From a virus, in IMG/VR virus record IMGVR_UViG_3300025326_000085, positions 1-42,670 of that record: a stretch of DNA of 42,670 bases; one strand, 5' to 3'. Both the position numbers and the translations under genes were made by a program. Positions 1 to 42,670 of this stretch are shown here, one piece after another (position 1 is the stretch's first letter; each line of letters begins with the position of its first letter). The notes beneath the pieces were generated by a model. It searched no databases and was not told the DNA's origin. It worked only from the letters and a program-made list of their open reading frames with translations.

Positions 1-148
1 TTGGAGCGGATCGCTGAACGGTAAGGTTCCAAAGTCCGAGGCTGAATGGATCTTCAATAAATGGGTCCGCTCACGCATTGAAGTAAAGTACGGCCACCTT
101 GAGCACGCCCGAGACTTTGACATCGGAGGATGGAAACGATCGAGAGAT
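1..148. repeat. Left copy of the terminal direct repeat
   Basis: This segment repeats bases 42521-42670 almost exactly. It differs by T instead of C at position 15 and lacks two bases after about position 23. The missing bases put an in-frame TAA at 22-24, whereas the right copy reads straight through. The repeat lies inside a protein-coding frame and the two halves join in frame, so it looks like an assembly overlap of a circular or circularly permuted genome. A true short terminal repeat of the virion DNA is the alternative. Confidence 0.9.
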
Positions 149-1354
149 GTTATCCCCGCCCACATCGAGCGTGCCACCAGACGAATTACCCAGGCTGAGA
201 TTTATGGTAATGACTACGCGATCGCGCAGAACTACATCGAGCAGATTTTAAATTCAGGGGGGGATTACAAAGCCGCTCAAACTTTGTTCGATAGGGTGGT
301 CGGAAGGGAAGACTATAACCGCCAATGGTCGAAGATTCAAAGGAGTGTAAATAGTTGGCAAGTAGCGACGAAGCTCACCCTTCTTTCAATCCTCAACCCA
401 ACGCAGCTGAACAACGCCGGACTCATTGCGGGGTGGAAATCGTTGGGTCGTCAATTCGGCAGGCAGTTCACGAGTTACACCGAGATGAGGGAATTCGCTG
501 AGCGAGCCGGGTCCATCTTGGGATCAACATTGAGGATGCACCAAAAGGAAGCCCTCTCCCTTGACGGCATCGGCTCGAAGATGATGAAATTAACGGGGGT
601 GACAGCAGAAGAACGCTGGCTCAGGACTCTTTCGACGAACATCATTGCTGACTCCTTCAAACGGGACGCAAAGAAACTCTCCAATACCCGTCTGTATTCG
701 GAGATGCAGCGCAAACTCGACTATCTGAACCTCTCCAAAGACATTAACCTGGCCGAAGTGAGGGAGAGGGGTAATTTTACGGAAGCGGAATTGCTCGACA
801 TCGGTTATGAGGGAGCGCGAAAAACTCAATTCCTCGGGAGGCCCCAGGACTTACCCAAATGGCTCTCAAACCAGGATATTAAAGTCTTCACGCAGTTCAA
901 GAGCTTTGTGACTCAGCAGACGAAGCTGATAAATGACGCGGTTATCAATGAGGCTCGACGCGGTAATCTTAAACCTCTGATATACTTAGCAACGATGTTC
1001 CCGCTGGCCGGCGAAGCAGCTCTCGACCTAAAGAGTCTCATCCAGGGCAGAGATCGACCCGACAACCTCTTTTGGAGGTACGCCGAGGATATGACGGCTG
1101 TTGGCGCTTTCGGGATCATTTCAGATATGATGATCCAAGCCGCCCGCGATCCTCAAGGCTTGTTGAGATGGGCAGCAGGTCCGACCGTGAGTGACGTATC
1201 AGAATTAGGTTACGGACTTGGGCAGGCGGGGCAGGGAAAATATAAGCCGCTCGCTCGATTCGGTGCGAGGCAGATACCCTTCCCGGTGATTCAGCAGGCA
1301 GCGGTCGATGCACTGAGAACTGAGCCGAAGAAGAGGCGAGGAATTACTTTCTGA
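1..1354 (+). CDS. C-terminal part of giant polyvalent/internal virion protein (continues from 38930-42670)
   Basis: The frame is open from base 2 to the TGA at 1352-1354 with no start of its own; the ATG-like start at about 284 is internal. Joined after the 42521-42670 copy of the repeat, it supplies residues about 1248-1648 of a 1,648-residue protein. The segment is rich in amphipathic helices and has a hydrophobic stretch around the part encoded at 980-1020. It resembles the C-terminal helical domains of large phage polyvalent or ejection proteins delivered with the DNA. No catalytic motif is visible in this part. It is the last gene of the rightward late operon and overlaps the convergent gene at 1344-1658 by 11 bases. 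The family assignment rests on general resemblance and position only. Confidence 0.75.
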   Translation, partial: WSGSLNGKVPKSEAEWIFNKWVRSRIEVKYGHLEHARDFDIGGWKRSRDVIPAHIERATRRITQAEIYGNDYAIAQNYIEQILNSGGDYKAAQTLFDRVVGREDYNRQWSKIQRSVNSWQVATKLTLLSILNPTQLNNAGLIAGWKSLGRQFGRQFTSYTEMREFAERAGSILGSTLRMHQKEALSLDGIGSKMMKLTGVTAEERWLRTLSTNIIADSFKRDAKKLSNTRLYSEMQRKLDYLNLSKDINLAEVRERGNFTEAELLDIGYEGARKTQFLGRPQDLPKWLSNQDIKVFTQFKSFVTQQTKLINDAVINEARRGNLKPLIYLATMFPLAGEAALDLKSLIQGRDRPDNLFWRYAEDMTAVGAFGIISDMMIQAARDPQGLLRWAAGPTVSDVSELGYGLGQAGQGKYKPLARFGARQIPFPVIQQAAVDALRTEPKKRRGITF

Positions 1355-1658
1355 AATATGATCTGATCCGTCGTATGAATTCGGGGATGCGGGTCAACCA
1401 AATAATGGCCACAAAGCCGACAAAAAATATGATGGGTAGTAAAGGTATTTGCCACCATCGGATAGGATCATCAATTAGCGACCCGAAGAGTAGATGTCCC
1501 ACCCACTGAAGATACACAGGCATTACATCGAGATACAGGATGGCGCCGCCGTACCAAATAACTCCAAACATAATCAATGAAACAATGACTGACAGGAGTG
1601 GCTTGGAAGAGATGAAGCCAAATACGCGACGATCAAAAGCGGCCAGTCGTCCAATCAT
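1344..1658 (-). CDS. Small integral membrane protein
   Basis: This leftward frame has a basic, tryptophan-containing N-terminus (MIGRLAAFDRRVFGF) followed by about two to three hydrophobic segments, with a charged, arginine-rich C-terminus (RRIRSYFRK). It should sit in the host inner membrane. ATG at 1658 is chosen because GGAAAA lies just upstream; a TTG at 1694 would add 12 residues but has no ribosome-binding site. It overlaps the end of the giant virion protein by 11 bases, tail to tail. It may be transcribed from the leftward promoter at 2151-2179, after the gene at 1848-2102. A holin or superinfection-exclusion role is possible, but nothing in the sequence decides between them. Confidence 0.6.
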   Translation of the reverse strand: MIGRLAAFDRRVFGFISSKPLLSVIVSLIMFGVIWYGGAILYLDVMPVYLQWVGHLLFGSLIDDPIRWWQIPLLPIIFFVGFVAIIWLTRIPEFIRRIRSYFRK

Positions 1659-1723
1659 AGTTTTCCAGGTAATAGATGAACCGCGGCCTTTCAAAGTCTC
1701 AAAATAAAAAGGAGAGTGAAGTT

Positions 1724-1963
1724 ATGAACGCCATAGCCCAGGGACCGGAATCCCAGAATCCCACCAGCTACAGAGACGAACACGGCAGAACAGTGTACGA
1801 TCTAACCGAGATATGCCTACAAGGGGAACGAATGATTTTTGGAACATTTATGGATGGAACGTTATCGTGCCGAACCGAGCAAAAGCCGCCTGCATATTTG
1901 TACGTGCGAATTCCGAAGAGGATTTCCACTTTTCTGCGGCAGTTTGTGGTGGAACATTCATAA
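1724..1963 (+). CDS. Hypothetical 79-residue protein
   Basis: ATG at 1724 follows a good ribosome-binding site (AAAGGAGAG, then seven bases). The product begins MNAIAQGPESQNPTSYRDE and is hydrophilic, with a plausible beta-rich middle (RMIFGTFMDGTLSC). The last 116 bases overlap the end of the leftward gene 1848-2102 on the opposite strand, so either the two genes overlap heavily or one is not translated over its full length. I recognise no family. The ribosome-binding site and the non-overlapping first half argue for a real gene. Confidence 0.45.
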   Translation: MNAIAQGPESQNPTSYRDEHGRTVYDLTEICLQGERMIFGTFMDGTLSCRTEQKPPAYLYVRIPKRISTFLRQFVVEHS

Positions 1964-2102
1964 CCTTCTCGTACATCTCCGCCACCATACCGCAAAGGAC
2001 CGTATGTTCGACGTAGAGATAAAAAAGGGCATTAAGTGTAGCTTCCGCATTGAACGCCGGATCAATGGTAATTTTGATCCTTGGAAATGGCGGGTGGGCC
2101 AT
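1848..2102 (-). CDS. Hypothetical 84-residue leftward protein
   Basis: The start is decided by a near-perfect ribosome-binding site: on the minus strand AGGAGG sits four bases before the ATG at 2102. The product starts MAHPPFPRIKITIDPAFN and continues as a mixed helix/strand sequence with two cysteine/methionine-rich helices; no known motif is seen. A longer frame reaching 2186 has no such site. A promoter (TTGACA, 17 bases, TTAATT) lies 50 to 80 bases upstream on the same strand. The gene is therefore expressed leftward, opposite to almost everything else, as expected for an early or regulatory gene. Its 3' end overlaps the rightward ORF 1724-1963. Confidence 0.65.
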   Translation of the reverse strand: MAHPPFPRIKITIDPAFNAEATLNALFYLYVEHTVLCGMVAEMYEKVMNVPPQTAAEKWKSSSEFARTNMQAAFARFGTITFHP

Positions 2103-2150
2103 AATTCCTCCTGAAAGAATGTGAATCATGCGAGTGCATTCAGAGGCCAG

Positions 2151-2179
2151 AATTAAATGATCCCCGCTCCCAATGTCAA
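2151..2179 (-). promoter_or_regulatory. Leftward sigma70-like promoter
   Basis: On the minus strand TTGACA (2179-2174) is followed after 17 bases by TTAATT (2156-2151). Transcription would start near 2144, about 40 bases before the strongly initiated gene at 2102. The -35 is a perfect consensus; the -10 is weaker. A copy of the AATATT-containing element at 2214-2230 lies just upstream. Confidence 0.55.
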
Positions 2180-2213
2180 GCGTCAAAAATGTCGGGCATA
2201 TCTAAATCCAGTA

Positions 2214-2230
2214 GAATATTGAATTTACAA
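2214..2230. repeat. AATATT element, copy A (operator candidate)
   Basis: GAATATTGAATTTACAA here matches 15 of 17 bases with the element at 3890-3906, and its core recurs as the palindrome GAATATTC at 3964-3971. All three lie in non-coding DNA beside start sites of transcription units. This copy is between the leftward promoter and the peptidase gene. Such spaced copies suggest binding sites for one regulator, possibly a product of the 3312-3841 operon. This is inferred. Confidence 0.35.
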
Positions 2231-2267
2231 TGCGGCGCCCTCCTTCCTCACAAGGCGCGAAAGGGAA

Positions 2268-2723
2268 TTGCCCCGACCAAATCCCCGCGAAACGGGCGCC
2301 GCTATTATTTTAGGTGAAATCCTGAACCAAGCCATTGCCCTCTGGGCCGAGAAACCAGAAGTTGAAAGCGACAAGTTGCATCCCACCTTGAAAGAGGCGA
2401 TTACCCTACTCTCTCTTCTCTGGGCCGGAACATTCCCGGAGGATAAAGACGGGATGGTTATTACATCAGGCCACGAAGGGCACTCGACCGATCCCAAGCC
2501 CCCGAGAGTCCACGTCGTCCGGTCCAGGCACTACCTTGAAAACGGGGCGGGGGAGGGCCACGCGATCGACATTCGCCTGAACGATGTATCCCAACAGAAG
2601 GCCGCAGTATTCCTCTCCATCGTCTGGATGAGTCTCGTAATGAATTTCGGCGACATCTGGCAAATCTACCCCGAATCCATATTGACACCTAATGCGCATC
2701 TTCATGTAGGACTACGCCAATGA
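2268..2723 (+). CDS. M15-type zinc peptidase, probable endolysin
   Basis: The 151-residue product shows the pattern of M15 (VanY / L,D-endopeptidase-like) peptidases. VITSG is followed by SRHYLENGAGEGHAIDIR, which holds the H...GxAxD zinc-ligand motif, and the C-terminus has HLHVG, the usual third zinc-binding and catalytic histidine region. These enzymes cut peptidoglycan stem peptides, so a role in host lysis is likely. The helical N-terminal half may be a wall-binding or folding part. The start is uncertain: TTG at 2268 is the first usable codon after an upstream in-frame stop and has AAAGGG close by. The next gene starts within its stop codon (ATGA), so the two are translationally coupled as a lysis pair. 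Confidence 0.75.
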   Translation: MPRPNPRETGAAIILGEILNQAIALWAEKPEVESDKLHPTLKEAITLLSLLWAGTFPEDKDGMVITSGHEGHSTDPKPPRVHVVRSRHYLENGAGEGHAIDIRLNDVSQQKAAVFLSIVWMSLVMNFGDIWQIYPESILTPNAHLHVGLRQ

Positions 2724-3343
2724 ACACTAAATCCTGGACCATCGCCGGTGTTATCGTCATCATCCTCGCCTTCTCCCATTACATGAGTTACCGTTATGGC
2801 CGGGAGTCCATGAGGGCAGAGATCTTGAGCCAACCCATCGTAAGCGACACCACGCACGGTCCCCTGATCCCCTGGAAGCCTCCGGTGCATGGCGAAGCAG
2901 ACGCCAACTGGCCTGATAATGGCCCGGTGGCAACCCAATCAGAACCTGAAATAACTCGGCATCCCGGAACAATCCCGGGGCTTTTAGGAGTGATTGATTC
3001 TCTTAAAACCTTGGTAGGAATGAAGAATCTTTCTCTTTCTTCGGCCCTCAGAGTAATGAGAGCGACCATTAGAGAGTACGGCAACAAGGTGGACGTTACG
3101 GCTGATCCAGCAACAAGACGCTTCACGTGGGACTGGATACCGGCACAAGCCGAATCCTCCGCCTTGACGACAATCACAAATACCAGATTCATCCCTGCTC
3201 CTGAAAAAGACTTCTGGATTGTGGGCCATCTCGCTTTGAACGGAGGAGGGGGGACCGTCGGGTTTAAGAGTATCGGTATCGGACGGTTGATGACCGCCGG
3301 CACCAAACCTATTACTTTCTTGAGCGCGAAGATAGAATTTTAA
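2720..3343 (+). CDS. Membrane-anchored periplasmic protein, spanin-like position
   Basis: The ATG overlaps the stop of the peptidase gene by four bases. The 207-residue product has one N-terminal transmembrane segment (about residues 7-19, AGVIVIILAF), then a proline-rich linker (LIPWKPP) and a probable periplasmic region ending in a glycine-rich beta segment. There is no signal-peptidase site after the hydrophobic stretch, so it is best read as a signal anchor. A small bitopic protein directly downstream of an endolysin suggests an inner-membrane spanin or another lysis accessory, but it lacks the long coiled coil of classical Rz. The last 32 bases overlap the convergent gene 3312-3533. Confidence 0.6.
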   Translation: MNTKSWTIAGVIVIILAFSHYMSYRYGRESMRAEILSQPIVSDTTHGPLIPWKPPVHGEADANWPDNGPVATQSEPEITRHPGTIPGLLGVIDSLKTLVGMKNLSLSSALRVMRATIREYGNKVDVTADPATRRFTWDWIPAQAESSALTTITNTRFIPAPEKDFWIVGHLALNGGGGTVGFKSIGIGRLMTAGTKPITFLSAKIEF

Positions 3344-3533
3344 GTGCCACGCCGAGTGAATCACGTTCACGCCGCATAAGAGCGACCGAGAAGATTGTAA
3401 TGCCGAACTCTTGGGCGAGTGTCCAGTTATTCGTCCGCACATCCGCTAACGCCAGTGTTAATCGCCTCACACCTCCTGGGCCATGTTCTTTACCAACGGC
3501 TTCAACCGTCCGCGCCAACACCGTAAGGATCAT
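3312..3533 (-). CDS. Small helix-turn-helix-like protein, second gene of leftward operon
   Basis: The ATG at 3533 overlaps the stop of the upstream leftward gene (ATGA), so the two are co-translated. The 73-residue product is basic. Its C-terminal half has a segment (NWTLAQEFGITIFSVALMRR) that can be read as a helix-turn-helix, with LAQEFGIT as the first helix and turn. The N-terminal half is an amphipathic helix. It probably binds DNA or partners with the product of 3530-3841. Its 3' end overlaps the end of the membrane-anchored gene 2720-3343 on the opposite strand. The fold assignment is by eye and weak. Confidence 0.55.
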   Translation of the reverse strand: MILTVLARTVEAVGKEHGPGGVRRLTLALADVRTNNWTLAQEFGITIFSVALMRRERDSLGVALKILSSRSRK

Positions 3534-3841
3534 GTCAACACCTTCGGCCTGACGGCCCGCTCATCCTGGCTGGTGCGCACCTTCTTGTACCGGGTGCGCT
3601 TCTCCTCACTGGAGGACTCGATTGATTTCAGGTAGAACTCAACAGCCTCCTCGACCTCGCCCCGAAAAAAATAATGCTGTTCAAAAAATGCGTCTTTGAG
3701 TTGCGCCGCTCGTGAGATGGACACCCCAAGCGTCAAGGCAATTTCTCGCAGCACCGCGCCCTTCTCCAAGGCATCGTAGAAAGCCATAAAAGCGTCGAAG
3801 CCCCGCGTTTTCAGGAAATTATGTGTACTGATGAATGACAT
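3530..3841 (-). CDS. Helix-turn-helix regulator candidate
   Basis: The start is ATG at 3841, preceded on the minus strand by GGAGAG at a seven-base spacing; the in-frame GTG at 3856 overlaps that site and is rejected. The 103-residue product contains a clear helix-turn-helix-like stretch (VLREIALTLGVSISRAAQLK, about residues 30-49), followed by a helical and then a basic C-terminal tail (KRTRYKKVR). It is divergently transcribed from the rightward early promoter at 3951, with about 110 bases of operator-like DNA between. That is the place of a phage repressor or Cro-type switch. No integrase is present, so a lysogeny role is not supported; an early-gene regulator is the safer reading. Confidence 0.65.
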   Translation of the reverse strand: MSFISTHNFLKTRGFDAFMAFYDALEKGAVLREIALTLGVSISRAAQLKDAFFEQHYFFRGEVEEAVEFYLKSIESSSEEKRTRYKKVRTSQDERAVRPKVLT

Positions 3842-3889
3842 GGCCCCACTCTCCACAAAAATATATTTTCTGGTTTTTTATCTTACGGG

Positions 3890-3921
3890 GAATATTGAAC
3901 TTAGAACGTGACCGAAATCAC
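3890..3921. promoter_or_regulatory. Operator-like region: AATATT element copy B and an inverted repeat
   Basis: Bases 3890-3906 repeat the AATATT element seen at 2214-2230 (15 of 17 bases). Immediately after it, GTGA-ccgaaa-TCAC (3908-3921) forms a perfect four-base dyad with six-base spacing. Both lie between the leftward regulator gene (start 3841) and the rightward promoter (3951), so a bound repressor could affect both directions. No confident promoter for the leftward operon was found here. Confidence 0.4.
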
Positions 3922-3950
3922 AATACAGGGCAATTATGGCGACCCCCCCC

Positions 3951-3979
3951 TTGACATTCACTTGAATATTCTATACACT
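3951..3979 (+). promoter_or_regulatory. Major rightward early promoter
   Basis: TTGACA (3951-3956) is followed by a 17-base spacer and TACACT (3974-3979), giving a predicted start near 3986. The spacer contains the palindrome GAATATTC (3964-3971), the core of the element repeated at 2214 and 3890, which is a natural place for a repressor to block polymerase. A run of eight C residues (3943-3950) abuts the -35. This is the best promoter sequence in the window and it faces the early operon. Confidence 0.7.
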
Positions 3980-3985
3980 CAGATT

Positions 3986-4116
3986 GTCGGGCGGGGTTGC
4001 ACGACTTCTTACTGTGTCTCATAATATATATCCTGTAACATGACACCGTAAGATTGAAGCACCCCAAGATTGATGTTTCAACCCCGTTCGATGCGCTAAA
4101 TCGGACGGGGTTTTTT
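3986..4116 (+). ncRNA. Leader or small RNA with mutually exclusive antiterminator/terminator pairing
   Basis: The transcript expected from the promoter at 3951 would be about 130 bases long if it ends at the terminator 4080-4116. Its first 13 bases (3986-3998, GTCGGGCGGGGTT) can pair along their whole length with the terminator 5' arm at 4080-4092 (ten Watson-Crick and three G-U pairs). Those same 13 bases otherwise pair with 4100-4112 to form the terminator. The two folds exclude each other, which is the hallmark of an attenuator. The middle holds two copies of AAGATTGA (4050-4057, 4066-4073) and a GTGTC/GACAC pairing. No ORF of note is inside. It could instead act as a free small RNA. Confidence 0.5.
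4080..4116 (+). terminator. Intrinsic terminator ahead of the early operon
   Basis: A 13-base-pair stem (4080-4092 with 4100-4112, one G-U pair) closes a seven-base loop and is followed by a run of T (4111-4116, TTTTTT). It stands between the early promoter and the first early gene, so it must be bypassed for the operon to be expressed. Confidence 0.85.
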
Positions 4117-4153
4117 ATTGCCCTGGAAGTTTGCAGAGCGTTAGGGTGAAAAA

Positions 4154-4270
4154 ATGAAATTCGCGTCTTGGGTAGGATTCATCGCATGTCCCCTTTCCAT
4201 TCCTACCAATTTCCACACCCAGATGCAAGGCCATAATGTTCCGCCTCTGCGTCTTGAGATCGTCCCGTGA
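4154..4270 (+). CDS. Small first early ORF, 38 residues
   Basis: ATG at 4154 follows AGGGTG at a good distance. The product begins MKFASWVGFIACPLSIP and has no recognised motif. Its TGA (4268-4270) overlaps the GTG start of the next gene as GTGA, the coupling seen throughout this operon. It is the first reading frame after the terminator 4080-4116. It may be a real small protein or a leader whose translation opens the start of the next gene. Confidence 0.45.
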   Translation: MKFASWVGFIACPLSIPTNFHTQMQGHNVPPLRLEIVP

Positions 4271-4548
4271 AAACGTCCGTGAAAATTCCAATAGACCGCA
4301 CCGTCTTCACCCTCGGCGACATCTACCAAAATGCCCTCGACCATTACGAAGAAATCTGCCCGAGGCTCAAGGCGCTCCCTACTGTTGCGCCGATTATCGG
4401 CCTTTCGGAAAAGAAGCTCTACCGGGCCACGAAAAATGAGGCGGGTTTAAGCGCCGACGAGGAGGGAAGGCTGTTCGTGACGACGGTATTTCCAGAAGGG
4501 TACGATTTGAAGAAGAAACTGCTGTTCCCCCAAATGGAGGGGAAATAA
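4267..4548 (+). CDS. Hypothetical early protein, 93 residues
   Basis: The start GTG at 4267 overlaps the stop of the 38-residue ORF and has only a weak ribosome-binding site, which fits translational coupling. The product begins MKTSVKIPIDRTVFTLGD and is predicted to be mostly helical with a lysine-rich C-terminus. I do not recognise the family. It lies just upstream of the recombination ATPase, with about 50 bases between, so it may be an early host-takeover or recombination accessory protein. Confidence 0.65.
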   Translation: MKTSVKIPIDRTVFTLGDIYQNALDHYEEICPRLKALPTVAPIIGLSEKKLYRATKNEAGLSADEEGRLFVTTVFPEGYDLKKKLLFPQMEGK

Positions 4549-4597
4549 TTAACTCGCGTTCCACAAATAACTACCAAACAACATAAGGAGTAACACC

Positions 4598-5932
4598 ATG
4601 TCAATCCTCAAAACACTCGGCGCCGGTCAGGGATACTTGAAGGCAGGATTCCTCGGCTGGCAGAAGTCCGGCAAGAGCTACACCGCGTCGCTCTTGGCGA
4701 TTGGACTGAAGAAGTATTTCAACATCGCCTCGCCGATCGCCTATTACGACACCGAAGGCGGATCGGAGTACGTCTCGCCTCTCATCAAGAAAGAAACGGG
4801 TCAAGACCTGGTAGGCATCAAAAGCCGGGCCTTCTCGGACCTCCTCGCCACCGCACATGAATGCGTCAAGGAGGGCATCGGCATCCTCATCGTCGATTCG
4901 ATTACCCATCCCTGGGACGAACTGATGGACTCATGGCTCAAGCGCGTCAACGAGATGCGCAAGGGCAAAAACCTTCCCCCGCGCAAGCGCCTCGAACTCG
5001 AAGACTGGGGCCAGATCAAGAAGGAGTGGAAGCCCTGGACGGACTTCTACCTGAATTCACCACTGCACATCATCATCTGCGGCAGGGCCGGAGACATCTG
5101 GGAGCGTGAGGAGAACGAGGAAACCGGCAAGAAGGAGCTGGTAAAAACGGGCGTCAAGATGAGGGTCGAGGGTCAATTCGGCTATGAACCCTCCCTTCTG
5201 GTGCTGATGGAACAGGAGCAGATACCCGCCGAAAACGGAAAGCGTATCCAGGTCGTCCGCCGTGCAACGGTCCTCGGTGACCGCTTCGGCGCCTCCTCCG
5301 GGTTGGACGGAAAATCCTGCGACAATCCCGGATTCGATTTCTTCGTGCCCCACATCAAACTCCTCAAGCCGGACGCCCACACCACCATTAACACCGAAAC
5401 CACCACCGCCCTCAACGTGGACGACGATGGAGACACCGATTGGGCGAGGGAGAAACGTTCCCGCGCCATCTTCTCCGAGGAGATTCAAGGATTGCTCGTC
5501 GCCCATTTCCCCGGCCAGGATGCGGTCTCGAAGCAAACGAAATCGGACCTGATCTACAAGCATCTCAAGACCCGCTCCTGGACGCAGGTGGAAAGTACAA
5601 AGGCGGACATCCTGAAGGCGGCCCTGAACTCGATGAGGGCTGAACTTGAGCCCGCTGCGACGGAGAACACCACCGCGCCGGAAGGGAACCAGAGTGCTCT
5701 CTTCAGCGAGACAGGTGCGCCGACGAATGATAGACCCCTCATCATTGAGATTCTCGCCAAGATCAGAAAGGCGAAGAGTGCAAAAGCCCTCGGCTATCTT
5801 CAGAAGGAAGCCGAAGCGTTCGCCGCACAGGGGATCATCGTCAACGGCGGGATGGAGCAGATCACGAACGCCATCAGTGACCGGTTGGCCTCGATCTCGG
5901 CAATCACCAAGAAGGAACCGGCCACAGTATAA
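4598..5932 (+). CDS. Sak4/RecA-like phage recombination ATPase
   Basis: A strong AAGGAG site precedes ATG 4598. The 444-residue product has a P-loop (GWQKSGKSYT, residues 20-29) and a Walker B (GILIVDS, Asp about residue 100) in a RecA-like core covering about the first 250 residues. This matches the AAA_24/Sak4 group of phage proteins, which act with single-stranded DNA-binding proteins in strand annealing or recombination. The region after about residue 260 is acidic and low in conservation signals, then ends in a helical domain (about 375-440). Family members are often only the core length, so the C-terminal extension is notable and may bind a partner. No SSB gene is recognisable nearby. 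It is the largest early gene and probably central to replication by recombination. Confidence 0.8.
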   Translation: MSILKTLGAGQGYLKAGFLGWQKSGKSYTASLLAIGLKKYFNIASPIAYYDTEGGSEYVSPLIKKETGQDLVGIKSRAFSDLLATAHECVKEGIGILIVDSITHPWDELMDSWLKRVNEMRKGKNLPPRKRLELEDWGQIKKEWKPWTDFYLNSPLHIIICGRAGDIWEREENEETGKKELVKTGVKMRVEGQFGYEPSLLVLMEQEQIPAENGKRIQVVRRATVLGDRFGASSGLDGKSCDNPGFDFFVPHIKLLKPDAHTTINTETTTALNVDDDGDTDWAREKRSRAIFSEEIQGLLVAHFPGQDAVSKQTKSDLIYKHLKTRSWTQVESTKADILKAALNSMRAELEPAATENTTAPEGNQSALFSETGAPTNDRPLIIEILAKIRKAKSAKALGYLQKEAEAFAAQGIIVNGGMEQITNAISDRLASISAITKKEPATV

Positions 5933-5950
5933 CTCATTCTTCTCCTATTT

Positions 5951-6016
5951 CTCGTCCGGGAAATCTCGGGAGAGTCGGATTGCACCCGCCCGGCACCCGA
6001 GAGAGTACCGGACGAG
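5951..6016 (+). promoter_or_regulatory. Structured RNA element: nested inverted repeats
   Basis: CTCGTCCGG (5951-5959) pairs perfectly with CCGGACGAG (6008-6016). Inside it, TCTCGGG (5964-5970) pairs with CCCGAGA (5996-6002), separated by small internal loops. The result is a two-tier hairpin of 66 bases in a 126-base intergenic gap. No T-run follows, so it is not a standard terminator. It may be an RNase processing site, a stability element for the ATPase message, or a cis-regulatory RNA for the next gene. Confidence 0.55.
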
Positions 6017-6058
6017 TAATGGGGGAGGGTATTTGAATCAGATAAAAGGAGAACACCG

Positions 6059-6244
6059 ATGGCAAAAGACAAATTCTTAGCAGAGATCATCAAGCGCGAC
6101 AACGAGGTTCTCACCCATCAGAAAACGGTAGAGAGTATCAAGGCGGAACTCAAGGACGCGAAGGATGAGCTGGACGCCGCCATTCTCTCACTCCAAGAGG
6201 CGATCAACGAAGCTCGGACCGGTCAGGAGAAATTGGACCTCTAA
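6059..6244 (+). CDS. Small coiled-coil protein, 61 residues
   Basis: AAAGGAG lies ahead of ATG 6059. The product is almost entirely one charged helix with heptad-like spacing (for example VESIKAELKDAKDELDAAIL), so it should form a coiled coil. Function unknown. It follows the structured RNA element and starts the run of small genes after the recombination ATPase. Confidence 0.75.
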   Translation: MAKDKFLAEIIKRDNEVLTHQKTVESIKAELKDAKDELDAAILSLQEAINEARTGQEKLDL

Positions 6245-6269
6245 AAATCAATAAAAGGAGAACCAAACC

Positions 6270-6515
6270 ATGTCAACCGACGAATCACTCACAAAAGATG
6301 CCCAGGACTCCCGCAACCATCTCCAACTTGTCTATGACGGTTGGAACGAATGTGATGGTGGCTGCGGCGATATCTACCATCCCGATGCGAAACTAATCCA
6401 GATAGGCGGGTACAATTTCTGCGCCGCCTGCATCGAGGAAGCCGGATTGATTGAAGATCCGGATCTCGTCAGCCTGAACGCTCCCCTGAAATCAAATCCG
6501 CGGATATACCCTTGA
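6270..6515 (+). CDS. Zinc-ribbon protein, 81 residues
   Basis: ATG 6270 follows AAAAGGAG. The product has a CDGGC (CX3C) and, about 25 residues on, FCAAC (CX2C), a spacing that fits a single zinc ribbon. An acidic N-terminus and short C-tail flank it. Its TGA overlaps the TTG start of the next gene. One of a set of Cys-rich small proteins in this operon; probably binds nucleic acid or a host protein. Confidence 0.75.
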   Translation: MSTDESLTKDAQDSRNHLQLVYDGWNECDGGCGDIYHPDAKLIQIGGYNFCAACIEEAGLIEDPDLVSLNAPLKSNPRIYP

Positions 6516-6700
6516 TCGCCGACACCTACGAATGTGACTCCTGCCTGGGTGAGTCAGCCCCCCGGGGGGAAACGGACGGCGGCCCATACGAAACCCCCTC
6601 CGGCGACTACATCTGCATGAGTTGTAGGAACGACCAAATCGCCAGGGCGGAATCAATAATCCACTCAGGCGACCAAGAAACGGAGGCTCCCCATGCTTAA
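6512..6700 (+). CDS. Zinc-ribbon protein, 62 residues
   Basis: The start is TTG at 6512, overlapping the previous stop as TTGA, so it is probably read by coupled re-initiation. CDSC and CMSC are separated by about 25 residues and make one zinc ribbon, much like its upstream neighbour. The similar CxxC spacing makes an old tandem duplication possible, though the sequences between have diverged. The C-terminus is hydrophilic. Function unknown. Confidence 0.7.
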   Translation: MIADTYECDSCLGESAPRGETDGGPYETPSGDYICMSCRNDQIARAESIIHSGDQETEAPHA

Positions 6701-6917
6701 CACCGTCAATGGCAAAGAACTCTCAGACGTATTCTGCTCAGGCGATGGACGGCTCTACTCCTACAAGGGGGAATTCTTGCTACACCAAGAGATCGTCAAG
6801 CGCTCCCCATCAAAAGTCCCGGCTCATCTCTGGATCGAGCTGGACACTACGCCGGCCGATACCCTTGAAGCCCGTCTCGACCGATTCATCCGCCGAGTAA
6901 AGGCGTGGAGACCGTAG
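6693..6917 (+). CDS. Hypothetical early protein, 74 residues
   Basis: ATG 6693 has GGAGG six bases upstream and overlaps the previous gene by eight bases. The product begins MLNTVNGKELSDVFCSGD and ends in a basic helix (LDRFIRRVKAWRP). It has mixed alpha/beta character. No family recognised. Confidence 0.7.
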   Translation: MLNTVNGKELSDVFCSGDGRLYSYKGEFLLHQEIVKRSPSKVPAHLWIELDTTPADTLEARLDRFIRRVKAWRP

Positions 6918-7411
6918 TGGATTCCTTCATCACAGAACGCCTCAAAGCCTTGAACGCTCTTTTCCCCGGGGTAAAGCAGCTCGGGATCATGCGGGACACA
7001 CACGGTATCTACGCCCTCGTCATCCAATCCCCAACGGGAAGGCAGTACTATTTCGCGGCGAAAAATTCGATGAAGGGCGGGGTGATCTCGGTCCATAAAT
7101 CCCTCTTGACCGATGCCATGAGATTCCGCAAACCCATAATCCTCGGTATCAGGGAAGATTTCTACCGTTTCAACCCCTACATCATCAAAAGAAAAGCTGC
7201 CTTTGAGAACGTCTACCACGGGGCGCAGATGGTAAATTTCCCCATCACGCTCGGTGTGGACCTCCTCAAAGCCGAAAAACAGGCAAACCGCGCACCGGAA
7301 CCGACACTCTTTGAGTTACCGAAGCCCAAACGCACCTTCACCGACGATGGGAAAGAGATCATCAGGGCATTGCAGGAAATATTCGGAGCAGAGGAAATAG
7401 ATGATGCCTAA
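6917..7411 (+). CDS. Hypothetical early protein, about 164 residues
   Basis: GTG 6917 shares its first base with the TAG of the gene before it and has GGAG six bases upstream; an alternative GTG at 6905 lacks such a site. The product has an alpha/beta pattern (YALVIQSPTGRQYYFAAK, then RKPIILGIREDFYRF) that recalls small nuclease or resolvase folds, but I cannot place catalytic residues with confidence. A proline- and lysine-rich linker leads to a short acidic C-terminal helix (IIRALQEIFGAEEI). Position next to the recombination ATPase fits a DNA-processing role. Function not established. Confidence 0.7.
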   Translation: MDSFITERLKALNALFPGVKQLGIMRDTHGIYALVIQSPTGRQYYFAAKNSMKGGVISVHKSLLTDAMRFRKPIILGIREDFYRFNPYIIKRKAAFENVYHGAQMVNFPITLGVDLLKAEKQANRAPEPTLFELPKPKRTFTDDGKEIIRALQEIFGAEEIDDA

Positions 7412-7577
7412 ACTGGATATCCACGCTCTTGACGAAGTAATCCGCAAAGAACTCTCCTATTGGCTCAAAGATCGCTCAAACAATTCAGAGCATAAATTAT
7501 CGGTCCACCCGGACGATCTCTTGATACTGCGGGTCCGGTTCACCAATCTCATTAAGAACATCATTGAAAGGCCATGA
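7401..7577 (+). CDS. Small early protein, 58 residues
   Basis: ATG ATG at 7401 overlaps the end of the previous gene by 11 bases and follows GAGGAAAT. The product begins MMPKLDIHALDEVIRKEL and is predicted to be two helices joined by a short polar segment. Its TGA overlaps the next ATG (ATGA). The tight fit on both sides supports it as real. No family recognised. Confidence 0.7.
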   Translation: MMPKLDIHALDEVIRKELSYWLKDRSNNSEHKLSVHPDDLLILRVRFTNLIKNIIERP

Positions 7578-7903
7578 CCCCAACCCCTAAAACAACCATC
7601 GCCGACGCCGCAGAAGCGATACGCCGCATCACCGGCAACCCGAGTTGTAAACGCTCAGGCTGTCATGGAAGGGGATACGTCTCAATCACACTCGACCAGG
7701 ACGGCTCGGCAAAGGTCAACCTCTGCGAATGTGGGAGGATCGGTAGATCAGATTACAACGTCCTGCAGGAGCGTCTCGACGCAATAGAGCGCAACTTTGA
7801 AGAGATGAGTACGATGGTTTTCCGTCACACCTTATTCGGAGGGTTGAAAGTAGTGTGGCGAAAATTTATGAAGGGGCCGGGACTAAAACGACCAACTGCT
7901 TAA
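7574..7903 (+). CDS. Zinc-finger protein, 109 residues (DnaJ-type Cys pattern)
   Basis: ATG 7574 overlaps the previous stop by four bases. The N-terminal half has CKRSGCHGRGYVSI, then LCECG, which is close to half of a DnaJ-type CxxCxGxG zinc centre. The C-terminal half is helical and basic (LKVVWRKFMKG). The 3' end overlaps the HNH gene by 49 bases in another frame. Probably a nucleic-acid- or protein-binding early factor. Confidence 0.7.
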   Translation: MTPTPKTTIADAAEAIRRITGNPSCKRSGCHGRGYVSITLDQDGSAKVNLCECGRIGRSDYNVLQERLDAIERNFEEMSTMVFRHTLFGGLKVVWRKFMKGPGLKRPTA

Positions 7904-8256
7904 CAGAACTCCGCGCAATCTTCAATCGTTATCCGCGCTCTGAGTTTCACCGTGCGGTTAAGATGCTCATGCGCGAACGTCTGGAGAAGGGCGACCGAGA
8001 GAGAAGAAAACCCATCTCGTGTAGAGATAAATGGAAGATATTTTACAAGCAGTTTGGGAAGTGTCCCCGGTGCGGAGATGAAAAAAACTTCGCCGAAATG
8101 ACGGTAGATCATATTGAGCCGATTGTGAAGGGCGGGTTACACGCGGCGGGGAATTTCCGACTTGTTTGTGCGACTTGTAACTCAGAAAAAGGCGATAAGG
8201 ATTTACTGCAAGATTCCAAGCGCACGGGGAATACGGTATTGTCACAACTGAAATGA
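7855..8256 (+). CDS. HNH endonuclease
   Basis: GTG 7855 follows GGAGGG. The 133-residue product has a basic N-terminal region, then a CPRCG zinc-binding pair, MTVDHIEPI (the DH of HNH), a GNFRLV segment with the central Asn, and VCATCNSEKGD with the second CxxC. The ordering is that of a classical zinc-stabilised HNH nuclease of the McrA/Gp-HNH type. In phages these are either homing endonucleases or packaging and recombination nucleases. It lies in the early operon far from terminase, which favours a free-standing endonuclease. The next gene starts within its stop codon (ATGA). Confidence 0.85.
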   Translation: MAKIYEGAGTKTTNCLTELRAIFNRYPRSEFHRAVKMLMRERLEKGDRERRKPISCRDKWKIFYKQFGKCPRCGDEKNFAEMTVDHIEPIVKGGLHAAGNFRLVCATCNSEKGDKDLLQDSKRTGNTVLSQLK

Positions 8257-8738
8257 TCCGGTATAACTCACGCATGGAGGGGATAGGCTTTGGTCTCTGT
8301 ATGCTGCTCTTACTCGGCGCACAGGTGGCAAGGGGACAGGATAGTATCGCCGTTGAGCCGCCACCCGATTATAGGGTGAGGGTGGTTTATAAATGGGATA
8401 ATATGATAATCAAGCAGGCGACCCCCTTCATCTTCAAACACGGAATGATGTGGGAAGATTTTTTCTCGCGTTGGGACGATTGGGTAGACTCATGCCGCTT
8501 GGACTCATCCGCCATTCCGCTTTGCCCGTCTTGCGGTGATACGGCATCATGGCCGGGGAACTCTCTCGCCGTTGGGAATGACGATCTGTATTCCGGCAGT
8601 GTGGCATGGATACCGGGCGCCAAGGTATATGTCTGCGATAATTGCGGCGACATATTTACGAGAGTTCGGGGACAGAAATATCCTCGACCGGCCACACTCA
8701 AGGGCTTCATGGATTTTCTCAGGTGGAGTGCCAAATGA
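8253..8738 (+). CDS. Exported zinc-ribbon protein
   Basis: ATG 8253 overlaps the HNH stop; an internal ATG at residue 8 would give a shorter signal. The 161-residue product has a hydrophobic signal segment (LCMLLLLGAQVA) and a predicted cleavage ARG|Q before residue 29. The mature part contains CPSCGD and, about 44 residues later, CDNCGD, a well-formed zinc ribbon. A secreted or periplasmic zinc ribbon is odd, since such domains usually act on nucleic acids in the cytoplasm. It is the only signal-peptide protein in the early operon and shares the Gln +1 rule with the late exported proteins. Function unknown; an envelope-directed early effector is possible. Confidence 0.7.
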   Translation: MIRYNSRMEGIGFGLCMLLLLGAQVARGQDSIAVEPPPDYRVRVVYKWDNMIIKQATPFIFKHGMMWEDFFSRWDDWVDSCRLDSSAIPLCPSCGDTASWPGNSLAVGNDDLYSGSVAWIPGAKVYVCDNCGDIFTRVRGQKYPRPATLKGFMDFLRWSAK

Positions 8739-9046
8739 CAGACAAACTACCGGAGAGGGTGCGGAGAGAGGTTGAGCGGATTCGTTCGATGCAGAACGAG
8801 CACGGGGACGTTCTTGCCCGACAATATCTTGCCGACGAGATAGTCAAACTCCGCGCCTCCTGCCTCGCCTCGGAGAATAATGGGGGGTGGAGGAAGGAAG
8901 TGATTGGCGACCTGGGAAGTGCTCAGACATTATGCTGTATTTATTTTGATATAGCCGCCGCGATCATCGGGGAAGATGAAGTGCGAAGGCGGAGGGACAT
9001 CCTTATTGAATCTCTCACAGAACACAGGGAGGAAAAGCTAAAATGA
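8735..9046 (+). CDS. Hypothetical early protein, 103 residues
   Basis: ATG 8735 overlaps the previous stop by four bases, which decides the start. The product begins MTDKLPERVRREVERIRS, is strongly helical and charged, and has a central hydrophobic helix (LCCIYFDIAAAII) that is too short and mixed to be a sure membrane segment. No family recognised. Confidence 0.65.
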   Translation: MTDKLPERVRREVERIRSMQNEHGDVLARQYLADEIVKLRASCLASENNGGWRKEVIGDLGSAQTLCCIYFDIAAAIIGEDEVRRRRDILIESLTEHREEKLK

Positions 9047-9082
9047 CCACCACAGAACGGCGGGGGGAGAAGGAGGAATAGC

Positions 9083-9640
9083 ATGGAGATCACAAAGATG
9101 TGGCTTGAGGCAAGAGACGCTTGCTCAGAGGGCGTTGAGTGGTTTTTAGAGCGGAAGGAAACCGATCCGAGGAAGTTGACTCTCCTTCTCCTGGAAAACG
9201 ATCATTTCGATTGGGCAAATTGGCTGATCGTCCGGTTGCTCACAAAAGATAATAACGTCTGGTACGCGATCCACGCGGCAGAGGCGGTGTTGAATATCTA
9301 CGAGAAGAAATATCCAGAAGATAATAGGCCCCGTAAGGCGATTCAGGCGGTGAAGGCATACCTGAAAGCGCGAGGCGTCAAAAGAAAGGCCGCCGCACGG
9401 GCCGCACAGGCCGCCGCACGGGCCGCACAGGCCGCCGCAGGGACCGCCGCATGGGCCGCATGGGCCGCACAGGCCGCCGCAGGGGCCGCCGCACAGGCCG
9501 CCGCACGGGCCGCACAGGACGCACAGGCCGCCGCATGGGCCGCACAGGCCGCCGCAGGGGCCGCTATAAAACAGAAAATAATTCGGTACGGCTTGAAATT
9601 GTACGCTACACAGATGAAAAACAAGAAGGAGGGCGGGTAG
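9083..9640 (+). CDS. Imm5-like protein with alanine-rich heptad array
   Basis: AAGGAGG precedes ATG 9083. The N-terminal about 100 residues (WLEARDACSEGVEWF, then WANWLIVRLL, then YPEDNRPRKAIQAVKAYL) match my memory of the Imm5-like domain, a predicted immunity-protein fold also found in phages. Residues about 103-161 are an Ala-rich tract built on AAARAAQ heptads with Trp, Gly and Gln substitutions. A short basic C-terminus follows. True Imm5 proteins neutralise toxins; for phage homologues the role is unknown. Ala-rich helical extension is seen in this family, but the near-perfect DNA repeats here are unusual. No toxin gene is visible nearby. Confidence 0.65.
   Translation: MEITKMWLEARDACSEGVEWFLERKETDPRKLTLLLLENDHFDWANWLIVRLLTKDNNVWYAIHAAEAVLNIYEKKYPEDNRPRKAIQAVKAYLKARGVKRKAAARAAQAAARAAQAAAGTAAWAAWAAQAAAGAAAQAAARAAQDAQAAAWAAQAAAGAAIKQKIIRYGLKLYATQMKNKKEGG
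9389..9565 (+). repeat. In-frame GC-rich tandem repeat (21-base unit) in the Imm5-like gene
   Basis: Units based on gccgccgcac gggccgcacag encode AAARAAQ; the first two copies are identical and a further exact copy follows later, with shortened or varied copies between. All variation is in multiples of three bases and keeps the frame. This is the profile of a tract that expands and contracts. Confidence 0.85.
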
Positions 9641-9688
9641 GATGACGACCGTAATCATAATGTATTTAGACGGAGCATGGTGTAAATA

Positions 9689-9985
9689 ATGAATCCAATC
9701 GAGGAAAAGGCTGAAAAGTACGCAGAGGGTGCATGGCCCGCCCAGGTCAATGCCTATGAGCGTGGCGGACGTGTGGGTGCAAGAAATGGTTATCTCGCCG
9801 GACACGCCGCCGCCCTCTCCGAGCACGAGGGGGAGATGGAGAAAGCGTTTGAAGCGGGGTGGAATGCTCGCAATAACCGGGATTATGGTGGGCCTCGCTA
9901 CAATACTACAGAGCCGGATATTCAACGTGGTGTGGATTTCGCCGCCTACCTCTCCCAGACCAGGAAGGAGAAAGGAATAAATTGA
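9689..9985 (+). CDS. Hypothetical early protein, 98 residues
   Basis: ATG 9689 overlaps the TAA of a 15-codon mini-ORF (TAATG). The product begins MNPIEEKAEKYAEGAWPA and has alternating Ala/Gly-rich and charged segments (GYLAGHAAALSEHEGEMEKA). It reads as a helical small phage protein of the kind found beside replication or modification genes. Its stop overlaps the TTG start of the hexapeptide-repeat ORF. No family recognised. Confidence 0.65.
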   Translation: MNPIEEKAEKYAEGAWPAQVNAYERGGRVGARNGYLAGHAAALSEHEGEMEKAFEAGWNARNNRDYGGPRYNTTEPDIQRGVDFAAYLSQTRKEKGIN

Positions 9986-10095
9986 TCTACACAATGAGTC
10001 AAGCGTCTGAAAAGTATCCCAGTGTGACGCTTTATGGCGATGTCTATATCGGGGCGAGAGCTGTCATCGGGGCGGGAGCCGACATCGAGATATGA
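9982..10095 (+). CDS. Micro-protein with hexapeptide (left-handed beta-helix) repeats
   Basis: TTG 9982 overlaps the previous TGA (TTGA); an in-frame ATG at 9994 is the alternative. The 37- or 33-residue product is almost entirely VTLYGDVYIGARAVIGAGAD, which fits three successive six-residue [LIV]-G-x4 turns as in left-handed beta-helix acyltransferases. A full enzyme would need several more coils, so this is either a remnant or a minimal self-assembling unit. Overlap-coupled start and clean stop suggest it is translated. Confidence 0.5.
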   Translation: MIYTMSQASEKYPSVTLYGDVYIGARAVIGAGADIEI

Positions 10096-10135
10096 TAGGA
10101 TCGTTGGACATGGGAGAGAGAAGTGAGATGAAGGG

Positions 10136-10324
10136 ATGACTCCCAACCAGAAAACATTCCTCATCTTGTGGAGCACCCTGGTAGCCCTGATCGGTGCGGG
10201 GATCTCCATTATGGGTGTTTTCACGACCGGCGTAGACTTCTGGACTGGAATAGGCTTAGTGTTCGCCGGCCTCAGCGTAATTTGGTACACGATGTACGCT
10301 GTGCGAATGGCAAAAGGTGAATAG
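10136..10324 (+). CDS. Small two-helix membrane protein, 62 residues
   Basis: ATG 10136 follows GAAGGG closely. Two hydrophobic segments (FLILWSTLVALIGAGISIMG and IGLVFAGLSVIWYTM) are joined by a short polar turn, with a basic C-terminus (RMAKGE). The topology is that of a class II holin or another small membrane protein. Its place in the early operon makes a holin less likely than a superinfection or envelope function. The next gene begins at the very next base. Confidence 0.65.
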   Translation: MTPNQKTFLILWSTLVALIGAGISIMGVFTTGVDFWTGIGLVFAGLSVIWYTMYAVRMAKGE

Positions 10325-10561
10325 ATGCCCAATGGCGAAATGCTTCAGTGCGATCAATGTGGTAAAGCCTTCAAGCGTAAAACGGGCAATCAGAGGTATT
10401 GTACGACCTGCTCCAACATCATCATCAAAACGATTAGATCCCGAGAGCGCTCCCGGAAAAGGAATTTCAAGCCCGACAATGGGAAACCAGGATTCGCATG
10501 GATCGAAGATCACATTAAAACAATCAGTAATTGGGAGCCCTCCCCAGTGGATCACCTTTGA
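10325..10561 (+). CDS. Zinc-ribbon protein, 78 residues
   Basis: The ATG directly abuts the previous stop. CDQCGKAFKRKTGNQRYCTTC gives two CxxC pairs 14 residues apart with basic residues between, a good DNA- or RNA-binding zinc ribbon. A basic linker (RSRERSRKRNFK) and an acidic helical C-terminus follow. Function unknown; possible transcription or replication accessory. Confidence 0.7.
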   Translation: MPNGEMLQCDQCGKAFKRKTGNQRYCTTCSNIIIKTIRSRERSRKRNFKPDNGKPGFAWIEDHIKTISNWEPSPVDHL

Positions 10562-10761
10562 GATCAGAATATAAACTCCGCAAAGTAAGGGGGTATGACC
10601 TGCCGAGGCATTGGAGCGGACTCGCCGCAGATTCCATGCCGACCGTGACAAAGCCATTCAAACAGAAGCCGAAGGCCGTTCGATGTGATTATTGCAAGCA
10701 TCCCGGCGGCCATTACCGCAACTGCGCCACTCTCTTTCTTAGAACATTCGGGAAATTTTAA
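10558..10761 (+). CDS. Zinc-knuckle-like basic protein, 67 residues
   Basis: TTG 10558 overlaps the previous stop (TTGA), consistent with the coupling used across this operon; a later ATG at 10636 would remove a basic N-terminal third. Near the C-terminus, CDYCKHPGGHYRNC has the 14-residue span of a CCHC zinc knuckle, but the His is one position later than in the retroviral type (CX2CX5HX3C). The rest is basic (KPFKQKPKAVR), so RNA or single-stranded DNA binding is likely. Its TAA overlaps the next ATG. Confidence 0.65.
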   Translation: MRSEYKLRKVRGYDLPRHWSGLAADSMPTVTKPFKQKPKAVRCDYCKHPGGHYRNCATLFLRTFGKF

Positions 10762-11429
10762 TGTCGAAGCTCAACCCTACTCAAACACGACGGGCACTTA
10801 CCCAAGCCGTCGAGGAATACGGGAATCGTTGCCACATCTGCAATAGAACGGATCGGCCCCTCGAAGTCGATCACCTAAACGGCGATCCCGAGTACAATCC
10901 CTCCGACGGTTCAAACTGGGCGCCGGCCTGTGGCCGGTGCAACAAGGCGAAGGGTCCACGTCGCGGACCGGGAAAACGCTCGAAAAAGGCAGCGTCATCC
11001 ATTCTCCCGGGTGGGGATAAAAATTTGGTATCTCCTAATACCTTGAGAGAGAGTGAGAGAGAGGGAGAGAGAGAGGGAGTGAGGATGATGTCGGGGGAAA
11101 TGGTGAAAAACATGGAGTGTGAGCCTAAGTTCAGGAAGTATGTATATAAGATCGTGAGAGAGTTTGGGATGGTGGTGTACAGAGAGCTGAAGGTTGCAGG
11201 AGCCGAGTATGCGGGGGTTTCAGCCCAGACCGCGGACCGGTACTTGGAGAAAATGTGCTCTTTCGCGGGTTCGATGGAGATATTCCGTAACCAAGATGGT
11301 GAAAAATGTGTCCGCTTGAGGGCCCAGGCCACTCCTCCCGAACCCCAAGTCGTACCCCATCCTGAGAGGAAAATCCCAACAAACGGGGAGAAACACCGAC
11401 TCTCAGAAGCTGCGAAGAAAGAACTATGA
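10761..11429 (+). CDS. HNH protein with C-terminal winged-helix-like domain
   Basis: The ATG overlaps the previous TAA by one base. Residues about 20-65 carry CHIC, LEVDHLNGDP and CGRCNKAKG, a zinc HNH core with the central Asn in GSNW. A low-complexity acidic/basic linker (REGEREG, encoded by a GA-rich purine tract at about 11046-11084) leads to a C-terminal helical domain (YAGVSAQTADRYLEKM) that reads as a helix-turn-helix or winged helix. A nuclease core fused to a DNA-binding domain suggests a site-specific HNH protein or a regulator that reuses the fold. It is followed by one small gene and then the late promoter. Confidence 0.7.
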   Translation: MSKLNPTQTRRALTQAVEEYGNRCHICNRTDRPLEVDHLNGDPEYNPSDGSNWAPACGRCNKAKGPRRGPGKRSKKAASSILPGGDKNLVSPNTLRESEREGEREGVRMMSGEMVKNMECEPKFRKYVYKIVREFGMVVYRELKVAGAEYAGVSAQTADRYLEKMCSFAGSMEIFRNQDGEKCVRLRAQATPPEPQVVPHPERKIPTNGEKHRLSEAAKKEL

Positions 11430-11647
11430 ATCGCTCTCGGGCGAGGATTTACACCCGTATCAGGAAGGCGTACTGGAACCTGACCAGGGACGGTGAAATG
11501 TCTCAAGGTGAAGCGGTTGATCGAATCGCCGCAGACCCGGAGATTAACATCTTGGGGTATAAGCCCTCCTATATTTTGGATGTTGTCGCCCGCGTTGATC
11601 CGGTACGCAAAGATCGGCGTAAAAAGATTTTGGGAAATTCCCGTTGA
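11426..11647 (+). CDS. Small basic protein upstream of late promoter, 73 residues
   Basis: ATG 11426 overlaps the previous stop (ATGA). The product begins MNRSRARIYTRIRKAYWN, is basic and predicted all-helical, and could hold a helix-turn-helix (MSQGEAVDRIAADPEI). It is the last gene of the early operon, and its stop codon is embedded in the -35 of the late promoter at 11644. By position it is where lambdoid phages carry the Q antiterminator, although no similarity is visible. No family recognised. Confidence 0.65.
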   Translation: MNRSRARIYTRIRKAYWNLTRDGEMSQGEAVDRIAADPEINILGYKPSYILDVVARVDPVRKDRRKKILGNSR

Positions 11648-11673
11648 CACGATAGGGCAAAAGTATGTAAATT
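11644..11673 (+). promoter_or_regulatory. Late promoter candidate
   Basis: TTGACA (11644-11649) is a perfect -35; TAAATT at an 18-base spacing (11668-11673) is a fair -10. The start would be near 11680. It faces the terminase genes and lies just upstream of the terminator at 11708. Confidence 0.5.
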
Positions 11674-11707
11674 TCATCCCAGTGAAGCATGGTGTTATTC
11701 CTCCTAC

Positions 11708-11746
11708 GGGTGTAGTGGGCCGCGAGTCCCACTGCACCCTTTTTTT
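11708..11746 (+). terminator. Intrinsic terminator between late promoter and terminase
   Basis: Bases 11708-11719 (GGGTGTAGTGGG) pair with 11728-11739 (CCCACTGCACCC), a 12-base stem with one G-U, eight-base loop and a seven-T run. It would stop early-operon transcripts and short late-promoter transcripts alike, 16 bases before the terminase start. Confidence 0.85.
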
Positions 11747-11761
11747 ATCGTGTAAATCGTG

Positions 11762-12340
11762 ATGAAAAAACCGAGGCGATATAACACGCGCGTTCATGGC
11801 CTCACTCCTCTCGAAAAAATGTTTTGCCTTGAATATCTGGTGGATTTGAACCAGACTCAGGCCGCGATCCGCGCAGGCTGTGGCGGCACGGTCGATTCTG
11901 CCGCCCAATGGGCCTCACGGACCATCAAGAAAGTCAAGGTCTCTGAATTCATCGAAGCCCGCAAGCGAGAACGTGAAACAAAACTCGACCTCAAGGCCGA
12001 GCGCATGTTGAAGAAACTCAACACATTAACCGAGGCAAAGCTGACCGACTTTTTTACGATCGACAAAAAGGGCGGCCTGCATTTCAAAGACCCTTCACTG
12101 ATCGACCCCGAATTTTTAATCGCGCTCACCTTTTCAGTGGAGAACCCGGGCAAAAAGGAAAGAGTGTCGGTCTCCCTCTCCGATAAAATCCGCACGCTGG
12201 CCTTCGACAAACTCGCCCATTATCACAAGATCGTCGGCGCCGACGTGAGTGTTTCATTCAACGGCGAAGACCTCGACAGGATGGTTGTGCTGCGGGCGTC
12301 AAAGTTCGACACCTCAGGCTCCGATGTCGCTCCTCATTAG
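11762..12340 (+). CDS. terS: Terminase small subunit
   Basis: The 192-residue product starts MKKPRRYNTRVHGLTPLEKMF and has the typical Terminase_2 N-terminus (LTPLEKMFCLEYL-x-QTQAAIRAG, about residues 14-40), a helix-turn-helix used to recognise viral DNA. A central helical oligomerisation part follows (ERMLKKLNTLTEAKLTDFF). GTG at 11759 is possible, but ATG 11762 is favoured; the ribosome-binding site is weak. It recognises the packaging site and feeds DNA to the large terminase, whose gene overlaps its end. First gene after the terminator at 11708-11746. Confidence 0.85.
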   Translation: MKKPRRYNTRVHGLTPLEKMFCLEYLVDLNQTQAAIRAGCGGTVDSAAQWASRTIKKVKVSEFIEARKRERETKLDLKAERMLKKLNTLTEAKLTDFFTIDKKGGLHFKDPSLIDPEFLIALTFSVENPGKKERVSVSLSDKIRTLAFDKLAHYHKIVGADVSVSFNGEDLDRMVVLRASKFDTSGSDVAPH

Positions 12341-13871
12341 CCTCATACTGGTCCTCATGGTCGAAATCGGACCGCAAGCAGGCGGACAGCAAATCTGTTC
12401 AGACCGCCCTGAGGATGAAGTCCTTTTTGGTGGCAAGGCCGGGCCCGGTAAATCTTGGTGGCTGGTCTATGACGCCCTGGGCACACAATACCGCTTCACC
12501 TCGCTCGGGCGTAACGCCATCGAAGTTCCCGACTACCGTGCCGTGATCTTCCGTCGCCAGTCCAACCATCTCCAAAAACTTATCGACGAAGCGTACAAGA
12601 TGTACTGTTCTTCAACCTTCAAAGCCGAGTACGTCGCGCAGCGCAAAGGCGATCCCGGCCCGTCCTTTATCTTCCCAACCTACACCCGTAAAGGCGATAC
12701 AATCTCCACTACCCGGTCCGGCGCAGTAATATTCTTCTGCCACATGGACCAGGAGAAGGACAAGTTCAACCATGACGGCGCGGAGTATCAGTTCGTCGGC
12801 TTTGATGAGCTCCAGCAGTTCACCTTCGGCCAGTATATATACCTCTTCACCCGCGCACGCTCGAAAGTCCTGGGCTTGAATCCTCGCATCCGCTCAACGG
12901 CGATGCCGATGGGTACGGGTTTGGTCTGGGTCCGCAAGCGGTTCATCCAGAATTCAGAACCGTATCGCCGGTATTCCTTTCTCGCTGATCCTGACGACCC
13001 CGAGCGCAATCCGAGAGGCTTGGAGGTTCCCTACAAGACCAAGTATTCCCAAACAAGGATATTCATTCCCGGCAATCTTGAGGATAATAAATTCGTCCTC
13101 AAAGACGATTATCGCAGCAAGATCAAACAACAGGGGGAGACGGTCGAAAAAGCTCTCCTGGAAGGTGACTGGTACGCCTTCGGCGGTGATTTCTTCAAGA
13201 TGTTCGATCCTGCAAAATCGAAAGTGAAACCCTTCCCGATCCCGGAGGAGTGGCCCCTGATCGGCGGCCTCGATCCGGGCTGGTCATCGCCCTGCGCCTT
13301 CACGCTTCGCACCGTCGATTTCGAGGGGAACCATTACAAACTCTTCACCTACTACGAGCGTGAAAAAAGTTCCCGAGACCACGCCAAATCCATCAAAGAA
13401 CGTCTCAAGAATTTCGAGTGGACCACTGGGCGAATGCCGAACGTCATTGTATCGGGTACGGACGCATGGGCGCGTAAAGACCGCTTCGCCGTCGAATCAA
13501 GTGAAGAAACATTCCGCGATCAGTTCGAGAAGGAGGGACTCTCCCTTGAAAAAGCCGTGACCGACAGGGTAAACGGCTGGTGGGCGATGAAGAACCTTAT
13601 GGAGTCCGGGCGCTATTTCTACTTCGACACCTTCAACGAACCCTTCCTCGATGAAATCGCGGCCAGTGTCGCAGACGAAAAGAACCCGGAAGACATCTTA
13701 GGCAAGGGCAAGAATCCCGACGTGGTTGCGCACGCCCTCGACGCTGACCGTTATAGCATCATGGCCGCCCGCGGGTATTCCAAACCGCCCGAAGAACCGA
13801 AGACATGGATGGACCGCTTGAAGAAAAAGCAGAACCCGGAAGTCCCGGAGTTCAAGGTGGGAAGGGGATAG
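12324..13871 (+). CDS. terL: Terminase large subunit
   Basis: The 515-residue packaging ATPase/nuclease overlaps terS by 17 bases. Walker A is GGKAGPGKSWW (Lys about residue 43) and Walker B is FVGFDEL (Asp-Glu about 161-162). The RNase H-like nuclease acidic residues are visible as GGLDPGW (about 317), SGTDAW (about 380) and HALDADRY (473/475). It translocates DNA into the procapsid through the portal and cuts it. Start is uncertain: ATG 12324 gives a hydrophobic N-terminus (MSLLISLILVLM) that is unusual for a terminase, and ATG 12357 would remove it. No other oddity. Confidence 0.9.
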   Translation: MSLLISLILVLMVEIGPQAGGQQICSDRPEDEVLFGGKAGPGKSWWLVYDALGTQYRFTSLGRNAIEVPDYRAVIFRRQSNHLQKLIDEAYKMYCSSTFKAEYVAQRKGDPGPSFIFPTYTRKGDTISTTRSGAVIFFCHMDQEKDKFNHDGAEYQFVGFDELQQFTFGQYIYLFTRARSKVLGLNPRIRSTAMPMGTGLVWVRKRFIQNSEPYRRYSFLADPDDPERNPRGLEVPYKTKYSQTRIFIPGNLEDNKFVLKDDYRSKIKQQGETVEKALLEGDWYAFGGDFFKMFDPAKSKVKPFPIPEEWPLIGGLDPGWSSPCAFTLRTVDFEGNHYKLFTYYEREKSSRDHAKSIKERLKNFEWTTGRMPNVIVSGTDAWARKDRFAVESSEETFRDQFEKEGLSLEKAVTDRVNGWWAMKNLMESGRYFYFDTFNEPFLDEIAASVADEKNPEDILGKGKNPDVVAHALDADRYSIMAARGYSKPPEEPKTWMDRLKKKQNPEVPEFKVGRG

Positions 13872-13880
13872 GCGTATCGC

Positions 13881-14072
13881 ATGATGACCACCCTCTACCA
13901 AATCCGCTCAACAGGTGAAGTAGTCCAAGCCATCGAATCCTTTGAACACGAAGGAGTCAGGGGGCACCTGGTGGAGCACTATAACGGGGTGAAGAAAAGA
14001 GAGTTTTTACCTTGTGATGCCGTCTGGTTTGTCGCCATCAAAAACGTACAGTGTAAACCGTTGCAGATATGA
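13881..14072 (+). CDS. Small protein between terminase and portal, 63 residues
   Basis: ATG ATG at 13881 follows the terminase by nine bases; its TGA overlaps the portal ATG (ATGA). The product is mostly beta strands (VVQAIESFEHEGVRGHLVEH) and looks like a small SH3- or KOW-like barrel. Function unknown; the position is that of small packaging or portal-associated proteins. Confidence 0.65.
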   Translation: MMTTLYQIRSTGEVVQAIESFEHEGVRGHLVEHYNGVKKREFLPCDAVWFVAIKNVQCKPLQI

Positions 14073-16033
14073 CCGACCCCCAACTCCATACCGATTCCAG
14101 GGTGGCGCAACTCTCATCGGCCTGGACCGCTCTTCAAAACCGCTGGTCCGATTTCCGCGACGCTCAGGTGAAATCCTACAATTACGCCATCGGCGATATG
14201 CTCGACCCTGATGTACGCAAAGAACTCAAGGCCGAAGGCCGTCCTATCTTCGAATTCCAACTCCCGAATCAGACTATCCTCTACTTGGCTGGTAAACTCA
14301 AAAAGGACACCACAAGGATCAAGGCCGTCCCCGTGCGAAGTGAAGACGTGGACGATTCGGAGTTTATCACCTCACTGGTGAACGATTGGGCGATGGGCAA
14401 CTGTGACGGCTATAACGAAATGGCCGGAGCCGGTATTGACGCTGCCATTGGCAAGGTAGGATATGTCTCGAATTATTGGGACATCCGCAGAGATCCCGAG
14501 GGGAAATGGTACACAGGGCGCATTGATCCCTTCCTGGTGATGTTCGACCCTGACTGTAAAAAGCTCAATCAGGATGATTGCCGTTTCGTGTCCTATTCTC
14601 CGATGATGAGCGCCGACGAGATCATTCAGGTCTATAAACGCTATCTCACCCCCGAACTCATCTCAGAGATCAGGCAAGAAGCCTCACTCTACGAGAACGC
14701 CACCGTTTCAGTCTTCCAGAAAGCCCGTGCGTGGTTTGACCGCATCGGAACCCCGGTAGGAACACCCTTCAACGTCGAAAGGGAAGCCCGTCGTAAGAGT
14801 GGACTTCTAACCCCCTTCGTCGATGCGAAAGAGGGCCTTTACCGCGTCATCGAATGGCATGACCGCCGCACCGTCACGAAAAAGTACGTCTACTCACCAG
14901 TGACCCGCGACGTTATTGAAATCCCCGAAGAGAAACACTTGGACGAAGCGTACATCGTCAGTGAGATGAAGAAAATCCCCGGTGCGGTTGTGCAGGACGA
15001 CTCCACCGAATTGCAGTATATCACGGTAGCCTGCCCGGCTCTCATCAAGGACAAGTTCGTTTTAGAGCAGCCCTACATGGTCCAAGGCCACGGCTACTCG
15101 ATCAAATGGGTGTTGTGTTACAACTTCCACCCCGACGTGTTGAAAACGCAGTCCGTCCTCGATTCGCTCATTGCCCCGGTCGATATGTATAACCAGCGGA
15201 TGATGAGTAGTGTTCAACTGGTCGGCGACACCCTGAATCCCCCCATCGACGCGCCGAAAGGTTCGATCGACCCGGATGATATGCCGTCATGGAGATCCCG
15301 CGCCCGCGGCGTCATCCGGTTCTGGAATATCAGAGGTGGGTTCAAACCCGAACCCCGCAAGCCCGATATGAGTGTCTTCAACATCCTTCAGGTCCTGGCC
15401 GAAGAGGGGAAGAACTTGGGTGATTATATATCGGCAATCAGCCCCAACGCCCGGGGCTATCAGGAATCATCGAAAGAATCCGGCGTATTATTTGAATCCC
15501 GCAGGGCCGCTTCGGAGGTGATGACGGCCCACTTCTTCGACAACATGCAGGAGTTCATGTGTAATGTGTTCGATTACACCTTCGCCTCGATCCAAAAGTT
15601 TATGACGTTCGAGCGAACACTCAGGCTCTTTAATGACGAAGGCGATCCGTACTGGTTGGCGGTGAATCGAGAGACCCTTGAAGGTGTGATGAACGACCTT
15701 ACCAAAGGCGAGTATGATTTCAAGCCGGACATTGCCGCGATTGGTGAAACCGCCCGCAAGGAGGCCGTTGCAACTTTGGCCGGTGTATCGGCGCTCTTTA
15801 GCGCTGATCCGGTTATGGGCATGGCCGTTGGAGCTGCGATCCTCCGCAACATGGACGTACCGGAAGCGAAGAAATTGGCCGCGTTCGCAGAGCAGCGCAT
15901 TGGCGTGGCGGTCAATGCCGAGCAGATGCAGGCGCAACAGCAGGCAGTCTCAGACCAACTCGGAGCAGCCAGGCAGGTGAAGCAACTCTCCGAACCAGCG
16001 AAAAAGAACGGAGCCTCGAATGGGAAAAGCTGA
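14069..16033 (+). CDS. Portal protein (P22-like)
   Basis: The 654-residue protein has the features of P22-type portals. It has an N-terminal helical stem (SAWTALQNRWSDFRDAQ), the conserved start of the wing (GRPIFEFQLPNQTILYLAG), the GAGIDAAIGKVGYV segment, and a late helical region (about 440-520) that would form the clip and crown. It forms the dodecameric vertex through which DNA enters and to which the short tail attaches. The 3' end is helical, Gln- and Ala-rich (MQAQQQAVSDQLGAARQ). It overlaps the next gene by 14 bases. Confidence 0.85.
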   Translation: MTDPQLHTDSRVAQLSSAWTALQNRWSDFRDAQVKSYNYAIGDMLDPDVRKELKAEGRPIFEFQLPNQTILYLAGKLKKDTTRIKAVPVRSEDVDDSEFITSLVNDWAMGNCDGYNEMAGAGIDAAIGKVGYVSNYWDIRRDPEGKWYTGRIDPFLVMFDPDCKKLNQDDCRFVSYSPMMSADEIIQVYKRYLTPELISEIRQEASLYENATVSVFQKARAWFDRIGTPVGTPFNVEREARRKSGLLTPFVDAKEGLYRVIEWHDRRTVTKKYVYSPVTRDVIEIPEEKHLDEAYIVSEMKKIPGAVVQDDSTELQYITVACPALIKDKFVLEQPYMVQGHGYSIKWVLCYNFHPDVLKTQSVLDSLIAPVDMYNQRMMSSVQLVGDTLNPPIDAPKGSIDPDDMPSWRSRARGVIRFWNIRGGFKPEPRKPDMSVFNILQVLAEEGKNLGDYISAISPNARGYQESSKESGVLFESRRAASEVMTAHFFDNMQEFMCNVFDYTFASIQKFMTFERTLRLFNDEGDPYWLAVNRETLEGVMNDLTKGEYDFKPDIAAIGETARKEAVATLAGVSALFSADPVMGMAVGAAILRNMDVPEAKKLAAFAEQRIGVAVNAEQMQAQQQAVSDQLGAARQVKQLSEPAKKNGASNGKS

Positions 16034-16313
16034 ACAGGGCCCGGTGACGTCGAAAGATAAGACACCCACGCCGACCACCCACATCAACTCCGACAGCGTG
16101 GAGGGGATCAAGGGACTCTCGCTTGGCGACAAGGTAAAATATATCATCACCGGGAAAGTGGTCGGCGTGAGCGAAGACCAATACACAAAGGGTCGCTACA
16201 ACTGCGAATTGCAGATCGCCTCCGGCTCCATCAAGAAAATATCCGACGCCCCAAAGGATATGCCCGACGAGGAACTTGACGGGAAACTCAAGGAGATGAA
16301 GGATGAGGATTGA
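16020..16313 (+). CDS. Small head-associated protein, 97 residues
   Basis: ATG 16020 overlaps the portal end and has GGAG just upstream. A disordered Thr/Pro-rich N-terminus (TSKDKTPTPTTHI) leads to a small beta domain (LSLGDKVKYIITGKVVGVSE) and an acidic C-terminus (KLKEMKDED). It may be a head decoration or scaffold accessory. It ends a transcription segment: an intrinsic terminator follows at 16368. Confidence 0.65.
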   Translation: MGKAEQGPVTSKDKTPTPTTHINSDSVEGIKGLSLGDKVKYIITGKVVGVSEDQYTKGRYNCELQIASGSIKKISDAPKDMPDEELDGKLKEMKDED

Positions 16314-16367
16314 ACTTCCAAGCCCTCAAGAGACTACTTCCTCCGGGCACGGCTGAAAGAGAGATTC

Positions 16368-16410
16368 GCCGGCAAGGTGATATTCACCTTCCGGCCCTTT
16401 TTCATTTTTT
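16368..16410 (+). terminator. Intrinsic terminator between portal and scaffold genes
   Basis: GCCGG-c-AAGGTG (16368-16379) pairs with CACCTT-CCGGC (16385-16395) around a five-base loop with one bulged C, followed by two T-rich runs. It would lower read-through into the scaffold and capsid genes or separate their messages. No separate promoter was found downstream. Confidence 0.7.
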
Positions 16411-16437
16411 ACAGAACGCTTTTTTAAGGAAAACCAG

Positions 16438-17604
16438 ATGCCGGATGAATTAAAGGACCTCAAGACCGAAGACCTCGACAAGAGGATCACCGATATACCG
16501 GATAGTGATGCGATCTCTTCCCCTGGCCCTGCTGATAGCACGGGTACTCCTGCCTCTACCGGGGCGGACCCGAATGTGCAGAAGGGAACCCGGGGAGCGG
16601 CCCCGATCGGGGAACCCGCTGGAAAGAAGGACGACGCGGCCACAACCGGTATTGAAGGCGATCAAGCGTTACTCTTGGCCGGGAAATACAAAACCCCGGA
16701 CGACCTCGCCAAAGGGGTAGCGGAGATCACCAAACGGCTGAACCTGCCCGAATTTCTCTTAACAGAGAAGATCGAAGCGGCAAAAGCCTCCGGTGATTGG
16801 AAGGGCGTCGAAGAAGTCTACAAGAAGCTCGACGCCGAACTCACGCGCAAGGCCGAAGCCGATAAGGCGAAGCTCACTCCCGCAGCCGTGAAACCCACAG
16901 GCGACGTAACCACCCTCAGCGCGGAGGAAATCCAGCGGATCAAGAACGAGACCAAGGAGCGGTTCAACATGGAACTCTCCGAGCATCCCGTGATCCGCGA
17001 CCTGGCAGACGCCGGGGTGGAATTCCCGATCACCAAAGACACCCTCACCGACCTCAAGCAGGCGAATTACGGGCTCTACATGGCCTTGAAGAGCGCCATT
17101 TCCGAAGTCCAGACCAAACTCGAAAAGGAAGCCACCGGTTACGCCGAAGCCTTGGCGGGTGTGTACGCCGCTACCGATGAGGCCAAGACCGAAGGGACGG
17201 CCTACCTCACGAAGATCAACTCTGAAATGGGATTGGGCTACACCGAGGACGAGATGAAGGCTGTCGTGGACGCTGCCTTGCAAGATAAGGCGGTCAGTGA
17301 GCAGAAATTCGGGATCGACTATCCAATCAAAGAGGCGGTCCGTCGTCATTTCTGGTTGAATCGTCACGAAGAGGTGATGAATCGCGCAACCGAAAGCGCG
17401 AGGGCCAAAGGCCGCACCGAGCACACCGAAGATCTGAAGAAGATGCGTGATAAGACGACCGATACGGTCTCCCAAGCCGCATTACCGGGGTCCAAGAACC
17501 GCTCAGGCGTGACCGGCAAAATCGACTTCACCAACCCCGAGAACGTCCGAGGAGCTGGTGACGATGCACTCGATCAACGACTCAAGGAACTCGCTTCCGA
17601 ATAG
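16438..17604 (+). CDS. Scaffolding protein
   Basis: ATG 16438 follows TAAGGA. The 388-residue protein is hydrophilic, with an acidic disordered N-terminus rich in Pro, Thr and Gly, long charged helices through the middle, and a C-terminal helix (ALDQRLKELASE). This composition and the place directly before the major capsid gene are those of podovirus scaffolds, which guide procapsid assembly and then leave. No sequence motif proves it. Confidence 0.75.
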   Translation: MPDELKDLKTEDLDKRITDIPDSDAISSPGPADSTGTPASTGADPNVQKGTRGAAPIGEPAGKKDDAATTGIEGDQALLLAGKYKTPDDLAKGVAEITKRLNLPEFLLTEKIEAAKASGDWKGVEEVYKKLDAELTRKAEADKAKLTPAAVKPTGDVTTLSAEEIQRIKNETKERFNMELSEHPVIRDLADAGVEFPITKDTLTDLKQANYGLYMALKSAISEVQTKLEKEATGYAEALAGVYAATDEAKTEGTAYLTKINSEMGLGYTEDEMKAVVDAALQDKAVSEQKFGIDYPIKEAVRRHFWLNRHEEVMNRATESARAKGRTEHTEDLKKMRDKTTDTVSQAALPGSKNRSGVTGKIDFTNPENVRGAGDDALDQRLKELASE

Positions 17605-17639
17605 GAAGCCTAAAAAACGATTAAGGAGATTTTTCAGCT

Positions 17640-18965
17640 ATGTCAGCAACAATCTTAAATCTTTCCAGCAACGCGGAACTCAGGACTCTGCTCGCCGAGA
17701 AAATGCGGCGTCAGCAGTTCAAGGGTTCCAGGTTTGCCCGCTGGATCGCGCCAAACTACCTCGCCGCCGGCGGTCAGAACACCGCCGAGGAAGTGGTATC
17801 GACAGGACCGATGGGCCCGAAATGGACCAGCGCTCCAATCGAAGCCGTCGATGCCTTCATTCAGCAGGGCCGAACGGACATGGTCATCCCGGTCCGCTCG
17901 ATCCTCACCGGGTTGCCGAAATTCGGCGACTCCCAACTCCGGGGCTCGGAGGAACCGATGGCCTTCACCTTCAGGGCCGTCAAGATCAACCGATGGAGGA
18001 AGGCTGTCGCCCCTCCGGTCGGCATGAACCGTCAGAAGATCAAACAGTGGGCGAAGCAGGACGTGATGAGCGCCTCTAATTCGCTCATGGACTGGTACAG
18101 GAATTTCCTGCCGTCGAATATCCTCTCGGCAATCTTGGGCGGCTATTCGCGTGAAGTGGTGGCCCCCGTGGTCAATGGTGGGTTGGGTCAGGCAATCGTC
18201 TCCCATCCCAACATGATCGTCGCTGGTACGGGCCGCGTGGCCTATACCGCAGGCCGTCCCGGAACTGTCGGGTATGAAAACTCCTGCGCCACAGCCATCG
18301 ACGGTCTCACCAACACCGCCGAGGATAAGATGTCGGTTGCATTCGTCCGGAACTTGGTTTTCGAGGCGAACCGCTCCAACATCAAACCCCTCGTCACCAA
18401 AGACGGATACGAATTCTATCCCATCTGGATGAAGGATTCGGCATGGTTGCAGCTGCGCACGTCGGCGGAATTCATAGCCTACGCGCAGAGCCTGACCTTA
18501 TCCGAGATGTCGAAGCACCCCTTAGGGAACGGAGCGGTGGCGATCATCGACAACGCGGTGATCTACGTCGATTCGATGCTCTGGAACGCCTACACCAACA
18601 CGACCGATGCTCTCATCACCTCCGGGTTGGTGGAATACGGCCCGCGTCCGACGGCGGGTCAAAGGGCGCAGGGTCTTTACACCGCCAACACGATCAACGC
18701 CCTTGACACCGGCACGAAGGCCGTCTGTATCCTTGTCGGCCAGTCGATGCTCTCGATTGGCACCGGCGAAGAGATGGACCTGATTGACGACGAAGAGGAT
18801 TACGGTGCGATCAAGGGGATGGCGATTGACATGATAAAATCCATCGTCCGCAACGAGACGTATGACACTCTCGGGATTACCGGCCTCACGGCTGGCGATT
18901 TTTACGAGAATACGTCGTCGCTGGTGGGCGTCACCTATTCACCGCACGCCTTGAGTTATGCGTAA
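17640..18965 (+). CDS. Major capsid protein (N4 gp56 / DUF4043-like)
   Basis: AAGGAG precedes ATG 17640. The 441-residue protein shows the pattern I know from the N4-gp56/DUF4043 capsid group: TDMVIPVRSILTG, then QLRGSEEPMAFTFRAVKINR, an RKAV stretch and an Ala-rich long helix (SASNSLMDWYRN). The HK97 fold is assumed for this family. With a P22-like portal and no tape measure it points to a podovirus. It is the shell of the virion; the exported-protein block starts 19 bases downstream. Confidence 0.8.
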   Translation: MSATILNLSSNAELRTLLAEKMRRQQFKGSRFARWIAPNYLAAGGQNTAEEVVSTGPMGPKWTSAPIEAVDAFIQQGRTDMVIPVRSILTGLPKFGDSQLRGSEEPMAFTFRAVKINRWRKAVAPPVGMNRQKIKQWAKQDVMSASNSLMDWYRNFLPSNILSAILGGYSREVVAPVVNGGLGQAIVSHPNMIVAGTGRVAYTAGRPGTVGYENSCATAIDGLTNTAEDKMSVAFVRNLVFEANRSNIKPLVTKDGYEFYPIWMKDSAWLQLRTSAEFIAYAQSLTLSEMSKHPLGNGAVAIIDNAVIYVDSMLWNAYTNTTDALITSGLVEYGPRPTAGQRAQGLYTANTINALDTGTKAVCILVGQSMLSIGTGEEMDLIDDEEDYGAIKGMAIDMIKSIVRNETYDTLGITGLTAGDFYENTSSLVGVTYSPHALSYA

Positions 18966-18983
18966 GGGAGGACAGAAGACCAT

Positions 18984-19457
18984 ATGAAACACATCCTTCT
19001 TCTCGCAGCGCTCACGCTGGCCCTGATTGCCTCCGGGCTGGCTCAGATCGTGACGGTGGACTACCTCGTTACCGCGAACAACACCATTCTCGACGATGAG
19101 GTGGTGACGGTGACGGATATACCGCTCGTCTATTCCGGGGTAACGTATGCCGGTCAGCTCAACGGCGTTCGTCCCGATTCCGTCCGCCTGGAATGGCGGG
19201 CAACGGCAACTGGCGACTCCATTAAAGCGGAGCCTGCTGTCGCCGTGGACTTCATGGGAAGCGGTCTGAGTTCCTATGTCGTCTACGACACCGTTAAAGT
19301 CGCCGGACTTGGGACTCGCGTACTTCCTCGAAGCGTGTACGCCGCGTCCGATGTCATGGCGGTCAAGATCACAGCCCGCGCAGCGGGGAACACCTTAACC
19401 GGTGCGAACAAGCTCTGGCTGCAAGTTCGTCAGTTTTTCACACTTCCCAAACGCTAA
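18984..19457 (+). CDS. Exported late protein, 157 residues
   Basis: GGAGG precedes ATG 18984. The product has a textbook Sec signal peptide: Lys at position 2, a leucine/alanine-rich core and GLA|Q cleavage before Gln21. The mature part is beta-rich (VTVDYLVTANNTILDDEV, later VYDTVKVAGLG) and resembles small immunoglobulin-like adhesin or carbohydrate-binding domains. A signal peptide directly after the capsid gene is unexpected for a head or tail protein, which normally assembles in the cytoplasm. Function unknown. Confidence 0.75.
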   Translation: MKHILLLAALTLALIASGLAQIVTVDYLVTANNTILDDEVVTVTDIPLVYSGVTYAGQLNGVRPDSVRLEWRATATGDSIKAEPAVAVDFMGSGLSSYVVYDTVKVAGLGTRVLPRSVYAASDVMAVKITARAAGNTLTGANKLWLQVRQFFTLPKR

Positions 19458-19473
19458 AGGAGATCAACGAAAC

Positions 19474-19743
19474 ATGGCAACCTACAATAACCTCATTCTC
19501 GTAACGCGGGAAGTGGCGATCGACCCGGTGGCGGCATTTAGCTATCCCGTCACTGTTTCGGGTCTTCGCATCTCGCAGAACGGGTTGGGTGAAATTCATG
19601 AAATCTGGAACGCCGGTGCTCCCAGCACGGATTTCACCAAATCGCCGAACGGTTCCACGCTCGTCGATACGACCAACTCAGACACCTACGTCAAGGCCGG
19701 GGCCGTTGGCTCAGGCATCGCGGGTTCCTGGGTGCAGACCTAA
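19474..19743 (+). CDS. Small beta-rich late protein, 89 residues
   Basis: ATG 19474 has AAGGAG about 11 bases upstream. The product begins MATYNNLILVTREVAIDPV and is probably an all-beta domain. It has no signal peptide, unlike its upstream neighbour. The length and place suggest a head-tail joining or decoration protein. No family recognised. Confidence 0.65.
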   Translation: MATYNNLILVTREVAIDPVAAFSYPVTVSGLRISQNGLGEIHEIWNAGAPSTDFTKSPNGSTLVDTTNSDTYVKAGAVGSGIAGSWVQT

Positions 19744-19872
19744 TCATCTCTTTTTGTAGGGGATGATGTAACGTTAAACCCCGGACGGTGCAAGAGAATA
19801 CGTCCCTATTCGCTTTGGCCGCCCGGGGGACTTTATCAACCAAACTTTCCAAGGAAGGATCTTGCCACTCTC
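19744..19872. other. Non-coding gap with hairpin potential
   Basis: No ORF of note. CCCCGG (19779-19784) can pair with CCGGGG (19823-19828) across about 38 bases, and GTCCC (19802-19806) with GGGAC is an alternative. No T-run follows. A weak TCATC/GATGA hairpin lies at 19744-19766. It may modulate expression between capsid-proximal genes and the next block; nothing firmer can be said. Confidence 0.35.
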
Positions 19873-20316
19873 ATGAAAACATTACGCATCAAACCGGAAT
19901 CGAAGATTGAGCTTCCCTATCGCATCCAGATCGGCTCCGTCGAAGCCCTGGGAGCCGCTGCTTTCGTCGTCTTCTCCCCTGATGGTGAACTGCCCGACAA
20001 GGAGGCCGACGCACAGCTCCTAACCTCTCCCCATATCTTCGAACTCGCCCCGAAGACCGAGGCCGACCCGAAGAAATACATCTGGAAACGTGATTTCGTG
20101 AACCGCGTCATGGGCAATGAGATCACCCGTCTCAGCGGTGATGACCAGGTAAAGGTCTTCAAACTCATTGACGAGCTCAATGCGAAGGCCGAGGAGAAAT
20201 CGAAGAAGGAGAAGGAGGCCGAGAACAAGGCCCAGTTGGAGCGCAACAAGAAAAAGGAAGCCGAAAACCTCGCCGATCGCAAAAGGGCCGAAGCATCGGG
20301 CAAAGTGTCCACTTAA
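19873..20316 (+). CDS. Late protein with charged coiled-coil tail, 147 residues
   Basis: ATG 19873 is followed by a beta-rich N-terminal half (IELPYRIQIGSVEALGAAAF) and, from about residue 105, a Lys/Glu-rich helix (EEKSKKEKEAENKAQLERN) that should form a coiled coil. No signal peptide. It could be a virion-internal or head protein. A ribosome-binding site (AAGGAAGG) is at some distance upstream. Confidence 0.65.
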   Translation: MKTLRIKPESKIELPYRIQIGSVEALGAAAFVVFSPDGELPDKEADAQLLTSPHIFELAPKTEADPKKYIWKRDFVNRVMGNEITRLSGDDQVKVFKLIDELNAKAEEKSKKEKEAENKAQLERNKKKEAENLADRKRAEASGKVST

Positions 20317-20336
20317 ATAAGGAATCTGATTCAACA

Positions 20337-20681
20337 ATGAAAACTCTCATTCTCTCCCTCTTCCTGGTGTGCGGACTCTCAAGTGTCGCCCACTCGCAAA
20401 TCGTTTCAATCTTCGAAGCCCGCGAATTTAGCGATACGGCAACCGTCACATGGGATAGCGTCGCCATCGGCGGAAAGAACCTCGCCAAGCATATCGAGAT
20501 CACCAATACCTCAGCCACGACACCGCTCTTGGTGGCGTTCGAAGACGATACGGTAGCCGGAACCTACTTCACCGTGCCGGTCAGTTCGACCAGGACACTG
20601 CCCTATGTAATCCAGCGCTCATACCTGAGAACGAAGACGGCGAGCTTGACGGCCATTTACCGAATTCTCACACTGAGATAG
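20337..20681 (+). CDS. Exported late protein, 114 residues
   Basis: The N-terminus is a signal peptide (Lys2, core LILSLFLVCGL, cleavage AHS|Q before Gln21). The mature 94 residues are beta-rich and polar (FSDTATVTWDSVAIGG). The ribosome-binding site AAGGAA lies about 15 bases upstream. It lies between two proteins without signals, so export is not a property of the whole block. Function unknown; an envelope-surface or fibre-accessory protein is possible. Confidence 0.7.
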   Translation: MKTLILSLFLVCGLSSVAHSQIVSIFEAREFSDTATVTWDSVAIGGKNLAKHIEITNTSATTPLLVAFEDDTVAGTYFTVPVSSTRTLPYVIQRSYLRTKTASLTAIYRILTLR

Positions 20682-20695
20682 GGGGGAGGACGCTT

Positions 20696-21103
20696 ATGCC
20701 CTCACTTTCGAACATCTTGAATACCGATCTGGCCTTGGAGGCCGGGACCGCATTCAACGCCTTGACGGATACCGAAAAGATGGCACGATTGAATAGCGTG
20801 TATCAGGAAATCGCCGACCTAATAGACTTAGCCGGTAAGACGGACCTGAAGAAATCCACCCACACCGGAGCCTCGGTGAGCCCGTTGAGCGCGTCCAACA
20901 TCCGCAGCGGTTCTGGTGTCTGCAACATCGCCGGAACGCGGATCAACTTCGACACCGGACCCATCACCGGAAGCTTTACCGTCGTAGCCTGGACCGACAC
21001 CGGATTCAATGTGATCGTGTCCGGGGCCGATGCGTCGGGTTTCACGGCCTCGACCGTCACCGATGGCGAAACGGTGTATTACCACGCTATTCCAAACGCT
21101 TAG
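20696..21103 (+). CDS. Late protein, 135 residues
   Basis: GGGGGGAGGA precedes ATG 20696. The product has a helical N-terminus (FNALTDTEKMARLNSVYQEI) and a beta-rich Ser/Thr/Gly C-terminal half (ITGSFTVVAWTDTGFNVIVS), like a short fibre or tail-tip chaperone. Its stop codon runs into a ten-G tract that serves the next gene. No signal peptide. Confidence 0.7.
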   Translation: MPSLSNILNTDLALEAGTAFNALTDTEKMARLNSVYQEIADLIDLAGKTDLKKSTHTGASVSPLSASNIRSGSGVCNIAGTRINFDTGPITGSFTVVAWTDTGFNVIVSGADASGFTASTVTDGETVYYHAIPNA

Positions 21104-21112
21104 GGGGGGGGG
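21103..21112 (+). repeat. Ten-G homopolymer acting as ribosome-binding region
   Basis: Ten consecutive G residues end six bases before ATG 21119 and overlap the upstream TAG. The tract replaces a normal Shine-Dalgarno sequence. Slippage would change its length, and so the start-site strength of the fibre-like gene, without shifting any frame. Confidence 0.85.
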
Positions 21113-21118
21113 AACGCT

Positions 21119-22291
21119 ATGAAAAAAGCCCTGATGACTCTCGGGATTGTTTGCGCGATTTTCTGGCCCGGAGGGGAGAAAGCCGAATGTCAATATTCTG
21201 CCCGCGACCGGCGCAATCCCATTTATCGGACAATCGTGGTCGATACCGCCTACAATATGAAGGGCATCTATATCGCGGGATGGTATATTGACTCGGCCTC
21301 TCTCGCGGGTTTATTGACGGGACAAACTCTGGTGGCTGACACTTCCGGCGGCCGCAAGCGGCTCACCGCCGGAGCGGGCGCAGGGGGAAGTATTACCGTG
21401 GTCGGGGACGCGACATACACTGGCCTCTCACAACTCGATCTTGATACGGCGAACTTCAACACCGTCCAGACGATTATCGGCCAACTCCAAATCGCCCTCA
21501 AGCAAGATCTCGGGGTTTGGGCGCAGCCGGAATTCGGTGGCGTGTACATCCAGGACGGCGGCGGGGTGTATATGCGTCAATCTGGCGGCCTCTACACAGT
21601 TTCCTTAATCCCAAGCGCTTCCTCTGTCTCGAATGCGGTGATTCAGCTGCCTTCTATAAGCGGCGTCTTGGTATCATCGGCATTAACACCCCTATCAATC
21701 AGTCCAACGGGGATCATATCCTTTTCCGGCATCGTCCCGATCACGCAAGGTGGAACGGGGGCGAGCGTTGCGCCGGCGGCCGGGAGTATAATCTACTCCA
21801 ATGGGGTGAATTATCTGGGGCTTTCCGGTACGAATGGATATTTCCCGCGGTTCGCTGGATCTGGAACGCCGACCGCCTACAATCTCTTCGGTACGGCAAA
21901 CACCTGGACCGCCGGGCAAACATTTAACGCCGGTGTCGGCCTCAGCAATTTCACCATGACCAATTTGTCATACACCCCCGCCCTCGGGGAGTTTGTCCGC
22001 CAGAACGATTCGCTCAAAGTCGGTACGACAACGGGACAGCGGATATTTGAAGCCTCGAAAATTCCGACGACAATGTTCAGCGTCATCATCCCATCCGGCA
22101 TACTCCCATCGACAACCGTGTATATTCCGGAAGCGGGGTCCACCGACATCCAGCACGTCGTTGTGGGGGGCTATGCGCCGATCGGCAATATCATCATGAT
22201 CGAGGTCGGCGCCGATTCCATGAAGTTTTCGACAAACGGAGAAGAAGTCGATCAAACCATTCTGAAGGTCTACAAACGGAAAAGGGAATAA
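21119..22291 (+). CDS. Exported fibre-like protein, 390 residues
   Basis: The N-terminus has Lys2-Lys3, a short hydrophobic core and a predicted cleavage AEC|Q before Gln25; the cysteine at -1 is not a lipobox. The mature part carries the phage-fibre motif VPITQGGTGAS (about residue 205) and repeated beta strands with Gly, Thr and Asn. It ends in a probable head domain (VIIPSGILPSTTVYIPE, then LKVYKRKRE). The GGTG motif and layout are shared with the large fibre at 33225. It is probably a tail fibre or short spike, but the signal peptide implies passage through the inner membrane. Confidence 0.7.
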   Translation: MKKALMTLGIVCAIFWPGGEKAECQYSARDRRNPIYRTIVVDTAYNMKGIYIAGWYIDSASLAGLLTGQTLVADTSGGRKRLTAGAGAGGSITVVGDATYTGLSQLDLDTANFNTVQTIIGQLQIALKQDLGVWAQPEFGGVYIQDGGGVYMRQSGGLYTVSLIPSASSVSNAVIQLPSISGVLVSSALTPLSISPTGIISFSGIVPITQGGTGASVAPAAGSIIYSNGVNYLGLSGTNGYFPRFAGSGTPTAYNLFGTANTWTAGQTFNAGVGLSNFTMTNLSYTPALGEFVRQNDSLKVGTTTGQRIFEASKIPTTMFSVIIPSGILPSTTVYIPEAGSTDIQHVVVGGYAPIGNIIMIEVGADSMKFSTNGEEVDQTILKVYKRKRE

Positions 22292-22293
22292 TA

Positions 22294-25200
22294 ATGAAAT
22301 ACCTACTCACACTGGCCGCTTCGGTCCTGTTCATCTCCGCATCCCTTATCGCCCAGGTCCGGGATGACTTCGCCTATACCGGGGCAGTCGCCGGTCAAAA
22401 GAAATGGGTGGCAATTACCGGCATTACCAACGGCCTAACGGCCTCAAGTGGCGCGGCGAAATCGTCCAACCCGTCATTCGCTGGACTCGGCATGGTGGCG
22501 TGGGATTCGCTCATGCAGTCGAATACCGAACTTCGTATCAAATGGGACTCCCTATCCACCGGAACGGCGGGAACCGACCCGGTCTTGATAAACGCCATGC
22601 CGGGCAAGGCGTATGGCTCTGGAAATAACGGGTACAATTTCAGGGCGATGTATGCTCCTACCGGATCGAACGCTCTACGCTTTCATCGTCAAACAGGGTC
22701 GGGTCGAACGATCATTTCCACCCTCTACCTGCCTGGTGGAGCTTCGCAGTGGGCGCGGGGGGACACCATATCTATCCGTATCTGGAACCTGAGTCCATTC
22801 TCAGCGTCGGCGTGGCGGTACCGGGCGGCGGGGACGCGGGACTCTTTAGGTCTTGTGTCTGATACACTCTACGACCTTTCGACGGGTTTTTACGCGTGGC
22901 TCGGCAATAGCACCGACACGATCACGGCCAAGCTTGACGATTTCTACACGGCCTCTCTCGGTGCGGGTGGAGCGACAAACACGCCTCCTACAATCACAGC
23001 CCTCACATCGTCCCCACCGTCGCCGAACGTGGCGACCGCCGATTCCCTGGTGACGATCACCATGAACGCCTCAGACGCGGGAGTAGGGGCGGGCCTTGAT
23101 TCGATGAAGATATACGTTGATGGGTCCCTCGCGGCCCAAAAGGGGGGGATCACCGGAACATCGGATGTTTTATCAACGACCGCGACACGGTACAGCGTTG
23201 GAGTACACACCTACTATGGACGGGTGAGGGACGATTCGGCGTCGGTAGTGCTTGAACCGACATCAGGCACGAAGACGTTTACGGTTGATTCCAACGCCTC
23301 GAGCTCCGCCCAGTATTGGGTTGAGGCATATTTCACCTCCTGGACCCTCAACATACCCGGAACAGCGGCGAACTACGGCGCACTGTTGATGTCGGACATC
23401 GACTGGACGACGTTCACCCACGCGCTGTTTTTCACTACGGGGCCGGGCTCAGCCGGTCAATTGCTGGTCGGAAACGGACTACCGATCCGGCGTTCGACAT
23501 TCACAAGCGAGGCGCACCTGCACGGCAAACCGGCAATCCTCTGTTTGGGGGGATTCGGCAACACGAATTGGGGGGCGGCGTGCAATAACGATTCGATGCG
23601 GACCGTTTGGCTCAATAACGTATTGACCGAGGTAGACTCAATGGGTTGGGACGGCATCACGCTGGACATTGAGCCGTTCAGTAATTCCGTCGGCGGCACG
23701 AACGACACGGGCCGCGTCGGTCCGTGGATCAGAAGACTGTATGACTCACTCCAGGTGAGAACTTCCGCCTACACCGCGACGGGAAAGCCGATGATAAACG
23801 CGTCGATGACTCCCTCGTGGGGCGGGGCGTGGTATGCCCGTCACGAATATCTCATGGATCAGATCAACCTGATGTCGTACGACGCTCCGGGCAACCTGGG
23901 GTGGGGCCAGAACCGGACCTGGCACATGAACCCCTTCTTCTCTACGAACAAAGATAATCCGACCGGCTCGAATCGGTACTATCAATCAATTCAGGAGCGT
24001 TGGTTATCGAGTCAGGATGTCGCCTCCCCGGTGACGCTGACTAAGGCGAAATGGGGAATATCCCTCGACTGGAACGGCGTGTTGTGGCGGGGGGCGAGAA
24101 GCCCGACAAATCCCGACGAGGGGTGCACCGAACCCAAATGTATCTGGACATCACCCGCCATTGAACGGATCTACGACTACAACTTCGACCAGATGTATGC
24201 GCGGTTTCTCGATACGGCGACTTCCGCATCAATCCGGTGGGACGACTACCACAAAGGGGCGTACCTGAAAATACTGAAACCCGCATCGGAGGCGCCGAAC
24301 CCCGCCGCCCCCTGGGAAGACGACATTTTCCTCACCTATGCCGACTCGATGACCGTCGAGTATACACTGACGATGTTGACCGATTCCGGCTTTGGGGGGT
24401 TTATCGTCTGGAACTACACCGAAGGGCAAAGGCCCCCTGGTTACCCAAACCGGAATCATAACATGGAGCTCATAAAACAAATCATAATGACCGCCGCCGA
24501 TACGACGACGCGAAGGATCACGTCGATCTCTCCGGCGACGAAGGTTGCAGGAGAAGTAGATTTCACGCTTACGGTGAACGGCACGAACTTGAAGTCCGGC
24601 GACAGCGTATTTATCGGGGCGGACGTGTACCGGGCGACCTCGTACGTTGGGCCAACACAGCTGACAGCGGCGATCTTGGCGGCGGATATAGCGACGGCCG
24701 GCAACAAAGGAATTTACGTCAAGAACGGTGCGAACACATCGAACACCGTGAACCTCGTCGTCAATGCGGCCTCAACCCCGCCAGTCATTACCTCGGCATC
24801 TCCTTCAACCGTAGGCCAGGGGGCGGTAGACCGCAGTGTCACCATTTCGGGGTCGAACATCTCGTCGGGTCCAACACTCAGCGTTAGTGGTGCGGGGGTG
24901 ACGGTCCTTAGCGCCGTCTATGTCAATTCGCAAACGATTACCGCCACACTCAGCGTGGGAGCGGGATCGGCGATTGGCGCAAGGAACCTCGTCCTGACCA
25001 ACAACACCGGATTAAAAGATACACTGGTTGGGGGGTTGACGGTCACCCCTGCCCCAACCATTACAAGTCTCGTCCCGGACACGATGTACCCTGGGACGAC
25101 GCAAGCCCTCACCTTAACAGGAACAAATTTCCTTTCCGGCACAGACCTGGCGTTTGTATTCTCAAATTCAGGGGTGATAATTATTGGGGCGTACACGCTG

Positions 25201-26643
25201 ACGGGGGCAACCTCGGTAAGTGTCACGGTCGGGACCAATGCGACGCTCCCGGTCGGGAGTTATTCGCTCACTTTCGTCAACGGGGACGGTGGAAGGGTAA
25301 CGCTTTCTAATGCCCTGAAGATTGTGGCAAGGACATCGACGCAGATATCGTCGAACTCCGTCTACATCGTTGAAGGTGGAGTCAGGAAATTTAAGAGCCC
25401 CGATTATTTCACCCTTAAAGACATCCCCGCGACGCAAATCCCGGTATCGCTCACCGGGTTTGGCAACCTCGGCTTAAACGGAATCAGGTACGCTGATGGA
25501 TCGCTGGCCTATCCGAATTTCTCCATGCAGCTCGGTTCCGATGGGACCTCTGCCACATCCCCGGTCAAAATATGGGCAACCGACGGGGTGGGGGTCACGC
25601 TCTCCGCTGATGGCTTCCACTTCTCAAGCCCACTGGCGACGAACAGCACACGCGGCTCGGTGATTGGAAACTCGTATTTCGACGTTATCAACGGGTCGAT
25701 TGAGCCGAAGGATGGAAGTATACCATCAACAAAACTTATTTGGCCCATTCCCGCCCAGGCATTACCGAGTGAAATAATTTACGCATTTGGCGGCGATAGT
25801 GGCACGATCCCAATGCTTACCGGATCAGACATCTTCGCCGGATATACCTTTGTGCCCCTGCCAACCACCGGATCGCCGGCACTCGACCCTGAAACGGACT
25901 TCGTGTTTTGGGAAGAATTTCCCCACGGTGGAATCAGTACGACCATCAATGGGAATAACGCACTCAGTAGCGCGATGAATCTTGGGTCGAACGAATGGTT
26001 TGTTGCCGGTTTTGGTGGGGATGCAACGGTCTCGCTCACCGTCACGTCAGAATCTTGGGGATCTGTTTCCCCGGCCCGGTTTGGGATAATCAGTCTTGAC
26101 CCCTCCGCAGCGTCGGTGATGGGCACCGAAAGGGGCGGATACGTCACAATGAACAGTTCCGGGTCCACCTACCCATTCCCGATGATGGCCCCGGCAACGT
26201 ATAAATTCGGCGTGTACACCCCTGCCACGACCGACTCGATGGGATGGATGATCGGCGTTGTGGAAAGGAATGCGACGTCCGCCGTTTCCGCCGATGACCT
26301 GGCGACGACGAACGAGGCAATCCTATTTAATTTCGGGTCGGTCGCCGCGACGAACGACACCCTGTACGCGATTGTTACCGGAAACGCTGTGAAAAACAAG
26401 ATAGCCCTGAGAACCGTCGCGTTATCGACGGCGTACAAACTCAAGATCGTGGTCGCGGCCTCCTCGATCGCATTCTATGTTAATGATACCCTCAAAACGA
26501 CGGTGACAACAAACCTTCCGGCAAACACGACAACCGCAACACCCGTCATCGCGGCGTGGAATTACGGGGCGGACTTGGTGGCGACGGGGAAGAATCTCCT
26601 GGTCGATTACTACTACTTCAAAGCGTCCGGATTAAATAGGTAG
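22294..26643 (+). CDS. Giant exported GH18 glycosidase with IPT/TIG repeats
   Basis: The 1,449-residue product has a clear signal peptide (Lys2, cleavage LIA|Q before Gln21). After a LamG-like beta domain (to about 225) and an Ig-like segment (about 228-335) comes a glycoside hydrolase 18 TIM barrel (about 340-735). Its motif is WDGITLDIEP (453-461), with the catalytic Glu at about 460 and the essential Asp two before it; a Thr replaces the first inner Asp, as in chitobiase-like members. Three IPT/TIG domains (about 740, 829 and 920 onward) follow, then a jelly-roll-like C-terminus (about 1,175-1,449). GH18 enzymes cleave chitin or the GlcNAc core of glycans. It may be a virion depolymerase that breaks a surface polysaccharide, or an enzyme exported by the infected cell. 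Confidence 0.8.
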   Translation: MKYLLTLAASVLFISASLIAQVRDDFAYTGAVAGQKKWVAITGITNGLTASSGAAKSSNPSFAGLGMVAWDSLMQSNTELRIKWDSLSTGTAGTDPVLINAMPGKAYGSGNNGYNFRAMYAPTGSNALRFHRQTGSGRTIISTLYLPGGASQWARGDTISIRIWNLSPFSASAWRYRAAGTRDSLGLVSDTLYDLSTGFYAWLGNSTDTITAKLDDFYTASLGAGGATNTPPTITALTSSPPSPNVATADSLVTITMNASDAGVGAGLDSMKIYVDGSLAAQKGGITGTSDVLSTTATRYSVGVHTYYGRVRDDSASVVLEPTSGTKTFTVDSNASSSAQYWVEAYFTSWTLNIPGTAANYGALLMSDIDWTTFTHALFFTTGPGSAGQLLVGNGLPIRRSTFTSEAHLHGKPAILCLGGFGNTNWGAACNNDSMRTVWLNNVLTEVDSMGWDGITLDIEPFSNSVGGTNDTGRVGPWIRRLYDSLQVRTSAYTATGKPMINASMTPSWGGAWYARHEYLMDQINLMSYDAPGNLGWGQNRTWHMNPFFSTNKDNPTGSNRYYQSIQERWLSSQDVASPVTLTKAKWGISLDWNGVLWRGARSPTNPDEGCTEPKCIWTSPAIERIYDYNFDQMYARFLDTATSASIRWDDYHKGAYLKILKPASEAPNPAAPWEDDIFLTYADSMTVEYTLTMLTDSGFGGFIVWNYTEGQRPPGYPNRNHNMELIKQIIMTAADTTTRRITSISPATKVAGEVDFTLTVNGTNLKSGDSVFIGADVYRATSYVGPTQLTAAILAADIATAGNKGIYVKNGANTSNTVNLVVNAASTPPVITSASPSTVGQGAVDRSVTISGSNISSGPTLSVSGAGVTVLSAVYVNSQTITATLSVGAGSAIGARNLVLTNNTGLKDTLVGGLTVTPAPTITSLVPDTMYPGTTQALTLTGTNFLSGTDLAFVFSNSGVIIIGAYTLTGATSVSVTVGTNATLPVGSYSLTFVNGDGGRVTLSNALKIVARTSTQISSNSVYIVEGGVRKFKSPDYFTLKDIPATQIPVSLTGFGNLGLNGIRYADGSLAYPNFSMQLGSDGTSATSPVKIWATDGVGVTLSADGFHFSSPLATNSTRGSVIGNSYFDVINGSIEPKDGSIPSTKLIWPIPAQALPSEIIYAFGGDSGTIPMLTGSDIFAGYTFVPLPTTGSPALDPETDFVFWEEFPHGGISTTINGNNALSSAMNLGSNEWFVAGFGGDATVSLTVTSESWGSVSPARFGIISLDPSAASVMGTERGGYVTMNSSGSTYPFPMMAPATYKFGVYTPATTDSMGWMIGVVERNATSAVSADDLATTNEAILFNFGSVAATNDTLYAIVTGNAVKNKIALRTVALSTAYKLKIVVAASSIAFYVNDTLKTTVTTNLPANTTTATPVIAAWNYGADLVATGKNLLVDYYYFKASGLNR

Positions 26644-26652
26644 AGGCGCACC

Positions 26653-27135
26653 ATGTTTGGAAATCCGATTACCGACGGAGTGCAGCTCATCAATGGCCCC
26701 TATGGGGATGTCGTAGCGTTCGATCTGACGGTCCAAAACCTCAAGGAGTTGAATGGGGTGGATCTTGTGGATCTGGTGACGAACGACAGCATTCAACTGG
26801 CGAGTCCATCAACGAAGGCTGAAGTGTTCTCGATGCCTTTTTCCTCGACCAACTTGACCGACGCGGCCTATTACCGCGAGGGACCGATGGTATATGTCTT
26901 CGTCCGGATAGCAACATATGAATATGACGCGAACACAAGGATTGCCTTCTGGTACAGCGCGAACCCGGATCGAGTGACAACGCTGACAGGTACGGTGATG
27001 CCCTTGCCAGCGCAGTATAAACAGCTCGCCCTCGCCATGATCGCCCGGAACCTCATCCCGGACGATCCAGGGTTAAGGCCGGGATTCGTGCTTGATGAAG
27101 CGGTCCGCAGTGAAAAGGCCAAAGTGGGGTTATGA
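26653..27135 (+). CDS. Tail or connector protein, 160 residues
   Basis: ATG 26653 begins a beta-rich protein (MFGNPITDGVQLINGP) with a helical C-terminus (LALAMIARNLIPDDPG, later LDEAVRSEKAKVG). There is no signal peptide, so export stops here. Its TGA overlaps the next ATG. It leads the adaptor genes and is probably a connector component. Family not recognised. Confidence 0.65.
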   Translation: MFGNPITDGVQLINGPYGDVVAFDLTVQNLKELNGVDLVDLVTNDSIQLASPSTKAEVFSMPFSSTNLTDAAYYREGPMVYVFVRIATYEYDANTRIAFWYSANPDRVTTLTGTVMPLPAQYKQLALAMIARNLIPDDPGLRPGFVLDEAVRSEKAKVGL

Positions 27136-27764
27136 GCTTTAAGCGCGTTGATACCATCTTTGCCCGGGTCCAGCGGAACGTGAAATCAGCCGGAGCCGGG
27201 CCAGAGGGAGTGCAATCCTTTGACGCCGATACGATTCTTGACGCAATGAGTGAGACGCATGAGGAGATCGCCCGCGATGGTTACGCGATCCGTGATATGA
27301 CCGACCTGACGACCGAAGCCGGTACGGCGCGTTACGACATCCTGGGGCTTTACAAAATTGCGGGGTTGAGGATGCCCGCCGACTGGAAAGAGCCTATTAC
27401 AATCGAGGAAAATCTGGAAAGCTGGCTTGAGTATATCGCTAATCCGCTCACCTACACTCAGCCGGTGAAAGCTCTCTCATGGGGAAATTATCTTGAATTC
27501 TTCCCATCTCCGGCAGTCTCTGGGTTAAAGGTGGGCGTGTATTTCTACCGGATACCGACCGCTCTATTGGTATTAGGCGCCGACCCTGAATCACCAAGGG
27601 AATGGGATTATGTGATTACCGAGGGTGCAACGGCAAAACTCCTCTGCGGTGGCGACTATGCGGCGATGTATCAGGCCGCCTTCGACGATGCAAAGCAAAA
27701 GGGATTGAAAGAAACCGCAGGCGGCCTTATCACAGTCCAGCATTGGAGCGATAGGGGATTTTAG
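27132..27764 (+). CDS. Adaptor-type tail connector protein, 210 residues
   Basis: The ATG overlaps the previous stop by four bases. The product has an N-terminal helical part (TILDAMSETHEEIARDGYAI), a central beta part (FPSPAVSGLKVGVYFYR) and a final helical part (TAKLLCGGDYAAMYQAAF). This is the shape of podovirus head-to-tail adaptors such as those attached beneath the P22 or T7 portal. Two other genes here (27768, 29042) share the general plan. Confidence 0.65.
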   Translation: MSFKRVDTIFARVQRNVKSAGAGPEGVQSFDADTILDAMSETHEEIARDGYAIRDMTDLTTEAGTARYDILGLYKIAGLRMPADWKEPITIEENLESWLEYIANPLTYTQPVKALSWGNYLEFFPSPAVSGLKVGVYFYRIPTALLVLGADPESPREWDYVITEGATAKLLCGGDYAAMYQAAFDDAKQKGLKETAGGLITVQHWSDRGF

Positions 27765-27767
27765 GCC

Positions 27768-28631
27768 GTGGCCTCGACCAGATTCAATAATAACATCCTT
27801 GTTGCGGCTCGCAGACTTCAGCAGAACCGTAGCGTTGCCGGCCCAGGTGGAGATACCGGCAATCGCTACACATCCGCTCGGCTATCAGACTACCAAAACA
27901 GGGCAATCCGCGATCTCATCAAGGCGAAATACGATACAGCCCCAGATTTATTTCCGCTTCGCTATCCCCAGATGATGAAGACGAGCGATCCCTTTACCAT
28001 TGACGCGCTGACGAGGATCGCTATTCCGAGCGATGTATGGTTGGTCACCGAACTCTGGCTCGGGAGCTTGAAATTCAAGAAGGTTCCAGACCACAGAATT
28101 GGCGACGTACTTTCAGGTGTGGACCGCTTGATCGTCCCAAGCGTGAATGAACCCGCCTTCTTCACTGAAAACGGGTATATGTATTTCCTCCCCGATACGG
28201 GCTTGACTGGTGAGGTGAAATACCGGTTCGTCAAGGAACACGCTGATATTGCAGTCAATACGGCTGCTTCCGGTGTCGGAAATAAGAACACGGCCAACGG
28301 CGCATTCACTGTAGCGACCAAGCAGCTCACCGCCGCGATGTCGATTGCCTTTGCGGATTCAGACGTGGGAAAAAAAATCATTTTTGCAACAGTCAACGGG
28401 ATTGGTACTCTGACGGGTGTTTACGAATCACTGATCTTTGCAAAGGTGAGCGCGACCGAAGTGACGATAGGGGGCGATTATCTCCCCACGGCGAATGAAA
28501 TAGTCTCGACTGTGTTGGTGAGCGACTATACCCCGGAACTCTCAGACATTCAAATCAGTAAGTACGATGACGGCGCGATCATTGATCTCATGGTCGGCCT
28601 CGCCACAACGGATCAAGCGGCAAAACCCTAA
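27768..28631 (+). CDS. Adaptor-type tail protein, 287 residues
   Basis: GTG 27768 sits four bases after the previous stop and has AGGGG upstream. An N-terminal helical segment (LSDYQNRAIRDLIKAK) precedes beta-rich segments and an inserted beta domain (about residues 165-235, VGNKNTANGAFTVATK) before the final helix (DGAIIDLMVGLA). It has the same plan as 27132 and 29042. Probably a connector subunit. Confidence 0.6.
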   Translation: MASTRFNNNILVAARRLQQNRSVAGPGGDTGNRYTSARLSDYQNRAIRDLIKAKYDTAPDLFPLRYPQMMKTSDPFTIDALTRIAIPSDVWLVTELWLGSLKFKKVPDHRIGDVLSGVDRLIVPSVNEPAFFTENGYMYFLPDTGLTGEVKYRFVKEHADIAVNTAASGVGNKNTANGAFTVATKQLTAAMSIAFADSDVGKKIIFATVNGIGTLTGVYESLIFAKVSATEVTIGGDYLPTANEIVSTVLVSDYTPELSDIQISKYDDGAIIDLMVGLATTDQAAKP

Positions 28632-28650
28632 ATAAAAGGAGAATGGTGGT

Positions 28651-29034
28651 ATGGACGCTCTTCATCAAATCGCAACACTGATCGCAACAGTCCTCGGGAC
28701 GACCCCCGATAAGCTGGTGGCGGTTCTTTTTGGCGCTGTCATGGCCCCGGTCACCTATCAGGTGACAAAGCAGCTTGACATCTGGTTCGCAAAACTCGGT
28801 TGGTTTGCAGAAGCTGAAACCGCGAAGATCAAGGGTACGGTGATGGTGGTTCTCTCGTCACTCGTATCTGTTGGCGTGATTTTTCTCATCGGACTCGTGT
28901 TCGGCGTGGACTACATGAGCAACGAATCGCTTTTTACCGGGATTGTGGGCGCATTGGGTGTGAATCAGACGATTGCCACGTTCATCTTCCATCGGGTCAA
29001 GGCGAAAAACGCAGGGCGGATCATCTCCGGGTAA
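28651..29034 (+). CDS. Integral membrane protein, holin candidate
   Basis: AAAAGGAG precedes ATG 28651. The 127-residue product has hydrophobic segments at about 20-38 (VAVLFGAVMAPVTYQV), 65-85 (VMVVLSSLVSVGVIFLIG) and possibly 95-115 (LFTGIVGALGVNQTIA). Three segments of this size between tail genes are typical of a class I holin, although other membrane proteins in this phage compete for the role. Confidence 0.7.
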   Translation: MDALHQIATLIATVLGTTPDKLVAVLFGAVMAPVTYQVTKQLDIWFAKLGWFAEAETAKIKGTVMVVLSSLVSVGVIFLIGLVFGVDYMSNESLFTGIVGALGVNQTIATFIFHRVKAKNAGRIISG

Positions 29035-29041
29035 AGCATAA

Positions 29042-29920
29042 GTGAAAAACAACCTCACATACGCGGTCCTCGATCAACTCTGCTTAGTCCAGGCAGGCGT
29101 CGATCCAGACGTGATCGACCAAGCGGTTCGCCGTGAGATCATCAATGCGGTAGTCTTCCGTCTCTGGGCGAAGAGGAAGGACGATCCCTTCTACCGGTTC
29201 ACCTCGACTCTGGCTGTAGCGGCGGATCTCGAGGCGCTCTGTACCGTTGGGTGGACGATCCCCGCAAGCCCGATTATTCTGGCCGGGAGTGCCGTCATCA
29301 CCGACTTCACGGCCACAACCATCACGCGCTCCACCGGGACGTTTCCGGTCGGATCAATATTAGGTCTCACGTTGATCCGCCGAGCGGGAGCGAATTACGG
29401 GATTGGAACGGCAGTGGCGCGAGTAACGCTCGGAGGGGCGACGGCGACGTTCGAACTTCTGATCGGCTTCATGGACGCCTATAACGCGGCTAATGACGCG
29501 CTGATGGTGGCGGTCTTAAAATCGCAGAGCGTCCTCTCGTCCGATTTCTCGCCCTACTATTTCGACCGGATCATCCGCATCCACGATAGTGTCAGTCGTC
29601 CAACGCAGGGGGATTTTGATGCCGTCGGCTCAGGTGAGGAATTTTCAAACCTGAAATATCTGAAAACGAAAGCCTCTCGCGTAGCCTATCGCCACCGTGG
29701 GACGACGATTGATTTCTTCGTCGGCTCATCGGCGCTCCCGCTCGGTGTTATTATGGTTGAATATGCCGGCAAGCCTGGGACGTACACGCTCGCCACTGCC
29801 GACACCGAAATTCTCCTGCAACCGGAAGACAACGCGGAGTTAATCGCCGAAGTGACAAAGACCTTTTCCGAAATTTCAAAGGAACCTTCCGTAGACAAAA
29901 CCCCCAACCGGGGAGGATAG
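29042..29920 (+). CDS. Adaptor-type tail protein with beta insertion, 292 residues
   Basis: GTG 29042 begins eight bases after the membrane protein. The N-terminal helices (VDPDVIDQAVRREIINAVVF) and C-terminal beta and helix (VMVEYAGKPGTYTLATADTE, then AELIAEVTKTFSEI) frame a beta insertion (about 75-155). The general plan resembles 27132 and 27768. Likely a tail connector or adaptor. Confidence 0.6.
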   Translation: MKNNLTYAVLDQLCLVQAGVDPDVIDQAVRREIINAVVFRLWAKRKDDPFYRFTSTLAVAADLEALCTVGWTIPASPIILAGSAVITDFTATTITRSTGTFPVGSILGLTLIRRAGANYGIGTAVARVTLGGATATFELLIGFMDAYNAANDALMVAVLKSQSVLSSDFSPYYFDRIIRIHDSVSRPTQGDFDAVGSGEEFSNLKYLKTKASRVAYRHRGTTIDFFVGSSALPLGVIMVEYAGKPGTYTLATADTEILLQPEDNAELIAEVTKTFSEISKEPSVDKTPNRGG

Positions 29921-29933
29921 GCCCTCGGAGAAG

Positions 29934-32873
29934 ATGGGACGAAACGCCCCCCCAGAACACATCGTTTTCAAGGACTTCAAAGGTCTTCGCACCTCGATTG
30001 GAGATCCCGCGCCCAATAGCGCGATCGGCTGCCGCAACGTCGTGCGCTCAAAGAAACTCGGTCACTTGGAACTCGGGATACCCTACGAGTTTAGGTTTCC
30101 GACAGAAGACGCGAATCTCCCGCAATCGGGCGATCTCGAAATTTCCAATTATCTCAATCCGGCCATTCATAAGATGACAAATCTGGTCTTCGAGAACGTC
30201 CACAATTTCTACGTCCCGGATCACGGGGGGCGCAACATCACGGTCGTGGTCGGCACTTACACGAAGACGGGGTTTTTCCCAGGATCTCCAACGGTAGACC
30301 GTTCTGGGGTATTTGTTCGTCCTTTCTGGGATGGTTCTGCATGGATAGACGCATGGCGCGAACTCACCGAGATGTTCATTTTCGAACTCACGTCGCTTGG
30401 TTCGACGAATCCCGGCGTTGTGACGGCCGCGCCGCCATTCTTAGGCAACGATGCCACGGTCGGAACGGTGGATTGGATACCGTCAGGCTCCCCGCCCTCT
30501 AATCCCGGAGCATTCACTCGGCTCAACGACGACATCTTTATCGAGGCGACGCTCAACGCGGCCGCTCAATCGAAGTATGCAAATCTTAGCGGCGGTGTGA
30601 GCCTGACCTTTCTGCCGGTCGGGACAACGATCGTCGGGGTGACGGCGCACATCATCGGCAAAGGGTCGGTCGATACATGTCCCGTTCAACTGGAAAACGT
30701 ACGGCTGGTTAAAAATGGGGCCTTGGCAGGCACCGTGAAAACGGATACGAGCACCTGGGATATCGAGAAATCAGAAAAAACGCTTGGTGGAGCGGCCGAT
30801 CTCTGGGGAACGACATTCCTGCGGACCGACACCATCTCGATCGCCGTGAGCGCGAAGAATTACGACAGCGTCGCCAGGAAGATCTCGCTCGATCAGATTT
30901 ATTTGAAGGTCCACATCAACCCCGGAGGCCTTAATCAAATTAACATCTCCGAGGGAGCCGACCCATACGATTTTGCCGTTCTCGACCCTCTCGCCGGGGT
31001 CTTCAACGGGGACTATTTTAAGGGCTGGACGATCGTCTACGATCGGTCCGGTGATAATGAAAACTACGATCTGGTGGTCCGCTGCGGGTATGACGGCACG
31101 CGCTATTTCCTGGAGACGACCCACCCCGTGACCGATTTCACCTCGCGGATTGCCGGAACCAAGATCCTCCTCTATAGAAACTTTCTCACCAGCGAGACCC
31201 CGGCGGCGCTATCGAGCTATTTTCACAACGTGCTCAATGAGATGCGTCTGACCACCGGGAATCTCTTTTCTGATCTGGCGCTCAAAGGCGGGTTCCGGAC
31301 GAAACCGGCGGTAATCTTCGACGGGTCGGACCCGCTACCGCAGGTGGACGAGCTCATCCTGGTCCATTCTGGCGCAGAGGACTGGAAATATGCCGTGCTG
31401 GCGGCGATCACAGGAACCAGCCCCGGAGCGCAAAACCCGCTCTCAGCCGGCACCTACTACCTGAAATACTCGATCGTCTACGATGACGGCAGTATCGGCC
31501 CACTCTACGATGTCATCACCCGGACGGCCGGCGTGTTTAGCGCCTCGGCCCAGGTGATCGTTGCTGATGGCGAGCAGATCTCTCTGACGGTCTATCGTTC
31601 GTATGGAGCCTTCCCGAAAAAGGGGAGGGGTGTCAACATCTATATGAGCGATGATAACGTGTATTTCTACCGGGTAAAGGCGTTTGACGTATCCGCGGAG
31701 AACGCCGTCTCGCTCTCTGCTGTGGGCGGTCTTCCGGCAGCGCTCCATCATTACGGGTATCTCGATGTGGCGGTCGATGCCGCCGACTGGAACGCCGACA
31801 TCCCGGAGGCGAACGCAGATATTGGACGATCACCCGCTGATGCCGGGATCATCCGCTACACCCAGGCCGCAGTCATCGGTGTTCATAATTTCGCCGTTGG
31901 AGTCTACGCCAACGGTCAATATCAAAGGAACAAGGTCTATTCCTCGGCGATTGCCGGATCAGGCGCCGAGGAGTACGACATCTTCCCCGATGATCCGATC
32001 CATGCTCTCTCGGTAGAGTATAACGACGCCGACGAAGCCCTGAGTGTGGTCGGATTGAATAACCGCATTGCCGTTCATAAGAAACGCTCCATTGTTCTCT
32101 TGCGCTATTCACCGAACGAGGGATACATCCGCGACATCGTAACGAAGGGGTGGGGCATTGCCGCTCCGCGCACCCTGGTGGAATATGACGGAAGCCTTTA
32201 CTGGTTGGACTATTCCGGAGTGATGAAGTTCAACGAGAACGGCATCGAGATCATCAACAGGGCGTGGTTGCAGGATTTACTCGCCCTCTCCGATTCTGTT
32301 AAAGAGGCGGCCATTGCGACTTTCGATCGGAACAATAAAAAATACATCCTCGTCCTCGGCGCTCTGGTCTATCATTACGACCTCTTGGACGGTGAGTGGA
32401 TGATTGAGGACTGGAACGATCTGCCCTTGCGCTTCTCGATCGACAATACCGCCAACAGGGTAACCTTCCTGGCCGAAGATAATTCGGGGGTGCGGAACCT
32501 CTTTGTCTTGGATGAAGGTATTATCCACAACGGCGGCCAGTACGATTTCTCGTATGAAACAAACGAGATCGACCATCCTTCACCGGTTCCCTTCGACTTG
32601 AACCTCATGGAAATCTATCTGCGCTATCGCTCGACGATTGACTTCCAGGTGACAGCCTATAAAAACGACACAGCCGAGGTTCTCTTTGGTCCCGTCACCT
32701 TGAGCAAAGACAATTACCGGACCCTCATTCAATTATCGGACGATGCGAGGTGCTCAAGTTTCAGGATCAAAGTATCAGGCCGGGCGATAGACCAATACAC
32801 CTCATGGAAACTCAAGCGGATGGGAATGAGATATCAACCCCTCGAAATCTCAGGGGACATCATCGTTGAATAG
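29934..32873 (+). CDS. Tail nozzle / tail tube B-like protein, 979 residues
   Basis: ATG 29934 opens with FKDFKGLRTSIGDPAPN followed by GCRNVVRSKKLGHLELG, a start common to podovirus nozzle proteins and other beta-propeller virion proteins. The whole length is beta-rich with recurring aromatic strands (SLYWLDYSGVMKFNE, KKYILVLGALVYHYD), consistent with a propeller and insertion domains. Such proteins form the end of the short tail after the adaptor. No enzyme motif was found. Confidence 0.7.
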   Translation: MGRNAPPEHIVFKDFKGLRTSIGDPAPNSAIGCRNVVRSKKLGHLELGIPYEFRFPTEDANLPQSGDLEISNYLNPAIHKMTNLVFENVHNFYVPDHGGRNITVVVGTYTKTGFFPGSPTVDRSGVFVRPFWDGSAWIDAWRELTEMFIFELTSLGSTNPGVVTAAPPFLGNDATVGTVDWIPSGSPPSNPGAFTRLNDDIFIEATLNAAAQSKYANLSGGVSLTFLPVGTTIVGVTAHIIGKGSVDTCPVQLENVRLVKNGALAGTVKTDTSTWDIEKSEKTLGGAADLWGTTFLRTDTISIAVSAKNYDSVARKISLDQIYLKVHINPGGLNQINISEGADPYDFAVLDPLAGVFNGDYFKGWTIVYDRSGDNENYDLVVRCGYDGTRYFLETTHPVTDFTSRIAGTKILLYRNFLTSETPAALSSYFHNVLNEMRLTTGNLFSDLALKGGFRTKPAVIFDGSDPLPQVDELILVHSGAEDWKYAVLAAITGTSPGAQNPLSAGTYYLKYSIVYDDGSIGPLYDVITRTAGVFSASAQVIVADGEQISLTVYRSYGAFPKKGRGVNIYMSDDNVYFYRVKAFDVSAENAVSLSAVGGLPAALHHYGYLDVAVDAADWNADIPEANADIGRSPADAGIIRYTQAAVIGVHNFAVGVYANGQYQRNKVYSSAIAGSGAEEYDIFPDDPIHALSVEYNDADEALSVVGLNNRIAVHKKRSIVLLRYSPNEGYIRDIVTKGWGIAAPRTLVEYDGSLYWLDYSGVMKFNENGIEIINRAWLQDLLALSDSVKEAAIATFDRNNKKYILVLGALVYHYDLLDGEWMIEDWNDLPLRFSIDNTANRVTFLAEDNSGVRNLFVLDEGIIHNGGQYDFSYETNEIDHPSPVPFDLNLMEIYLRYRSTIDFQVTAYKNDTAEVLFGPVTLSKDNYRTLIQLSDDARCSSFRIKVSGRAIDQYTSWKLKRMGMRYQPLEISGDIIVE

Positions 32874-33246
32874 ACTCCAAAACATATCGGACCTGAAAAG
32901 GGATGTGGGTTCGACCTCGATTGACGACTCGACAAAAGCCATCTTGAACCGCATACTCGACACCATCGGCAAGGAGATGGACTACACTCAGCAGAATATC
33001 CCCACAACCGGGCTTCAAAAGGGTGAGCAGATCGTCAGGGTGGCCGGTACGGTGACGGTAAAGTTGAAATTCCCGGTCCAAAGTACCGACTATAAACCTG
33101 ACACCATATTGATTGCCAGGGACATTGAAACCGGCGCCCTGTCGCTCGCTGTATCAGCGCCCCTCTACGACAAACGCCGGAAGGATAGTTTTGATGTATC
33201 GTGCTCTACGCCGGGGACGCTACGTTGGGAGATCAAGCCATTCTGA
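32866..33246 (+). CDS. Tail protein, 126 residues
   Basis: TTG 32866 overlaps the nozzle-gene stop by eight bases. The N-terminal third is helical (STKAILNRILDTIGKEMDY) and the rest beta-rich, ending before the fibre gene. It may connect the nozzle to the fibre. The next gene overlaps its last bases in another frame. Family not recognised. Confidence 0.6.
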   Translation: MNRLQNISDLKRDVGSTSIDDSTKAILNRILDTIGKEMDYTQQNIPTTGLQKGEQIVRVAGTVTVKLKFPVQSTDYKPDTILIARDIETGALSLAVSAPLYDKRRKDSFDVSCSTPGTLRWEIKPF

Positions 33247-36200
33247 AGCGGCTCATCATATTGACTCTCTTGGTGAGTGGATGGGCACTTGCTCAGTCGC
33301 CCCTGTTGGCGCCAGACATCCGCTCGAACAGGCTTAAGTCCTACACACCGATTGAGCCCATCACCCTTGAAGATTCGACCCGCCAGTATTTCTATTTCGA
33401 GCTAATGGGCGCCGCCGAGCCGTGGGTTCCGACGGTGAACGGGGTGAGGATGTACTATGACACGACACTTCACCACCTCATGTTGAAGATGCCCTGGGGA
33501 ACACTTCGATATGTGGATTCAATCGGACCGGGTGGTGGAACTGGTGAGGTCAATACAGCCAGCAATACCGCCGGTACCGGTGTCGGATGGTTCAAAGTAA
33601 AGTCCGGCGTTGACCTCATATTCAAGCGCGGGAAATCTCTTGACGCGAACCTGACCATTGCCGATTCGACCGATAGTTTAGCGTTCGATTTCAGCAATTC
33701 CCCCGCTTTTACGGGTGCGTCGTTTTCCGGTTTAACGGCGTTACGGGCCGTAGTGACCGACGGCAGTAAGAATCTCGCATCGTCGATTATTTCGGCCGTA
33801 GAGTTGGGCTATTTGGTCGGTGCGACCGATACCGTCCAGGAGCAATTAAATCTCAAGGCTCCGTTGGCCTCTCCCACCTTTACCGGCACGGTGACAATGC
33901 CTTTAGGGGCTGGTACAGTTCGCTCCGGTTCGGGCGGTTTGTTGAGTTCTACTGCTTCCGATACGGTGGGACTTGCAGCGGCTCTGTCCGGTAAGGAAGA
34001 TACGATCACCGCAGGTACAACGGCTCAATATTACCGGGGCGATAAATCGTGGCAAACGCTCAATCAGGCGGCCGTCGCAGGTCTGACGACCGCGTCTACT
34101 CCGACTTTCGTCCAGGTCTATTCTTCCGGGCAAGGGGGAACGGGAAACGCGGCGGCGTATCTCGACGGGTCGGGCGGACTGTTCCGCGATCCGGCTGTAT
34201 CCGGGACTGAACTTGGATATCTCGACGGGGTAACATCGGCAATTCAGACGCAATTAAACGGCAAAGCCGCGACGTTCGATTCTCTCGGCACCGATCGCGG
34301 TGGCACCGGACGCGCCTATTTCCTGGCCGGTGACATGTTGTATCACACGGGCACCGGAACGGCATTTTCAAGGCTTGCGGTAGCCGCACAAGGAAATGTG
34401 CTCCGCTCCGGGGCTACGCCGTCGTGGGGAAAAGTCCAGCTCTCCGGCGGGGTGATCGACGTGTCGGGAACACTTGGGTCCGCCTATGGCGGGACCGATA
34501 ATTCGTCCTATACCATTGGAGACATGCTGTATTCCTCTGGCGCGACGACTCTTTCAAAACTCGCGGACGTGGCGACGGGTTCATATCTGGCTTCGGGGGG
34601 GGTGGGAATAGCTCCCGCGTGGGCGACGTTGAATCAGGCGGCGGTGGCGGGGTTGACAACGGGGGATAGTCCGACGTTTACGGGCGCGACACTCTCAGGT
34701 ATGACGGCGGGGTCGGTGCCGTTTGCTGGTGCGGCTGGGCTTCTCTCGCAGGATAATGCTAACTTCTTTTGGGACAATGCGAATAATCGTCTCGGCATCG
34801 GGATATCAAGTCCGGTAGCAGTGCTGCATGTTGCTACGACCAACAGCAACACCTTTATCTTGGATAAGGGTGGGGCAATGGGAAGTTTACAGGGTAGTTT
34901 TACGTCGTACTCTTATGGGGGATTAATACTGGGTGTTTCTACGGCCTCACAGTTTTTGGCTCTCAGTATAGCGGGGCAAAGGACGACAACGCCCGGTGCT
35001 CAGATCGGGCGCATCGGATTCCATTCTTGGAACACGAACAATAATCTCAATACGACGATCGGTGCTGAATTCAAGGCCACGTCGGAAGATGGCACAACGA
35101 CAAATTATGGTCTCAATCTCGCCGTCTTGACGAGGACGGGAACGGGGGCAATGGCCGAACGTCAACGATGGTCGGCTGACGGGAATATCGGCTTTGCCGG
35201 GCAAACATCCTTCGGAACGAGTGCGGTCGGCGTGGGTGCATGGAAAAACGGCACAGCCCCCTCAACCTCTCCCGCCGATGCTGTCCAAATTTGGAGCGCA
35301 GACCGTGGCGCAACTGTAGGCAAGGCCGGACTCCACATCAGATCTGAGGATGGAACGAGCCACGTGTTTTCGGATTTCTCCGGGATAGGGACAGTTTCAC
35401 CGACAACCCGATTGCACGTCTACGGGGCTGACAATTTAACGGCGCAAACGGTGGAGATTGCCGCCACCCAAGCCAACGTCACCGCCGCCGATATCTTTAT
35501 GGATTTTCGCTCATCCTCCGGTTCGGAGGGAACGATTGCCGGAACTGCTGTTGCGGGTGTCCTCGCGTATAATACCTTCACTGGCGCACATTACTCCCAA
35601 AAGGCAAACGAGAACGAGGTAATGGTTGAGGGGATGATTGTTTCGGCATCGGGCAATGTAATGCCCGGAGGCGACTACCTGCCGACAATCACCCGGAGCG
35701 CGGGCCGGGGTGACTCCACCGTCTATGGGGTGTACGCCGGCAAGATTGCAGACGGGTTCTCGCAACGGGAGATTGATTCGCTTCGGAGGATGAGAAGACT
35801 CCATGATAGCGTCAAGACCGTGTACGAGGCAATCGGTGCGCCGCTTGAAGCCCTCATAAAAGAACAACTCCACGCCGATAGCGGTTCGTTCGCGTTTGAT
35901 TCACTCGGGGCCATCATCCGCGCCATTGAAGTCTCGCTTGCCCAGATCGTCGTTCCTCCTTCACCGACATTCCGGGGAAAGACATTAGACTACGCGAAGG
36001 GCAACCCCCGCAAAGACCTTCATCAGGTATTTGCCCTCGGGACGGGGATTATTCTCGTCACCGATGCAGGAGGCAACATCAATAACGGCGACCTGATTGT
36101 TCCATCCCCGACGCGGGGAATCGGAGAGCGACAAGCGGATAAGGTGGTACGATCATACACCGTTGCAAAGGCGACCGTCAGCGTGGATTTCTCGACCATT

Positions 36201-36260
36201 CCAGTCCATCCGACGCTTGGTGTGAAGGTGAAGCGAATCCCGTGCACATATAAATTCTAA
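33225..36260 (+). CDS. Large exported tail fibre, about 1,011 residues
   Basis: TTG 33225 has GGGGA at a good distance; GTG 33201 and a CTG overlapping the upstream stop are alternatives. The N-terminus has a signal peptide (LKRLIILTLLVSG, cleavage ALA|Q). The body has repeats typical of phage fibres: GQGGTG, DRGGTG and AYGGTD, and two copies of LNQAAVAGLTT. The last part has GDLIVPSPTRGIGERQADK and RSYTVAKATVSVDF, a C-terminal pattern I recall from many fibre proteins with an end chaperone-like domain. It likely binds host receptors. The Sec signal is the main anomaly. An eight-G run lies in frame at 34595-34602. Confidence 0.75.
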   Translation: MGDQAILKRLIILTLLVSGWALAQSPLLAPDIRSNRLKSYTPIEPITLEDSTRQYFYFELMGAAEPWVPTVNGVRMYYDTTLHHLMLKMPWGTLRYVDSIGPGGGTGEVNTASNTAGTGVGWFKVKSGVDLIFKRGKSLDANLTIADSTDSLAFDFSNSPAFTGASFSGLTALRAVVTDGSKNLASSIISAVELGYLVGATDTVQEQLNLKAPLASPTFTGTVTMPLGAGTVRSGSGGLLSSTASDTVGLAAALSGKEDTITAGTTAQYYRGDKSWQTLNQAAVAGLTTASTPTFVQVYSSGQGGTGNAAAYLDGSGGLFRDPAVSGTELGYLDGVTSAIQTQLNGKAATFDSLGTDRGGTGRAYFLAGDMLYHTGTGTAFSRLAVAAQGNVLRSGATPSWGKVQLSGGVIDVSGTLGSAYGGTDNSSYTIGDMLYSSGATTLSKLADVATGSYLASGGVGIAPAWATLNQAAVAGLTTGDSPTFTGATLSGMTAGSVPFAGAAGLLSQDNANFFWDNANNRLGIGISSPVAVLHVATTNSNTFILDKGGAMGSLQGSFTSYSYGGLILGVSTASQFLALSIAGQRTTTPGAQIGRIGFHSWNTNNNLNTTIGAEFKATSEDGTTTNYGLNLAVLTRTGTGAMAERQRWSADGNIGFAGQTSFGTSAVGVGAWKNGTAPSTSPADAVQIWSADRGATVGKAGLHIRSEDGTSHVFSDFSGIGTVSPTTRLHVYGADNLTAQTVEIAATQANVTAADIFMDFRSSSGSEGTIAGTAVAGVLAYNTFTGAHYSQKANENEVMVEGMIVSASGNVMPGGDYLPTITRSAGRGDSTVYGVYAGKIADGFSQREIDSLRRMRRLHDSVKTVYEAIGAPLEALIKEQLHADSGSFAFDSLGAIIRAIEVSLAQIVVPPSPTFRGKTLDYAKGNPRKDLHQVFALGTGIILVTDAGGNINNGDLIVPSPTRGIGERQADKVVRSYTVAKATVSVDFSTIPVHPTLGVKVKRIPCTYKF

Positions 36261-36478
36261 TGCTCTCAGAATTCTTAAAATTCACCGATGTCGGAATCCT
36301 GGGGATCTGTCTGGTGATGCTCTTCCTCAAGTGGCAGGAGATGAAAGCCGCCGATCGCGCCGACGAGCGCGACGATGAAACGGCCCGACTGCGAATCGAG
36401 GCCGACACCGAGATCACCAAAGTATTGACGGAATTGAAAACCATCATCACTGAACGCATACCACCGAAAAGGGGATAG
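36260..36478 (+). CDS. Single-span membrane protein with coiled coil, holin candidate
   Basis: The ATG overlaps the fibre TAA by one base. The 72-residue product has one N-terminal membrane span (VGILGICLVMLFL), then a charged helix (MKAADRADERDDETARLRIE) to the C-terminus. That layout resembles small BhlA/UviB-type holins or a spanin-like accessory. A good ribosome-binding site is absent, fitting coupling. Confidence 0.65.
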   Translation: MLSEFLKFTDVGILGICLVMLFLKWQEMKAADRADERDDETARLRIEADTEITKVLTELKTIITERIPPKRG

Positions 36479-36482
36479 GACT

Positions 36483-36647
36483 ATGTGGACCATCATCTAC
36501 TTTGTTGTGAGTATTGCCGCAATCATCCTGTCTGGATTGATACTCTTAGCTGGTGGACATAGGCGAAACATCGCACGACCCGATCCAACGGACGGAACAA
36601 AGCGTCTACTCTCGATAGCGAAAGATTTTAACAACTTCATTGGATAA
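36483..36647 (+). CDS. Small membrane protein, 54 residues
   Basis: AAAGGGGAT lies before ATG 36483. The first about 24 residues are one membrane span (IYFVVSIAAIILSGLILL), then a basic, soluble tail (RRNIARPDPTDGTKR). It is too short for most gene callers, but the start site and the tight packing between neighbours support it. Part of the small membrane-protein cluster. Confidence 0.6.
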   Translation: MWTIIYFVVSIAAIILSGLILLAGGHRRNIARPDPTDGTKRLLSIAKDFNNFIG

Positions 36648-36648
36648 T

Positions 36649-36930
36649 ATGGAATGGTTGAGATATACCGCACTTGTCCTCTACGGCCTCTCGGCGATCG
36701 TCCTGGTCACGAAAATCACGCAGATGGTCATGTGCGGGATCTCGCCTCCGCTCTGGATGAGGATCGTAACCACACTGGCGGCACTTTGTTTCGGCATCTC
36801 CATGATCGACATTGCCGTTGGCGTCGATAGTGGACTCTTCGCCATGAGGGTGATCTGGAACCTCATCGCGGCAATGATCTTCTCAGGCACCATGTACACC
36901 GTCTACTGGAAGAAGGATCTTCACCGTTGA
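36649..36930 (+). CDS. Membrane protein with three spans, holin candidate
   Basis: ATG 36649 lies one base after the previous stop. The product has three hydrophobic segments (ALVLYGLSAIVLV, IVTTLAALCFGISMI, VIWNLIAAMIFSGTM) and a basic C-terminus (WKKDLHR), as in class I holins. A TTG at 36640 would add three residues. The next gene starts inside its stop (TTGA). Confidence 0.65.
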   Translation: MEWLRYTALVLYGLSAIVLVTKITQMVMCGISPPLWMRIVTTLAALCFGISMIDIAVGVDSGLFAMRVIWNLIAAMIFSGTMYTVYWKKDLHR

Positions 36931-37160
36931 GAAGTCCCAACGAAATATTCACCGCCACAAAGGATAAAGCGATAGCCATTCCCACGCAGACGGTCATTGC
37001 CATCAAAATGATCGCGGGGGAATTTATCGACCTGTGGTTTGCGCACCCAAAGAAGATGACTGCGTTTATTATCATCGAACTCTGGATTCACTCACTCAGT
37101 TTTCAACACCTCACGGAACTCAAATCCCTAATGGACTTGATACCGTTTTTAGGAAAATAG
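36927..37160 (+). CDS. Hypothetical protein, 77 residues
   Basis: TTG 36927 overlaps the previous stop. The product is amphipathic with one moderately hydrophobic segment (AFIIIELWIHSL) and hydrophobic C-terminus (LMDLIPFLGK). It may be peripheral to the membrane. Likely co-translated with the upstream membrane protein. Confidence 0.55.
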   Translation: MRSPNEIFTATKDKAIAIPTQTVIAIKMIAGEFIDLWFAHPKKMTAFIIIELWIHSLSFQHLTELKSLMDLIPFLGK

Positions 37161-37172
37161 GAGTACACGACG

Positions 37173-37733
37173 ATGGGAATATTCGATTCACCGCGCGAAA
37201 GAGAAGGACCGGGCGCGTACCGTAACCAGCTCGGGCGCTACGACCGGATCATTGGCGACCTGGGCAATCTGCCGAACGAGTTTGGGGGGATTAACTCTCT
37301 CTCAGACCTTTTCGCCAAATACGGACTCTCGCCCTTTTCAAGCAATACCTTCGCTCCGGCCAAAAGAGCGCTCGGCACTTCACAGGCCCGCTCAAGAGCC
37401 GCCCTCACCGATCGCTTAGGCGGCCAGAGCGCCAACCCGGAATTCGCCTTCTCTGGGTTGGAGGGTGGATTCTCCGGCGCCTACTCCAATCTCTTAGGTG
37501 AGGAGCAACAGGCCAAGACGGGAATGGAGCGCTTCAATGCCGGATTTCTGGGGAACATCCTGGGGCAAAAGCAGGGCGCGAACGAACGCAGGACGGGTAT
37601 GACATTATCGGCAGAGCAGGCCCGGGCCAACGCCGTGAGGGATTATATCATGTCTCTTTCGGGAGCTTCGACGATGGACGATATTCTGGGGATCGCCGGC
37701 ACGGTTGCGAAATTCTTCCCAGATGGGGGTTGA
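37173..37733 (+). CDS. Internal virion protein candidate, 186 residues
   Basis: AGGAG precedes ATG 37173. The product begins MGIFDSPREREGPGAYRNQ, is Gly/Ala/Phe-rich with amphipathic segments (FSGAYSNLLGEEQQAKTG), and has a hydrophobic end (DDILGIAGTVAKFFP). Its place just before 37772 and the giant protein, and its composition, are those of ejection proteins of podoviruses. No motif proves it. Confidence 0.6.
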   Translation: MGIFDSPREREGPGAYRNQLGRYDRIIGDLGNLPNEFGGINSLSDLFAKYGLSPFSSNTFAPAKRALGTSQARSRAALTDRLGGQSANPEFAFSGLEGGFSGAYSNLLGEEQQAKTGMERFNAGFLGNILGQKQGANERRTGMTLSAEQARANAVRDYIMSLSGASTMDDILGIAGTVAKFFPDGG

Positions 37734-37771
37734 AGCCGACAGCAAACATTTTTAGATAAGGAAATCATCTC

Positions 37772-38929
37772 ATGGGTATCTACGAAACTCTTCAAAGGAG
37801 CTCTGGGAGCATTGACCAGGTCGCCTCGGCCTTCCAATCCTTCCTGAAAAATAAACAGGACGAAGAGAAGCGCAAAAAGCTTCAAAATGTGATGTACTCT
37901 GACCGGGAGATCATCAAACCCGAAGTCTTGGCCTCTCTCGGCATGAACCAGCAGGAAATTCCGATCGACATAGCCAATCGTCGCCCGCCACCGACAGGGG
38001 CCAGGCCACCGTTTACCGAAGAACCCTCACAGACCACAACCGAAAAGCAGTTTATGGGTGTCAATTCGAAAAACGCGATGGCGATAGCCGAAATTATGAA
38101 GATGACCCCCGAGCAGATGGTGGAATTTCTCTCAGGCGTTCAGGGCCAGGAGGAAAGAAGAGCAAGGGGGAATATCCTCGCCGTCCCGGAAGGAACGGAC
38201 GTGATCGACATTGGAACCGGGGAGAAGAAATACGGGAATGTAAAGGACTTTGGGCCGCGTACAAGCGTTAATCCCTCGCTCGGGAAACAGTGGATAATGC
38301 GGGCCGGTCAAAAAGTATTCGATATACCCGGCGAGGGGGACGAGCCGTACAGCAAACCCGGCGCACCCTCTCAAAATCCCTCGCTCGGGAAAGATTGGGT
38401 GATGAGAGACGGGAAGCCCGTCTTCGCCGTACCGCAAGAAGGCGATCAGCCCTACTCAAAGCCCACAGCCGGAGAGGGTAAAATATCGCGCACCGTCACC
38501 TACGTAAAGCCCGATGGAAAGCAGGGAATCAAAACGTACTCCGGCACCCCCCTGCAAGTTATTGAGCAGATTCAGGCCAGGTTAAAAGCCCTCGATGCTC
38601 TGGCCGAAAAATCGGGAATGGGCGGGGGGTCAAGCGGGTTCCTCGGGATGGGTGGATCGTCAACGTGGAGCGATTTCAAAGGCGGCAAAGCAACGATTGA
38701 TGATCTCTCCACCGGCCTTCAGGGTAACGCCGCCGAATACTCGGAACTTGAAAGCCAACTTGAAGACCTTCAGAGTATGGGGGGTGAAGAATCGCCGGAT
38801 GGTGGGGCCAGTGAGAATAACACCTACGCCCTCGAGGAAGTCCGCGCTCAATACCCAAACCTAAAGGATAAGACAGACCAGGAAATTATCGAGGCTTACG
38901 CGAAACAGGGAATCACGATCAAGCCGTAA
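37772..38929 (+). CDS. Internal virion protein candidate with 35-residue tandem repeat
   Basis: AAGGAA precedes ATG 37772. The 385-residue protein has a helical N-terminus, a proline-rich segment (NRRPPPTGARPPF, about residues 69-81) and two tandem 35-residue repeats (from NPSLGKQWIMRAG to NPSLGKDWVMRDG, about residues 167-236). Helical and Gly/Ser-rich parts follow, and the C-terminus has a short helix (LKDKTDQEIIEAYAKQG). It lies immediately before the giant protein, with stop and start adjacent, and probably is an ejection protein. No enzyme motif found. Confidence 0.65.
   Translation: MGIYETLQRSSGSIDQVASAFQSFLKNKQDEEKRKKLQNVMYSDREIIKPEVLASLGMNQQEIPIDIANRRPPPTGARPPFTEEPSQTTTEKQFMGVNSKNAMAIAEIMKMTPEQMVEFLSGVQGQEERRARGNILAVPEGTDVIDIGTGEKKYGNVKDFGPRTSVNPSLGKQWIMRAGQKVFDIPGEGDEPYSKPGAPSQNPSLGKDWVMRDGKPVFAVPQEGDQPYSKPTAGEGKISRTVTYVKPDGKQGIKTYSGTPLQVIEQIQARLKALDALAEKSGMGGGSSGFLGMGGSSTWSDFKGGKATIDDLSTGLQGNAAEYSELESQLEDLQSMGGEESPDGGASENNTYALEEVRAQYPNLKDKTDQEIIEAYAKQGITIKP
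38270..38479 (+). repeat. Two tandem 105-base repeats in the 37772 gene
   Basis: The period is 105 bases (35 residues). The first 18 bases of each copy are identical (AATCCCTCGCTCGGGAAA at 38270 and 38375); the remainder has diverged while keeping the frame. Confidence 0.8.
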
Positions 38930-41900
38930 ATGCCCGAAGGAAAGCGCATACCGCCCCCGCCGATCTTCCCTGAGGACGATCAATCAACGGCAATAGCGCA
39001 AGACCGTCCGTTTTACTCTGGAAAGAAGCGCCGAATTCCGCCGCCTCCACTCTTCCGGGACGACGAGCAACCCTCACTCCTGGGTGAGGATCTCTATGAT
39101 ATTTTCACAACAACGGGACGGACGCTCAGTGAGGGGCTTGCCGATCTCGAAATCGGTCCCGGTCCAGGCGGAAGACCGGCGTTCACAAAAAATCCCATCG
39201 CCGGTGGAGCGAAGATTCTCCGCTCGGTGGGGGAAGCTGTCGCCGCGCCATTCGGATTGATCGACCGGCTCCTGCGGACCAATTCCATAACCACCCCGAT
39301 CGCCGAGGGTGCCGCCATGCCCTTCGAGCTCGCCGCGGGTGCCGTCCGTGGTGGGGAAAAACTCATCGACGTTGGCTTGAGAGGCGCCGGAGTCCCCGAG
39401 TCGGTAATGAACCTCGGGATGGACCCCCAAAAGGCCGCTGAGGCCGCCACAGCCCTCTCAGAATTAAACCAGATAGCCGCTCAGTTCGCCGTACCACTTG
39501 CAGGCAAGAAAATAGGGGGTAAAACAGCAGGGAAGATTATCAAGATGCAGGAGGAGGCATCGCGCCCCATTTTCCGCCCATCCAATCGGGAGCCGGTCGA
39601 CTACATCGCCCCGGAAAGCCGTCAACTCTACCCTCCGAGGAACCAGCGTTTCGAACAGCGTCCAGGTCAACCAGTCCGGGACATCAAGGCCGGTGTACCA
39701 CTTCGTAAAGTCCCGCCACTCCTGCCTGAAAATCTTCCCCTAAGGAAACCCGAGTTTGAGCCCGTCCGCACATTTGAGGTAGGTCCGGAAGGTGGAGCGA
39801 AGGCGATAAAATCCACACCAGCCCCTTTGACGAGCCGCATTGATAAAGCTCTCTCTGATGTGGCTCCAAACACCAAAGCGAGAATCAAACGCAAGATCGA
39901 AGCGAAAGATAAACTCTCAGTGGGAGAGAAAAACATCCTCACCCAGAGGGACCGTAACCTCTTCGACGATATGTATGAGCCAAAGGGCTTACCGCAGTTA
40001 CCCGAAGGCGGAATCCCCGCGATCGACAACAATATCGTATTCGACATTAACGACTACCGAAGCGGAGAATCATTTGGTACGGTCCGCGCCAACGATCCGA
40101 ATACCGGTAAAACTATCGGCAAAGTAGATTTCTCAGAGTATGGGGGGAATGTTTATGTGAAGATGGTGGAGGTAACGCCGGAGTTTCGTCGTCAGGGCAT
40201 AGCGACAAAGATGTACGATCGCATCAAGCAGGAATACCCCAAGGCAAAAATTGAGCGATTCGGCGATATGTCGACCGACGAAGGAGCAGCTTTCAGGGAA
40301 TCATTAAAGGGTGAAGCCGAGAAAGCACCAAAACCCGATCCCACCACGATCAAAACGAAACTCATCTCGTTGCGCGATCAAGTGAATAAGGGTAGGTACA
40401 GAGGAAGAGTAGCCGACATCACCGAAGCGGAACTCTTGGCAAGACGCAACGGATTTGATTTCTCCTACGATCCCGGCACACTCAAATACAACGTCATTTC
40501 AGCCGAAGGGAAGAAGCTCAAGAAAGTCCCAGAAGTGAAGATGAGTGATAATGCCCCCAACCCCACACTCCTTGAGAATATCAATCCTGAAACGAGAACC
40601 CGTATTCAGGACATCCTCGATGAAGTAGGAGAGGACATCAACATTGAATCCTTGACGAAGCCCCAGATCGAAGCCGCAATCAAGGACATCAGGATCGACA
40701 AGGGAAAAGAAGCGTCTCGCCGCGCCCAGATGTTGATTGATGAACTTTTGAAAGCTGAAGCCGAAGGCATTGTCGGTGTTGTGAGTGGGTCTGTTCCGGG
40801 CGTCGGGAAGGATATACGTGGCATCAACGTGAACGATCTCCTTGAGCAGAAATACGAGCGGGAGGGGATAGTCGGGGAGATGGGGTCCGGACTTGATGTG
40901 CCCGTCCCAGAGGTCAATATCCCAGAAGTCCAGCGCCGACGGGCTAATTCATTTACAGATATCCGAAGTCTTGAGGAAGAATTAAGGCGTGTAAATCTGG
41001 TGGTCAAAAGTAAAGAATCGTTATCCCCATCAGAACAAATAGAGTTGGGGGAATACTACGACGCCTTACTGGACAGACGTGGTGGTTTGAAGCCTGTCGG
41101 AGAGCCTCTCTCCTTTGACAAAACTGCGGCCGGCGAACAGGGCAGTTTCGCCAAGCTCGAACAGGCGAAGATGCCTCCGCGCAAGCCATCCGGCCTCTCC
41201 TACGAGCAACAGGTGGAAGGGACGATGTTCGAAAAGCCCAAAACTCCGGGAGCACCGCAGGAGGAGATGTTTAGAGTGGGCAATCCCGATGCCCTCGCTC
41301 AACAAATCGTAAATATTGCAACAACGGGCGAGGGAGCTTCTATTGAAGGTATTGCTCGGGCCCGAGAGCTTGCTGAACAGAGCAAAGACATTTTCACGGG
41401 GGCTCAACGCGAGGAGATCGCATCATTCTTAAATGATCTCGAATCGAAGCTGAAAAAACCAGGGGCTCCTGTCGTATTAACAGCAGAGGATATTGTCCGA
41501 GAGCAGAGCGGTCTGAGCAAGGTAGGAGCGCGGTCAGGCAAATCCATCGAGGAACTCTATCCATCCAAGCCCAAGCCGCAATCCTGGCAGGGCGCCGTCT
41601 CAGAATCCTCCAAGCGTCTCAAGGAAAAAGGTCTTTCCCCCGATCGCCCACAGGGCAATCTCCCTTCAGGCTTAGACCCGACAACACTCATAGATCCCAA
41701 GAAAGTCAAATACATCATCGACCCGATCATCAAGAAGGCCACGAGCGACGCCCGAAAGATGATTATTGACCAACGCATGAGGCCAGAGCAATTCCCCTTT
41801 GAAGTTCGCTCGACGATCAACACGCTTTTATCAGAGCATCCAGATTTCAGAGGATTATCGGCAGAGCAGAAACGGGCCATCTTCAATCACGTCAAGGATG

Positions 41901-42670
41901 TCACGAAAAACCTTGTCTTCAATCCCGTGGTGGGGGAATTTCAAACACAAGAAGGCAGGAAATTCCGCGAAGAGATGAGGAAAGCCCAGGGTGGAGGATT
42001 GACCCCCGCGCCGATTGAAGGTGGTAGGATCATCTCAGAGCCGATGAAGAGGGAAAACATAAACCCCACAGAGATATTCAGCGATGGGATGAAATCATTT
42101 ACTCGTCGTGAATTGACAAGCACGATGGGGGAGTATGTTAAAAGTCAGGGCTCATCCGGTGAATCTCTTATCCGGTCCATCAATCGAGATTACCGTGAAT
42201 CGGCGCAATGGGCTGGTAGACTGGAAGTCGATTACCGCGTTGCAACCAAAAAACTCTCTAATCAGGAATTCGACGAGTTTGTAACTCTTGCCGATGAAGG
42301 AGGAACCACCAGAAACGCGAATGTAGCCGATGCTCTAAAGGTTTGGGACAAGATCAGGACGGAGATCGCTGACCGCGCAATGAAGGCCGAACTCGAAATT
42401 GCCACCTTCGACAGAGCGAAGGGGGATTTCGTCAAAGTTCCGTTTAAGCCGATGGAAAATTATTTTCCCCACGAATTCGACATCACCGAGATCAAGAAAG
42501 CCGCCAACCGGGAGAAATACTTGGAGCGGATCGCCGAACGGTACAAGGTTCCAAAGTCCGAGGCTGAATGGATCTTCAATAAATGGGTCCGCTCACGCAT
42601 TGAAGTAAAGTACGGCCACCTTGAGCACGCCCGAGACTTTGACATCGGAGGATGGAAACGATCGAGAGAT
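38930..42670 (+). CDS. N-terminal part of giant polyvalent/internal virion protein with embedded GNAT domain
   Basis: ATG 38930 directly follows the previous stop. The frame is open for 1,247 codons to the window edge and continues at base 149 to 1354, giving about 1,648 residues. Visible parts include two N-terminal proline motifs (KRIPPPPIFPEDD at 5-17, RRIPPPPLFRDDE at 34-46). A GNAT acetyltransferase-like motif A follows (VTPEFRRQGIATKMY, residues 415-429) in a beta-alpha context (about 375-450). Then come long charged, helical regions. Giant multi-domain proteins of this kind (polyvalent proteins) are injected with phage DNA and act early on the host; other internal virion proteins lie next to it. 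The GNAT could modify a host protein or a nucleic-acid component, but its catalytic competence is unproven. Confidence 0.75.
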   Translation, partial: MPEGKRIPPPPIFPEDDQSTAIAQDRPFYSGKKRRIPPPPLFRDDEQPSLLGEDLYDIFTTTGRTLSEGLADLEIGPGPGGRPAFTKNPIAGGAKILRSVGEAVAAPFGLIDRLLRTNSITTPIAEGAAMPFELAAGAVRGGEKLIDVGLRGAGVPESVMNLGMDPQKAAEAATALSELNQIAAQFAVPLAGKKIGGKTAGKIIKMQEEASRPIFRPSNREPVDYIAPESRQLYPPRNQRFEQRPGQPVRDIKAGVPLRKVPPLLPENLPLRKPEFEPVRTFEVGPEGGAKAIKSTPAPLTSRIDKALSDVAPNTKARIKRKIEAKDKLSVGEKNILTQRDRNLFDDMYEPKGLPQLPEGGIPAIDNNIVFDINDYRSGESFGTVRANDPNTGKTIGKVDFSEYGGNVYVKMVEVTPEFRRQGIATKMYDRIKQEYPKAKIERFGDMSTDEGAAFRESLKGEAEKAPKPDPTTIKTKLISLRDQVNKGRYRGRVADITEAELLARRNGFDFSYDPGTLKYNVISAEGKKLKKVPEVKMSDNAPNPTLLENINPETRTRIQDILDEVGEDINIESLTKPQIEAAIKDIRIDKGKEASRRAQMLIDELLKAEAEGIVGVVSGSVPGVGKDIRGINVNDLLEQKYEREGIVGEMGSGLDVPVPEVNIPEVQRRRANSFTDIRSLEEELRRVNLVVKSKESLSPSEQIELGEYYDALLDRRGGLKPVGEPLSFDKTAAGEQGSFAKLEQAKMPPRKPSGLSYEQQVEGTMFEKPKTPGAPQEEMFRVGNPDALAQQIVNIATTGEGASIEGIARARELAEQSKDIFTGAQREEIASFLNDLESKLKKPGAPVVLTAEDIVREQSGLSKVGARSGKSIEELYPSKPKPQSWQGAVSESSKRLKEKGLSPDRPQGNLPSGLDPTTLIDPKKVKYIIDPIIKKATSDARKMIIDQRMRPEQFPFEVRSTINTLLSEHPDFRGLSAEQKRAIFNHVKDVTKNLVFNPVVGEFQTQEGRKFREEMRKAQGGGLTPAPIEGGRIISEPMKRENINPTEIFSDGMKSFTRRELTSTMGEYVKSQGSSGESLIRSINRDYRESAQWAGRLEVDYRVATKKLSNQEFDEFVTLADEGGTTRNANVADALKVWDKIRTEIADRAMKAELEIATFDRAKGDFVKVPFKPMENYFPHEFDITEIKKAANREKYLERIAERYKVPKSEAEWIFNKWVRSRIEVKYGHLEHARDFDIGGWKRSRD
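42521..42670. repeat. Right copy of the terminal direct repeat
   Basis: This 150-base copy matches bases 1-148. It keeps the reading frame intact (YLERIAERYKVPKSEAEW), so it is probably the correct version and the left copy has sequencing or assembly errors. It lies wholly inside the giant virion gene. Confidence 0.9.

Follow-up and report, generated by a model that had tools for sequence, protein, structure and literature searches.

In the pT181 repC leader, a pre-emptor sequence pairs with the 5' arm of a terminator except when an antisense RNA has bound (PMC5703833). The leader described here belongs to the early operon of an uncultivated phage and resembles those of pT181 repC and pIP501 repR, in which a leader pre-emptor likewise rivals the terminator 3' arm for the 5' arm (PMC5703833). 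It differs from both in its setting in a phage early operon, in having its candidate pre-emptor strand (element A) at the extreme 5' end, and in an extra strand (element D) that competes for A. No sequence relation to either leader was found.

In the immunity system of P4, the early genes of a phage element are under leader termination, and two leader sequences, seqA and seqC, are both complementary to a third lying between them (PMC4825925). That third sequence is the CI RNA, which is processed out and, as an antisense RNA, targets seqA on its upstream side and seqC on its downstream side (PMC4825925). The present leader is alike in the arrangement of its complementary sequences and in the termination proposed for it, but here the middle sequence (element B) and the downstream one (element C) themselves form an intrinsic terminator. 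The Gifsy-1 IsrK RNA offers a second likeness, since it is a short RNA reaching to an intrinsic terminator, with readthrough reaching a small ORF that is coupled to the gene after it; IsrK activates translation in trans (PMC4825925). The passages of that paper on which the comparison draws describe no complement of a terminator arm for IsrK, in which it differs from the leader here, and the leader has no Rfam or sequence match to the IsrK family. The put RNA of HK022 is also a phage leader RNA located 3' of an early promoter and counters termination, but it works by binding RNA polymerase, with effects at a great distance downstream (PMC9378689), unlike the local competition for a terminator arm that we propose.

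The leader feature is real and non-random. We consider it somewhat probable (about 0.55), judging from its sequence and from modelled folding, that the untranslated leader of this early operon belongs to a known class of transcription attenuators while having a sequence of its own. As is general for attenuators of the terminator/antiterminator type, an intrinsic terminator lies between the promoter and the first gene, and an alternative helix that sequesters a terminator arm is present beyond chance expectation.

Genome setting and parts of the leader

The window, that is, the whole stretch of DNA analysed, is a virus record of 42,670 bases. It is a tailed-phage genome with identifiable terminase, portal and major head proteins. 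Late genes end at 3343, and rightward genes begin at about 4,150. In a closely related contig, L002, the segment corresponding to 41719-41948 is placed about 2.7 kb ahead of the segment from 1704 onward, and this order suggests that the two ends of the window are neighbours in the genome. The leader would therefore follow the last of the late genes and precede the first of the early ones. A putative gene for a 103-aa protein (3530-3841, minus strand) diverges from the early promoter; its product appears helix-turn-helix-like by eye and has no significant Pfam or PHROG match.

The leader itself is on the plus strand. It begins with a sigma-70-like promoter, TTGACA-17-TACACT (3951-3979), scoring 10/12, which predicts a +1 near G3986, 7 nt past the -10 element. 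Element A, GTCGGGCGGGGTT (3986-3998), thus occupies the predicted 5' end and is the putative pre-emptor or antiterminator strand. It is followed by an upper leader hairpin (4006-4053) with a 23-nt AU-rich apical loop (4019-4041), and by element D (about 4059-4074), the candidate anti-antiterminator and the partner of A in the most stable predicted structure. Element B, AACCCCGTTCGAT (4080-4092), is the terminator 5' arm and can pair with A or C. Element C, ATCGGACGGGGTT (4100-4112), is the terminator 3' arm and runs into a T-rich tract that ends at 4118. The motif CACNNNAAGATTGA occurs in tandem at 4044-4057 and 4060-4073, the two copies being 16 nt apart and the second overlapping D; it is absent elsewhere in the window and is possibly the binding site of a regulator.

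The first candidate start codon, which belongs to a putative 38-codon leader ORF (4154-4270, plus strand), stands only about 36 nt beyond the terminator tail. A purine-rich GGGTG lies just 5' of its ATG, and its TGA stop overlaps the GTG start at 4267 (GTGA) in a layout like that of translational coupling. This GTG opens the first early ORF proper, of 93 aa (4267-4548, plus strand), which has no family match, and is followed in the early operon by an AAA_24 ATPase (phrog_1366; 4598-5932, plus strand). Further into the early region, a 185-aa protein (9083-9640) clearly matches phrog_38757, a family of unknown function, and shows weak, below-cut-off similarity to Imm5-type immunity proteins. HNH/endonuclease VII-like genes occur at 7855-8256 and 10761-11429; near them the alignment with L002 is broken at 8896-9043 and 9845-10114, where that contig has longer, different sequence.

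On the plus strand of the whole window, there are only two promoter-like sites scoring at least 10/12, the cut-off used, and only two strong intrinsic terminators, defined by a stem of at least 11 pairs. Each of these promoters precedes one of the terminators, giving units at 3951/4080 and 11644/11708, and promoter-then-strong-terminator units occurred in none of 60 shuffled windows. The first unit heads the early operon. The second precedes the terminase genes at the head of the late operon and consists of TTGACA-18-TAAATT and a 12-bp stem (11708-11739) within 11644-11747, just 5' of the terminase small subunit gene; 5'-end complementarity of the kind seen in the leader is absent from it (-5.8 kcal/mol). 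In the lambda pR'-tR' late unit, a terminator also follows close behind a promoter at the head of an operon, and reading past it needs the Q protein. The 11644/11708 unit resembles pR'-tR' in position and in promoter-terminator layout, and no Q-like protein turned up in the set of early ORFs that was scanned.

No promoter of at least 9/12 was found between the first terminator and the 38-codon ORF at 4154. A promoter-like site scoring 9/12 is at 4210 and could drive the 93-aa ORF and downstream genes independently, a point against the attenuator reading. Control of all early genes by the leader is suggested by the lack of any other good predicted promoter.

Competing helices and the order of folding

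The pairings, their energies, their order and their rarity by chance are computed results. A and B pair at 13 of 13 positions (10 Watson-Crick and 3 G.U pairs; -21.0 kcal/mol), as do B and C (13/13 including 1 G.U; -21.2 kcal/mol). A and C are identical at 11 of 13 positions, which makes the 5' end of the RNA a near-duplicate of the terminator 3' arm, and they are the sole 13/13 partners of B on the plus strand of the whole window. The third helix, A:D (-11.1 kcal/mol), places D at the foot of a rod that carries the AU-rich loop on its upper stem. Among dinucleotide shuffles of 3986-4079, a 13/13 pairing to B was reached in 1 of 20,000 and a pairing of -21 kcal/mol in none of 4,000. The 135-nt RNA as a whole folds at -47.4 kcal/mol, with a z score of -4.8 against shuffles. 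An earlier sequence-only reading of this DNA had claimed that 3986-3998 is fully complementary to 4080-4092, which itself pairs with 4100-4112, and that the two folds exclude one another; the coordinates proved exact, and folding of both structures bears out the exclusion while adding A:D as a third, mutually exclusive helix.

Folding of the growing transcript gave A:D from about 4068, A:B once 4092 has been made, and A:D together with B:C from about 4108. The probability of A:B was about 0.9999 at a transcript end of 4092 and 0.997 at 4105. In the full-length RNA, the state with B:C and A:D is better than the A:B state by 9.3 kcal/mol. Direct-path barriers, which are crude estimates at 37 C, were about 7.6 kcal/mol from A:D to A:B, 3.6 kcal/mol for formation of B:C on an A:D background, and about 9.3-13.8 kcal/mol, varying with transcript length, from A:B to B:C. 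A toy kinetic estimate using plausible constants (1e5-1e7 attempts per second; 20-80 nt/s) gave a readthrough of 0.05-0.70, and the switch is therefore not thermodynamically locked. The outcome of termination would then be kinetic and could be tuned, the toy estimate giving a range and not a predicted number.

The best-supported logic in these models is one in which A:D serves as anti-antiterminator, A:B as antiterminator and B:C as terminator. We infer the start site, termination, regulation, effector and effect on early genes from these predicted parts, as follows. RNA polymerase would start near 3986, and A would pair first with D in the rod-shaped hairpin. Once B had emerged, it would displace D to form A:B, and B, being kept from C, would allow the polymerase to read into the early genes. 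If A were held by D, or if A:B were undone, B:C would form the intrinsic terminator and an RNA of about 130 nt would be released. Stabilisation of A:D or capture of A, whether by a protein, an antisense RNA or the speed of the polymerase, would turn the early genes down, and the opposite would follow if D were occupied, for example by a factor on the tandem CACNNNAAGAUUGA motif. The sequence-only reading had proposed an on/off switch for the early genes; the promoter-proximal geometry of an attenuator holds up under folding, but the analysis identified no regulator, be it a ligand, a protein or an antisense RNA.

Relatives of the leader

Three proteins (the AAA ATPase, the product of the 93-aa ORF and the divergent 103-aa protein) and an exact 23-nt pattern of the leader, used as IMG/VR queries, all led to the same single contig. 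A terminase search found three records that are 98-99% identical, only one of which, the L002 contig, carries the leader. A search of phage and plasmid nucleotide sequences with the leader yielded no relative and only short weak matches (E about 1), and bacterial genomes gave no match by protein or by a 27-nt leader pattern. With the covariance models of Rfam 15, nothing in the window matched at gathering score, and the best sub-threshold matches to the leader (E<=5) reached 13-17 bits, far under the gathering scores and at chance level. A tRNA, tmRNA or 6S reading has no support. The sequence-only reading had likewise recognised no family, in agreement with the lack of any Rfam, phage, plasmid or bacterial-genome match to the leader. 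A distant AAA homologue in Cronobacter phage phiES15 has a different gene context and is of no use for comparison of the RNA.

L002 is thus the single relative that carries the leader, over which it is 97% identical, with differences at 4033, 4047, 4065, 4075, 4092 and 4117 and with A and C unchanged. Through T4092C, the outermost pair of A:B goes from G.U to G-C and B:C loses its innermost pair; C4065G weakens A:D. This one 97%-identical relative accordingly keeps A:B at 13/13 (-22.3 kcal/mol) and has B:C at 12/13 (-20.7 kcal/mol). The earlier reading would have taken loss of A:B beside a conserved terminator as evidence against a switch, and the one relative shows no such loss. These changes are compatible with the attenuator, but weakly so, because T4092C is the one kind of change in three that preserves A:B pairing, and it is a single change in a single relative. 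The six substitutions in 133 nt of the RNA region, all within the 85 nt of 4033-4117, form a local hotspot, in contrast to about 1% change over the rest of the 7.2 kb alignment and to an unchanged 4118-4567. The substitutions spare the fixed positions of the tandem motif.

Alternative explanations and significance

The main rival to the attenuator, which we regard as possible though doubtful, is a stable small RNA of about 130 nt, composed of the A:D rod and the terminator, that acts in trans and is accompanied by partial readthrough to the early genes, as in the IsrK layout. In its favour, the most stable fold combines a rod with a perfect terminator (z -4.8), substitutions between the two phages cluster in the RNA region, and the succession of short RNA, terminator and small ORF overlapping the next start resembles isrK-orf45-anrP (PMC4825925). 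This explanation leaves the 13/13 match of the 5' end to the terminator arm unaccounted for, and no target was found; with the short transcript from the window's second unit (11680) the RNA pairs no better than chance (56 of 500 shuffles). The small RNA and the attenuator are compatible and may coexist.

It is unlikely that 4080-4112 is a plain terminator for the late operon, or an insulator of the early operon, lying by chance 3' of the early promoter with A:B incidental. Since this is one of only two strong plus-strand terminators in the window, late transcripts passing 3343 would have no other strong stop, which favours such a role. One would expect a stop for the late operon only, however, to lie upstream of the early promoter, and a 13/13 A:B pairing was seen in just 1 of 20,000 shuffles and is located at the predicted +1.

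Antisense attenuation of the pT181/pIP501 type, in which an opposing RNA on the leader hairpin would capture A and force B:C, is quite improbable here, even though A corresponds to the pT181 pre-emptor in position and logic (PMC5703833). Unlike in pT181 and pIP501, no convincing antisense promoter was found, the strongest promoter-like candidate on the minus strand within the leader being a weak one (8/12; 4052, CTTACG-18-TATATT). We give very little weight to the joint proposal that the leader is a self-contained immunity or timing switch, whose released RNA of about 130 nt would act on the nascent early leaders of incoming related phages, and that the RNA differences between the two phages would set immunity specificity. 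Also very improbable are DNA operators for a regulator such as the divergent 103-aa protein: a single 12-13 bp sequence recurs as A, B and C, grouped in the promoter region, but B and C occupy precisely the positions of terminator arms followed by a T tract, no such site lies near the start of the divergent gene, and that gene has no significant family match.

If the attenuator reading is true, the early operon of an uncultivated phage would be governed by RNA folding within its first 130 nucleotides, with the pre-emptor strand standing at the extreme 5' end. All of the parts lie within about 170 bp, which would make testing in vitro easy. The leader would then be a phage case of a mechanism for which plasmids and bacterial leaders supply most of the known examples.

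Follow-up and report, generated by a model that had tools for sequence, protein, structure and literature searches.

Does the giant reading frame at the end of this viral sequence encode a genuine acetyltransferase domain, and is its product likely to be delivered into the host with the DNA? The window, by which we mean the whole 42,670-nucleotide stretch (IMG/VR virus record IMGVR_UViG_3300025326_000085), contains an ORF in which a preliminary description recognised a GNAT CoA-binding signature, VTPEFRRQGIATKMY, within a protein otherwise typical of phage ejection or polyvalent proteins, and proposed that this protein could acetylate a host target in the first moments of infection. The same description ended the ORF at the last base of the window; however, the last 126 bases are exactly identical to a stretch close to the first base, which we take to reflect either a circular map that overlaps itself or a genome with terminal redundancy, and the frame continues through this repeat. 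Since the terminal repeat allows the frame to run on past the window end, the full-length protein comprises 1648 residues (Table 1).

Table 1. Positions in the window of the giant ORF, its motifs and neighbouring genes; residues are those of the giant protein
Feature	Position	Strand	Remarks
Terminal repeat, 5' copy	23..148	.	3' copy = 42545-42670
Giant protein, residues 1248-1648 and stop	149..1354	+	unbroken frame after exact 126-base terminal repeat
FTQFKSF, residues 1494-1500	887..907	+	weak; resembles T7 gp16 QFK(S/T)F stretch
Basic carboxy terminus KKRRGITF	1328..1351	+	sequence
Terminase large subunit	12249..13871	+	phrog_979, E 5.3e-38
P22-like portal protein	14069..16033	+	PF16510, E 2.8e-54; phrog_156, E 2.9e-51
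Major capsid protein	17640..18965	+	phrog_334, E 6.6e-18
186-aa gene, first of putative ejection trio	37173..37733	+	gp14-like by position and size only
385-aa gene, second of putative trio	37772..38929	+	gp15-like by position only
Giant protein, residues 1-1247	38930..42670	+	ORF open at window end
GNAT domain, residues 369-463	40034..40318	+	AlphaFold secondary structure (first strand to last helix); Pfam match 390-443
Motif VTPEFRRQGIATKMY of the preliminary description, residues 415-429	40172..40216	+	inside ORF starting at 38930
CoA loop RRQGIA, residues 420-425	40187-40204	+	within motif 415-429
STDEGAAF, residues 448-455	40271..40294	+	T-x-[DE]-G-x-A signature following strand 5; low-confidence part of model

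The GNAT CoA loop follows the consensus [RQ]xxGx[AG], which RRQGIA of the giant protein fits. Pfam placed PF00583 on the giant ORF with E 1.5e-4 and 22.5 bits, above the model's gathering score of 20.7, with four further GNAT models among those listed falling under their own cut-offs, and a tblastn search of 2.3 Gb of phage DNA returned a protein of Tunturiibacter phage Tunturi_5 at E 6e-13. Two profiles made from relatives, leaving the window out, were used to score 585 six-frame stretches of at least 40 residues. The giant ORF scored 82.6 bits (E 4.7e-25) with one and 81.0 bits (E 1.8e-24) with the other, the runner-up stretches reached 3.6 and 4.7 bits, and among 500 shuffled versions of the protein the highest scores were 3.7 and 7.5 bits; these scores are somewhat flattering because the relatives had been selected as resembling the window and were aligned together with it. 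The GNAT domain alone, compared with the PDB by phmmer, found a GNAT as its top match at E 0.092, while phmmer with protein P0002 against the PDB and a PADLOC search each returned no match. An AlphaFold model of the region (mean pLDDT 78.8, at least 90 in 58 of 116 residues) is predicted to adopt a GNAT fold and not some other fold, although pLDDT falls into the 50s in the final helix, which starts near residue 450 and bears the T-x-[DE]-G signature. Among the 50 PDB matches listed for this model, 44 have titles that name an acetyltransferase, an acyltransferase or a GNAT; Foldseek gave 32 PDB chains at E<=0.001 among its listed matches, and VIA-align superposed the model on HPA2 with acetyl-CoA (Z 9.7, rmsd 2.3, 94 aligned). 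Collectively, the profiles, the fold model and the relatives described below bear out the signature that had first been recognised, with CoA contacts predicted from sequence and fold, and support the placement of residues 415-429 within a genuine GNAT domain of about 369-463.

Single-sequence scans with this domain found no relative in viral contigs or in genome contigs, and a four-row alignment search recovered relatives where the single sequence had given none. We found 19 viral loci, six of them within ORFs of at least 1000 residues, and 33 genome loci, 21 of which (L052-L072) resemble ordinary GNATs in ORFs of 104-325 residues and were set aside from the subfamily. Comparison of homologue domain content agreed with the polyvalent character given to the protein in the preliminary description, as the relatives' proteins carry ART-PolyVal, LPD22, LPD23, LPD38 or transglycosylase domains: the domain is fused with ART-PolyVal and NUDIX in Tunturi_5 gp273 and with ART-PolyVal and LPD23 in a pPME5 protein, lies beside LPD22 at locus L031, and occurs with SLT and LPD38 (the latter just at cut-off) at locus L034. 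At L034 a single 1892-residue ORF joins the SLT transglycosylase to the GNAT, and its SLT stretch also matches phrog_342, the gp16 family, at E 1.1e-27. Judged from its sequence, the window domain is thus a member of the compact GNAT family of polyvalent proteins, and the giant protein fits the polyvalent description in its length, its GNAT effector domain and its location near virion genes, with the GNAT as the one domain that Pfam recognises in it. The chromosomal and faecal-phage members probably correspond to the second, conjugative-element family described in PMC5512222. Across 55 loci, T-x-[DE]-G-x-[AF] was present in 17 of the 28 domains whose ORFs have at least 500 residues and in none of the 27 from shorter ORFs; with repeats dropped, the figures are 10 of 19 and none of 27. 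Two plasmid ORFs outside this count, L020 (200 residues) and L019 (an annotated CDS of 394 residues), have it too, which rules it out as a mark of giant proteins, so the signature marks the subfamily and not giant size.

Whether the carrier is an ejection protein was assessed from its surroundings. The giant gene is placed after genes matching virion-structural PHROGs and two smaller genes, an order that suggests a podophage ejection protein. The two smaller products gave no match to gp14, gp15 or any ejection family: the first had no PHROGs match under E 0.2 and no relative in a scan of viral contigs, and the second had a virion structural protein as its top PHROGs match (E 0.091) and no Pfam match. 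Beyond the GNAT domain, significant similarity of the giant protein to T7 gp16 was not established by phrog_342 (E 0.0074, weak) or by hhalign (probability 8.3%), and homology is only hinted at. Its carboxy-terminal part, which found no relative in a scan of viral contigs, contains hydrophobic stretches at residues 1523-1541 and 1561-1579, downstream of FTQFKSF, and ends in KKRRGITF where sister contig L003 ends in RRRGITW.

The same type of domain is carried by 14 T7-like phage records, representing 11 phages, and each of the five gp16s that were aligned has it inserted directly behind the position of T7 gp16 residue 717. One of these proteins, the GNAT-bearing gp16 of locus L010, is ORF6 of phage A7 (1644 residues), which was found in virions with 111 unique peptides and 72.9% coverage, as given in sections of PMC8427288. 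In the account of T7 given in parts of PMC8954989, gp16 residues 411-1118 are modelled inside the host cytoplasm and the gp16 mutations G737D, I754T and E761K allow DNA entry without transcription; the insertion point lies shortly before these three positions. With pN/pS of 0.12-0.34 over 10 pairs, a rough estimate because synonymous sites are near saturation, the T7-like insert looks to be kept by selection. We found no report of this insert in the parts of the open-licence PMC literature covered, and in a paper on Pectobacterium Studiervirinae including PP74 the mentions of 'acetyl', of which 12 of 13 were covered, concern other matters (PMC7693777). T7 gp13 has been likened to a roseophage GNAT in a passage of PMC6775973; no relation emerged here, since at E<=0.01 it matches no Pfam family other than its own, and hhalign gives it a probability of 0.4% to the subfamily profile.

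Gene order, domain relatives and the A7 virion proteomics back the earlier view of a polyvalent or ejection protein, from which we infer delivery in the window phage. We therefore favour, as the probable reading, a virion-delivered protein acetyltransferase: a large DNA-ejection protein of what is probably a short-tailed phage with a P22-like portal, carrying a compact polyvalent-type GNAT. The giant protein would be produced late, packaged in the head and released at infection through the portal and tail, where its carboxy-terminal region may help build a route through the inner membrane. The GNAT domain would then enter the cytoplasm with the DNA or just ahead of it and could use host acetyl-CoA to acetylate lysines or amino termini of host proteins, candidate acceptors being those that act on incoming DNA, such as defence nucleases, RNA polymerase and others. 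That a host target would be acetylated during entry, as first proposed for this locus, is plausible.

Two alternatives are narrower forms of this favoured reading, and the likelihoods we attach to the three therefore overlap. The first, which we regard as rather unlikely, is host take-over through acetylation of RNA polymerase or some other protein of the transcription or translation machinery, by analogy with phiKMV Rac; passages of PMC7824862 already suggest such a role for polyvalent ARTs and GNATs that are injected, and the text of Iyer 2017 places polyvalent GNATs in a RimI-like clade, from which protein substrates follow (PMC5512222). The second, counter-defence of the AcrVA5 type, would acetylate the DNA-touching lysines of a host defence nuclease and so disable it before phage gene expression. 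AcrVA5, an anti-CRISPR and broad acetyltransferase, acetylates Cas12a and probably Cas2, and polyvalent proteins are argued in the same text to act in conflicts at entry (PMC5512222). AcrVA5 (6IUF) was moreover the top PDB match of subfamily profile A2, with E 2e-6 compared with 2.4e-5 for RibT and 2.6e-4 for GCN5, but this match is confined to some 38 profile positions in the neighbourhood of the CoA loop, where GNATs are most conserved; under the broader profile A1, AcrVA5 came second, level with others, and it is not among the 50 matches listed by Foldseek or VIA-align, an absence that excludes nothing. On balance we regard this second form as doubtful.

The remaining alternatives depart from the favoured reading itself. 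A self-directed role of the domain, be it acetylation of ejection proteins, a Mom-like acetylation of phage DNA or control over DNA entry, would suit the position of the T7-like insert near the entry mutations; however, the domain also occurs in plasmid and chromosomal proteins without a recognised gp16, so a gp16-specific role is unlikely as the general one, and we consider this reading improbable. Equally improbable is a late non-structural or tail protein that is not ejected, which the weak gp16 similarity and the indirect case for ejection of the window protein would allow but against which gene order, the polyvalent-type domain relatives and the A7 virion data all argue. Least probable is a folded but inactive remnant serving as a spacer, since although activity is a prediction from sequence and model and family members differ downstream of strand 5, the CoA-loop residues R421 and G423 are invariant in all 17 aligned domains and pN/pS in the T7-like insert is low.

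GNATs in injected polyvalent proteins have been published before (in sections of PMC7824862 and PMC5512222); what appears to be new, within the literature covered, is the GNAT as an insert in T7-like gp16 and, more broadly, a podophage ejection-type carrier. According to the text of PMC5512222, T4 Alt is an established case of a protein-modifying enzyme injected with the DNA; delivery of polyvalent GNATs is a prediction in the passages covered. Because the same domain type sits in a T7-like ejection protein, enzyme delivery with the genome becomes testable in laboratory phages, and the gp16 insert of T7-like enterobacterial phages, one of them with virion proteomics, offers a genetically simple system for GNAT delivery, activity and purpose. 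As the top solved-structure match, AcrVA5 suggests defence nucleases as the first candidate targets. A bolder and unlikely extension is that an AcrVA5-type cassette moves among podophage ejection proteins, some of them T7-like, so that the DNA-entry channel itself would acetylate and disarm nucleases or polymerase before phage expression.

Like AcrVA5, the window GNAT is a compact acetyltransferase of a mobile element, but AcrVA5 is a small solo protein (a 96-residue chain) whereas here the enzyme is a domain of a putative virion protein. Rac of phiKMV-like phages is a stand-alone protein made after entry, in contrast to a domain inside a giant protein. Rac shares with the window GNAT the character of a phage GNAT and modifies host RNA polymerase, as stated in a passage of PMC7824862. 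The polyvalent GNATs of Iyer et al. 2017 resemble ours in being compact GNATs in giant late phage proteins and differ in their carrier, which here is a podophage ejection-type protein; the terms 'gp16', 'internal virion', 'T7-like' and 'Autographi' are absent from the main text of PMC5512222. Compared with T7 gp16 (internal virion protein D), the window protein yielded no peptidoglycan hydrolase or SLT domain in Pfam and carries its GNAT in the first third, whereas the GNAT-bearing gp16s of T7-like phages have theirs after residue 717; as in T7, however, the giant gene closes a putative group of three genes and is the largest of them, and its product displays a weakly QFKSF-like stretch, hydrophobic segments and a basic carboxy terminus.

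The preliminary description had read residues 415-429 of the giant putative DNA-ejection protein as a GNAT signature, and the motif lies where it was placed, within a domain (residues 369-463, approximately) whose fold and family are supported. Pfam PF00583 scored above its cut-off, and two profiles built without the window gave 82.6 and 81.0 bits, far above the maxima of 3.7 and 7.5 bits that they reached over 500 shuffles; the domain also contains the loop RRQGIA. Using an AlphaFold model built from 17 sequences (mean pLDDT 78.8), we observed a predicted order of four strands, helix, strand and helix, with ten-residue pLDDT means of 83-94 over residues 365-444 and 52-57 beyond, leaving the last helix uncertain. 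When this model was compared with the PDB by Foldseek, 44 of the 50 matches listed were titled acetyl-/acyltransferase or GNAT; RibT accounted for three of the remaining six and Ard1 for one, and the other two, 4crz and 4cry, have no enzyme named in the title. VIA-align matched the model to AAC0020 (Z 10.3, rmsd 3.2, 95 aligned) and to HPA2 with acetyl-CoA (Z 9.7, rmsd 2.3, 94 aligned), and 44 predicted viral structures matched at E<=0.001, with a NAT_SF protein of a phage ranking first. Collectively, the profile scores, loop and titled fold matches uphold the GNAT assignment, with which the predicted structure is consistent.

The giant ORF is open at the 3' end of the 42,670-base virus record; because the final 126 bases repeat exactly near the start and the frame continues from there to position 1354, the protein comes to 1648 residues. 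The first 22 bases lie outside this match, and a repeat of this length points more to an overlap left by the assembler on a circular map than to a genuine terminal repeat. Upstream of the giant gene are genes matching virion-structural PHROGs, some small ORFs and then genes for 186-aa and 385-aa proteins, neither of which matched any ejection family; the gene order up to the giant gene is that of podophage ejection genes. The proline-rich repeat at the amino terminus of the giant protein is perhaps a packaging signal. Its carboxy terminus bears only a weak resemblance to gp16, the T7 internal virion protein D (phrog_342, E 0.0074), and has other weak gp16-like traits, namely a QFKSF stretch, hydrophobic stretches and a basic end. 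Past the residues shared with a sister contig, blastp matches cease, yet both proteins end in RRGIT[FW], so the giant protein is modular, with a conserved tail.

Coordinates of features in the window and in two related records
Record	Position	Feature
Window	23-148 and 42545-42670	identical 126-base stretches
Window		large terminase, P22-like portal, capsid protein
Window	22294-26643	1449-aa structural-region protein with glycosyl hydrolase 18 (chitinase-type) and TIG domains
Window	37772-38929	385-aa protein; internal repeat, NPSLGKQWIMRAGQKVFDIPGEGDEPYSKP and near copy
Window	38930	start of giant ORF
Window	38930-39100	amino terminus of giant protein; repeated proline-rich unit, KRIPPPPIFPEDDQ, KRRIPPPPLFRDDEQ
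Sister contig L003	2-2728	shares residues 931-1008 of giant protein at 95%
Tunturi_5	2246-6715 of locus L004	gp273; annotated NUDIX hydrolase, actually a polyvalent protein

A tblastn search of 50,697 phage records found 23 at E up to 0.5, and profile scans found 19 loci in viruses and 33 in genomes, where 21 were small GNATs of ordinary look. The closer relatives tend to be embedded in giant ORFs. Among these, Tunturi_5 gp273 combines three ART-PolyVal stretches, NUDIX and two GNAT stretches, and a 2775-aa plasmid relative carries ART-PolyVal and LPD23. Phage proteins of 1892, 2037 and 1033 aa pair the GNAT with SLT and LPD38 (27.1 bits against a cut-off of 27; the SLT stretch also matches phrog_342), with LPD22 (the 2037-aa protein lying behind an endopeptidase-type one) and with a transglycosylase (GNAT at 20.2 bits, just below the 20.7 cut-off), respectively. 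Ten loci, titled as belonging to Clostridia-type bacteria, hold GNAT-bearing ORFs of 1803-2765 aa, nine of them cut by the locus end. Among the giant ORFs that were compared by blastp, matches extended beyond the GNAT region at E<0.001 only for the sister contig and CRP-810 gp34, a restricted likeness that has the look of a moving domain. The signature T-x-[DE]-G-x-A after strand 5 is a subfamily feature, present also in small solo members.

A GNAT of the same kind occurs in 14 T7-like records (11 phage names, 39-41 kb), annotated as internal virion protein D, internal virion protein with endolysin domain, lytic exotransglycosylase, ejectosome component or hypothetical protein, one record being unannotated. 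Such carriers are uncommon, since the last 319 residues of T7 gp16 are encoded in 1198 records of the phage collection (E<=1e-10). When the gp16s of PP74, LET1, A7, P7124 and EcpYZU01 were aligned with T7, all five had a GNAT-containing insert of about 190-330 residues after T7 residue 717, with 52-65% identity in the aligned stretches on both sides; the amino-terminal part differs in three. In T7 gp16, residues 411-1118 have been modelled in the host cytoplasm, and the DNA-entry mutants G737D, I754T and E761K lie near the insert site (reviewed in PMC8954989). Virion proteomics of phage A7 detected its GNAT-bearing gp16, of 1644 residues, by 111 unique peptides (72.9% coverage), to which the top gel band was assigned (PMC8427288). 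Comparing PP74 or A7 with the other three, pN was lower in the GNAT (0.19-0.22) than in the gp16 backbone (0.30-0.33), and inside each of the two groups it was higher (0.10-0.22 against 0.04-0.10), the groups being Berlinvirus and Kayfunavirus by record, with P7124, which has no genus, placed by its gp16. This pattern suggests that the GNAT is exchanged as a cassette between genera, and its pN/pS of 0.12-0.34 over 10 pairs makes it seem to be kept by selection, although synonymous sites are close to saturation. In Acinetobacter phage Ab9 a weaker GNAT match (E 1e-3) falls within an ORF of 2839 aa, which is preceded by genes with the annotations internal virion protein and endolysin.

Most likely, the giant protein would be packaged in the virion and ejected at infection, with its GNAT domain acting in the cytoplasm on host proteins close to the entering DNA. 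Gene position argues for virion presence of the window protein, and others have shown such presence for one T7-like phage. The general idea of injected GNATs is already in print, since Iyer et al. 2017 reported two GNAT families in polyvalent proteins and a later paper raised the possibility that ART and GNAT domains, once injected, work in the manner of Rac. Our literature search found no report of a GNAT insert in T7-like gp16; the window GNAT is real and of interest as a further case of an established theme, and we found no description of its kind of carrier. The anti-CRISPR acetyltransferase AcrVA5 (PDB 6IUF; PMC11021501) was the best solved-structure match by the subfamily profile and second by the wider one; because this match is short and did not recur among the listed fold matches of the GNAT model, the likeness may serve only as a lead to the target, AcrVA5 itself acetylating Cas12a and many E. 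coli proteins.
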